NCBI RefSeq assembly: GCF_032884065.1
Contig: NW_027062689.1
Span: 310,001-374,000 of the forward strand
DNA length: 64,000 bases
From: Artemia franciscana
Lineage: Eukaryota > Arthropoda > Branchiopoda > Anostraca > Artemiidae
Reading direction: 5' to 3'
The notes beneath the pieces were generated by a model. It saw nothing but the letters and a program-made list of their open reading frames with translations, was not told the origin of the DNA and did not search any database. Positions 1 to 64,000 of the stretch are shown piece after piece (within the stretch, counting starts at the first letter, position 1; every line of letters starts with the position of its first letter). Both the position numbers and the translations under genes were made by a program.

Positions 1-514
1 CTGACGAGGGCTAGAACCCCCTCATATTGGTAATAAAAACATGAGAATACAATAGGTTGTTACGTAACTAGGCTTCCTCCCCCACTCTTTTTTTCTCAAA
101 ATCTTTCGATCAAAACTATGGGAAAGCCATTTAGCCAAAAAAAAAAAAAAAAACAAATTTCGTTTTAATTGTTCCTCTGCGGAGAGCCAAAATCAAAACA
201 TGCATTGACTCAAAAATGCTCAGAAATTAAATAAAAAAAACAAGTTTTTTCAACTGAAAGTAAGGAGCGACATTAAAACTTAAAACGAACACAAATTTCT
301 TCGTATATGAAAGGGGCTTTTCCTCCTTAACGCCGTGCTCTTTACGCTAAAGTTTGACTTTTCTCTTAACTCTATTTTTAAAACAGTAAAAAACTTTAGC
401 GTAAAGAGCAGGGCATTGATGAGGAAGCAGCTCCTTTCATATACGAAGTAATTTCTGTTCGTTTTAAATTTTAATGTCGCTCCTTACTTTCAGTTGAAAA
501 AACTCGTTTTTTTT
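1..514 (+). repeat. Composite F repeat, right part with hairpin module
   Basis: This is the right-hand part of a composite repeat that recurs throughout the window (fullest at 3,661-5,405). It enters from the left edge and ends in a hairpin module at about 241-512: the arm beginning ctgaaagtaaggagcgac is mirrored by gtcgctccttactttcag, and the inner arms carry ctctttacgctaaag and ctttagcgtaaagag. No coding frame is visible. The inverted arms and absence of an ORF fit a non-autonomous fold-back or MITE-like element, but the class is not established. Confidence 0.75.
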
Positions 515-1042
515 TTAATTGTAGAAATAAGCCAAGACAGATAGTCCAATTGAGTGAGAGGCGTTTCTGGTTTTCTCAAAGTTTTGATTTGACGATTTTG
601 AGATAAAAAGGGGCGTGGTGACGGTTCTAGCTCCCCTCCAATTTTTTGGCTGCTCAAAAAGGTCACTAGAATTTTTAGTTTTATTTACGAAGGTTTTTAT
701 TAGCAACAAATATACGAAACTTACAAATTAACTTACGTAAACAACATATATATTCGCATGTTTTTATTACGCATATGAGGGGGTACGCCCCCTCGTCAAT
801 ACATAGCTCTTTACAGAAAAGTTAGAATTTTGTTCCAATTCCTTAAGAATAGCCCCTGAATCACAAAGCCCGTTTAATTAGAATATTTAGTTGTTTTTTT
901 AATTACTAAATCTACTTTAGCGTAAAAGGCGAGGTATTGAAGAGGGACGAACTCCCTCATGCATATAATCATTTGTTTTCACATTAAATTTTTAATGCTC
1001 CTTACTTTCAGTTTAAAAAGCTTGTTTTTATTTAATTTCTTA
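515..1042 (-). repeat. Composite F repeat, inverted partial copy
   Basis: It continues from the hairpin of the preceding copy in the opposite orientation. The segment matches the reverse complement of the composite's spacer and first module: a tacgtaa-rich stretch, then the gcgtaaaaggcgaggtattga arm, ending in ctccttactttcag. With 1-514 it forms a head-to-head pair around one shared hairpin, which suggests nested insertion or a fold-back rearrangement. No ORF. Confidence 0.7.
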
Positions 1043-2287
1043 GGCTATAATTTCCTCCTCCTCAACTTGGAATAAAGTTGACTGCAAGGTCCCCAGTCTA
1101 GCAAGTACCTCGGAAGGGCCGAGGCAGCCGTTTGCAGAGGCCGTTGTCCAACAGTTTTCTATAAGCTGCCAAATCAGAGATGAGGTAGAATATTAATTAA
1201 CCACAATTTTTCTCGTTCTTACAAAAAACTAAAAAACTGTGTTATTTATTGAGCAGCTAGCAGCACTTGCCCAGTGCCAGTGCAAGACCCAGTGCCCCCA
1301 GAGGGGACAAGGGTTAAATTTATCCTCCTCGGGTTTGGGAAAAGCCTTCATTGAAAAACTTGAAAAAAGTCTGGTTCCCGATTTCTCATTTTTGCGCATT
1401 GGTGTCACTGGCTGAAAGATATTTGTTTTTCAAGTTCACAAATAATTTTACAAACAAAATTACTATAAATCACATACTACCTTCGACTGCAGGAAAGCCC
1501 AAATGGGCCTGTAAATGTAGTCAAAGTGATTTCTTACTTCAAATCAACTTCATCTATGCTACTTTGAAAAGAGAAAAAGAGAGGGAAAAGAACAATGAAA
1601 GAGGAAAAAAATACTATATTCATTACTTTGGTGGGATAAAGTGCTTTTAAATATTTATTTTATATTGATTGAAAATATATGGCTGCAATAGCTTAATTTA
1701 GCCAATGTTACTGTTAAAACGTGCTTTTTAATAATAAAAACAATTTTCCATTCTGGATTATGCTTTACTGCAATGAAATGGCTGAATTCAATATTATTAT
1801 TTGAAATCTAACTCCTCCCATTGGCGAAACTAAAAAGGATTTTTTTGCGTTTTGTGTATCTCAAGCTCAAAACAACTAGTTCATAGGTCCGAAGCTTGAC
1901 TTTGAAGCGTTAGAATCTTTGTAAGGTCAGAGGAAGTTTCGCCAGTCTTGCTCCTGAAATACTCTTTATGACGAAAGTATTTTGAGAAATAGCTCTCCTT
2001 CCCGAAGAGATCTCCTTCCCGTGGGGAGGGGATTTTTTTTTCATTGTATGTTTGATAAGTGAATCTGTAAAAAAAAAACTCTTTATTTTACAGTTTTGCA
2101 AGTGCTACGGCATTGGCAAAGGCCAATTAGTACATTGGCAAAGGTAATGGCGGTCGGAAAAACACTACACACTTTGGGACAAACTAAACAAAAAATTGCA
2201 CTGTTATTGCAATCGCACTAAAATTATTATTGCAATGTTATTATTGTTATGTTATTGCAATTGCACTTAAAGCTATTGAGGAGGGGG
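1043..2287. other. No recognised feature
   Basis: A+T-rich sequence with homopolymer runs. A slightly more GC-rich patch near 1,070-1,160 has no recognisable RNA gene or frame. The longest frame (about 99 codons, 1,351-1,650, +) is low-complexity and Lys/Asn-rich and matches no family I know. Probably intron or intergenic sequence. Confidence 0.5.
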
Positions 2288-2375
2288 GAAATCCTTTCAT
2301 ATATGAAATAAAATCTGTTCATTTGGAGTTTTGATGTCGCTCATTACTTTCAGATGAAAAAAAAGTTTGTTATTT
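2288..2375 (-). repeat. Composite F solo end
   Basis: An isolated terminal segment of composite F: ttcatatatgaaataaaatctg, followed by a diverged gtcgctcattactttcag end and a T-rich tail. Nothing else of the composite is attached, so this is an old truncated copy. Confidence 0.6.
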
Positions 2376-3494
<1,119 letters not shown>

Positions 3495-3660
3495 TATGTC
3501 GGCAACTTAAAAATCATTTTTTTCTTAAGGCTGTATCACGTTTTCTTGATTCAACTTGGCAACGGTTAACGTCCACAGGAGGTCAAATGTAAGCGATCTG
3601 CCGATTCCTGAAAAAGCTAGACCTGTTGGTTTTTTGTGATACACTGAATGTGATGGTGTA

Positions 3661-5405
3661 GTCAAACAGTTCGTGGTAACGAACTGTAGTAAGGAGCAAC
3701 CCGTCTCAATAGTAACCAAAACTCTAAAAAACAGAATTTTTATAACAATAGTTATATCAAAAGAATTGCATTTTAATGTTGGTTTTAAATACATAAGTTT
3801 CATTAATTTTAGACTTACCCATCAAAAGTTAAGAGCCTGAGAAAATTGGACTTATTTTAGAAAATAGGAGAAAACACCCCTTAAAAGTCATAGAATTGTA
3901 ACGAAAATCTCACCATCAGATTTAGCGTATCAGAAAACTCTACAGTAGAAGTTTCAAGCTCTTTTCTTCAAAAATGTGGAATTTTGCATTTTTTACCTAA
4001 TGACAGATCACGGAAGCGTGTTTATTTTTTGTTTTTTTTTCCAAGGGGTGATCATATCGACCCCGTGGTCCTAGAATTTCGTGAGAGGGCTCTCTAATGG
4101 AAATTGAAAGTTCTAGCGCCCTTTTTAAGTGACAAAAAAAAATTGAGGGCATATAGGGCCCCTCCCACGCTACTTTTTTCCCAAAGTCACCGGATCAAAA
4201 TTTTTGAATAGCCATTCTATTCAGAATACTCGAAAAACCTAATAAGTATGTCTTTGGGGACGACTTACTCCCCAACAGTCCTCGTGGGAGGGGCTGCAAG
4301 TTGCAAAGCTTGACCAGTGTTTACGCATAATAATGGCTATTGGAAAGTGTACAGACGCTTTCAGGGGGATTTTTTTTACTGGGGGAGGGATGCGGGAGGA
4401 AATTTCCATGGAGGAATTTGTCACGAGGAAAAAAAATTCCGTGAAGGGGGAGCAGGATTTCTTAGCATTTTTTTAAGAACAACTAAAAAATAAATATGAA
4501 AAAGTTTTTTCAACCGAAAGTAAGGAACAGCATTAAAACTTAAAACAAACAGAAATTATTACGCATATGAAGGGTTAACCTTCTCCTAATACCTCGCTCT
4601 TTACGCTAAAGGGCTTTATTAATTTCAACTATTAATTCTACGGCCTTTGTGATTCAGGGGTCATTCTTAAGGAATTGGGACAAAATTTAAGCCTTAGTGT
4701 AAAGAGCGAGGTATTGACGAGGGGGGAGCCCCCTCATATATTTGATAAAATGATACGAGTGTAGAAGTTCGTTACTTAAGTTAATTCGTAACTTATGTAT
4801 ATTTTTACTAATAAAAACGTTCGTAAAAAATTACAAGTTTTAAATGACCTTTTTTATTAGCCTTTGAAATAACCAAAAAATAATAGCAAATTAAATAACT
4901 AAAGTTACCAAAAAATATTAGCCTTTTAAATAATCAAAAATTGGAGGGTAACTAGGCCTACTCCCTCGCTCCTATTTTCTTAAAGTCGTCCGATCAAAAC
5001 TATGATAAAGTCATTTGCCATTATAGTAAATTAATATGCAAATTTCGTATTGATTATTCATATGCGGAGAGCCAAAATCAAAACATGCATTAATTCAAAA
5101 ACGTTCAGAAATTAAATAAAAAAAAACAAGTCTTTTTAAATGAAAGTAAGGAACAATAGTAAAACTTAAAACAAACAGAAATTACTCCCTATATGAAAAT
5201 GGCTGTTCCCTCCTCAACGCCTCGCTCTTTGCGCTAAGGTTTTTTACTGTTTTAAAAAGTAGAGTTGAGAGAAAGAGTCAAACTTTAGCGCAAAGAGTGA
5301 GGCATCGAGGAGGGAACACCCCCTTTCATATACGGAGTAATTTCTGTTTTTTTAAGTTTTAATATCGCTCCTTACTTTCAGTTAGAAAACTTGTTTTATT
5401 ATTTA
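3661..5405 (+). repeat. Composite F repeat, near full-length
   Basis: The longest composite outside the array, about 1.74 kb. It starts with a small palindrome in which agttcg and cgaact flank tggtaa (near 3,668), followed by a body containing ccaaggggtgatcatatcga and tggggacgacttactcccc. Hairpin-like module 1 is at about 4,500-4,745 and strong hairpin module 2 at about 5,120-5,400. Both modules open with a gaaagtaagga end and carry Ctttacgctaaag-type inner arms. There is no ORF above background, so mobilisation would need factors supplied elsewhere. Its class is unknown to me. Confidence 0.75.
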
Positions 5406-6432
5406 ATTTTAATTAAGGCTCTTGGACTTTTAGTGGGTACTCTCCCCAATTTTCAAAAACCAGGCTCATTTTCTCAGGCTTGCAGTATTTAACGGGTAAC
5501 ATTAAGCCTAATGATTCTTATATATTTGGAATCCTCACAATAGGTCGATTCTCTTGATATTATCATGAACTGTTTGATAAAAAGGGTATCAAATGATGTA
5601 TTCATTTTCAGCCTTACTGAATTATCAAAGAAACTGCAAATTTACCGAATGGGCAATTTTTTTCCCTAAACTTTTTTTTTAGAAACATGTTTTTAGACTT
5701 TTGGTTACCACACCCTAATTGATTCCCTCTTAGTCTGTCTAAGGGCTGAAAATATACTTTCCTAAATACGATTATTGAAGTAAAAAAAGATCTTAAGAAA
5801 CAAAATCAAGTGAATATAAGGAACAAAATAGAGGCAAAATAAATATTTAGTCATATTATTTTCATCTGCCTTTTATGCAATTTTGCTTTACATTGGACCA
5901 AAAATTAAATAACCCTTTTTGCCATCATTCCTAATTGGCATATTTATGCTTATTTCCTTTGCTAGCTATAAAAACCTTTTTAAAAACCACACGAGACACA
6001 AAATTCACCAAAATATAATCATTAATGTAATTAAAAAAAGTCGTACTTAAAAAAAGAACAAAATCGAGCCAAGTAGAGGTAGGGCATTGGTACATACTAG
6101 AATAGATATTTTGTGTCAAAGTATTTTTTCTACAAAAACCCTTGATGGTTAATTAGGCTACTGTGTTTTTTGATCGTTTTTATATCCATCAACAAAATCA
6201 TGTTTTGCAACCTAATAGAATCCATAACATCATACCTGGTAAGCGATTGGCCTTTAAGAATGTTTAACATAAAATGAAATTTTGTTATGCCATCCAGGAT
6301 CGTATTTTCACCTTTGCTATGAAAGGCTCTTGTTTTTTGTTTGTTTTTTTTTTTTGTTTTTTTTTAATGCTGTTTGTTTTAAGGTCTGGTTTTTAATTTA
6401 TTTCTTGGATTTATATTTTTTTCGCCCATCAG
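5406..6432. other. No recognised feature; probable intron
   Basis: A+T-rich with long T runs. A pyrimidine-rich tract at about 6,330-6,430 leads into a good splice acceptor (see the candidate exons). No repeat family or coding domain recognised. Confidence 0.45.
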
Positions 6433-6447
6433 GATCACGCCAATTAT
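6433..6447 (+). CDS. Candidate 15-nt microexon (tentative)
   Basis: A long pyrimidine tract ends in cccatcag at 6,432 and a consensus donor gtgagt starts at 6,448, framing 15 nt. Joined to the next acceptor (6,518) through a 71-nt intron, one frame stays open until a TGA at 6,572. The splice signals are visible; coding identity is inference, and such signals arise by chance in A+T-rich DNA. Confidence 0.2.
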
Positions 6448-6518
6448 GTGAGTACTCTCCTATTGTGAAAGGATTCATTTATCTGTATGAAAATCAAATT
6501 AAATCCTCTTTTCTTCAG

Positions 6519-6574
6519 GTCAAGGAGACTATGACAGACTAAGGCCATTGAGCTTTGAGTTGTCCACAAACTGA
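6519..6574 (+). CDS. Candidate terminal exon (tentative)
   Basis: It follows a pyrimidine-rich acceptor (ctcttttcttcag). In the frame compatible with the preceding microexon it encodes QGDYDRLRPLSFELSTN and then TGA. The acidic-Tyr ending is faintly reminiscent of membrane-protein cytoplasmic tails, but I cannot assign a family. It lies upstream of the cadherin ectodomain exon on the same strand, so it is not that gene's ordinary C-terminus. Confidence 0.2.
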
Positions 6575-6714
6575 TGTCTTTCTCAATTGTATCTCCATCT
6601 TCTTTTGAAAACGTCCCAGAAAAGGTAATTCCATATTTTTTTTTTTTTTTAGTTTCAACTTCTTTTAAGGGACAGAATTAATGCAAACCTATGCCCAGTC
6701 TGTTCAGAGCTGTT

Positions 6715-7555
6715 ATATACTGCTAATACAAATAATTACTCACTGCAGCACAAAGCTACGCACGCTCCTCCTCCAACCTGATCCATTAAAAGCCTCCCTC
6801 TTTACACCCTTCCAGGAAGTTCCCATTTCCCTTAAATCTTTATTTATGACATCCTCCCAACCCAGACAAGGACGACCTGCTTTCCGTGTAGCCCCAGACG
6901 GCTGGCCATAAAGGGCAATCTTTGGCAATCTGTCATCCTTCATCCTCAGAACGTGGCATAGCCATCTCAACCGTTCTTTCATTATAGCTCTAGAAAGCGG
7001 GATTGAACCACATTTTTCCTACAACCTACTGTTTGAAATACGGTCAGTCAGCCGGGTACCCAGAAGAATCCGTAGGCAATTTCTCTGCAAACATCCAGTA
7101 AATTTTCATCTGCTTTTCGGAGCACCCATGCTTCAGAGCCATATTTGACCACTTTCATCACTGTGGCTTCCAATATTCTAATCTTGGTTTGCAGACTTAT
7201 CTTTCTATTCTTCCAAACTTTGTTTAACTGTGAAAAAACACCCTGAGCCTTAGCTATTCTACATTTAACATCTTCACTGCTCCCACCATCTTTACCAATA
7301 ATACTACCAAGGTAACTGAAGCTCCCAACCTGATCAATATTTTCGTTACCTTGTGTCACCTGTTCATCTTCACTTATTCCTAACCTTTGTGACTAAGTCT
7401 TCTTAACATTAATTTTCAAGCCTATTTTAGCAACCTGAACTCGCAAAATCTCCAAAAAGTCATTCATTTTGCTCACACTTTCATCTAATATGCTTAAATC
7501 ATCAGAATAATCAAAGTCCAGGAGCATTCTTCTTCCCCATTTGATTCCATGGCGG
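6715..7555 (-). pseudogene. RTE-like non-LTR retrotransposon, 3' part of RT ORF
   Basis: Read right to left it encodes the end of an RTE-group (endonuclease-reverse transcriptase) ORF. First comes a YSDDLSIL version of the catalytic YxDD box, in which the residue before Asp-Asp is Ser (near 7,520). Then follow GLKINVKKT, the FSYLGSIIGKDGG thumb motif, KISLQTKIRILEATV and the C-terminal RLRWLCHVLRMKDDRLPKI and RKAGRPCLGWEDV motifs. A stop after the KKT motif (near 7,395) and a frameshift between 7,048 and 6,982 break the frame. The endonuclease and RT fingers are missing, which is usual 5' truncation, and the broken end lies about 25 bp from a TA microsatellite. Inactive. Confidence 0.88.
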
Positions 7556-7580
7556 AATTAAATGGAGCATTTAACAAAAA

Positions 7581-7713
<133 letters not shown>

Positions 7714-7814
7714 GTTAAATCTCTAATCGAAATTCCACATATCAGTAAAGAATTTCTATTTTAAGTGCCAAGTACTGCGCAACACTAGAAGAGAGCCGTC
7801 TATTTTGAAATGTC

Positions 7815-9165
7815 AATAAACGACGCTAAAGCTTTTAATTGTTTCAAAAAGCAGAATTGTGGCAAAGAGTCAAACTTTAGCGTAAAGAGCGAGGGATTGC
7901 GGAGGGGACAACCCATTTCATATATGGAGTAATTTTTGTTCGTTTTAAGTTTTAATGTCGCTCATTGCTTTCAGTTAAAAAACTAGTTTTTTTTATGTAA
8001 TTTCTGAACGTTTTTGAATTAATGCATGTTTGATTTTGGCTCTCCACGCATAAATTATTAAATGAAATTTGCATATTAATTCCTTTTTTGGCTAAATGGC
8101 TTTCTCTTAGTTTTGATCAGACGATTTTGGAAAATAAGGGATGAGGAAGGAGGCCTAGTTGCTATGCAATTTTTCGGTTACATAAAAAGGCAACTATAAA
8201 TTTTAATTTTTAACGAATTTTTTTATTAGTGAAAAATATACGTAGCTTAAGAATTAACTTACGTAACAAGCTTTTATATTCTTTAATTTCTATTATGTAT
8301 ATGAGGGGGTTTGTATCCTCGTTAATTCCACGTTCTTTACACTAAATATTAAGTTTTGTCCCAATTCTTTAAGAATGACCCTTGAATCAGAAAGGCCGTA
8401 GACTAAATAGTTGAAATTACTAAAAATACTATAGCATAAAGAGCGAGGTATTGATCTCCTCCTAAATACCTCGCTCTTTATGCTAAATTATCTTTAGAAC
8501 CCCTTATATGCGTAATATCTCTGTTCGTTTTAAGTTTCAATGCTACTCTTTACTTTCAATTGAAAAAACTTTTCTATGTTTATTTTTTCATTGTTTTTTT
8601 TATAGTAATTTTAGAAAATCCTGCGCCCTTTTCATTGAATTTCTGCTCCCCCATGACATATTTCTCCAAGGAAAGATCCTCCCACATAGCCCCCTCCCCT
8701 CAACCCCATCCCCAAAACCAAAAAAAAATCTCCTGAAAACAACTGTACACTTTCCAATAACCATTATTATATGTAAACACTGGTCGAAGTTTGTAACTTG
8801 CAACCCCTCCCCCAGGGACTGTGGGGGAGTAAGTCATTTCTAAAGATATAGTTATTATGGTTTTTGACTATGCGGAACAAAATGACTATCTAAAAATTTT
8901 GATCTGTTGACTTTGGAGAAAAATGAGCGTGGGAGGGGGCCTAGGTGCCCTCCAAGTTTTTTAGTCACTTACAAAGGGCACTAGAACTTTTCATTTCCGT
9001 TAGAATGAGCCCTCTTGCAACATTCTAGGACCACTTGGTCGATACGATGACCCCTGGGAAAAAAAACAACAAATAAACAAATAAACACGCACCCGTGATT
9101 TATCTTCTTGCAAAAAATACGAAATTCCACATTTTTGTAGATAGGAGCTTGAAAATTTTGAAAAT
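7815..9165 (-). repeat. Composite F repeat, reverse orientation
   Basis: Reverse-orientation composite: partial hairpin (ctttagcgtaaagagcgag near 7,873), spacer with gcatattaattcc and tacgtag blocks, the tacctcgctctttatgctaa arm near 8,466, then the body with gacccctggg and ccacatttttgtagatagg. It stops near 9,165, before the terminal palindrome, so it is truncated. Small frames at 8,508-8,843 are repeat sequence, not genes. Confidence 0.75.
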
Positions 9166-9204
9166 TATTGACGTCAATATATATATTATAAAAATAATTT
9201 TTTA

Positions 9205-9355
9205 TTAATTGAGAATAAGGAGCGATCATAAAACTTAAACGAACAGAAATAATTATGTATATGAAAGGGACTGTCCCCTCCTCAATGCCCCGCTCTTTAC
9301 GCTAAAGTTTGACTCTTTCTCACAACTCTACTTTTTAAAACAATAAAAAAGGTAT
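9205..9355 (+). repeat. Half hairpin module of composite F
   Basis: One arm only: gaataaggagcgatcataaa through gctctttacgctaaagtttg and the acaactctactttttaaaac linker. The returning arm is absent, so the copy is cut at the hairpin centre. Confidence 0.7.
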
Positions 9356-11590
9356 TATGTACTTCTGATTGAATTACAGATGCTATGAAGTCTTCCAATA
9401 GCCTATTTCCTGAAAGGATCCGTGCTTATTGCTTCCATCATTCCATTACCCAAAGTGATTTTTTTGTAGTGATTGATGCATGGAGAATTTAATTGACTAG
9501 CCTAATGTTATATTTTGATTTAAACTGCCCTTGTTTATTCCAACAATTAAAGAATAATGGGAAATTGCAGAGTATTTTAGTGGGGGAAGGATAAAAAATA
9601 TTTTTAATGTCAGAAAGGTGTCGTTTATTTCGAATATTATGATTTTTTTTTGTTTCAGGGAGAGAATTGGAAATCAACTTAACCCTCAAAATGAATTCTA
9701 AAATGTTGCAAAAAAAGGGGGAGAATTTTTTTGACATAATTTGGTCCTTGAAATTTTGGGTTTGTTTTATAATCGACTGTACCTTATTCTTAACCAATAT
9801 CCACTTACTTACAGAGCTATGATTTGAATAGACTATTATCATTATAATAGATTATTATAAATAGATAAAATAGCACCGCAATGCAATTTTGTGAACGTCT
9901 TAAAACTTCTGTGGTTTTAAAGGCCTCTACGGTCTTCTGTTTTAAGACTTTAAAGGGGAAACAAAAAAGAAAAATAATAGTTTTTAGAATAAGCAGTTTG
10001 TTATAGCCGGTTCTCCATATAGGGCATAAAGCTGCTATACAAGATATCCTTCCTACACAAAACAGTGGGAGGGGGGGCTAAGCTTGGTCTAAGAATCCCA
10101 GAAAATAAACAAAATGTTGACCTGAAAATATATATTGTTTCTTGCTTAAGAAAAAAATCTTCTGACCTCCACCTCCCTTACCATCGAGTCAGATATTTCT
10201 GCGCATATGCACGTGGAGATGAATTTCTAGAATCCACACACCGATGGAGGAATGGCGGGCTGACTTATCAAAAACATAGGCTACTGGCAAATTCTAAACT
10301 ATGGGAAATTGTGAAAAATTGTAAAAATTGTACCATTTTGGAGAGAAGGGGCAAGGTCCCAAAAGTTCCCTGGTCCCTCTCCCAATGTGTTTCTGTGAAA
10401 GTCATTTTGTGCTCCAAGTGTCATGTGTTGGTAGAAATTTTGCGAAGGGGGACTTGATTCGCTTATTTTTTTTTTTCGGTATTCTATTGAAAAGCACAGA
10501 AATAATTTGCTATCTCGTTTGGAACCGAGAATCAAAAGTTCTTATCTTAACGAAAACTGTGTTCCTATATTTTTGTGATATATGACAGATACACGAGCCT
10601 TCACTTGTAGTTCTTATGGTTTTGCTTATTCTTTGCTAGTAATGATTGATCAACAGCTGTTTTTTTTTTTTTTGTTTTTTTTTTAGCTTCAATTACTTTC
10701 TCCTTTTACCGTTAGGTGGATGTATATTTTCAGATATATTTGCTGAGATTCCTGTTGTTGTTTTTTTTTATTGTTTTTTTTTTTCTTGGTTTGATTTGAT
10801 AGATTGAAGATTGAAGATGGGATGCAGCTCTAAATGGGTACCTGAAGATATATTGGGAAGGTAACCGAGAAGGGTTTGCGAAAGAACAGGATGGCTGCCG
10901 ACCCCTCCCTTTCATTGCACTTCCTTACTGAAAAGCCATGAAATAGAGATCAGCACTGCCGATAGGGATTTTAAAATTCAATGTCTTGTTTTCTTTTCTT
11001 CTTATTTTGTAAGACTGAAAATGGAGGGATCATGAGTTTAAAGTGGTTTAGGTGGGTTCTGACCATGCTTTTAAATAGGGGAATTTAAGATTGGATCAGG
11101 TACCAACATTTATTATGGGAAGATATTGGAAGGAGACCAAGTCCGTCAACAAAAGCAATTAATAAACAAATTGTAAGAGGAAAATATGATGAGATATTGG
11201 GATGGAGGCTCGGGTTACCCTTTCATGGAAAGGCTGAGGGAGGGAACACTTTGATTAGAATACAGTTTGAGCTGTTTTATTCCCTACAATAAGACTTCTT
11301 TTCATCCCTGATGAAGGTTGAACCTGTGTCTCTCCTATGAATGAAAAAAGGCGGGAAATTACTGAACTGGAAACTTGAATCAGTTCTGTAAAGAACTTAC
11401 AACATAATATAGGCAGACAATAGGCTTTTATTTCCTTTACGAAAAACCAATCAGAATTGCACAATATGGCAAAAAACTTCTTCCATTTTTGGTTTTTATT
11501 TCATATTTGGCCTGTGAACAAGGTAACAATAAGCTAAACCATGCCATTTTCCATTATTAAATATTAGAGATTTTAATTTTCTGTTTCCAG
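9356..11590. other. No recognised coding feature; probable cadherin intron
   Basis: A+T-rich with several T/G homopolymer patches (10,660-10,800). Short repeated phrases (gattgaagatgggatgcag near 10,805; a ggaagatattggaagg segment near 11,118) hint at old repeat remnants that I cannot name. The 3' end supplies the branch and pyrimidine region for the exon at 11,591. Confidence 0.5.
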
Positions 11591-11715
11591 GTGTTCGATA
11601 GAGATGAACCAAAACGAGAAAAGCTGCTTTATGTTACTATTAAAGCTGTTGATGAAGGATTCCCAGCATTGGATGTACTTTGCACCTTTTCAGTAAAAAT
11701 GACAACGCGCCCAAT
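11591..11715 (+). CDS. Cadherin ectodomain exon (neural cadherin-like)
   Basis: A 125-nt exon bounded by ttctgtttccag on the left and the consensus donor gtaagt on the right. Read from its first base it encodes VFDRDEPKREKLLYVTIKAV followed by DEGFPALDVLCTFSVKM. This is the end of an extracellular cadherin repeat: FDRDEP.REK, a V.A.D.G.P.L core and a CTF.V strand. The family forms calcium-dependent adhesion domains at the cell surface. The FDRDEP-REK and CTF combination is what I associate with arthropod CadN. The usual DxNDN linker is not in this exon and must lie in the next one. The exon ends two bases into a codon. Neighbouring introns exceed several kilobases; no other exon of the gene is certain here. 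Confidence 0.7.
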
Positions 11716-13250
11716 GTAAGTCTGTAGTTTCAGTGTATACTAATACTACATTTAATCGCAGTATTAGCCAATCCTTCTGCCAGGACTCTGCATTTTATTC
11801 GGGGGGGGGGCTCAATAAATTGAAGATATTATCTTATGATTAGGTCGTTTTCACCGAAGTTTATATCAGATTTTCTTGATTTTACTGAAGAGTGATGATA
11901 AGACTTTAAGCTTCTCTAATATTCCAACTTATTAAAAAGATATGGTATGAAATATGTCCATATGTTTTGGGATATGTATATAATAAAACTTTAGGTATTT
12001 GCATTTTATGATTTTTTCTTATTTGGGAAGTGAAAAGTTTCTGTCCCCTAGCATTCTAAATGAACGAACTCCTATTTTGCAAACTTTGGATACGTGAAGC
12101 TTGACGATCATGACTGCCATCTATTTTATTAATGACGATTTTTTTGCATCGAAGTTTCACCTACAAATTTGTAAAGGGCAATTTTTGAAAAAGTAATTTT
12201 TAAAGAAATCCGTTAAATTGTTGGATTGTGCCTAATTTAAAATTTAAATGAATAGCTGGCTGTGTTGCAGAGGGAGATTCCCTGTCCAACAATTTATGAT
12301 TGGGAGATTCTTCAGAAAAAAAAAAAAAATCTGGAAACCCTTGTTCTTAGCTGAACGCTGTTTTTATTGTTACTGTTGTTATTTCGTTTGAAGGCGTTAA
12401 ACAAACATACGTTTTAACAAAATCGTATCTTAATAAAAGTATCGTACTTTTCAGCCAATTTAAACCAAAAGTAATTTACTTTTCTTTTTTTCTTTTACTA
12501 CTGATAATCATATAATCATATTATTATTGCACACATTGCTGAATTATATATGATAAAAATAAAATAATTGCAAACTAGAACATATAGATTTATCTCAAGT
12601 GTGTCGGTTCCATGCTGAAACCTCCGGATCTTTGTTGTTCACACTATTTATCGTTAACAGCTTTCGGATTTTAATAGTCTGAATCGAACCATGCTAGAAA
12701 ATAAATCTTTAAAGTTTTGGCATGGAAAGTTTCATTTTGATATGTTTTTATCATTAGAAAATCCTCAAATATCACGCGGGCAAATAGTAATTATGATAAT
12801 AATCGACCGCCTTTAAGTGTAACGAATACAGAAGTGTAAACTTTCTAGTTTATTTGAATAATAAGTTGAACCATTAAAATTGGTTGTATTTTTAAATAGA
12901 AAAGGCACTATTGGGGGGCCCAAGGCTTTTCGCTCTGGACTGTTTATTGTGTCAAGCGCCTAAATGAAATACAATGAAAAATATTTAGGCACATGCTCCT
13001 TGTGTGCGTTTTGATTTGTTATTTTTCTACATTTCTAAGGTTTACATAAAAAAACGAAAAACACAAAAAGACAAAACAAACGGGTATAATTCTCAGCCAT
13101 TGATAATTCAGCCAGGATAATTTTCTATAAACCTTAGTTCTGCCTTAGGATGGATGGATGATAAGATTATCTATCAACAAGTGAAAATGACATCATTTTT
13201 ATACGATCCTGCAAAAAGGCTTATGCCACTCATTCAGACTGTCTTTCTTG
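11716..13250. other. No recognised feature; probable intron
   Basis: A+T-rich sequence after the cadherin donor. Poly-A and poly-G runs near 11,800 and 12,315; nothing resembling an exon with good splice sites or a known repeat. Confidence 0.5.
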
Positions 13251-13374
13251 TCTTTTTCTCCAATTAGCCATGGCAACTTGATTTTCATTCAAAAAACAAC
13301 AGTCTCTGTTTTAGCCTTTTATTTTTGAATTAAAATCAAGTTGCCATCAAGCCATGGCTAATTGGAGACAAAGC
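13251..13374. repeat. Small fold-back repeat
   Basis: The left arm (13,251-13,296, tctttttctccaattagcca onward) is the reverse complement of 13,322-13,374, apart from a 7-base insertion and a few changes. The loop is about 25 bp. An RNA or single strand of this segment would fold into a long hairpin. Likely a MITE-like or fold-back remnant. Confidence 0.8.
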
Positions 13375-13480
13375 CAGTATGTAATGAAAAAAACAGATAT
13401 TTGAGCAAAGACCTCCGCTAACCCGCCTTCAGTGCTTAAAAAAAAGACCTGACTTGATGCCCACTTAATTGGACAATGTG

Positions 13481-13548
13481 TCTTGGCTTTTTCTACAATT
13501 GGCCATGACTTGACTTTTTCCACAACTATTCCATTTTCAATTAAAAAA
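13481..13548 (+). repeat. Third, diverged copy of the fold-back arm
   Basis: tcttggctttttctacaatt followed by ggccatgacttgactttttc resembles the left arm at 13,251-13,296 in the same orientation, and is followed by a poly-A run. A solo arm next to the complete hairpin suggests a locally duplicated element. Confidence 0.55.
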
Positions 13549-14866
13549 AAAAAAAAAAAAAAAAGACTACCCTTTGGAAGTAGGCTAAACAGAAAAAAGG
13601 AGCCATCCTATTGTACGACGAAAAGCGGAGAAGTAACTCAGAACCAATAGTCTTGGAAGTCTCAGAGCTTGTCTGAAATCCTACGATTTTAAAAGTTCAA
13701 CTCAAGACGATAGTTTTTCTATTATTCGATAGCTAAGATTCATCTTTATCCACCTAACGAATTGGTTTTAAAAGTGATTTGTTTTCTTTTAGATGTAAAA
13801 ATAAATTGAAAATTGGCTGAGAACCATCGAAAAAGAGAAAAAATTCCTATTTATAAGTGATTTTTTACAATTCTTTAAGAATAAGTTCTAGCAATATGAC
13901 TTGTGGATAGATCTGAGAAGGCAATGGGTCCGATTATATAATTTTCATGTTCTTTTGGTTCTAGGTACAGCTGTTATTGACACGAAATCGCATGTTTCAG
14001 AGGGAGCATTAATCTTAATGCTAATTTTATTGTTATTATTATTATTTTAATTGTTACTATTAGATTTTGTTAGTTTATAATTACTACATTATTTTCTCTT
14101 ATACTCTTAGCCTCTTTAATATTGAATACAAAAATGAAGCAATTTATAAGTTTTCCCCAGAGGTTGTAATAATACTTAGATGAATTAAAAAAAAGTATAG
14201 CTAAGATAACAATAATTATAGAAGCGGGGATTTTCAACCGTCAATTATTTTGATATTGTTCAAAAGTTCTTGCATGTATCCTGTCAATGATTAATACTAC
14301 ACTTCATTCCCGAGTTTTGATTACAAGATTGTCTTGACAGATTCATTTAAACCAATTTCGTTTTTATTCCAGTGCTGCTTAGTAAACTTAGTAAATGTCC
14401 ATTTTTTTCCATATTCTTTTTCATCTTGTTTTAGTCCATATTTCTTCAATAATAAATATTCAGCATACTGCTAAAGTGCACAAAGTTTGAATTTTGTCAA
14501 CTAGGGATTGCGTTTCACAAAATAATTTATCTACTCTCCGAAGCAGAAATATGGATTATAAATTCATAATTGTTTTTGCAATAAATATTGAATGTTTTTT
14601 ACGTCTTTGTAGCGAATTTATTATTTCATCTTATGTGTTACTGTTAATAGTACTCTCACATGTGCACAAAGGATAATAGTCAAACGTTTCTTTATACGAC
14701 CTGTCTTAGGTCCCATTGGCGCACACGGGAAGGGAGGGGGGAGCTTGAGGCCTGGACCCCCTTCTCATATCCTAAATTTTTGTGTAGATTTCTAAGCACT
14801 TTTTGTTCAAATTATTAAGTACAGTTTCCATTTCCCCCCCCCCCCCAACTTCTATAAATTTTTTTT
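13549..14866. other. No recognised feature; probable intron
   Basis: Poly-A tract at 13,541-13,564, then A+T-rich sequence with att-rich simple repeats near 14,030-14,060 and poly-C near 14,835. No coding or RNA gene recognised. Confidence 0.45.
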
Positions 14867-15400
14867 GGGAATATCTTTAAGAACCGTAAGTCTCTTTGAT
14901 TTATGAGTAGATACTGAATGTGCAATGACGATAGATAACAAAACTGCATATGACGCGTAATTTGGCTGTTATCATTTAGCCTTTATTTGTATTAGTTAAA
15001 CTCTGTGAAAATTCGATTTAAATTTTGAAAATACCATGAAACTTGAATATTGACTAAAATAAAGTTGTAATCCCTAATCCACATACATAATTATTGGATG
15101 CACGCTATAATCTCAATTTTGAGCAGCACGTAGCCTCCTCAGCCTCCTCTATGATTTAGCTCGGGAATATCTTAAAGAATATTAATATTTTTTTATTTTT
15201 GAGTAGGTGCTTAAATGCTGAATGTGCTGTAACGATAGATAACAAAAGTGTATGTAATGCTCAATCTGGGTGTTACCACTTGGGCTTTATTATCTGTAAA
15301 AATTATAGTTGAATTTTGAAATAGCGAGAAAGTTGAATGGTGACGAAAACAAAATTGCAATACCTCGGTTTTTTTAACTAGTTATCCAATACGATACAAG
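14867..15400. repeat. Diverged tandem duplication, about 0.25-0.3 kb unit
   Basis: The segment at about 14,867-15,115 and that at about 15,163-15,400 share ordered blocks: gggaatatct, tgagtag, aacgatagataacaaaa-like, a tttattt/tttatta block, gaattttgaaa and gttgaat. Many substitutions and small indels separate them, so this duplication is much older than the 13-kb array. Confidence 0.7.
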
Positions 15401-15649
15401 GTTGTTTTTATAATTGTTACCATTTTAATATTGTGTTAAAACCAATATTATACAAAGTGGAACAAATCGATTTATTTTTGTTTTTGTTGTATCAGCTCTG
15501 TTATGTGTTGTTAAGTAAATAGCAAATTGACAAATTTCGATTTTAAAACGGGAATAAAAAGTTTTTGTTTGGGGGGGGGAGGGGGAAGGCTACAAAAACT
15601 CAAAAATGCATCCAGAATTTGTTCATATGCATTGTGTTCCTGTTTTACG
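15401..15649. other. No recognised feature
   Basis: Short A+T-rich spacer between the old tandem duplication and the next composite; it contains a poly-G run near 15,570. Confidence 0.4.
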
Positions 15650-16965
15650 AGTTTTTTTTCCCAGGGGTGATCGTATCGACCCAGTCGTCCTAGAATGTCA
15701 CGGGAGGGTTGATTCTAGCGGAAATAAAAGTTCTAGTGCCCTTTTTAAGAGACCAAAAAATGGAGGGCACCTAGGCCCCCTCCCACGCTCATTTTTTCCC
15801 AAAAGTCACAGGATCAAAATTCTGAGATAGCCATTTTATTCACCAGAGTCAAAAAACCTAATAACTATGTCTTTGGGGACGACTTACTACCTCACAGTCT
15901 CCCTGGGAGGGGTTGCAAGTTGCAAACTTTGACCTGTGTTTACATATAGTAATGGTTACTGGGAAGTGTACGGACATTTTCAGGGGAATTTTTTTGGTTT
16001 GGGAGGGAGAGTTGAGGTGGGGGGGGGGTGGCTACGCAGGAGGATCTTTCCATGGAAAAACTTCTCATTGGGAAGAGACTTTCAATGAAGGGGGACCAGG
16101 ATTTTTTTGCATTATTTAAAAAACAAGGAAGAAATAAATATGAGAAGTTTTTTCTACTGAAAGTGAGGACCAGAATTAAAACTTAAAACGAGGAGAAATT
16201 ATTGCGCATATGCCTCGTAATGCCTCGCTCTTTACGCGAAAGTATTTTTAGTAATTTCAACTAGTTATTTTACAGCCTTTGTGATTCAAGGGTCATTCTT
16301 AAGGAATTGTGACAGAATTTAAGCTTTAGTGTAAAGAGCGAAGTATCGACGAGGGGGAACTCCCTCTTATACGCAATAAAAATATACGAATATAGCAGTT
16401 CGTTACGTAAGTTAATTCGTAAATTACGTATATTTTTTACTAAGGAAAATGTTCGTAAAACTATTAAAAGTTCTAGTTGCCTTTTTCAGTAATCAAAAAA
16501 TTAGAGAGCAGGTAGGCTTCCTCCCTCTCTCCTTTTTTCTCAAAATCTTCCGATTAAAACTATGAGAAAGCCATTTAGCCAAAAAGAAAATTAATATGCA
16601 AATTTCGTTTTAATTATTTATGTGCAGAGAGCCAAGATCAAAACATGCATGAATTAAAAAACGTCCAGAAATTAAATAAAAAAAAACAAGTTTTTTAAAT
16701 GAAAGTAAGGAGCGACATTAAAACTTAAAACGAACAGAAATTACTCCGTATATGAAAGGGGCTTTTCTTCCTCAACGCCCCGCTCTTTACGCTAAAGTTT
16801 TTTCCCTTTTAAAAAAGTAAAGCTAAGAGAAAGAGTCAAACTTTAGCGTAAAGAGGGAGGCGTTGAGGAAGAAAATCCCCTTTCATATACGGAGTAATTT
16901 CTGTTCGTTTTAAGTTTTAATGTCGCTCCTTACTTTCATTTAAAAAAACTTGTTTTTTTATTATT
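15650..16965 (+). repeat. Composite F repeat, 5'-truncated
   Basis: It starts in the body (cccaggggtgatcgtatcga) and lacks the terminal palindrome. It runs through the ctttggggacgacttacta block, module 1 (about 16,145-16,370), the spacer, and module 2 (about 16,680-16,960), a near-perfect hairpin of ctttagcgtaaagag-type arms closed by gtcgctccttactttcat. The 68-codon and 74-codon frames inside it have no protein similarity. Confidence 0.78.
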
Positions 16966-17360
16966 TAATAACTATAAAAGAAAGTGTTTATTATTAGAAG
17001 AAGAAGAAGTTTATTATTGTTTAATATTTATACAATATAAAATGCAATTTAAAATGGAATTATAATACACTTATTCTCCCTCAAAAGGCTCCATGGCCAG
17101 GGATACAAGGGGGGTACAAAAAATTACAAATAAAAACTACAATAAAAGCAATATATACAATAAAAACAATAAGTGGTATACAATAAAAGCAACAACTAAA
17201 AAAAAAGAAAAAAAGGAGAATAATAGAACATACCTGAACATAGAGAACATACCTGAGGCCTGGAAGTCAAAGAGCAGAGAAGAGAACCATGCACCAAGAA
17301 CAGAACTCAGGGGATATCAACTCCTCAGAGGAAAAAAAAGTTATTCTATTTGATTTTTTA

Positions 17361-17960
17361 TTAAATGACCCTTAAATATCCTTTTAGAAGTCCCAATGAG
17401 TGGTATCTCTGTACTAAAGAAGGTATTGAATTCCAGACCTGTTGACAAGCAATGAGGGAATTGAAATCTGATCTAATAGTAGGGGTAGACGGAATGTAGA
17501 TATTATTTGAAGAACGAAGGCTATGTGGAGCTGAATCAGAAATAAACATGGGATTTTTCCGGAGAGATTTTGGAAGATTGCCGTGAAGCTGATGAAAGAC
17601 AAAATAAGTACAAGAAATAATGTAAATAGACCGTAGAATTAAGAGCGGTGTGGGTGAAGAACGGTTGGTGTCCGTAACCAGATGCCTTGCTTTATTACAC
17701 ATAACAGAAAGTGACCGCAGCGTAGACGGAAAAGTAGACTTCCATATCATAAGAAACATATGACTAGACAAGACAGAAGAAAAGAAGTTTCAGAATAGAT
17801 CGAGGAAATGTGTGTCTAAGTTTTCGAATGATACCCAAACTCCGTGAGACCCTAATCATGGCTACATGGTTTCTGAATGAAAGATTCTCATTAAGCAGGA
17901 TACCAAGAAACCGGACCAACTAATTCTCTGGTCTACACAAGGAGCCTTGTGTTAAGCAAA
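17361..17960 (-). pseudogene. Element C RT C-terminal region (frameshifted)
   Basis: The 136-codon frame ending at 17,361 encodes the domain after RT: SSNNIYIPSTPTIRSDFNSL, VWNSIPSL and a terminal LLKGYLRVI, a pattern common at the end of many non-LTR ORF2 proteins. Upstream in another frame lie a GFLGILLNENLSFRNHVAMI-like thumb sequence and IIRKLRHTFPRSIL, so at least one frameshift occurs near 17,770. The catalytic YxDD box is absent. Confidence 0.75.
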
Positions 17961-17963
17961 AGC

Positions 17964-18464
17964 TTAACGAACATCCAAAAATAAAGCTGCCGGGATATGA
18001 CCAGAATCTATGGACGAATGAATGATATTCCAGAAAGCTGCGCAAGCATGCTCCGTAGAGTGACTCGCTTGGAATCCAAACTGGAAATCATGCAAAACTT
18101 CTTTTACATCCAGAAAACTTAAAAGTCTGGATAGCATGGCCTTCTCAGAAATTTTGCTGAAAACAAATAGGAGAGAAATTGACCTATAATTAGAAGGATC
18201 ACTCAGAGAACCATCTTTATACAGCACTATAGCCTTAGCTCGCTTGAGAGATTCAGAGAAAATTCCTTTTTCGAAAGACAGATTGACAAGCTTAGTCAAT
18301 GGTAACAGAACAGCAGGCACAATGACACGGATAATCCTTGTAGGAATTTTGTCTGGTCATAAAGAGGATTATCCTTTAAGAGCATTCCCCATACGAGCTA
18401 CCTCAAATTCAGTAACAGAATGCAAGACCATCGACTTTAAACATGAGGGTCCAAGAAAGGCTCT
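17964..18464 (-). pseudogene. Element C RT fingers/palm start, internally deleted
   Basis: It encodes KIPTRIIRVIVPAVLLPLTK, GIFSESLKRAKAIVLYKDGS, NYRSISLL, SKISEKAMLSRL and FQFGFQASHSTEHA, ending at ALFLDVR. That is motif A, whose Asp is present. The next codons are a stop and already belong to the thumb. The roughly 150-200 residues that should hold motifs B and C (YxDD) have been deleted at about 17,960. Confidence 0.78.
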
Positions 18465-19204
18465 CTAATCGCAACGAGAAGAAGCAGAGCTTGCAGAGGA
18501 AGTAGTTGCCTTCCCTATATCAGCAAAATAAGAGGTAAGCTCTAGCTGAACATCTGCATCTCCTTGAACGGTTTTACCATCGAGTACAAGCATTGATGGA
18601 ACTGAAGGCAGAGGAGGAGTAGGTCTAAGAACTGAATTAATTAAATACCTTGTCTTCCTTACATCCTTCCAGCATTCAGAAAATTTCTTATGATAATACT
18701 GATACTTTGCCTTCCGACATAAAGATTTAAATATACTCCTATAGGTCTTGAAATGTTCGTTATGAGCTACAGATGATGAAGCTTTGTAAATCTTCCACAA
18801 ATAGTTTTTCCTTTTCCAACTTTTATGGAAACCTGAACTCATACATGGATTCAGTGATGCTATTCTTTTCGAAGTATGGGGCGCTGGACCCTGATTGCAA
18901 ATTTTCAGGATTCCTTCTTTCACTAAATCATAAAAGGAATCAAAAGAGCGGTTAAAATCTGAATCAGAAACCAAACTGTCCCATGGTAGATAAGCCAGAC
19001 GAGAATTAAGTAGACTTAGCTCAGTATCACCATAACAGAAAAATGGAAGAGTAGATGGTGATGCTATACGCTGCGCTTGATCAACACTCTTACATTGGGA
19101 AATAGTGGGAAAAGGATCAGAAATATCACTAACCAGCACCAAATTATCTAAGACATCTAGTGACGAAAAAATATTATCAATAAGAGACGCCTGCGTGATT
19201 TAAT
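18465..19204 (-). pseudogene. Element C endonuclease end and linker
   Basis: A 225-codon frame: LVLVSDISDPFPTI (the endonuclease SDH-type motif with His replaced by Pro), then a basic linker (KSWKRKNYLWKIY, CRKAKYQYYHKKF) and the LPSVPSMLVLDGKTVQGD segment preceding RT. The SDH histidine is part of the APE-type active site, so its loss alone would inactivate the nuclease. Confidence 0.72.
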
Positions 19205-19560
19205 CTCAGAGCATTGATTTAATCTCAATAAAAAGGGATTCAAAGATTCCTTCCTCATTTTTTCTCAAATCACTTTGGACATTATATGTAAGACGATCAG
19301 CAATATAAAGGACAACACCACCTCTCGCCATCTGTTTCCTAGCCTGCCTCTCAATTCTATATCCCGGAATATCTAAAAGGATATCCTTTTTTGAATCTAG
19401 GAAAGTTTCACATAATCCTATAACATAAGGAGTTCCACCACTTCAGCTCATCAAAAGACGAGCAAAATCCCTGAATGTTAAGATGAAGTACAGAGTAAAT
19501 ATCATCACGTTTAGAGGAGGTAGAACCATTTAAATGCGAAACATACTTACTTTTATTGGC
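19205..19560 (-). pseudogene. Element C endonuclease N-terminal part
   Basis: It encodes YSVLHLNIQGFCSSFDELK, then (after a frame slip) YVIGLCETFLDSKKDILLDI, PGYRIERQARKQMARGGVVL and YIADRL. This is the start of an APE-type endonuclease: an LNIQG-like first strand, the catalytic Glu in CETF and the GGV strand. The middle, with the GDFN box, is missing, so a second internal deletion lies near 19,200. Confidence 0.72.
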
Positions 19561-19605
19561 CGAATTAGAATCAATATTCTTCAGATTGAATTATCTACTT
19601 CCAAT

Positions 19606-20715
19606 TTAATTATTAATTTTATTTTCAATATCTAAAGGATTATTTTGTAATTCAATTAAACGTTCCCCCAAAGACTTGATACCAACCTGGTCACCAATAG
19701 AAATCATCAATTTACTCATGGTGGATGGCAGTTCCGCTCCATGACCAAACCCACCAGACCAAAGGTATAAGGAAAAAATATAAGGAAAGAAAAGTAAAAA
19801 ATAGCATAAACGAGGTAAGGATAAATAAGAAAAAGCAGGGAAAAAGAAACAAGGAAAAACCAAGAAACAAACAAATAATCAGCACTGGTAATTTAATCGC
19901 GAAAGAACCATGTATATGCCAAGATATGAAATTTATCACAGGAGTCATTGGCCCACGGTTCTACGGTTTTTAGGGCAGTTAATGCTGTAGCACGTATGGC
20001 CTGGAGCTTTAAAACTAACACAAAAAGGACTGTTCTTATACGGGGATTCAAATTTAAACTTATGGTCATTAGCTTTGCATTTTGAGCAGAGAGTAGTGTT
20101 TGTGCAGTTTGCTGCAAGGTGGCCAGTCAAGGTGGCCAGTCATCTGGCAGTTAAAGCATCGACGAGGCAAAAAAAAAACTCCTGGGTGGATAGTCAGTCA
20201 TAGCCGATTTTCACTGATTCTTGAAGGAACTGGTCTAATTCTTTTCTTAATTTGAAATACACTTTGAATGTGCGTGACGCACCACACTTAGCTGTTTTGA
20301 AACATTTTGGGATTAATTCCTTCAGTGACGAGTCGACTAGTTCGTCCGGTACATGTTTAATAACAGTAACAAAAGCAGGCTCTTTAAGTGTAGCATTTAG
20401 AGTGGGGTCAGAGAGCTTTGCCTTTTCAACAATTAGACTAGCAGTTTCTTTCCATTCATTCTTGCCATGGTGTAGCTCAGATACATCGCTGCCAGGGCTA
20501 GGACAAAGACTGTCTATAAATGCTTGGCACTCAGTTGGGCCTTTTAGCTCTTTTGGAGTTTTTTTTTTTTTAGTATTACAGCATTCGAGGGTTTAGGCAT
20601 TGAGTCATGACTTTGGGGCAAGACCAGTGACTGGTCAGAGAGACTACTTGAAGGGTGAGATATGTTTGCCAGAACGCTGTCAAATTTACGGGATAACTCA
20701 TTGATCATTGTTTAA
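19606..20715 (-). pseudogene. Element C ORF1 (gag-like, CCHC knuckles), broken
   Basis: Frames pieced across 20,715-19,606 give a gag-like protein. An N-terminal region (INELSRKFDSVLANI) precedes a central domain ending KLRKELDQFLQESVKIGYD. Then come Cys/His knuckles: CFNCQMTGHL, NTTLCSKCKANDHKF and FCVSFKAPGHTCYSINCPK, the last lacking one Cys. An in-frame TGA, an A-run frameshift near 20,570 and a small local duplication near 20,125 (repeated ggccagtcaaggtggccagt) break it. ORF1 proteins of this type bind element RNA. Confidence 0.7.
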
Positions 20716-21052
20716 CTATAAATATCATTGTTTAACTATAAAACTATATATTAACTATAAACTATATGTTAATTATAACTATTCATTAAACTTTTAACTG
20801 TAAAACTATACATTAACTATAAAACCATATATTAACTATAACTATATATTAACTTTTAACTATAAAACTATAAAAGAACGCTAAGCTTTTAACTATAAAA
20901 GAAAGGTTTTGAATATAAAACTATATATTAACTATAAAACTATACAGTAACTATAACTATACATTAAGCTTTTAACGATAAAAACTATAAAAGCAAAACT
21001 AAACTTTTAACTGTAAATGAAAGCTTTTCACTATAAAACTATACATTAACTA
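20705..21052. repeat. AT-rich minisatellite (ttaactataaaactata-like)
   Basis: Imperfect repeats of ttaactataaaactata, with variants such as aacttttaactgtaaa, fill about 350 bp. They sit exactly between the 5' end of element C and the 3' end of element A. May be derived from an element end or be an independent expansion. Confidence 0.85.
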
Positions 21053-21181
21053 TAGAATAGAATAGAATATATTTATTCACTACAATAGCCGGAGCTAGCA
21101 TTAGCATGTCATGACAAAAATAATTTTTACCTTCAAAAACACTCACAGGAAAATTAAAACAAACAATATATTAATCAAACA

Positions 21182-23176
21182 TTAAATATTAGTCGCGTCA
21201 ATATTATTAAAATGACGGGTAAAATATGGAACAAATGATTTGCGATATCTCTCAGTACTATATGCTGAGCAAGTCAGTAACTGTGGACAATTGCTTTTTA
21301 TTTGTCGAAGTCTAGTAACTGGTCCTCCAGTTGGGAGGCTCGCAAAGTTGGGTAGTAGACGACAATGAGCTGGGGAATTTAAACAATTTAGTCCAAATCT
21401 ATATGTTAAGCCATGTCTACGACTATCAAGTGAGTCCAAATTGAGTTGTTTCAGTGCATCTTCGTAAGTTGAGTAGTTTTGTCCAAGTATAATTTTTACA
21501 GCTCTTTTTTGTATCGTCTCAAGTCTATCTGTTTGATCTTTTGTCAATCCCGGATGCCAAGCAGGGCATGCATACTCAAGAGAAGGTCTAACATAGCTGC
21601 AGTATACAGACTTTAAAACCTCAGTTGGTGTACCAAATCTTTTTAGGTTGGAAAATGAATGTAAAAGCGAGGCGCCTTTTTTAGTCAGATAGTCAACATG
21701 CGAATTCCATCTTAAATCATCGTCCAAAAGAATCCCAAGTATTTTAACAGTTTTCTTTGTTGGCAGTATGGAATTATGAGAAGAGTGGTTGTTACCCTTT
21801 AGGAAGGAAAATGTCATATAAGAGCTCTTAGTTTCACTGACCGCCAGTTTTACCTTTCCTAATTCAGCTTTTAGATCATGATAGATTTTGATCAAGTCAG
21901 ACTGTTCAGTAGTCGGAGGGCTTAGTCGCAGTGATAAAACAGTTAAATCATCAGCAAATTTAAAACGCTCACGTATTGTTGTTAAAATACGGTTAAAAAC
22001 AATAAGAAAAGAAAGCGGGCCTAATTTAGTCCCTTGTGGCGAACCACAAAAAATATTTACAAATTCAGATGGCTCATGATCAGGAAGTTGGACACACTGA
22101 GATCTTTCAAAAAGAAAACTAGCTAGCATTCGTACAACAAATGGACGGGCACCCATAGCCTTTGCTTCTTCCACAACTACATTATGATCAAGACTATCAA
22201 AAGCCTTAACTATGTCTGCAAATAATGCTTCAACATAGGCCCCATTATTCTCTAAGTGCTTAAGGATAGTATCCGATAATGCAACCAAATAATGAACAGT
22301 ACTATGCCCGGATCTAAATCCAAATTGTTGGGGATCAATATTATCTTTTATGTCCTCAAATAAACAATCAAAAATAAAACTTTCAAATACTTTTGAGAGA
22401 GCTGGAGTTTTCGAAATCGGCCTCATCTCGGTTATATCTTTAGGTGCCTTGCATTTGGGGATTGGCGTTACATATGCCTGTTTAAAAATACATGGGAAAA
22501 CACCATCAATAAAACACTGGTTAAAAATTGCCGTTAAAGGAGTAGATAAAAGATCAGCACACTCAATAATCAATTTAATTGGTATCTCACTAGGATAACT
22601 AGACTTACGAGAATCAAGTGCCTTTAACTTTTTAGCAACTGAACAAATCTCTAGTATAGGGATATTTGAAACTGAATCATTCGGTGGTAATGTTCTTAGT
22701 TGCGGATGAATTTTATAAACAGATGCAAAAAAGTTATTAATTTCACTAGGTAACAGGGGTTTACCATTGACATCTCTCACTTCAACTCTGGTTACTTTTT
22801 TCCCGATAATGTTCTGAACTAAGTCATGGAACTTCCTTGGGTTGGATTTATATATTTTGCTTATTATTTTAGACCCATACTGCTTGCGAGAACATCTTAT
22901 TTTATATACAATTAAATTTCTTACTCTTTTGAAATCTTTTACGGATCCAGTTAAATGCAATTCGTTCCTCACTTTTATCAGATTCCGAATCTCTTGAGTA
23001 ATCCATGGTTTATCATTAGATCTCACATATATTTTTTTTTGTGGGAAAATTTCACAGTATTTTTCGAATAGTTCCTTACAGAATAAACTTGCCATTTTGT
23101 CACCGTCAGACAATGAGAGAATATCACGCCAGTCACGATCTGTGAGCCAATTCTTGTAGAGATTTACTAGTTCAGG
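21182..23176 (-). pseudogene. Element A reverse transcriptase half of ORF2
   Basis: From a TTG at 23,113 the open stretch is 643 codons. Visible: a basic linker (KPWITQEIRNLIKVRNELH), RT fingers (YVTPIPKCKAPKDITEMRPI), FGFRSGHST (about 264-272), motif A ALFADIVKAFDSLDH (Asp about 300), motif B GSPQGTKLGP (about 357-366), motif C FADD (386-389), and a thumb/C-terminal region with LGILLDDDLRWNSHVDYLTK and LEYACPAWHPG. All catalytic Asp residues are present. It is in the same frame as the upstream endonuclease and separated only by TAA at 23,177-23,179, so no separate start codon is needed: it is the second half of one ORF2. Confidence 0.88.
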
Positions 23177-24199
23177 TTAGAAAGGCCTGTACACCACACT
23201 ATTTATTTGTCGATTTGGGATAAAATGATTGGGTGTCCAAGCAACACACAAGTGATCACTCGATCCTAATGGGGGTAATGTAACTGGAGTATTATAATAT
23301 TCAGGACAGTTGTTAAAAATGAGATCCAACATACGGTTACCTCTTGTGGGCACATTCACAACCTGCTTAAGTGATAGTGAATTGCTTAGCCATTTGGCAT
23401 CTAAGTCATTAAAGTCACCACACATTATGATACCAGCATTAGGATACAAAGATCGTACATTGTCAGTGCAATTCTGTAAGTAATTCACAAGGTCTTTACG
23501 ATAGGGGCCACGGGGCGGATAGTAAACAACACATATCACCAGTGATGCCACTTCCTTGGGAAGCTTCTTAGGCCTGCACCACAACCATAATACTGCAAAA
23601 CCATGCTTATTTGGTATATTACTAAAAGTGAGAACTCGATTTCTTATAGACGATCGACAAATAATACCAACACCACCACCATGTGTTACTGAAATATCAT
23701 TGGGTGTCACTCTAGGTTTGAAATAGGTATCATATCCTTCAAATGCTACAACATCTTCAGTCGCGGACCATGATTCACAGATACAAGCAATGTCAACCAG
23801 TTTATTCTTCAAGCAAAGTTCAACCTCTTCTAATTTGTTCATAAGTGACCGGACATTTGATAATAGTATTTTCGGAAATATATAGGGATGAAAGGGGGGC
23901 TTTACACTGCAGTCTCGAATCTCCTTGCCAACACATTGAATCGGTTCCAAGTTGGGATACTCGGAAGACATGGTTTGAGGGGTGGGTGAATCTTTGATTT
24001 CTTTGAAATTCCAAATTGGTTGGTTGTTAGTACTGGATATATTGTCGGAAGGCTGGCAGATGTTGGTTCTTACCAGTTTCTCCAAGTTTTCACGAGGAGT
24101 GGCTGGTATGAGGGGGGAGGGATCTGCATTGGCTGATTTAAGACAGGTGGTTTGAGCTTCAAACTCATAAGTGGGACTGTAAACTGTTGTCTTTGGCAT
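23177..24199 (-). pseudogene. Element A endonuclease half of ORF2 (ends at in-frame TAA)
   Basis: It encodes an N-terminal extension, then an APE-type endonuclease: LLSNVRSLMNKLEEVELCL, CICESW (catalytic Glu), THGGGVGIICRSS, VICVVYYPPRGP, IIMCGDFNDLDAKW (Asp/Asn active-site box) and LGSSDHLCVAW (SDH). These enzymes nick target DNA to prime reverse transcription. The frame ends at TAA 23,177-23,179 and resumes in the same frame as RT. The array unit boundary cuts this gene after VVY at 23,521. Confidence 0.88.
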
Positions 24200-24384
24200 C
24201 CATGTTTTAACAGAGGTGGGATTTTTCGCTCCCCGTTTTTTGAACTTCGCAATTCAGTATTGGAGCGTAGCTTTTTCCTTCTGTGGGAAGTGAGATGCAC
24301 ATTAGGACAACAGTTCATGAAACAAAGGCCATGAGCAAATTTTTTACACAGAGATCTGTGAGGCAGAATACAACTCTTGAACAT
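24070..24384 (-). CDS. Cys/His-rich frame at the 5' end of element A
   Basis: A 104-codon frame, offset from ORF2 and overlapping its first 130 bases, begins MFKSCILPHRSLCKKFAHGL and continues CFMNCCPNVH. The Cys/His spacing could be a zinc-binding end of ORF1. Upstream it is stopped, so this is at most an ORF1 tail. Copies at 37,254-37,568 and 50,447-50,761 differ by a few substitutions. Confidence 0.35.
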   Translation of the reverse strand: MFKSCILPHRSLCKKFAHGLCFMNCCPNVHLTSHRRKKLRSNTELRSSKNGERKIPPLLKHGCQRQQFTVPLMSLKLKPPVLNQPMQIPPPSYQPLLVKTWRNW

Positions 24385-24484
24385 AACATATACCCTTTCC
24401 TTACCTGGCTTATAGGGGAATTTCAGGGACCCTTGGCTCCGTCAAAGGATGGCCTACTCAGTGATTGACCTTCTTGTCTCCTTT

Positions 24485-24977
24485 TAGAGACTATCAGTTT
24501 TCTCTGTCTCTATTCTTTTCTTCTCTGAGAACTAATCAATGAGCTTGACTCTCTACCAGATTAAATAAAAAAACAAGTTTTTTTAACTGAAAGTAAGGAG
24601 CGACATTAAAACTTAAAACGAACAGAAATTACCCCGTATATGAAAGGGGCTGCTCCCTCTTCAACGCTTGCTCTTTGCACTAAAGTTTGACTCTTTCTCT
24701 CAACTCTACTTTTTAAAACAGTAAAAACTTTAGAGACTATCAGTTTTCTCTGTCTTTATTCTTTTCTTCTCTCAGAACTAATCAATGAGCTTGACTCTCT
24801 ACCAGATTAAATAAAACAACAAGTTTTTTTAATTGAAAATAAGGAGCGACATTAAAACTTAAAACGAACAGAAATTACCCCGTATATGAAAGGGGCTGCT
24901 CCCTCTTCAACGCTTGCTCTTTGCACTAAAGTTTGACTCTTTCTCTCAACTCTACTTTTTAAAACAGTAAAAACTTT
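24485..24977. repeat. 246-bp tandem duplication at the composite F edge (copy 1)
   Basis: tagagactatcagttttctc starts at 24,485 and again at 24,731. Each unit contains about 85 bp of element A leader plus the first arm of a composite F hairpin, up to aaaacagtaaaaacttta. The duplication thus spans the A/composite boundary and must postdate insertion of the composite. Repeated at 37,669-38,161 and 50,862-51,354. Confidence 0.85.
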
Positions 24978-26484
24978 AACGTAAAGAGCAGGGCTTTGAA
25001 GAAGGAGCAGCCCCTTTCATATATGGGGTAATTTCTGTTCGTTTTAAGTTTTAATGTCGCTCCTAACTTTCAGTTAAAAAAACTTGTTTTTTTTTATTTA
25101 ATCTCTGAACGTTTTTTAGTTAATCCATGTTTTTATTTCGGCTCTCCGCAGATAATAATTAACGCGAAATTTGCATATTTATTTATTTGGCTAAATGGCT
25201 TTCCCATAGTTTTGATCGAATGATTTTGCGAAAAAAGGAGGGGAAGGAGGCCCAGTTGCTCTCCAATTTTTTGGGTACTTAAAAAGGCAACTATAACTTT
25301 TAGTTTTTACGAACGTTTTCATTAGTAAAAGATATACGTAACTTACGAATTAGCTTACGTAACAAACTTCTATGTTCGTATGTTTTTATTTCGTATATAA
25401 GAAGGTTCGTCCACTCGTCAATACCTCGTCAATAACTCTTTGCATTAAAGCTTAAATTTTGTCCCCTGAATCACAAAGGCCGTAGAATAAATAGTTGAAA
25501 TTATTAAAAATCCTTTTGCGTAAAGAGTTAGGTATTAGGAAGAGGTGAACCCCTTCTATGTGTAATATTTTCTGTTTGTTCTAAGTTTTAATACTACTCC
25601 ATACTTCCAGTTGAAAAAACTTTTTCATATTTATTTTCTCATTATTTTTCTTAATAATGCTAGAAAATTTATGGAAATCTTCTCCCCCCATGACAAATTC
25701 CTCCATGAAAAATTTCCCCCACATAGCCCCCTCTTCTCAAACCCCCCTCCCAACCAAAAAATCCCCTTGAAAACGTCTCTACATTTCCCAACAACCATTA
25801 ATATATGCAAACACTGGTCAAAATTTGCAACTTGCAGCCCCTCCCACGGGAACTATGGGGAAGTAAGTCGTCCCCAAAGACATAGTTATAAGGTTTTTCG
25901 ACTATGTTGAATAAAATGGCTATCTCAGAATTTTGATTTGACTAATTTGGGAAAAAAATGAGCATGGGAGAGAGCCTAGGTGTCCTCCGATTTTTTTTGG
26001 TCACTTAAAAAGGGCACTAGAACTTTTCATTTCTGTTCGAATGAGCCCTCTCGCAAAATTCTAGAACCACTGCGTCGATACGATCACCCCTGGGAAAAAG
26101 AAAAAAACAACAAAAAAACAAATAAACACGCATCCGTGATTTGTCTTCTGGTTAAAAATTCAAAATTCCACATTTTTGCAGATAGGATCTTGGAACTTGT
26201 ACAGTAGGGTTCTCTACCACGCTGAATCTGATGGTATGATTTTAATTAAGATTCTATGACTTTTAGGGGGTGTTTAACCCTATTTTCTAAAATAGGCCAG
26301 ATTTTCTCAGGCTCGTAACTTTTGATGGGTAAGACTAAACTTGATGAAACTTATATATTTAAAATCAGCATTAAAATGCAATTCTTTTGATGTAATTATT
26401 GGTATCAAAATTCCGTTTTTTAGAGTTTTGGTTACTATTGAGCCGGGTCGCTCCTTACTACAGTTCGTTACCACGAACTGTTTG
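24816..26484 (-). repeat. Composite F repeat, near full-length (copy 1)
   Basis: Reverse-orientation composite of about 1.67 kb: hairpin module 2 (24,830-25,090), spacer, module 1 (about 25,380-25,615), body (ccccaaagacatagttataa; gatacgatcacccctgggaa) and the terminal palindrome cgttaccacgaactgtttg ending at 26,484. It matches 3,661-5,405 end to end in reverse. It was present before the triplication, because all three units carry it at the same place. Confidence 0.82.
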
Positions 26485-27402
26485 ATATTTGTAAATATTT
26501 ATTAAGTAATAATATGAATAATATTTATTAAGTAATTAAGTAATAATAATATCTGATATAGCTTGAACCAGAACACTGCTTGCCTGCATTGCTTGCAAGT
26601 ACGTTCAAATGTAATATTTATCATGCCCATACATTCCTGTGTGGAAAGGTATTTAAGATAGTTTATAAGGAAAGGGACGTCTAGGACTTTCCAGTCTTAA
26701 GTTTTTTTTAGCATAATCATAGGTCAATAGAAGAGATTGCCTAAAGATGACCAGTTGTAGATGACCAGGTTGTACTCTTTCTTACATCCGGGTCAGAATC
26801 TTGATCTTAACTTGAGGACCCATTCACATTGCTCCTTTAAAGTAATGATCTATTCTTTGTTTATTTATTTATTTCATCACTTCTTTACATGTCTTTTATC
26901 TCTAATCGATTAGTGTCATTTTTCTTTTCTAGGTTAAGAGGTAGCTGACCAGTAAATTTCGCAGTAAAAAACCGTGTAAGCCTGTACACTGTTGCCGTCT
27001 TTTTGTGTGATAGCATTAATTTTCACAGAAAAAGACGTTGCAACAGACCAGGCTTCTTGTAATTTTTTATGTTAAAATAAAAATCAAGGGCTTTCAACGT
27101 TAAATTCGCTTCATTCTCTGTAGAAATCTTGTTCATGCCTTTTTTTTTTCTCCTTCTATTTCACATTTTAAAAGAAACGGAGCCCTTAACATTTTGGAAA
27201 GCATTTCTTAGGTTTTTAATAAAATCAAAGATTATTGTTTTTTTGGGAGGGGGGGGGGGCATTATAAATGGATAGAGATGTATTTTTTCCGAAGTGTTCT
27301 CGTTGTATTTTCGCCATATTGTTTTCTGCTGAATATATGTACTAGGACTCGTAGTTTTAGTATTTCCATACTAAGCTTTCGTAGTGGTAAAAGCAAGGAA
27401 AA
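26485..27402. other. No recognised feature (unit spacer, copy 1)
   Basis: A+T-rich, with attaagtaataat-type short repeats just after the composite end and a poly-G run near 27,245 that differs slightly in length among copies. No frame with a known domain. Same in copies 2 (39,670-40,587) and 3 (52,862-53,781). Confidence 0.45.
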
Positions 27403-27463
27403 ATTTCTGTTCGTTTTAAGTGTTAATGCTGCTTTTTACTTTCAGTTGAAAAACTTGTTAATT
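27403..27463 (-). repeat. Composite F solo end (copy 1)
   Basis: aaatttctgttcgttttaag followed by tttactttcagttgaaaaac is the terminal segment of composite F without the rest. Copies 2 and 3 have a 3-bp shorter sequence immediately after it (gttaactgacg against gttaattactgacg). Equivalents near 40,588-40,645 and 53,782-53,840. Confidence 0.6.
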
Positions 27464-27565
27464 ACTGACGTTCTTCAAATTATCCCAGAAGATCCCTTTC
27501 CCTCGCCTCCCTCGTGTAAGATTTCGTTTGAATTTGTTTTTCATTTGAAAATTTGGTCGGATGTC

Positions 27566-28411
27566 TAGGAGGAAGCATATCCTCTAGCATGTTCTCTTTG
27601 CCATATTACAGAGAGTTGTGTTCAAGTTGAAGACTGGCGCAGCCCACTCCTTCAAATCACGAAAGAAGTGTGTCAAGAATGTTCAGAAGCCCCAGAGTTC
27701 TTCAATGCTATAACGGACCACTTCATGACAAAGACAACTTCATGGCTAGAGTTTGGAGATTGCGTCATATCAGACGCTGATTTTGCCAATGACCTGGCCA
27801 TCCTAGTAGACTCCATGGATCAGCTGCTGTAAGAGCTTCGAATCATATGTGAAGAGGCTGCATATGTAGGATTGCAGATAAACCGCGATAAAACAAAAAT
27901 TATGGCCTTAGATCTATCTTCTCCTCCTGTCATTTTTGCAGTTAGTCTAGACAGAACAACTAGTATTGAAGTTGTCCAAAGGCTCACCAACCTGGGCTGT
28001 GCAGTTTCTTCAGATTGCTCGCTTCTTCCTGAGCTGCAAGCAAGGATATCCAAAGTATCTTCTGCCTTGGGCAGGATGAGCCGTCACTTTTGGCGAAAAC
28101 CAAACGTAAGTTGTTCGACTAAACTGCAGATTTTCAACACCCTCGTCGTCCTTTACGAAGGAGAGAAATGGCATGCATCACCGGCTACCCTATAGGATAT
28201 CCATGAGTTCCAATCGAAGTGTCGGAGAAGGATCGAAGGTCAATGGTGGTTGGATTTTATGAGTTCCCTGCCGCAGCTTTCAAGCAGTCTTGGTTTTCTG
28301 CCCGAGAAGCCGAGCAACTCTTACGATGATTTGGACCTAATTCGAATGCCCCCGCACTCTCTCGCAAAGACGTTCTTTGACTTTAGCCCTATGAAGGCTG
28401 GTTTGAAGTGA
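27566..28411 (+). pseudogene. RTE-like RT fragment D (copy 1)
   Basis: One frame with two in-frame stops encodes the palm-to-thumb part of an RTE-group RT: FNAITDHFM, VISDADFANDLAILVDSMDQ, GLQINRDKTKIMAL, EVVQRLTNLGCAVSSD, KLQIFNTLVVLYEGEKWHA and RRRIEGQWWLDFM. The catalytic box reads FAND, so the first of the paired Asp residues is Asn and the enzyme would be dead. TAA follows MDQLL and TAG follows the ASPATL segment. Endonuclease and fingers are absent. A different subfamily from the fragment at 6,715-7,555. Confidence 0.82.
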
Positions 28412-29083
<672 letters not shown>

Positions 29084-29185
29084 TTTATACCATAGCCACA
29101 CTTCCTGTTTTGTATGAGGGAAGTGGTTATTCTAAAAATCTATTTCTCAATAAAATCGTTATTTCCAAAGTTTTCAAGCTATGCA

Positions 29186-29312
29186 ATTTGTTTTATTAAA
29201 ATCAATTCACGACTCTTGATTCGATCAGCTTTAATAAACGTGGGAGGGAGGATTTGTTTTATTAAAATCAATTTCCGACTCTTGATTTGGTCAGTTTTAC
29301 TACACGTGGGAG
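29186..29312. repeat. 66-bp two-unit tandem repeat (copy 1)
   Basis: ttgttttattaaaatcaatt begins two successive units of about 66 bp, each ending in cgtgggaggga. Copies 2 and 3 show the same two units with a few substitutions, so it predates the array. Confidence 0.75.
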
Positions 29313-29520
29313 GGACGCTTGAATACATGGCCAGGCCCCACCGATAAGGCCTCGTAGAATAAGGTTATTAATAGTGAAAAACGTTTCCCTTCTGCCCTAT
29401 CTTGTCTCCAGCGAGCTAATTTTTTGATCATTATAAGCGTGTGTTCAGTGTATTTAATAGTTTTCTTCAGTATTTTTATTAAAAGCTGCTTAAACCGCTA
29501 TTACCATACTATCTCCTGCA

Positions 29521-29906
29521 GGCTCCCGTCCAGCCTGTAACAATATCTGAATTTTACCGGGCTTTAAGAAAATTTAAGCGTTCAAATAGCCTTGATGATG
29601 ACGGCCTTTCCTACCGATTTTTTGCTTATGATTGTCCTGCTCTACTTAACCATTTACAAATATTTTTACAGTCTTTCTTAGCACAGTCGTTTGTTCCTGA
29701 TAGTTTAGTTTATGGCCGTGTAACGTCTATTCAAAAGCGAGGTTGATTCCGCGTCATGTGTAAATTATCGTCCCATTAAAGTATCGTGTTTTTTAAGCAA
29801 GTTGCTTGAACATTTTTTACTACCATAAATTGAGTCAAAGTGTGAATTTACGCCTTTTCAGTTTGGTTTTCGGAAAAATTTCGGTTGCTCCCATGCACAT
29901 ATATGG
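29521..29906 (+). pseudogene. Non-LTR RT fragment E (copy 1)
   Basis: It encodes the RT fingers of another non-LTR family: VTISEFYRALRKFKRSNSLD, DGLSYRFFAYDC and VPDSLVYGRVTSIQKRG. After a frameshift near 29,740 it continues CVNYRPIKVSCFLSKLLEHF and FQFGFRKNFGCSHAH. One TAA interrupts between LLP and IESK. The fragment ends before motif A, so no catalytic residue is left. NYRPI and QFGFR are canonical RT markers. Confidence 0.75.
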
Positions 29907-31750
29907 CTGAAGAGCCTTCAGCCATAAATGACATTTTGAGGTTATTAATATTAATACAACTGCTTCAAAAAAAGATGCACTGACCTCAAACTCCAAAGGT
30001 ATCCTTCGGCTTATCGATAATTTCTATCTTAGTGCCACTGATTCACACTTGATGGCTGTAAAAGAGCAAATAAACTTAAAGACAGTCTTATTAACATTAG
30101 TTTTAAATTTCTGCATATCCCCAGGTATCAAGATTATCCCCCTAAATATCCCCCAGATTAGAATAAAAACTCCCTCAAAAATTAAAATGCACTGTCCCTC
30201 CATATTTATTTCCAAGGTCAATATTATTCTTAATTATAGATTCCCAAGGAGCTCTCTGATTTTGAGAAAAAAGAAGTTTACTTGGCATAAACGAGCTTAT
30301 TCATATTTTAGATTTTGCAACTCGACTCCTAAACTCCTTAGCCAATTCATTTTTTGATGTCAATGCATCCAGTAAGAAGTAGTAAACTTAAGGAAATGCT
30401 TCAATAGTGCAAACCTCCACCTTACGTCAAAACCAATGACAAACCGATATGTTCTGAGCAAGATAAGAACAACTTTGCCTCAGTTGGATTTTCCATTTGG
30501 CCATCGTCGGTTAGTTTGGCCTATAAAATGACACAACTGTAAGTTTCATTCAATAGTTAGCTCTCACGGATGGGGATAACTTTAAAGGAGCGACGGGAAA
30601 CCGTTCACACTTATGGAAAAGTGTTTGAACGCACCAAACGTCATGAAGGGAAGCACAAATTTCAAATTAATTTCGCATGAATAATTCAGACTAAGAAGCT
30701 TTAACCTTGGTAGCATTTTCAGTAGTTTTAGCTAGCTCTAGTTTAATAGAATTTGAGGAATTAGTTAATTCAGGAAAAAAACGAAGATGATATATCCGAC
30801 CATGACTTTCTTTTCATTATTTCCCATTACGGGGAATTTCCTACCATGTTTTGGGTTTTTTCTTTGTATTCTTATATTCTTTGCGACAAGTGTCAAATAA
30901 ATATGTAAAATTCTCCACCATAGCTATAAGATTATGGGTCTGCGGATGATTTATTCTCGATATGGTTCTAACTTTTAAATATTTCGCCTTGGACTTTCCA
31001 TGAAACCCATTATGTTCCAAAGGTAAAAGTTGAAAAAAAAATCCAGCACAAAGATTTGACGGGAAAATGATTAATCCTGAGAGGAATTCCTTTGAGGAAT
31101 AATGGGAATCCCATCCGTGTGAACTAACTATAAGGGTTTTGAAGGATTTGAATATTCAGTCGTAGAAGACAGAGGAAGAAAAGATTTTAAAGCTCAATTT
31201 AAAAATGTATCTAAATGTTAGAAAATACTTGTTTTTAAAATTTATTATTTGAAGATAACGAAAGTTTGAAACTTATATAGCCATAGTAAGTGCTTTCTAC
31301 TTATGCTTATTGAAATTTTTAACAAAATGAAAGTTGCCAAGGTCTAAAACTGCACTTGGGGTAGGCTTGGTAATGCTAGCCTAGACATTCAGATTAAGCA
31401 TCTGTGTTTCCCTCAGCTCTGCTGAACCTTGGAAATCTCATATATACTAGTCCTAGGCTATCATATAAAGCTGAAATAGCTTTCAAAGCAAGCCTTTTGT
31501 CTTTATAATAGGGGAGTCTAGACCTAGCCTATGTCCTCTGGAGTAAAGATGGTACATTTTTCGGTTAACTTGTTAATGAGAGATTTAAGAAATAAACATA
31601 CCTTTAGAGTCAGAATTTCCATTCTTAACTCAAATATTGAATTTGCAAGTAAAGTGATTAGCCTATTTTATTTGGAATGATCAAAGCCTAGGAAAAGATG
31701 TCAAGTGATATGTTTACTTTATTCATAGGCCACATCAGTAATATAAACAG
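29907..31750. other. No recognised feature (unit spacer, copy 1)
   Basis: A+T-rich sequence without a confident frame. A 102-codon frame at 30,049-30,357 and its antisense partner are conserved between copies only because the copies are recent. Equivalent spacers: 43,102-44,943 and 56,298-58,140. Confidence 0.45.
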
Positions 31751-32382
31751 TAAAATTCTAGTTAATTGACTTCTTGCTTTCTCAGAAAGGGTTTAGGTTA
31801 GGAAAATGAAACTTTCAGGGATGAATCTACAGACTAAAGTATGGCCTGGGAAGGTATTTTGAAGCAACTAGCCTAACTCCACTCCTTCTCCCTCTAGAGG
31901 GCCCTGACTTTTCATGACCTTTAAAAATATGTGTGTTATAAAGGTGAAACCTTGAAAGATATATCTTCTGCTTTATTGAAGTACAACACAATTGTTTTCA
32001 TCTTCATAACTTTGCTCAATTCCATTTAATAAGGTTTTAAAGATATGCAAATACATCTCCTAAATTAAAAAAAAAAATACTGATATGGCTCAAAATTCTA
32101 CACAAATAACAGAAATTACATTTCAGAACTAAAGGCAGAGAAAAAGCAACTAGTAACTGAAAATTAAGGTAAAATGTTGTTTTGTCAAAATTTTAATAGG
32201 CATGACCTCTAATGTAGGCAAATTTCAGGGCCCTCTAGAGGGAGAAGGAGCAGAGGTGGGTACTTTAAAATACCTTCCCAGGACATACTATAGCCTATAT
32301 ACCCATCCCTGAAAGTTTCATTTTCCTAACCTAAACCCCTTCCGAGATAGCAAGAAGTCAATTAGCCTAACTAGAATTTTAC
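31751..32382. repeat. 0.63-kb inverted repeat (copy 1)
   Basis: The left arm 31,751-31,908 (taaaattctagttaattgac through ccctctagagggccctga) is the reverse complement of 32,226-32,382 with several differences; the spacer is about 317 bp. Each arm carries tttaggttaggaaaatgaaa and ctccttctccctctagaggg-type blocks. It lies just upstream of the + strand element G. Could be a fold-back element or an inverted duplication of an element leader. Confidence 0.85.
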
Positions 32383-32482
32383 CATATAAAAAATTAGAAA
32401 TTTATAATTACATTCATTTGTGTAAGAAATAAACTTTCCTCCCACCTGCCTAATATTTAAATAGGCTATAGCCTGCCCTAAA

Positions 32483-33083
32483 TTGTTCTTAGGCTCTGTA
32501 CTGAATTCTCCAGCAGACTTTGATTTTCTAGTGCCAAAACTTTCAGAACTAAAAGTGCTACTTCATGAAAAGGATGTAGATGTTTTCTGTGTTTGTGAGG
32601 TGTGTCCTAAGAACTTGTTGACCAAATTAGATGATGCACATATTCAAATCCCTGGATACTTACTCCTGAGCAACCTAGATAGTAACCTGTGTCAAAGAGG
32701 AGTGTCTATCTACACTATGCTTGGGATTAAGGTAGATAAAATTGATTTTTCTATTTCTCAACCTATTAATGCTTGGGCAGAACATGTATTAATTAGACTT
32801 CTGATTGGATTCAAAACTGTGAATATTGGTGTGCTTTACTGCAGCCCATCAGCTCTAAACCAACTAGTATCTCACCAAGCTGTTTCTAACCTTTTACAGA
32901 TGTTTTGCAATTTCAATTCATCACTTGTGCTTTATGGTGATTTTAATATGCCAGAAGTTGGTTGTTTTGAAGGTATTGGGTACTCTCCCCCCTAATAGCC
33001 CTTCCTACACAACCACCCAAACCTTTGCTGACAACTTCCTAACTCAGATAATAATGCAGCCCTCTAGATTTGGACATTTGTAA
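32483..33083 (+). pseudogene. Element G endonuclease part (copy 1)
   Basis: A 170-codon frame resembles most of a CR1-like endonuclease: FLVPKLSELKVLLHEKDVDV, FCVCEVCPKN (catalytic Glu), IQIPGYLLLSNL, RGVSIYTMLGI, NIGVLYCSPSA and VLYGDFNMPEVGCFEGIGYS. A slip in the C run near 32,990 moves the frame; it then continues TTTQTFADNFLTQIIMQPSR until TAA at 33,081. The extreme N-terminus is missing. In copy 2 the box reads GDFD and the Cys is Trp (VGWFEG). Confidence 0.8.
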
Positions 33084-34199
33084 CAACCATTGTTACTAGA
33101 TCTCCTTATTACAAATGATCATGAGAGGATTACTTCCACTTGTTACCTTCCAGCTATTGGTGCAAGTGACCACATATGCATAATTAATGACGTTAATATT
33201 AACCATAGTCATGATGGTAAACATACGAGAACTTTTACCAATTGCACTTTGATCCATGAAGAACTAGCTAACATAAATTGGGATGAGGAATTATCAGATG
33301 AGACAGACATTGAATCTAGTTGGAATTGCCTTAAGTCTACTTTGCTAGGTGCATGTAGGAAGCATACAAAGGTTTATTGGTCAGATAAATTAAAGACTCT
33401 TCCATACCTTCCCAGGAATATTAAGAAAATTATCAGAAAGAAAAATAGAGCATGGAATAAATATCTAAAATGCAAATGTGTCAACCATCACAGCAAATAC
33501 ACTATGCTCCAAAACAAGCTGAGAAACATGACAAGAAAAGTTATCTCAGACCATGAAGAATCTATCACAAATGACTCAAAGAAAAACCCCAAAAAATTCT
33601 GGCATTATGTTACAGCCAACAACCCTTCCTGTCAACACACCAACAGGCTAAAAAAATCAGATGGCTCCAGTACTACCAACCCAAAAGAAATTGCTGATTA
33701 CATGAATGCCAGCTTTTACACAAACTTCACCTCTAAGCCACCTGGTATTACACTCCCAACCATGCCTCCTGTAATAATTACTCAAGAAGATGTATTTAAA
33801 ATACTAAGAAATTTAAACTCCAACAAAGCTGCTGGACCTGATAACCTTCACCCCTGGCTTTTGATAGAATCTAATTCTCACATTTCCCTCCCCCTTGTCA
33901 GAATATTCAACATGTCCCTGGCCAAAAAGTCAGTACCAAATGACTGGAGAACAGCAAATATTATACCAATTTTTAAGAAAGGTGACAAGGATAGCCCAGG
34001 AAATTATCAACCAGTAAGCCTAACCTCAGCCATTTGCAAGATCATGGAAGGTATGATTAACCATGCTCTAATAAACTATTTAGAAGAAAATACTCTTATT
34101 AGCAATAGACAACATGGATTTTGTAGGGGCAGGTCAATTGACAGCAACTTTATTCAGTCATATGGTCATTACCTTAAATTGTATTGTCCAGCGAAATAA
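33084..34199 (+). pseudogene. Element G endonuclease end, linker and RT fingers (copy 1)
   Basis: A 369-codon frame: LLDLLITNDHERI and IGASDHICII (endonuclease SDH), a basic linker (RNIKKIIRKKNRAWNKYLKC), KKNPKKFWHYVTANNPS, NSNKAAGPDNLHPWLL, WRTANIIPIFKKGDKDSPGN, YQPVSLTSAICKIMEGMINH and RQHGFCRGRSIDSNFIQSY. It then runs into a stop and directly into the 3' end of element B. Motifs A to E are absent: the element is 3'-truncated, unusual for a retrotransposon because normal insertion truncates the 5' end, so B's insertion or a rearrangement removed the rest. Confidence 0.85.
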
Positions 34200-34204
34200 G
34201 GATT

Positions 34205-36704
34205 AAATCCTGTAGAATTGCTCGTTAGTGATGATGATGGTTAGACATCACAACGGCATCCCACTCATTTTGCCATGGGTTTGATGACCATTCTCCATCA
34301 ACAGCTCTTTTAAAGGCAGCTGTGCTGGGGGTAGTGACTGCTTTTTTGGTGAGAGAATTCTACAAACTCATTATTCTATAAGTGAAGAAGTTATTGCATA
34401 GTCTAGTGGCAGCTCTCTTCTGATACAGTTTCCAACTATGCCCCCTAGTTCTAGCAGACTGGTTCTTATGCGTCATGATAATATCACCCCTTTTATGTCT
34501 GTAGACAAGAGTGGGGAGTTTCAGCCTCTTCAGACGGGATGAGTAGTTTAAATATTAACATCCCTCAATTGCTTTTGTAGCCCATCTCTGAACTGTTTCT
34601 AACTTCTGCTGGTCACCTTTGTTGAGGGGGCTAGCAACACACATGCCAAACTCCAAATTAGGCCTGACCAATGCCTTATATAATTTAGTCATCACCATAG
34701 GTGACCTGCTAGTGATTGTTCTTTTTATAATGCCCAGGGTTTGGAGTGCTTCGGCTACGGCTGTCTGTGTGTGTATAGTGAATTTTAATTCAATATCAAC
34801 TATGACACCCAAGTCTCTCTCCACTTCAGATGACATAATAGTCTGCCTTGATCCATCCATCCCTAACATATGATAAGGGCATTTCTAATTTTTCTTTCCA
34901 AAGTGGATTGTTCAACATTTGTTTACATTGAATTCAAGCCTCCACAAAGTTGCCCAATGGGAAAGTGCCCACAGGTCATTCTGCGTAGAGGCTCTCTTAT
35001 CGGGTGTATCGACAGTTCCAATGAGTTTGGAGTCATCAGCATAAAGACTTATTTTATTTTTGACTGTGGTTGGTTCATCATTAATATAAATGTTGAATAA
35101 AGTTGGTCCCAAGATGGTTCCCTGGGGCACTCCACTTAATACTTCCACCTCTTCTGAAAAGAATACCTGTCCATTTTTTCCAAATATTTTCACCCTTTGC
35201 TTTCTCCCGGAAAGAAACTGGAACACCCACTCTACGATTTCATTATGTATTCCAATTGCAAATAACTTGCTCCTTAGTCGACAGTGACATACTTTATCAA
35301 AGGCTTTTGCAAAATCCAATAGAATTAAGTCGACAGGGATTGCTTGATCTAGATGCTCAGTAACATAATCATATGTATCAATCAAATTAGTTTCAACCAA
35401 GCATCCATGTCTAAAGCCATGCTGACTATCATTGAGCAGCTCATTGGTGGCCAGGTGTTCGACAATGTGAGTATTCACGATTCCTTCTAAGATTTTACCA
35501 GCTACAGATGTAAGACTAATGGGTTGATAATTGGAAACGTTATTGCGGCTACCTCCTTTGTGTACAGGTGTAATGTTTGCATCTTGCCAGTCTTGAGGAA
35601 TCTGCTTAGTATCAAGAGACTTCTGAAGCATGTTTGTAAGGGGAAGGGCAATTTCCGCATGAGCTTCATTCAATACTCTTGGGTGAACTTCATCAGGGCC
35701 AATTGATTTGTTAGGATTAAGCAGCTTCAGCCGCCTCTCCACATCAGAGGCAACCACAGTTATCTTTTGCATAGGTTCCCCAATAGAATATTCTGGTGCT
35801 TCTGGTAAGGGGGCATTGTCAGGAGGCGTGAACACTGACTTAAATTGTCTACTTGATTCAGCTGCTATATTATTTGGGGTACTAACTATATTGCCATTCA
35901 CAAGTAGTTTTGTAACTGAATGTCTCCCCGGATTCCAAGCCGAAGGATACTTCCAAAATCTCTTAGGATTAGATTTGAATCCAATGCCAATCCTTCTTCA
36001 TATTCTGTTGTAAGCTTTCTCGTGAGATACCTAACTTTATTCCGGGTATGTTTAAATTTTTCATAATTTTCATGGGAGGGGCTACTTTTATATTTGCTCC
36101 AATACTTCTTCTTTTTCCGTACAGCTTGCTTGACATCACGGGTGATCAATGGTAGGGTTTTGGGTCTTCTTTTCCAGGAAATTACTGTATGTTTTTCTGT
36201 TGCTTTAATTAAAACCCTTTTCATTTCAAGCCAAGCCTCCTCCATATTCTTATCATCAATGAATGACCAATCCTGGTTTGCTAACTCATGTCTGACCTGG
36301 TTGTAATTTGTGTATATATGCTTAATCCAATTATCCTTCTGTGGGTACAACCTAAGCCTACAAATAATTGCAACATGGTCACTCGCTCCAAATGGTGGTT
36401 CCAAGTCAACACTAATGAGCATCTCATGGTCATTAATAAACAAAAGGTCTATTAGGGTTGGGTTCTGCCCACTTCTATACCTGGTCGGAAAATCAATTGC
36501 TTGGTATAGAGAATGTTCATGAAGGCAGTCCAAAAGTGGGCAATTTGAGTTTTCAACCCCTTCTGCAACAGCAAACCCCTAAATCCAGTGTAATTCTGGT
36601 AAATTAAAATCTCCCACAATAAGAACATTCTTATAACAATGCTTCATAACATTATTAATAGAATAAGCAATTGCTAGAAGGGAACTTGTCTGACAGGGGG
36701 AACT
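34205..36704 (-). pseudogene. Element B, CR1-like, ORF2 without most of endonuclease (copy 1)
   Basis: The minus-strand ORF2 can be followed to a terminal HHHH-stop at 34,225. Open parts are 36,533-35,898 (endonuclease end with GASDH, linker), 35,901-34,912 (RT with NYQPISLTSVAGKILEGIVN, QHGFRHGC, LLDFAKAFDKVCH, SGVPQGTILGP, YADD) and 34,869-34,555 (C-terminal domain). A lost T at about 35,973-35,976 shifts the frame between the first two; stops near 34,912, 34,555 and the W-to-TAG codon near 34,360 are shared by all copies. The endonuclease is cut at the array junction, leaving IVGDFNLPELHWI and a TAG. Confidence 0.88.
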
Positions 36705-36716
36705 AGTAAACAACAC
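36692..36716. other. Array junction 1 (B endonuclease to A endonuclease)
   Basis: gacagggggaact from element B is followed directly by agtaaacaacacatatc from element A. The parental flanks are gacagggggaactgggactt (63,082 on) and ggggcggatagtaaacaaca (23,512 on). Only the single t before agtaaac is shared, so microhomology is at most 1 bp. Confidence 0.93.
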
Positions 36717-37383
36717 ATATCACCAGTGATGCCACTTCCTTGGGAAGCTTCTTAGGCCTGCACCACAACCATAATGCTTCAAAACCATGCTTATTTGGTA
36801 TATTACTAAAAGTGAGAACTCGATTTCTTATAGACGATCGACAAATAATACCAACACCACCACCATGTGTTACTGAAATATCATTGGGTGTCACTCTAGG
36901 TTTGAAATAGGTATCATATCCTTCAAATGCTACAACATCTTCAGTCGCGGACCATGATTCACAGATACAAGCAATATCAACCAGTTTATTCTTCAAGCAA
37001 AGTTCAACCTCTTCTAATTTGTTCATAAGTGACCGGACATTTGATAATAGTATTTTCGGAAATATATAGGGATGAAAGGGGGGCTTTACACTGCAGTCTC
37101 GAATCTCCTTGCCAACACATTGAATCGGTTCCAAGTTGGGATACTCGGAAGACATGGTTTGAGGGGTGGGTGAATCTTTGATTTCTTTGAAATTCCAAAT
37201 TGGTTGGTTGTTAGTACTGGATATATTGTCGGAAGGCTGGCAGATGTTGGTTCTTACCAGTTTCTCCAAGTTTTCACGAGGAGTGGCTGGTATGAGGGGG
37301 GAGGGATCTGCATTGGCTGATTTAAGACAGGTGGTTTGAGCTTCAAACTCATAAGTGGGACTGTAAACTGTTGTCTTTGGCAA
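36703..37383 (-). pseudogene. Element A endonuclease start, truncated by junction (copy 2)
   Basis: 226 codons, near-identical to the first part of the 24,199-23,177 gene. It runs through NVRSL, CESW and GGGVGI and ends at VICVVY, where the junction creates an immediate TAG. Compared with copy 1, HGFAVL reads HGFEAL. The catalytic GDFN and SDH boxes are lost. Confidence 0.9.
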
Positions 37384-37668
37384 CCATGTTTTAACAGAGG
37401 TGGGATTTTTCGCTCCCCGTTTTTTGAACTTCGCAAATCAGTATTGGAACGTAGCTTTTTCCTTCTGTGGGAAGTGAGATGCACATTAGGACAACAGTTC
37501 TTGAAACAAAGGCCATGAGCAAATTTTTTACACAGAGATCTGTGAGGCAGAATACATCTCTTGAACATAACATATACCCTTTCCTTACCTGGCTTATAGG
37601 GGAATTTCAGGGACCCTTGGCTCCGTCAAAGGATGGCCTACTCAGTGATTGACCTTCTTGTCTCCTTT

Positions 37669-39669
37669 TAGAGACTATCAGTTTTCTCTGTCTCTATTCT
37701 TTTCTTCTCTGAGAACTAATCAATGAGCTTGACTCTCTACCAGATTAAATAAAAAAACAAGTTTTTTTAACTGAAAGTAAGGAGCGACATTAAAACTTAA
37801 AACGAACAGAAATTACCCCGTATATGAAAGGGGCTGCTCTCTCTTCAACGCTTGCTCTTTGCACTAAAGTTTGACTCTTTCTCTCAACTCTACTTTTTAA
37901 AACAGTAAAAGCTTTAGAGACTATCAGTTTTCTCTGTCTTTATTCTTTTCTTCTCTCAGAACTAATCAATGAGCTTGACTCTCTACCAGATTAAATAAAA
38001 CAACAAGTTTTTTTAATTGAAAATAAGGAGCGACATTAAAACTTAAAACGAACAGAAATTACCCCGTATATGAAAGGGGCTGCTCCCTCTTCAACGCTTG
38101 CTCTTTGCACTAAAGTTTGACTCTTTCTCTCAACTCTACTTTTTAAAACAGTAAAAACTTTAACGTAAAGAGCAGGGCTTTGAAGAAGGAGCAGCCCCTT
38201 TCATATATGGGGTAATTTCTGTTCGTTTTAAGTTTTAATGTCGCTCCTAACTTTCAGTTAAAAAAACTTGTTTTTTTTTATTTAATCTCTGAACGTTTTT
38301 TAGTTAATCCATGTTTTGATTTCGGCTCTCCGCAGATAATAATTAACGCGAAATTTGCATATTTATTTATTTGGCTAAATGGCTTTCCCATAGTTTTGAT
38401 CGAATGATTTTGCGAAAAAAGGAGGGGAAGGAGGCCCAGTTGCTCTCCAATTTTTTGGGTACTTAAAAAGGCAACTATAACTTTTAGTTTTTACGAACGT
38501 TTTCATTAGTAAAAGATATACGTAACTTACGAATTAGCTTACGTAACAAACTTCTATGTTCGTATGTTTTTATTTCGTATATAAGAAGGTTCGTCCACTC
38601 GTCAATACCTCGTCAATAACTCTTTGCATTAAAGCTTAAATTTTGTCCCCTGAATCACAAAGGCCGTAGAATAAATAGTTGAAATTATGAAAAATCCTTT
38701 TGCGTAAAGAGTTAGGTATTAGGAAGAGGTGAACCCCTTCTATGTGTAATATTTTCTGTTTGTTCTAAGTTTTAATACTACTCCATACTTCCAGTTGAAA
38801 AAAACTTTTTCATATTTATTTTCTCATTATTTTTCTTAATAATGCTAGAAAATTTATGGAAATCTTCTCCCCCCATGACAAATTCCTCCATGAAAAATTT
38901 CCCCCACATAGCCCCCTCTTCTCAAACCCCCCTCCCAACCAAAAAATCCCCTTGAAAACGTCTCTACATTTCCCAACAACCATTAATATATGCAAACACT
39001 GGTCAAAATTTGCAACTTGCAGCCCCTCCCACGGGGACTATGGGGGAGTAAGTCGTCCCCAAAGACATAGTTATAAGGTTTTTCGACTATGTTGAATAAA
39101 ATGGCTATCTCAGAATTTTGATTTGACTAATTTGGGAAAAAAATGAGCATGGGAGAGAGCCTAGGTGTCCTCCGATTTTTTTTGGTCACTTAAAAAGGGC
39201 ACTAGAACTTTTCATTTCTGTTCGAATGAGCCCTCTCGCAAAATTCTAGAACCACTGCGTCGATACGATCACCCCTGGGAAAAAGAAAAAAAAAACAAAA
39301 AAACAAATAAACACGCATCCGTGATTTGTCTTCTGGTTAAAAATTCAAAATTCCACATTTTTGCAGATAGGATCTTGGAACTTGTACAGTAGGGTTCTCT
39401 ACCACGCTGAATCTGATGGTATGATTTTCATTAAGATTCTATGACTTTTAGGGGGTGTTTAACCCTATTTTCTAAAATAGGCCAGATTTTCTCAGGCTCG
39501 TAACTTTTGATGGGTAAGACTAAACTTGATGAAACTTATATATTTAAAATCAGCATTAAAATGCAATTCTTTTGATGTAATTATTGGTATCAAAATTCCG
39601 TTTTTTAGAGTTTTGGTTACTATTGAGCCGGGTCGCTCCTTACTACAGTTCGTTACCACGAACTGTTTG
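37669..39669 (-). repeat. 246-bp duplication plus composite F (copy 2)
   Basis: Equivalent of 24,485-26,484: tandem unit at 37,669-38,161 and composite body to the terminal palindrome at 39,669. A few private substitutions (for example tgttttgatttcgg near 38,313, where copies 1 and 3 have tgtttttatttcgg). Confidence 0.85.
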
Positions 39670-40747
39670 ATATTTGTAAATATTTATTAAGTAATAATAT
39701 GAATAATATTTATTAAGTAATTAAGTAATAATAATATCTGATATAGCTTGAACCAGAACACTGCTTGCCTGCATTGCTTGCAAGTACGTTCAAATGTAAT
39801 ATTTATCATGCCCATACATTCCTGTGTGGAAAGGTATTTAAGATAGTTTATAAGGAAAGGGACGTCTAGGACTTTCCAGTCTTAAGTTTTTTTTAGCATA
39901 ATCATAGGTCAATAGAAGAGATTGCCTAAAGATGACCAGTTGTAGATGACCAGGTTGTACTCTTTCTTACATCCGGGTCAGAATCTTGATCTTAACTTGA
40001 GGACCCATTCACATTGCTCCTTTAAAGTAATGATCTATTCTTTGTTTATTTATTTATTTCATCACTTCTTTACATGTCTTTTATCTCTAATCGATTAGTG
40101 TCATTTTTCTTTTCTAGGTTAAGAGGTAGCTGACCAGTAAATTTCGCAGTAAAAAACCGTGTAAGCCTGTACACTGTTGCCGTCTTTTTGTGTGATAGCA
40201 TTAATTTTCACAGAAAAAGACGTTGCAACAGACCAGGCTTCTTGTAATTTTTTATGTTAAAATAAAAATCAAGGGCTTTCAACGTTAAATTCGCTTCATT
40301 CTCTGTAGAAATCTTGTTCATGCCTTTTTTTTTTCTCCTTCTATTTCACATTTTAAAAGAAACGGAGCCCTTAACATTTTGGAAAGCATTTCTTAGGTTT
40401 TTAATAAAATCAAAGATTATTGTTTTTTTGGGAGGGGGGGGGGGCATTATAAATGGATAGAGATGTATTTTTTCCGAAGTGTTCTCGTTGTATTTTCGCC
40501 ATATTGTTTTCTGCTGAATATATGTACTAGGACTCGTAGTTTTAGTATTTCCATACTAAGCTTTCGTAGTGGTAAAAGCAAGGAAAAATTTCTGTTCGTT
40601 TTAAGTGTTAATGCTGCTTTTTACTTTCAGTTGAAAAACTTGTTAACTGACGTTCTTCAAATTATCCCAGAAGATCCCTTTCCCTCGCCTCCCTCGTGTA
40701 AGATTTCGTTTGAATTTGTTTTTCATTTGAAAATTTGGTCGGATATC

Positions 40748-41593
40748 TAGGAGGAAGCATATCCTCTAGCATGTTCTCTTTGCCATATTACAGAGAGTTG
40801 TGTTCAAGTTGAAGACTGGCGCAGCCCACTCCTTCAAATCACGAAAGAAGTGTGTCAAGAATGTTCAGAAGCCCCAGAGTTCTTCAATGCTATAACGGAC
40901 CACTTCATGACAAAGACAACTTCATGGCTAGAGTTTGGAGATTGCGTCATATCAGACGCTGATTTTGCCAATGACCTGGCCATCCTAGTAGACTCCATGG
41001 ATCAGCTGCTGTAAGAGCTTCGAATCATATGTGAAGAGGCTGCATATGTAGGATTGCAGATAAACCGCGATAAAACAAAAATTATGGCCTTAGATCTATC
41101 TTCTCCTCCTGTCATTTTTGCAGTTAGTCTAGACAGAACAACTAGTATTGAAGTTGTCCAAAGGCTCACCAACCTGGGCTGTGCAGTTTCTTCAGATTGC
41201 TCGCTTCTTCCTGAGCTGCAAGCAAGGATATCCAAAGTATCTTCTGCCTTGGGCAGGATGAGCCGTCACTTTTGGCGAAAACCAAACGTAAGTTGTTCGA
41301 CTAAACTGCAGATTTTCAACACCCTCGTCGTCCTTTACGAAGGAGAGAAATGGCATGCATCACCGGCTACCCTATAGGATATCCATGAGTTCCAATCGAA
41401 GTGTCGGAGAAGGATCAAAGGTCAATGGTGGTTGGATTTTATGAGTTCCCTGCCGCAGCTTTCAAGCAGTCTTGGTTTTCTGCCCGAGAAACCGAGCAAC
41501 TCTTACGATGATTTGGACCTAATTCGAATGCCCCCGCACTCTCTCGCAAAGACGTTCTTTGACTTTAGCCCTATGAAGGCTGGTTTGAAGTGA
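40748..41593 (+). pseudogene. RTE-like RT fragment D (copy 2)
   Basis: Same frame, FAND catalytic change and two in-frame stops as copy 1, so these defects predate the array. Only scattered substitutions differ. Confidence 0.82.
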
Positions 41594-42156
41594 CCCAGCT
41601 GTCGGACCGAAGGTCTGACAGCCGGTCTGAGCTCCTGGCGATGGCAAATATCATACTAACTGAAGTACAAACGCTCACACTGGATCAAAGTGGATGGAGG
41701 AGGCAGACGTCACTCTCTATGAAGAGCAGTGCCGGGAAGGAGACCTAAGTCAAGCAAGTCAAGTCTTGGGGGTAAAATGGGTGTGTGTTGTAAAGCCAGA
41801 TCATTGAGGGTGAGATGGATGACCTCTATTATCACCAAAGGTTAGGAGGTTAATAGATTTTCAAGCAATGGGCAGTATCTTGGTAGCGAGGCTGCCTCAG
41901 CCAGTTAGAAGGAGGAGTGACCTAATAAGCTTTTGAGAGAAAGGAGTATGTTAAATATCGATTATATTTATTCGGCTCTAAGCACAAAAACGGGACCAAA
42001 CTTGACTCAAAAGTTTACAAGTGAAATTATCAACAAGTAATTAGCACATAAGATAATAATCAAGACATACAATCCTTATTATATCAAAAAAAGTCAAAAT
42101 CCAGTTTTGACAAAAAAAAGCTTAAAGATCAAGACCAACCACTTATCTAAAAACAG

Positions 42157-42277
<121 letters not shown>

Positions 42278-42715
42278 TTTATACCATAGCCACACTTCCT
42301 GTTTTGTATGAGGGAAGCGGTTATTCTAAAACTCAATTTCTCAATAAAATCGTTATATCCAAACGTTTTCAAGCTATGCAATTTGTTTTATTAAAATCAA
42401 TTCCCGACTCTTGATTTGATCAGCTTTATTACACGTGGGAGGGAGGATTTGTTTTATTAAAATCAATTTCCGACTCTTGATTTGGTCAGTTTTACTACAC
42501 GTGGGAGGGACGCTTGAATACATGGCCAGGCCCCACCGATAAGGCCTCGTAGAATAAGGTTATTAATAGTGAAAAATGTTTCCCTTCTGCCCTATCTTGT
42601 CTCCAGCGAGCTAATTTTTTGATCATTATAAGCGTGTGTTCAGTGTATTTAATAGTTTTCTTCAGTATTTTTATTAAAAGCTGCTTAAACCGCTATTACC
42701 ATACTATCTCCTGCA

Positions 42716-43101
42716 GGCTCCCGTCCAGCCTGTAACAATATCTGAATTTTATCGGGCTTTAAGAAAATTTAAGCGTTCAAATAGCCTTGATGATGACGGC
42801 CTTTCCTACCGATTTTTTGCTTATGATTGTCTTGCTCTACTTAACCATTTACAAATATTTTTCCAGTCTTTCTTAGCACAGTCGTTTGTTCCTGATAGTT
42901 TAGTTTATGGCCGTGTAACGTCTATTCAAAAGCGAGGTTGATTCCGCGTCATGTGTAAATTATCGTCCCATTAAAGTATCGTGTTTTTTAAGCAAGTTGC
43001 TTGAACATTTTTTACTACCATAAATTGAGTCAAAGTGTGAATTTACGCCTTTTCAGTTTGGTTTTCGGAAAAATTTCGGTTGCTCCCATGCACATATATG
43101 G
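42716..43101 (+). pseudogene. Non-LTR RT fragment E (copy 2)
   Basis: Equivalent of the copy 1 fragment with the same frameshift and stop. Substitutions include C to T near 42,831 shared with copy 3. Confidence 0.75.
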
Positions 43102-44943
43102 CTGAAGAGCCTTCAGCCATAAATGACATTTTGAGGTTATTAATATTAATACAACTGCTTCAAAAAAAGATGCACTGACCTCAAACTCCAAAGGTATCCT
43201 TCGGCTTATCGATAATTTCTATCTTAGTGCCACTGATTCACACTTGATGGCTGTAAAAGAGCAAATAAACTTAAAGACAGTCTTATTAACATTAGTTTTA
43301 AATTTCTGCATATCCCCAGGTATCAAGATTATCCCCCTAAATATCCCCCAGATTAGAATAAAAACTCCCTCAAAAATTAAAATGCACTGTCCCTCCATAT
43401 TTATTTCCAAGGTCAATATTATTCTTAATTATAGATTCCCAAGGAGCTCTCTGATTTTGAGAAAAAAGAAGTTTACTTGGCATAAACGAGCTTATTCATA
43501 TTTTAGATTTTGCAACTCGACTCCTAAACTCCTTAGCCAATTCATTTTTTGATGTCAATGCATCCAGTAAGAAGTAGTAAACTTAAGGAAATGCTTCAAT
43601 AGTGCAAACCTCCACCTTACGTCAAAACCAATGACAAACCGATATGTTCTGAGCAAGATAAGAACAACTTTGCCTCAGTTGGATTTTCCATTTGGCCATC
43701 GTCGGTTAGTTTGGCCTATAAAATGACACAACTATAAGTTTCATTCAATAGTTAGCTCTCACGGATGGGGATAACTTTAAAGGAGCGACGGGAAACCGTT
43801 CACACTTATGGAAAAGTGTTTGAACGCACCAGACGTCATGAAGGGAAGCACAAATTTCAAATTAATTTCGCATGAATGATTCAGACTAAGAAGCTTTAAC
43901 CTTGGTAGCATTTTCAGTAGTTTTAGCTAGCTCTAGTTTAATAGAATTTGAGGAATTAGTTAATCCAGGAAAAAAACGAAGATGATATATCCGACCATGA
44001 CTTTCTTTTCATTATTTCCCATTACGGGAAATTTCCTACCATGTTTCGGGTTTTTTCTTTGTATTCTTATATTCTTTGCGACAAGTGTCAAATAAATATG
44101 TAAAATTCTCCACCATAGCTATAAGATTATGGGTCTGCGGATGATTTATTCTCGATATGGTTCAACTTTTAAATATTTCGCCTTGGACTTTCCATGAAAC
44201 CCATTATGTTCCAAAGGTAAAAGTTGAAAAAAAAATCCAGCACAAAGATTTGACGGGAAAATGATTAATCCTGAGAGGAATTCCTTTGAGGAATAATGGG
44301 AATCCCATCCGTGTGAACTAACTATAAGGGTTTTGAAGGATTTGAATATTCAGTCGTAGAAGACAGAGGAAGAAAAGATTTTAAAGCTCAATTTAAAAAT
44401 GTATCTAAATGTTAGAAAATACTTGTTTTTAAAATTTATTATTTGAAGATAACGAAAGTTTGAAACTTATATAGCCATAGTAAGTGCTTTCTACTTATGC
44501 TTATTGAAATTTTTAACAAAATGAAAGTTGCCAAGGTCTAAAACTGCACTTGGGGTAGGCTTGGTAATGCTAGCCTAGACATTCAGATTAAGCATCTGTG
44601 TTTCCCTCAGCTCTGCTGAACCTTGGAAATCTCATATATACTAGTCCTAGGCTATCATATAAAGCTGAAATAGCTTTCAAAGCAAGCCTTTTGTCTTTAT
44701 AATAGGGGAGTCTAGACCTAGCCTATGTCCTCTGGAGTAAAGATGGTACATTTTTCGGTTAACTTGTTAATGAGATATTTAAGAAATAAACATACCTTTA
44801 GAGTCAGAATTTCCATTCTTAACTCAAATATTGAATTTGCAAGTAAAGTGATTAGCCTATTTTATTTGGAATGATCAAAGCCTAGGAAAAGATGTCAAGT
44901 GATATGTTTACTTTATTCATAGGCCACATCAGTAATATAAACA

Positions 44944-45575
44944 GTAAAATTCTAGTTAATTGACTTCTTGCTTTCTCAGAAAGGGTTTAGGTTAGGAAAA
45001 TGAAACTTTCAGGGATGAATCTACAGACTAAAGTATGGCCTGGGAAGGTATTTTGAAGCAACTAGCCTAACTCCACTCCTTCTCCCTCTAGAGGGCCCTG
45101 ACTTTTCATGACCTTTAAAAATATGTGTGTTATAAAGGTGAAACCTTGAAAGATATATCTTCTACTTTATTGAAGTACAACACAATTGTTTTCATCTTCA
45201 TAACTTTGCTCAATTCCATTTAATAAGGTTTTAAAGATATGCAAATACATCTCCTAAATTAAAAAAAAAATACTGATATGGCTCAAAATTCTACACAAAT
45301 AACAGAAATTACATTTCAGAACTAAAGGCAGAGAAAAAGCAACTAGTAACTGAAAATTAAGGTAAAATGTTGTTTTGTCAAAATTTTAATAGGCATGACC
45401 TCTAATGTAGGCAAATTTCAGGGCCCTCTAGAGGGAGAAGGAGCAGAGGTGGGTACTTTAAAATACCTTCCCAGGACATACTATAGCCTATATACCCATC
45501 CCTGAAAGTTTCATTTTCCTAACCTAAACCCCTTCCGAGATAGCAAGAAGTCAATTAGCCTAACTAGAATTTTAC
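44944..45575. repeat. 0.63-kb inverted repeat (copy 2)
   Basis: Arms 44,944-45,101 and 45,419-45,575, spacer about 317 bp. Arms are no more alike within this copy than in copy 1, so no recent arm homogenisation is apparent. Confidence 0.85.
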
Positions 45576-45675
45576 CATATAAAAAATTAGAAATTTATAA
45601 TTACATTCATTTGTGTAAGAAATAAACTTTCCTCCCACCTGCCTAATATTTAAATAGGCTATAGCCTGCCCTAAA

Positions 45676-47392
45676 TTGTTCTTAGGCTCTGTACTGAATT
45701 CTCCTGCAGACTTTGATTTTCTAGTGCCAAAACTTTCAGAACTAAAAGTGCTACTTTATGAAAAGGATGTAGATGTTTTCTGTGTTTGTGAGGTGTGTCC
45801 TAAGAACTTGTTGACCAAATTAGATGATGCACATATTCAAATCCCTGGATACTTACTCCTGAGCAACCTAGATAGTAACCTGTGTCAAAGAGGAGTGTCT
45901 ATCTACACTATGCTTGGGATTAAGGTAGATAAAATTGATTTTTCTATTTCTCAACCTATTAATGCTTGGGCAGAACATGTATTAATTAGACTTCTGATTG
46001 GATTCAAAACTGTGAATATTGGTGTGCTTTACTGCAGCCCATCAGCTCTAAACCAACTAGTATCTCACCAAGCTGTTTCTAACCTTTTACAGATGTTTTG
46101 CAATTTCAATTCATCACTTGTGCTTTATGGTGATTTTGATATGCCAGAAGTTGGTTGGTTTGAAGGTATTGGGTACTCTCCCCCCTAATAACCCTTCCTA
46201 CACAACCACCCAAACCTTTGCTGACAACTTCCTAACTCAGATAATAATGCAGCCCTCTAGATTTGGACATTTGTAACAACCATTGTTACTAGATCTCCTT
46301 ATTACAAATGATCATGAGAGGATTACTTCCACTTGTTACCTTCCAGCTATTGGTGCAAGTGACCACATATGCATAATTAATGACGTTAATATTAACCATA
46401 GTCATGATGGTAAACATACGAGAACTTTTACCAATTGCACTTTGATCCATGAAGAACTAGCTAACATAAATTGGGATGAGGAATTATCAGATGAGACAGA
46501 CATTGAATCTAGTTGGAATTGCCTTAAGTCTACTTTGCTAGGTGCATGTAGGAAGCATACAAAGGTTTATTGGTCAGATAAACCAAAGACTCTTCCATAC
46601 CTTCCCAGGAATATTAAGAAAATTATCAGAAAGAAAAATAGAGCATGGAATAAATATCTAAAATGCAAATGTGTCAACCATCACAGCAAATACACTATGC
46701 TCCAAAACAAGCTGAGAAACATGACAAGAAAAGTTATCTCAGACCATGAAGAATCTATCACAAATGACTCAAAGAAAAACCCCCAAAAATTCTGGCATTA
46801 TGTTACAGCCAACAACCCTTCCTGTCAACACACCAACAGGCTAAAAAAATCAGATGGCTCCAGTACTACCAACCCAAAAGAAATTGCTGATTGCATGAAT
46901 GCCAGCTTTTACACAAACTTCACCTCTAAGCCACCTGGTATTACACTCCCAACCATGCCTCCTGTAATAATTACTCAAGAAGATGTATTTAAAATACTAA
47001 GAAATTTAAACTCCAACAAAGCTGCTGGACCTGATAACCTTCACCCCTGGCTTTTGATAGAATCTAATTCTCACATTTCCCTCCCCCTTGTCAGAATATT
47101 CAACATGTCCCTGGCCAAAAAGTCAGTACCAAATGACTGGAGAACAGCAAATATTATACCAATTTTTAAGAAAGGTGACAAGGATAGCCCAGGAAATTAT
47201 CAACCAGTAAGCCTAACCTCAGCCATTTGCAAGATCATGGAAGGTATGATTAACCATGCTCTAATAAACTATTTAGAAGAAAATACTCTTATTAGCAATA
47301 GACAACATGGATTTTGTAGGGGCAGGTCAATTGACAGCAACTTTATTCAGTCATATGGTCATTACCTTAAATTGTATTGTCCAGCAAAATAA
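45676..47392 (+). pseudogene. Element G endonuclease and RT fingers (copy 2)
   Basis: Equivalent of 32,483-34,199 with the same C-run frameshift, TAA and 3' truncation. Private changes: GDFD for GDFN in the active-site box, VGWFEG for VGCFEG, and SDKPKTL for SDKLKTL. Shared with copy 3: NPQKF and IADCMN. Confidence 0.85.
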
Positions 47393-47397
47393 GGATT

Positions 47398-49897
47398 AAA
47401 TCCTGTAGAATTGCTGGTTAGTGATGATGATGGTTAGACATCACAACGGCATCCCACTCAGTTTGCCATGGCTTTGATGACCATTCTCCATCAACAGCTC
47501 TTTTAAAGGCAGCTGTGCTGGGGGTAGTGACTGCTTTTTTGGTGAGAGAATTCTACAAACTCACTATTCTATAAGTGAAGAAGTTATTGCATAGTCTAGT
47601 GGCAGCTCTCTTCTGATACAGTTTCCAACTATGCCCCCTAGTTCTAGCAGACTGGTTCTTATGCGTCATGATAATATCACCCCTTTTATGTCTGTAGACA
47701 AGAGTGGGGAGTTTCAGCCTCTTCAGACGGGATGAGTAGTTTAAATATTAACATCCCTCAATTGCTTTTGTAGCCCATCTCTGAACTGTTTCTAACTTCT
47801 GCTGGTCACCTTTGTTGAGGGGGCTAGCAACACACATGCCAAACTCCAAATTAGGCCTGACCAATGCCTTATATAATTTAGTCATCACCATAGGTGACCT
47901 GCTAGTGATTGTTCTTTTTATAATGCCCAGGGTTTGGAGTGCTTCGGCTACGGCTGTCTGTGTGTGTATAGTGAATTTTAATTCAATATCAACTATGACA
48001 CCCAAGTCTCTCTCCACTTCAGATGACATAATAGTCTGCCTTGATCCATCCATCCCTAACATATGATAAGGGCATTTCTAATTTTTCTTTCCAAAGTGGA
48101 TTGTTCAACATTTGTTTACATTGAATTCAAGCCTCCACAAAGTTGCCCAATGGGAAAGTGCCCACAGGTCATTCTGCGTAGAGGCTCTCTTATCGGGTGT
48201 ATCGACAGTTCCAATGAGTTTGGAGTCATCAGCATAAAGACTTATTTTATTTTTGACTGTGGTTGGTTCATCATTAATATAAATGTTGAATAAAGTTGGT
48301 CCCAAGATGGTTCCCTGGGGCACTCCACTTAATACTTCCACCTCTTCTGAAAAGAATACCTGTCCATTTTTTCCAAATATTTTCACCCTTTGCTTTCTCC
48401 CGGAAAGAAACTGGAACACCCACTCTACGATTTCATTATGTATTCCAATTGCAAATAACTTGCTCCTTAGTCGACAGTGACATACTTTATCAAAGGCTTT
48501 TGCAAAATCCAATAGAATTAAGTTGACAGGGATTGCTTGATCTAGATGCTCAGTAACATAATCATATGTATCAATCAAATTAGTTTCAACCAAGCATCCA
48601 TGTCTAAAGCCATGCTGACTATCATTGAGCAGCTCATTGGTGGCCAGGTGTTCGACAATGTGAGTATTCACGATTCCTTCTAAGATTTTACCAGCTACAG
48701 ATGTAAGACTAATGGGTTGATAATTGGAAACGTTATTGCGGCTACCTCCTTTGTGTACAGGTGTAATGTTTGCATCTTGCCAGTCTTGAGGAATCTGCTT
48801 AGTATCAAGAGACTTCTGAAGCATGTTTGTAAGGGGAAGGGCAATTTCCGCATGAGCTTCATTCAATACTCTTGGGTGAACTTCATCAGGGCCAATTGAT
48901 TTGTTAGGATTAAGCAGCTTCAGCCGCCTCTCCACATCAGAGGCAACCACAGTTATCTTTTGCATAGGTTCCCCAATAGAATATTCTGGTGCTTCTGGTA
49001 AGGGGGCATTGTCAGGAGGCGTGAACACTGACTTAAATTGTCTACTTGATTCAGCTGCTATATTATTTGGGGTACTAACTATATTGCCATTCACAAGTAG
49101 TTTTGTAACTGAATGTCTCCCCGGATTCCAAGCCGAAGGATACTTCCAAAATCTCTTAGGATTAGATTTGAATCCAATGCCAATCCTTCTTCATATTCTG
49201 TTGTAAGCTTTCTCGTGAGATACCTAACTTTATTCCGGGTATGTTTAAATTTTTCATAATTTTCATGGGAGGGGCTACTTTTATATTTGCTCCAATACTT
49301 CTTCTTTTTCCGTACAGCTTGCTTGACATCACGGGTGATCAATGGTAGGGTTTTGGGTCTTCTTTTCCAGGAAATTACTGTATGTTTTTCTGTTGCTTTA
49401 ATTAAAACCCTTTTCATTTCAAGCCAAGCCTCCTCCATATTCTTATCATCAATGAATGACCAATCCTGGTTTGCTAACTCATGTCTGACCTGGTTGTAAT
49501 TTGTGTATATATGCTTAATCCAATTATCCTTCTGTGGGTACAACCTAAGCCTACAAATAATTGCAACATGGTCACTCGCTCCAAATGGTGGTTCCAAGTC
49601 AACACTAATGAGGATCTCATGGTCATTAATAAACAAAAGGTCTATTAGGGTTGGGTTCTGCCCACTTCTATACCTGGTCGGAAAATCAATTGCTTGGTAT
49701 AGAGAATGTTCATGAAGGCAGTCCAAAAGTGGGCAATTTGAGTTTTCAACCCCTTCTGCAACAGCAAACCCCTAAATCCAGTGTAATTCTGGTAAATTAA
49801 AATCTCCCACAATAAGAACATTCTTATAACAATGCTTCATAACATTATTAATAGAATAAGCAATTGCTAGAAGGGAACTTGTCTGACAGGGGGAACT
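47398..49897 (-). pseudogene. Element B, ORF2 (copy 2)
   Basis: Open parts 49,726-49,091, 49,094-48,105 and 48,062-47,748. It carries the same one-base deletion (gatttg for gattttg, near 49,165) and the same neighbouring substitutions as copy 1, in contrast to the rest of the copy, which resembles copy 3. Truncated by the second junction at 49,897. Confidence 0.88.
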
Positions 49898-49909
49898 AGT
49901 AAACAACAC
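49885..49909. other. Array junction 2, identical to junction 1
   Basis: Same gacagggggaact/agtaaacaac sequence as at 36,692. Identity of both junctions means the second extra copy arose by recombination between existing copies rather than by an independent break. Confidence 0.93.
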
Positions 49910-50576
49910 ATATCACCAGTGATGCCACTTCCTTGGGAAGCTTCTTAGGCCTGCACCACAACCATAATGCTTCAAAACCATGCTTATTTGGTATATTACT
50001 AAAAGTGAGAACTCGATTTCTTATAGACGATCGACAAATAATACCAACACCACCACCATGTGTTACTGAAATATCATTGGGTGTCACTCTAGGTTTGAAA
50101 TAGGTATCATATCCTTCAAATGCTACAACATCTTCAGTCGCGGACCATGATTCACAGATACAAGCAATATCAACCAGTTTATTCTTCAAGCAAAGTTCAA
50201 CCTCTTCTAATTTGTTCATAAGTGACCGGACATTTGATAATAGTATTTTCGGAAATATATAGGGATGAAAGGGGGGCTTTACACTGCAGTCTCGAATCTC
50301 CTTGCCAACACATTGAATCGGTTCCAAGTTGGGATACTCGGATGACATGGTTTGAGGGGTGGGTGAATCTTTGATTTCTTTGAAATTCCAAATTGGTTGG
50401 TTGTTAGTACTGGATATATTGTCGGAAGGCTGGCAGATGTTGGTTCTTACCAGTTTCTCCAAGTTTTCACGAGGAGTGGCTGGTATGAGGGGGGAGGGAT
50501 CTGCATTGGCTGATTTAAGACAGGTGGTTTGAGCTTCAAACTCATAAGTGGGACTGTAAACTGTTGTCTTTGGCAA
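49896..50576 (-). pseudogene. Element A endonuclease start, truncated by junction (copy 3)
   Basis: Same truncation after VICVVY, same TAG created at the junction, and the HGFEAL variant shared with copy 2. Confidence 0.9.
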
Positions 50577-50861
50577 CCATGTTTTAACAGAGGTGGGATT
50601 TTTCGCTCCCCGTTTTTTGAACTTCGCAAATCAGTATTGGAACGTAGCTTTTTCCTTCTGTGGGAAGTGAGATGCACATTAGGACAACAGTTCTTGAAAC
50701 AAAGGCCATGAGCAAATTTTTTACACAGAGATCTGTGAGGCAGAATACATCTCTTGAACATAACATATACCCTTTCCTTACCTGGCTTATAGGGGAATTT
50801 CAGGGACCCTTGGCTCCGTCAAAGGATGGCCTACTCAGTGATTGACCTTCTTGTCTCCTTT

Positions 50862-52861
50862 TAGAGACTATCAGTTTTCTCTGTCTCTATTCTTTTCTTC
50901 TCTGAGAACTAATCAATGAGCTTGACTCTCTACCAGATTAAATAAAAAAACAAGTTTTTTTAACTGAAAGTAAGGAGCGACATTAAAACTTAAAACGAAC
51001 AGAAATTACCCCGTATATGAAAGGGGCTGCTCTCTCTTCAACGCTTGCTCTTTGCACTAAAGTTTGACTCTTTCTCTCAACTCTACTTTTTAAAACAGTA
51101 AAAGCTTTAGAGACTATCAGTTTTCTCTGTCTTTATTCTTTTCTTCTCTCAGAACTAATCAATGAGCTTGACTCTCTACCAGATTAAATAAAACAACAAG
51201 TTTTTTTAATTGAAAATAAGGAGCGACATTAAAACTTAAAACGAACAGAAATTACCCCGTATATGAAAGGGGCTGCTCCCTCTTCAACGCTTGCTCTTTG
51301 CACTAAAGTTTGACTCTTTCTCTCAACTCTACTTTTTAAAACAGTAAAAACTTTAACGTAAAGAGCAGGGCTTTGAAGAAGGAGCAGCCCCTTTCATATA
51401 TGGGGTAATTTCTGTTCGTTTTAAGTTTTAATGTCGCTCCTAACTTTCAGTTAAAAAAACTTGTTTTTTTTTATTTAATCTCTGAACGTTTTTTAGTTAA
51501 TCCATGTTTTTATTTCGGCTCTCCGCAGATAATAATTAACGCGAAATTTGCATATTTATTTATTTGGCTAAATGGCTTTCCCATAGTTTTGATCGAATGA
51601 TTTTGCGAAAAAAGGAGGGGAAGGAGGCCCAGTTGCTCTCCAATTTTTTGGGTACTTAAAAAGGCAACTATAACTTTTAGTTTTTACGAACGTTTTCATT
51701 AGTAAAAGATATACGTAACTTACGAATTAGCTTACGTAACAAACTTCTATGTTCGTATGTTTTTATTTCGTATATAAGAAGGTTCGTCCACTCGTCAATA
51801 CCTCGTCAATAACTCTTTGCATTAAAGCTTAAATTTTGTCCCCTGAATCACAAAGGCCGTAGAATAAATAGTTGAAATTATGAAAAATCCTTTTGCGTAA
51901 AGAGTTAGGTATTAGGAAGAGGTGAACCCCTTCTATGTGTAATATTTTCTGTTTGTTCTAAGTTTTAATACTACTCCATACTTCCAGTTGAAAAAAACTT
52001 TTTCATATTTATTTTCTCATTATTTTTCTTAATAATGCTAGAAAATTTATGGAAATCTTCTCCCCCCATGACAAATTCCTCCATGAAAAATTTCCCCCAC
52101 ATAGCCCCCTCTTCTCAAACCCCCCTCCCAACCAAAAAATCCCCTTGAAAACGTCTCTACATTTCCCAACAACCATTAATATATGCAAACACTGGTCAAA
52201 ATTTGCAACTTGCAGCCCCTCCCACGGGAACTATGGGGAAGTAAGTCGTCCCCAAAGACATAGTTATAAGGTTTTTCGACTATGTTGAATAAAATGGCTA
52301 TCTCAGAATTTTGATTTGACTAATTTGGGAAAAAAATGAGCATGGGAGAGAGCCTAGGTGCCCTCCGATTTTTTTGGTCACTTAAAAAGGGCACTAGAAC
52401 TTTTCATTTCTGTGCGAATGAGCCCTCTCGCAAAATTCTAGAACCACTGCGTCGATACGATCACCCCTGGGAAAAAGAAAAAAAAAACAAAAAAACAAAT
52501 AAACACGCATCCGTGATTTGTCTTCTGGTTAAAAATTCAAAATTCCACATTTTTGCAGATAGGATCTTGGAACTTGTACAATAGGGTTCTCTAATACGCT
52601 GAATCTGATGGTATGATTTTCATTAAGATTCTATGACTTTTAGGGGGTGTTTAACCCTATTTTCTAAAATAGGCCAGATTTTCTCAGGCTCGTAACTTTT
52701 GATGGGTAAGACTAAACTTGATGAAACTTATATATTTAAAATCAGCATTAAAATGCAATTCTTTTGATGTAATTATTGGTATCAAAATTCCGTTTTTTAG
52801 AGTTTTGGTTACTATTGAGCCGGGTCGCTCCTTACTACAGTTCGTTACCACGAACTGTTTG
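50862..52861 (-). repeat. 246-bp duplication plus composite F (copy 3)
   Basis: Tandem unit at 50,862-51,354 and composite to the terminal palindrome at 52,861. Near 52,361 it reads gtgccctcc where copies 1 and 2 have gtgtcctcc. Confidence 0.85.
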
Positions 52862-53939
52862 ATATTTGTAAATATTTATTAAGTAATAATATGAATAATA
52901 TTTATTAAGTAATTAAGTAATAATAATATCTGATATAGCTTGAACCAGAACACTGCTTGCCTGCATTGCTTGCAAGTACGTTCAAATGTAATATTTATCA
53001 TGCCCATACATTCCTGTGTGGAAAGGTATTTAAGATAGTTTATAAGGAAAGGGACGTCTAGGACTTTCCAGTCTTAAGTTTTTTTTAGCATAATCATAGG
53101 TCAATAGAAGAGATTGCCTAAAGATGACCAGTTGTAGATGACCAGGTTGTACTCTTTCTTACATCCGGGTCAGAATCTTGATCTTAACTTGAGGACCCAT
53201 TCACATTGCTCCTTTAAAGTAATGATCTATTCTTTGTTTATTTATTTATTTCATCACTTCTTTACATGTCTTTTATCTCTAATCGATTAGTGTCATTTTT
53301 CTTTTCTAGGTTAAGAGGTAGCTGACCAGTAAATTTCGCAGTAAAAAACCGTGTAAGCCTGTACACTGTTGCCGTCTTTTTGTGTGATAGCATTAATTTT
53401 CACAGAAAAAGACGTTGCAACAGACCAGGCTTCTTGTAATTTTTTATGTTAAAATAAAAATCAAGGGCTTTCAACGTTAAATTCGCTTCATTCTCTGTAG
53501 AAATCTTGTTCATGCCTTTTTTTTTTCTCCTTCTATTTCACATTTTAAAAGAAACGGAGCCCTTAACATTTTGGAAAGCATTTCTTAGGTTTTTAATAAA
53601 ATCAAAGATTATTGTTTTTTTGGGAGGGGGGGGGGGCATTATAAATGGATAGAGATGTATTTTTTCCGAAGTGTTCTCGTTGTATTTTCGCCATATTGTT
53701 TTCTGCTGAATATATGTACTAGGACTCGTAGTTTTAGTATTTCCATACTAAGCTTTCGTAGTGGTAAAAGCAAGGAAAAATTTCTGTTCGTTTTAAGTGT
53801 TAATGCTGCTTTTTACTTTCAGTTGAAAAACTTGTTAACTGACGTTCTTCAAATTATCCCAGAAGATCCCTTTCCCTCGCCTCCCTCGTGTAAGATTTCG
53901 TTTGAATTTGTTTTTCATTTGAAAATTTGGTCGGATGTC

Positions 53940-54785
53940 TAGGAGGAAGCATATCCTCTAGCATGTTCTCTTTGCCATATTACAGAGAGTTGTGTTCAAG
54001 TTGAAGACTGGCGCAGCCCACTCCTTCAAATCACGAAAGAAGTGTGTCAAGAATGTTCAGAAGCCCCAGAGTTCTTCAATGCTATAACGGACCACTTCAT
54101 GACAAAGACAACTTCATGGCTAGAGTTTGGAGATTGCGTCATATCAGACGCTGATTTTGCCAATGACCTGGCCATCCTAGTAGACTCCATGGATCAGCTG
54201 CTGTAAGAGCTTCGAATCATATGTGAAGAGGCTGCATATGTAGGATTGCAGATAAACCGTGATAAAACAAAAATTATGGCCTTAGATCTATCTTCTCCTC
54301 CTGTCATTTTTGCAGTTAGTCTAGACAGAACAACTAGTATTGAAGTTGTCCAAAGGCTCACCAACCTGGGCTGTGCAGTTTCTTCAGATTGCTCGCTTCT
54401 TCCTGAGCTGCAAGCAAGGATATCCAAAGTATCTTCTGCCTTGGGCAGGATGAGCCGTCACTTTTGGCGAAAACCAAACGTAAGTTGTTCGACTAAACTG
54501 CAGATTTTCAACACCCTCGTCGTCCTTTACGAAGGAGAGAAATGGCATGCATCACCGGCTACCCTATAGGATATCCATGAGTTCCAATCGAAGTGTCGGA
54601 GAAGGATCGAAGGTCAATGGTGGTTGGATTTTATGAGTTCCCTGCCGCAGCTTTCAAGCAGTCTTGGTTTTCTGCCCGAGAAGCCGAGCAACTCTTACGA
54701 TGATTTGGACCTAATTCGAATGCCCCCGCACTCTCTCGCAAAGACGTTCTTTGACTTTAGCCCTATGAAGGCTGGTTTGAAGTGA
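53940..54785 (+). pseudogene. RTE-like RT fragment D (copy 3)
   Basis: Equivalent of 27,566-28,411, with the FAND box and both stops. A private synonymous change gives aaccgtgat near 54,256. Confidence 0.82.
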
Positions 54786-55347
54786 CCCAGCTGTCGGACC
54801 GAAGGTCTGACAGCCGGTCTGAGCTCCTGGCGATGGCAAATATCATACTAACTGAAGTACAAACGCTCACACTGGATCAAAGTGGATGGAGGAGGCAGAC
54901 GTCACTCTCTATGAAGAGCAGTGCCGGGAAGGAGACCTAAGTCAAGCAAGTCAAGTCTTGGGGGTAAAATGGGTGTGTGTTGTAAAGCCAGATCATTGAG
55001 GGTGAGATGGATGACCTCTATTATCACCAAAGGTTAGGAGGTTAATAGATTTTCAAGCAATGGGCAGTATCTTGGTAGCGAGGCTGCCTCAGCCAGTTAG
55101 AAGGAGGAGTGACCTAATAAGCTTTTGAGAGAAAGGAGTATGTTAAATATCGATTATATTTATTCGGCTCTAAGCACAAAAACGGGACCAAACTTGACTC
55201 AAAAGTTTACAAGTGAAATTATCAACAAGTAATTAGCACATAAGATAATAATCAAGACATACAATCCTTATTATATCAAAAAAAGTCAAAATCCAGTTTT
55301 GACAAAAAAAAGCTTAAAGATCAAGACCAACCACTTATCTAAAAACA

Positions 55348-55473
<126 letters not shown>

Positions 55474-55911
55474 TTTATACCATAGCCACACTTCCTGTTT
55501 TGTATGAGGGAAGCGGTTATTCTAAAACTCAATTTCTCAATAAAATCGTTATATCCAAACGTTTTCAAGCTATGCAATTTGTTTTATTAAAATCAATTCC
55601 CGACTCTTGATTTGATCAGCTTTAATAAACGTGGGAGGGAGGATTTGTTTTATTAAAATCAATTTCCGACTCTTGATTTGGTCAGTTTTACTACACGTGG
55701 GAGGGACGCTTGAATACATGGCCAGGCCCCACCGATAAGGCCTCGTAGAATAAGGTTATTAATAGTGAAAAACGTTTCCCTTCTGCCCTATCTTGTCTCC
55801 AGCGAGCTAATTTTTTGATCATTATAAGCGTGTGTTCAGTGTATTTAATAGTTTTCTTCAGTATTTTTATTAAAAGCTGCTTAAACCGCTATTACCATAC
55901 TATCTCCTGCA

Positions 55912-56297
55912 GGCTCCCGTCCAGCCTGTAACAATATCTGAATTTTACCGGGCTTTAAGAAAATTTAAGCGTTCAAATAGCCTTGATGATGACGGCCTTT
56001 CCTACCGATTTTTTGCTTATGATTGTCTTGCTCTACTTAACCATTTACAAATATTTTTCCAGTCTTTCTTAGCACAGTCGTTTGTTCCTGATAGTTTAGT
56101 TTATGGCCGTGTAACGTCTATTCAAAAGCGAGGTTGATTCCGCGTCATGTGTAAATTATCGTCCCATTAAAGTATCGTGTTTTTTAAGCAAGTTGCTTGA
56201 ACATTTTTTACTACCATAAATTGAGTCAAAGTGTGAATTTACGCCTTTTCAGTTTGGTTTTCGGAAAAATTTCGGTTGCTCCCATGCACATATATGG
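55912..56297 (+). pseudogene. Non-LTR RT fragment E (copy 3)
   Basis: Equivalent of 29,521-29,906 with the same frameshift and TAA. Confidence 0.75.
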
Positions 56298-58140
56298 CTG
56301 AAGAGCCTTCAGCCATAAATGACATTTTGAGGTTATTAATATTAATACAACTGCTTCAAAAAAAGATGCACTGACATCAAACTCCAAAGGTATCCTTCGG
56401 CTTATCGATAATTTCTATCTTAGTGCCACTGATTCACACTTGATGGCTGTAAAAGAGCAAATAATCTTAAAGACAGTCTTATTAACATTAGTTTTAAATT
56501 TCTGCATATCCCCAGGTATCAAGATTATCCCCCTAAATATCCCCCAGATTAGAATAAAAACTCCCTCAAAAATTAAAATGCACTGTCCCTCCATATTTAT
56601 TTCCAAGGTCAATATTATTCTTAGTTATAGATTCCCAAGGAGCTCTCTGATTTTGAGAAAAAAGAAGTTTACTTGGCATAAACGAGCTTATTCATATTTT
56701 AGATTTTGCAACTCGACTCCTAAACTCCTTAGCCAATTCATTTTTTGATGTCAATGCATCCAGTAAGAAGTAGTAAACTTAAGGAAATGCTTCAATAGTG
56801 CAAACCTCCACCTTACGTCAAAACCAATGACAAACCGATATGTTCTGAGCAAGATAAGAACAACTTTGCCTCAGTTGGATTGTCCATTTGGACATCGTCG
56901 GCTAGTTTGGCCTATAAAATGACACAACTGTAAGTTTCATTCAATAGTTAGCTCTCACGGATGGGGATAACTTTAAAGGAGCGACGGGAAACCGTTCACA
57001 CTTATGGAAAAGTGTTTGAACGCACCAGACGTCATGAAGGGAAGCACAAATTTCAAATTAATTTCGCATGAATGATTCAGACTAAGAAGCTTTAACCTTG
57101 GTAGCATTTTCAGTAGTTTTAGCTAGCTCTAGTTTAATAGAATTTGAGGAATTAGTTAATCCAGGAAAAAAACGAAGATGATATATCCGACCATGACTTT
57201 CTTTTCATTATTTCCCATTACGGGAAATTTCCTACCATGTTTCGGGTTTTTTCTTTGTATTCTTATATTCTTTGCGACAAGTGTCAAATAAATATGTAAA
57301 ATTCTCCACCATAGCTATAAGATTATGGGTCTGCGGATGATTTATTCTCGATATGGTTCAACTTTTAAATATTTCGCCTTGGACTTTCCATGAAACCCAT
57401 TATGTTCCAAAGGTAAAAGTTGAAAAAAAAATCCAGCACAAAGATTTGACGGGAAAATGATTAATCCTGAGAGGAATTCCTTTGAGGAATAATGGGAATC
57501 CCATCCGTGTGAACTAACTATAAGGGTTTTGAAGGATTTGAATATTCAGTCGTAGAAGACAGAGGAAGAAAAGATTTTAAAGCTCAATTTAAAAATGTAT
57601 CTAAATGTTAGAAAATACTTGTTTTTAAAATTTATTATTTGAAGATAACGAAAGTTTGAAACTTATATAGCCATAGTAAGTGCTTTCTACTTATGCTTAT
57701 TGAAATTTTTAACAAAATGAAAGTTGCCAAGGTCTAAAACTGCACTTGGGGTAGGCTTGGTAATGCTAGCCTAGACATTCAGATTAAGCATCTGTGTTTC
57801 CCTCAGCTCTGCTGAACCTTGGAAATCTCATATATACTAGTCCTAGGCTATCATATAAAGCTGAAATAGCTTTCAAAGCAAGCCTTTTGTCTTTATAATA
57901 GGGGAGTCTAGACCTAGCCTATGTCCTCTGGAGTAAAGATGGTACATTTTTCGGTTAACTTGTTAATGAGATATTTAAGAAATAAACATACCTTTAGAGT
58001 CAGAATTTCCATTCTTAACTCAAATATTGAATTTGCAAGTAAAGTGATTAGCCTATTTTATTTGGAATGATCAAAGCCTAGGAAAAGATGTCAAGTGATA
58101 TGTTTACTTTATTCATAGGCCACATCAGTAATATAAACAG

Positions 58141-58772
58141 TAAAATTCTAGTTAATTGACTTCTTGCTTTCTCAGAAAGGGTTTAGGTTAGGAAAATGAA
58201 ACTTTCAGGGATGAATCTACAGACTAAAGTATGGCCTGGGAAGGTAGTTTGAAGCAACTAGCCTAACTCCACTCCTTCTCCCTCTAGAGGGCCCTGACCT
58301 TTCATGACCTTTAAAAATATGTGTGTTATAAAGGTGAAACCTTGAAAGATATATCTTCTGCTTTATTGAAGTACAACACAATTGTTTTCATCTTCATAAC
58401 TTTGCTCAATTCCATTTAATAAGGTTTTAAAGATATGCAAATACATCTCCTAAATTAAAAAAAAAATACTGATATGGCTCAAAATTCTACACAAATAACA
58501 GAAATTACATTTCAGAACTAAAGGCAGAGAAAAAGCAACTAGTAACTGAAAATTAAGGTAAAATGTTGTTTTGTCAAAATTTTAATAGGCATGACCTCTA
58601 ATGTAGGCAAATTTCAGGGCCCTCTAGAGGGAGAAGGAGCAGAGGTGGGTACTTTAAAATACCTTCCCAGGACATACTATAGCCTATATACCCATCCCTG
58701 AAAGTTTCATTTTCCTAACCTAAACCCCTTCCGAGATAGCAAGAAGTCAATTAGCCTAACTAGAATTTTACC
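58141..58772. repeat. 0.63-kb inverted repeat (copy 3)
   Basis: Arms 58,141-58,298 and 58,615-58,772; private change ggtagtttg near 58,246 in the left arm. Confidence 0.85.
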
Positions 58773-58871
58773 ATATAAAAAATTAGAAATTTATAATTAC
58801 ATTCATTTGTGTAAGAAATAAACTTTCCTCCCACCTGCCTAATATTTAAATAGGCTATAGCCTGCCCTAAA

Positions 58872-60588
58872 TTGTTCTTAGGCTCTGTACTGAATTCTCC
58901 AGCAGACTTTGATTTTCTTGTGCCAAAACTTTCAGAACTAAAAGTGCTACTTCATGAAAAGGATGTAGATGTTTTCTGTGTTTGTGAGGTGTGTCCTAAG
59001 AACTTGTTGACCAAATTAGATGATGCACATATTCAAATCCCTGGATACTTACTCCTGAGCAACCTAGATAGTAACCTGTGTCAAAGAGGAGTGTCTATCT
59101 ACACTATGCTTGGGATTAAGGTAGATAAAATTGATTTTTCTATTTCTCAACCTATTAATGCTTGGGCAGAACATGTATTAATTAGACTTCTGATTGGATT
59201 CAAAACTGTGAATATTGGTGTGCTTTACTGCAGCCCATCAGCTCTAAACCAACTAGTATCTCACCAAGCTGTTTCTAACCTTTTACAGATGTTTTGCAAT
59301 TTCAATTCATCACTTGTGCTTTATGGTGATTTTAATATGCCAGAAGTTGGTTGTTTTGAAGGTATTGGGTACTCACCCCCCTAATAACCCTTCCTACACA
59401 ACCACCCAAACCTTTGCTGACAACTTCCTAACTCAGATAATAATGCAGCCCTCTAGATTTGGACATTTGTAACAACCATTGTTACTAGATCTCCTTATTA
59501 CAAATGATCATGAGAGGATTACTTCCACTTGTTACCTTCCAGCTATTGGTGCAAGTGACCACATATGCATAATTAATGACGTTAATATTAACCATAGTCA
59601 TGATGGTAAACATAAGAGAACTTTTACCAATTGCACTTTGATCCATGAAGAACTAGCTAACATAAATTGGGATGAGGAATCATCAGATGAGACAGACATT
59701 GAATCTAGTTGGAATTGCCTTAAGTCTACTTTGCTAGGTGCATGTAGGAAGCATACAAAGGTTTATTGGTCAGATAAATTAAAGACTCTTCCATACCTTC
59801 CCAGGAATATTAAGAAAATTATCAGAAAGAAAAATAGAGCATGGAATAAATATCTAAAATGCAAATGTGTCAACCATCACAGCAAATACACTATGCTCCA
59901 AAACAAGCTGAGAAACATGACAAGAAAAGTTATCTCAGACCATGAAGAATCTATCACAAATGACTCAAAGAAAAACCCCCAAAAATTCTGGCATTATGTT
60001 ACAGCCAACAACCCTTCCTGTCAACACACCAACAGGCTAAAAAAATCAGATGGCTCCAGTACTACCAACCCAAAAGAAATTGCTGATTGCATGAATGCCA
60101 GCTTTTACACAAACTTCACCTCTAAGCCACCTGGTATTACACTCCCAACCATGCCTCCTGTAATAATTACTCAAGAAGATGTATTTAAAATACTAAGAAA
60201 TTTAAACTCCAACAAAGCTGCTGGACCTGATAACCTTCACCCCTGGCTTTTGATAGAATCTAATTCTCACATTTCCCTCCCCCTTGTCAGAATATTCAAC
60301 ATGTCCCTGGCCAAAAAGTCAGTACCAAATGACTGGAGAACAGCAAATATTATACCAATTTTTAAGAAAGGTGACAAGGATAGCCCAGGAAATTATCAAC
60401 CAGTAAGCCTAACCTCAGCCATTTGCAAGATCATGGAAGGTATGATTAACCATGCTCTAATAAACTATTTAGAAGAAAATACTCTTATTAGCAATAGACA
60501 ACATGGATTTTGTAGGGGCAGGTCAATTGACAGCAACTTTATTCAGTCATATGGTCATTACCTTAAATTGTATTGTCCAGCAAAATAA
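58872..60588 (+). pseudogene. Element G endonuclease and RT fingers (copy 3)
   Basis: Equivalent of 32,483-34,199. GDFNMPEVGCFEG as in copy 1, but NPQKF and IADCMN as in copy 2. Same frameshift, stop and 3' truncation. Confidence 0.85.
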
Positions 60589-60593
60589 GGATT

Positions 60594-63500
60594 AAATCCT
60601 GTAGAATTGCTCGTTAGTGATGATGATGGTTAGACATCACAACGGCATCCCACTCAGTTTGCCATGGCTTTGATGACCATTCTCCATCAACAGCTCTTTT
60701 AAAGGCAGCTGTGCTGGGGGTAGTGACTGCTTTTTTGGTGAGAGAATTCTACAAACTCATTATCCTATAAGTGAAGAAGTTATTGCATAGTCTAGTGGCA
60801 GCTCTCTTCTGATACAGTTTCCAACTATGCCCCCTAGTTCTAGCAGACTGGTTCTTATGCGTCATGATAATATCACCCCTTTTATGTCTGTAGACAAGAG
60901 TGGGGAGTTTCAGCCTCTTCAGACGGGATGAGTAGTTTAAATATTAACATCCCTCAATTGCTTTTGTAGCCCATCTCTGAACTGTTTCTAACTTCTGCTG
61001 GTCACCTTTGTTGAGGGGGCTAGCAACACACATGCCAAACTCCAAATTAGGCCTGACCAATGCCTTATATAATTTAGTCATCACCATAGGTGACCTGCTA
61101 GTGATTGTTCTTTTTATAATGCCCAGGGTTTGGAGTGCTTCGGCTACGGCTGTCTGTGTGTGTATAGTGAATTTTAATTCAATATCAACTATGACACCCA
61201 AGTCTCTCTCCACTTCAGATGACATAATAGTCTGCCTTGATCCATCCATCCCTAACATATGATAAGGGCATTTCTAATTTTTCTTTCCAAAGTGGATTGT
61301 TCAACATTTGTTTACATTGAATTCAAGCCTCCACAAAGTTGCCCAATGGGAAAGTGCCCACAGGTCATTCTGCGTAGAGGCTCTCTTATCGGGTGTATAG
61401 ACAGTTCCAATGAGTTTGGAGTCATCAGCATAAAGACTTATTTTATTTTTGACTGTGGTTGGTTCATCATTAATATAAATGTTGAATAAAGTTGGTCCCA
61501 AGATGGTTCCCTGGGGCACTCCACTTAATACTTCCACCTCTTCTGAAAAGAATACCTGTCCATTTTTTCCAAATATTTTCACCCTTTGCTTTCTCCCGGA
61601 AAGAAACTGGAACACCCACTCTACGATTTCATTATGTATTCCAATTGCAAATAACTTGCTCCTTAGTCGACAGTGACATACTTTATCAAAGGCTTTTGCA
61701 AAATCCAATAGAATTAAGTCGACAGGGATTGCTTGATCTAGATGCTCAGTAACATAATCATATGTATCAATCAAATTAGTTTCAACCAAGCATCCATGTC
61801 TAAAGCCATGCTGACTATCATTGAGCAGCTCATTGGTGGCCAGGTGTTCGACAATGTGAGTATTCACGATTCCTTCTAAGATTTTACCAGCTACAGATGT
61901 AAGACTAATGGGTCGATAATTGGAAACGTTATTGCGGCTACCTCCTTTGTGTACAGGTGTAATGTTTGCATCTTGCCAGTCTTGAGGAATCTGCTTAGTA
62001 TCAAGAGACTTCTGAAGCATGTTTGTAAGGGGAAGGGCGATTTCCGCATGAGCTTCATTCAATACTCTTGGGTGAACTTCATCAGGGCCAATTGATTTGT
62101 TAGGATTAAGCAGCTTCAGCCGCCTCTCCACATCAGAGGCAACCACAGTTATCTTTTGCATAGGTTCCCCAATAGAATATTCTGGTGCTTCTGGTAAGGG
62201 GGCATTGTCAGGAGGCGTGAACACTGACTTAAATTGTCTACTTGATTCAGCTGCTATATTATTTGGGGTACTAACTATATTGCCATTCACAAGTAGTTTT
62301 GTAACTGAATGTCTCCCCGGATTCCAAGCCAAAGCATACTTCCAAAATCTCTTAGGATTAGATTTTGAATCCAATGCCAATCCTTCTTCATATTCTGTTG
62401 TAAGCTTTCTCGTGAGATACCTAACTTTATTCCGGGTATGTTTAAATTTTTCATAATTTTCATGGGAGGGGCTACTTTTATATTTGCTCCAATACTTCTT
62501 CTTTTTCCGTACAGCTTGCTTGACATCACGGGTGATAAATGGTAGGGTTTTGGGTCTTCTTTTCCAGGAAATTACTGTATGTTTTTCTGTTGCTTTAATT
62601 AAAACCCTTTTCATTTCAAGCCAAGCCTCCTCCATATTCTTATCATCAATGAATGACCAATCCTGGTTTGCTAACTCATGTCTGACCTGGTTGTAATTTG
62701 TGTACATATGCTTAATCCAATTATTCTTCTGTGGGTACAACCTAAGCCTACAAATAATTGCAACATGGTCACTCGCTCCAAATGGTGGTTCCAAGTCAAC
62801 ACTAATGAGCATCTCATGGTCATTGATAAACAAAAGGTCTATTAGGGTTGGGTTCTGCCCACTTCTATACCTGGTCGGAAAATCAATTGCTTGGTATAGA
62901 GAATGTTCATGAAGGCAGTCCAAAAGTGGGCAATTTGAGTTTTCAACCCCTTCTGCAACAGCAAACCCCTAAATCCAGTGTAATTCTGGTAAATTAAAAT
63001 CTCCCACAATAAGAACATTCTTATAACAATGCTTCATAACATTATTAATAGAATAAGCAAATGCTAGAAGGGAACTTGTCTGACAGGGGGAACTGGGACT
63101 TCTATAAAAACAGCCTATGACTACAGGGAGACTTCGCTGCAGAACTGTTATCCATATTTGTTCAACCCAAGGTTCGTAATCTGAATTTACTGTTAGAGCC
63201 CTTACCTGGAGTGGAGATCTGACGTACACTGCTATCCCTCTACCATTTGGCTTTGACACATTGGTGAGTAGCTCAAATCCAGGCACTTGAATTTGTGTAT
63301 CAGTAAGAGCAAACACAGTACGCTTAGGTTTCACCTCAGTGAAGGCAAAAACACTTACTTCATGCCTTGTTGACATCACCAACTTGATTTCATTCATCTT
63401 TGTGGTAATACAGTCTACATTGCTATATAGTACCATTAGTCCTTCAATAACAGTATTGTTGTTATTAGCTTTGCTTGATCCAGAATCACATGATTTAAAA

Positions 63501-63660
63501 GCAATGGTATCCAATATGAGTTCATAGTTTCTGGCATCCAATCTAGCACTAACATACGATTCAGTTTCTGAATATTTGGGAGAGCCAACTTCACTAGTAC
63601 TATCACAAATGGAAACACTACTTATGGGACTATTTACAAGTCTTAAAGGGGTACCAGATA
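60594..63660 (-). pseudogene. Element B ORF2, most complete copy (copy 3 and right flank)
   Basis: Followed in a single frame from about 63,660 down to TAA at 60,614-60,616. The endonuclease (63,541-62,969) shows VLYSNVDCITTKMNEIKLVM, FAFTEVKPKR (Glu), GRGIAVYVRSPL, VVIGCFYRSPSSP and VLIVGDFNLPELHWI; GASDH follows after a TAG. RT (62,923-61,301, 540 codons) has NYRPISLTSVAGKILEGIVN, LLDFAKAFDKVCH, SGVPQGTILGP and YADD (about 498-501). The C-terminal domain includes TLVYRHKRGDIIM and TAAFKRAVDGEWSSNPW. Stops: TAG 62,969, TGA 61,301, TAG 61,274, TAA 60,944 and TAG 60,749. All catalytic motifs are present but the gene is dead as written. Confidence 0.88.
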
Positions 63661-63663
63661 TAT

Positions 63664-64000
63664 CTATAATTCCATGACATTCTCCTGCGACGGTGACTGA
63701 CGCGTCGCAAGAGTCTGGCAGTTTTTTGATGCAATCTTATTTCCTCTGATTACTATGTCCATTTCCCCATTCAATCTTCTCTTATGCAATTCCTCATACA
63801 ATCTTTGTCTTTTTTCGCAATCATGCTTTGACACATCATTTCTAAATTGAATGGCACCCTTTCTTTCAAAAGATTTCTGAAGGATTAATTTCTTTAGTTT
63901 GAAATTTGCCACTGAGAAGATAATCGGGACAGGACGTTGAGTACTGGAACCTGGTGCGGTTGTTACGTTTCCTAGTCTGCGAACATTCAGGACAGTAACA
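63664..64000 (-). CDS. Element B ORF1, C-terminal part (partial at window edge)
   Basis: Reading from the window edge: VRRLGNVTTAPGSSTQRPVP, IIFSVANFKLKKLILQKSFE, DCEKRQRLYEELHKRRLNGE and MDIVIRGNKIA, stopping at TAG 63,664. The RLG...RPVPIIFSV...K..LL and late IRGNKI pattern is typical of the RNA-binding end of ORF1 in CR1-like invertebrate elements. The ORF2 frame overlaps or directly abuts this stop. No stop interrupts the visible part; the N-terminal part lies outside the window. Confidence 0.72.
   Translation of the reverse strand, partial: VTVLNVRRLGNVTTAPGSSTQRPVPIIFSVANFKLKKLILQKSFERKGAIQFRNDVSKHDCEKRQRLYEELHKRRLNGEMDIVIRGNKIASKNCQTLATRQSPSQENVMEL

Follow-up and report, generated by a model that had tools for sequence, protein, structure and literature searches.

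Does the middle unit of a long tandem array record a single unequal crossover between its neighbours, or are all of the units products of repeated exchange? The question is raised by a locus of Artemia franciscana at which three long units follow one another within a stretch of 64,000 nt (hereafter the window; positions 310001–374000 of the 2.30-Mb contig C103) in a 1.27-Gb assembly of 6468 contigs. A sequence-only reading had described copy 2 as a crossover hybrid, its left part like copy 3 and its right part like copy 1, with one exchange close to its right end. As shown below, the sites that are informative on the relationships of the three copies do not follow such a single switch.

The array and its elements

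Self-blastn and alignment confirmed the three tandem units as they had been described. These are adjacent direct copies with 99.3–99.5% identity over 13.2 kb (self-blastn) and with identical internal junctions, and thus form a tandem segmental duplication, i.e., adjacent direct copies of more than 1 kb and more than 90% identity. As far as recognised, the content of the array is old transposon debris (Table 1). No host gene was recognised among nine scanned ORFs, of which seven fall within the array or overlap it and represent part of the unit's ORFs; their Pfam matches were to retroelement domains, except for one below-cut-off match to RPA43_OB. In the window we found no RNA families at the gathering score and no tRNAs (search run with the bacterial code).

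Table 1. Features of the array and its surroundings (window coordinates)
Feature	Position	Strand	Description
LINE A	21182–24253	-	Endonuclease and reverse transcriptase frames with a stop between; ORFs, Pfam PF03372 and PF00078 above cut-off
Tandem unit, copy 1	23520–36703	+	13,184 bp; self-blastn, three-way alignment
Dispersed repeat	24806–26487 (approx.)	+	Further copies, at about 80–85%, lie on C4, upstream on C103 and in the window's left part; outgroup
(TA)n, copy 1	28979–29082	+	52 units
LINE C fragment, copy 1	32465–34199	+	ORFs 32465–32995 (no Pfam family) and 33084–34199 (RVT_1 below cut-off)
LINE B part, copy 1	34168–36703	-	Used with other genomic copies as outgroups
Internal junction 1	36684–36723		Boundary between the LINE B and LINE A parts, which overlap by 1 bp (T)
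Tandem unit, copy 2	36704–49896	+	13,193 bp; proposed hybrid, seen here as a mosaic; self-blastn, alignment, polarised sites
(TA)n, copy 2	42159–42276		59 units
Copy-2 tract	43269–43706		Copy-1 30074–30511; five consecutive derived states common to copy 1, in the 'copy-3-like' part
Exchange interval of the sequence-only reading, copy 2	47472–48203		Contains the best changepoint of private sites (between 47564 and 47568)
Internal junction 2	49877–49916		Agrees with junction 1 at all 81 bp compared
Tandem unit, copy 3	49897–63094	+	13,198 bp; self-blastn, three-way alignment
(TA)n, copy 3	55353–55472		60 units
LINE B, copy 3	61301–63736	-	ORFs; PF00078 above cut-off, PF14529 and PF03372 below theirs

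At 23520 the array begins within the endonuclease region of LINE A, and its right edge (63094) lies in LINE B, which in copy 3 runs on into the flank. Both elements are on the minus strand and both edges fall in the endonuclease region, the call for LINE B resting on Pfam matches below cut-offs. Each junction sequence consists of the left side of the right edge and the right side of the left edge, with one base (T) in common. As the two internal junctions are identical, we infer one founder duplication followed by homologous exchange; the former probably arose by end joining or template switching. In a by-eye codon alignment the break in LINE A (after 'VVY') and that in LINE B (after 'CFYRSP') occupy nearly equivalent positions in the endonucleases, to within 8 bp, and blastn gave no DNA alignment across the break between LINE A and LINE B. 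It is doubtful that weak similarity between two such highly diverged LINEs guided the duplication, and the near-coincidence of the breaks may be due to chance.

Further details of the elements were observed. The frame of LINE B is open over 555 codons in copy 3 and split in copies 1 and 2 (35942–35973, 49135–49166 and 62331–62363), and copies 1 and 2 have in common a 1-bp difference at 35973, within this element. The match of the unit to a paralogous locus on contig C4 stops at 34169 and matches to LINE B start at 34168, both inside the LINE C frame (to 34199); these boundaries could reflect an insertion of LINE B into LINE C that postdates the separation of the C4 and C103 loci. A 246-bp tandem doublet at 24483–24978 is present in every unit; at 24656 and 24727 copy 1 matches the partner repeat of the doublet and copies 2 and 3 differ from it.

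Differences among the copies before polarisation

For comparison of the copies, the three units were aligned with MAFFT, contiguous gap columns were merged, and the TA-run indel and the terminal junction base were excluded. The alignment contained 96 events; copy 1 alone differed at 42 of them, copy 2 at 22 and copy 3 at 32. None of the 42 copy-1-private events lay right of 34279, and the best single changepoint in the private-site classes was placed between 34371 and 34375 (copy-1 coordinates; permutation p 0.0003, 3000 permutations), inside the exchange interval proposed for copy 2. For these unpolarised classes BIC preferred two segments (203.4 vs. 206.5 for three) and AIC kept dropping through all seven segments tested.

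All nine left and ten right entries on which the hybrid had been based do exist, some with an offset of 1–5 bp (27461–27463 for 27466, 29637 for 29636, 31582 for 31581). Yet the left-hand entries (10 events) name only part of the 42 events private to copy 1. Scattered private sites had been mentioned, but none of the 20 events left of the changepoint in which copies 1 and 2 stand against copy 3, or of the 19 in which copies 1 and 3 stand against copy 2, had been named, and a likeness of the left part of copy 2 as a whole to copy 3 was not confirmed. The left part was found to be ordered in itself, with 17 runs of the copy-1 and copy-3 classes vs. 28.1 expected (p 0.001) and, for all three classes, 32 runs vs. 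50.8 expected (0 of 20,000 permutations as low). Along the unit, private sites were over-dispersed in copy 1 (index 3.57) and copy 3 (3.60), but not in copy 2 (1.12, p 0.32). The copy-1 differences cluster densely at 28596–28600 and 29124–29222, near (TA)n and a 66-bp tandem doublet, and 28520–29520 holds 11 copy-1-private events.

Divergence by region and pair ranged from 0.12 to 0.62%. For copies 2 and 3 in the left part it amounted to 39 events per 10,770 bp (0.36%), and for copies 1 and 2 in the right part to 3 per 2,413 bp (0.12%; p 0.07); the former was uneven, with 0 to 9 events per kb (p 0.004). When three sequences are compared without an outgroup, every difference between two states sets one copy apart, and an agreement of copy 2 with copy 3 can thus mean a mutation in copy 1. 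Only a mutation shared by copies 2 and 3 informs on their relationship.

Shared-derived sites and the edge effect

The outgroups all came from the same genome: a paralogous locus on the 63-Mb contig C4 (91–97% identity), dispersed repeats, and LINE copies. The C4 locus, taken as four 10-kb pieces, matches unit positions 26253–26487 and nearly all of 27196–34169, with pieces in both orientations; the stretch matching 27196–28770 is present there twice, in opposite orientations (L021 4219–5807 and L022 898–2707). Beyond the three copies, a probe of 29950–31150 gave one full-length match, on C4 at 91% (best 40 of 81 candidates), and a probe of 26560–27560 gave none (40 best candidates scored), its best match being 96% over 640 of 1001 bp. 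LINE B was detected in at least 37 other places at 89–98% (best 40 of 424 candidates). Five of its copies (92–98%) were used, three covering its full length in the unit and two a part; they match 34168–34463 at 92–94% and all or part of 34465–36703 at 97–98%. Dispersed-repeat outgroups were taken from the window left of 23400 and from the pieces L021–L026 and L030–L034, and provided 9 to 15 letters per site, not all of them independent.

Polarisation of the 96 events gave 38 that are shared-derived in two copies, 38 private-derived, 11 ambiguous or conflicting between outgroups, and 9 without an outgroup, the last being the leftmost events (23592–24373), in LINE A. The private and ambiguous totals are tallies of rows across the C4, LINE B and dispersed-repeat polarisations; support is weak for two private-derived calls, at 26108 (6 letters to 2) and at 35650 (A and T in the outgroups vs. 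a private G), and 32986 was put among the ambiguous for a gap in one C4 alignment. The shared-derived states were determined by C4 alone at 20 sites, by the dispersed repeat at nine and by LINE B copies at nine.

Results showed that the shared-derived sites conflict. Over the whole unit 16 unite copies 1 and 2, 12 unite copies 2 and 3, and 10 unite copies 1 and 3. When tabulated against the cut of the sequence-only reading, the informative sites were interspersed: the 31 on the left split into 12 (copies 2 and 3), 10 (1 and 2) and nine (1 and 3), and the seven on the right into six (1 and 2), none (2 and 3) and one (1 and 3). Instead of one switch along copy 2 there are 16 among the 38 sites, in 17 runs over the unit vs. 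25.8 expected under shuffling (p 0.002). A single switch as a sufficient account was thus rejected, with 20 of 38 misfits at the cut proposed and 16 at the best single cut (after 29637). The conflict is also seen within a short distance: nine sites in 24656–26218, each with 9–13 outgroup letters for and 0–1 against (letters from related repeats, not all independent), show all three pairings, copies 2 and 3 being united at 24656 and 24727, copies 1 and 3 at 25134, 25851 and 25861, and copies 1 and 2 at 25983, 26217 and 26218.

Among the entries listed for the hybrid, two of the nine on the left are shared-derived in copies 2 and 3 after polarisation (27461, 29637), six are private to copy 1 and one (23590s) is unpolarised; on the right, six of ten are shared-derived in copies 1 and 2, and four are private to copy 3. 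The changepoint of the unpolarised sites does fall inside the exchange interval, whereas the polarised sites allow no mapping of a crossover.

Homoplasy was evaluated from base-specific C4 divergence at invariant columns for 46 C4 substitutions (32986 included, two indels excluded). False shared-derived states were expected at 1.25 (sd 1.1) of the 46, a value that unusually mutable sites would raise, and 19 were seen; homoplasy as the source of the conflict was thus rejected at the C4 sites. When only the 18 sites with several outgroups were considered, the left part contained four sites uniting copies 2 and 3, four uniting 1 and 3, and three uniting 1 and 2, with eight runs overall and at least six misfits to any single switch. 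Clustering of the polarised sites in the left part alone gave p 0.027, and over the unit it became weaker after merging of same-class neighbours (17 runs vs. 20.9, p 0.08). The array fits gene conversion or concerted evolution in that its shared-derived sites conflict and lie in tracts, the tracts being weaker after this merging.

Private differences are concentrated at the two ends of the array. Copy 1 alone accounts for 10 of the 11 events in the first 1,250 bp, and copy 3 alone for 10 of the 11 in the last 1,250 bp; between these ends the private events of copies 1, 2 and 3 number 32, 21 and 21. The zones around the internal junctions are alike, with two events between copies 2 and 3 in the first 2.3 kb and three between copies 1 and 2 in the last 2.41 kb. 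Under a one-unit misalignment homology would stop at the outer edges and be centred on the junctions, so exchange should be least likely at these edges. In spacer arrays of Daphnia, terminal repeats seldom take part in such events (PMC3036644). An edge effect laid over a patchwork looks like the source of the apparent left–right switch in copy 2, which it mimics when only three sequences are compared.

Formation of the array and comparison with known systems

We consider it probable that the patchwork copies and the edge effect go back to a single founder duplication, an increase to three copies by unequal exchange, and repeated conversion. Judged from the shared junction, a duplication would have joined the endonuclease region of LINE B to that of LINE A with a 1-bp overlap and so produced two units of 13.2 kb. 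A third would then have been gained by homologous exchange, at least once, between units out of register, as suggested by the copy number and the identical junctions. Repeated short exchanges or gene conversions, within the array and probably also between alleles, may have shuffled derived variants until each copy was a patchwork, a pattern that is seen directly. Copies 1 and 3 would have retained private differences at their outer ends, where homology stops, and the zones at the internal junctions would have stayed alike. Against this explanation stand the significant single changepoint, the BIC value for two segments, the p of 0.08 after merging and of 0.027 for the left part by itself, the nine leftmost events that have no outgroup, and the 20 of 38 shared-derived sites that depend on C4 alone.

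That one unequal crossover between two-copy arrays, within the interval of Table 1, gave copy 2 its left part from the second copy and its right part from the first, with all else private mutation, appears very improbable. With both internal junctions identical over 81 bp, unequal exchange is the natural way for two copies to become three, and its direction is as expected, the right end of copy 2 being like copy 1; the changepoint in the unpolarised private sites is significant, and on the right of the cut copies 1 and 2 are united by six of the seven shared-derived sites. A single exchange is nevertheless insufficient: 19 of the 31 sites on the left fail to unite copies 2 and 3, homoplasy predicts far fewer such cases at the C4 substitutions than were seen, and equal divergence is predicted on both sides, where 0.36% and 0.12% were seen (p 0.07), that of copies 2 and 3 being uneven within the left part itself. 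Still more improbable is ectopic conversion from the C4 locus or other LINEs into single units, by which 'ancestral' states in one copy would mimic shared-derived states in the other two. Tracts such as the five consecutive C4-like states of copy 3 at 30074–30511 could be explained in this way, but a donor differing there by about 8% should bring far more differences per tract than the 0–14 per kb seen between units, and the same conflict recurs with dispersed repeats some 15–20% away.

The main rival is a product of assembly, for which we see a small but real chance: four to six real sequences, the units of two haplotypes, could have been stitched or phase-switched into three mosaics, possibly with one copy surplus. 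Phase switching could also give mosaics, a wrong overlap between units yields the same a-(b/a)-b order as unequal crossover, the array is known from one sequence, and C103 is short alongside contigs such as C4. Heterozygosity could moreover give divergence in the range found between the copies. However, no N occurs in the window or in 10 kb on either side; the private differences of all three copies and their unequal TA lengths show that copy 2 is more than parts of copies 1 and 3 joined together; and beyond the three copies one probe had its single full-length match at 91% and the other had none (40 best candidates each).

A patchwork made by repeated exchange is nothing unusual in arrays of this kind. 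Among known systems, recent tandem segmental duplications that undergo interlocus gene conversion resemble this one in the high identity of their units, direct order and mosaic shared variants; a difference is that no host gene was recognised here among the ORFs scanned. An array-end effect was reportedly described by McAllister and Werren in 1999 for satellite DNA and is similar in that outer ends of terminal repeats retain private differences, but it is said to concern many short repeats, unlike the three long units of this array. The intergenic spacer repeats of Daphnia rDNA are likewise few in copies, altered in number by unequal exchange and incompletely homogenised, with terminal repeats seldom in exchange (PMC3036644); here, in turn, transposon debris makes up a 13.2-kb unit, present in three copies in one assembled sequence. 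A caution follows for comparisons of three paralogs without an outgroup, in which a shift in how densely private mutations lie resembles a crossover point. Most sites could be polarised with paralogous and dispersed copies from the genome itself, and this overturned the conclusion. The array is a small, clear example of mosaic evolution with an edge effect.
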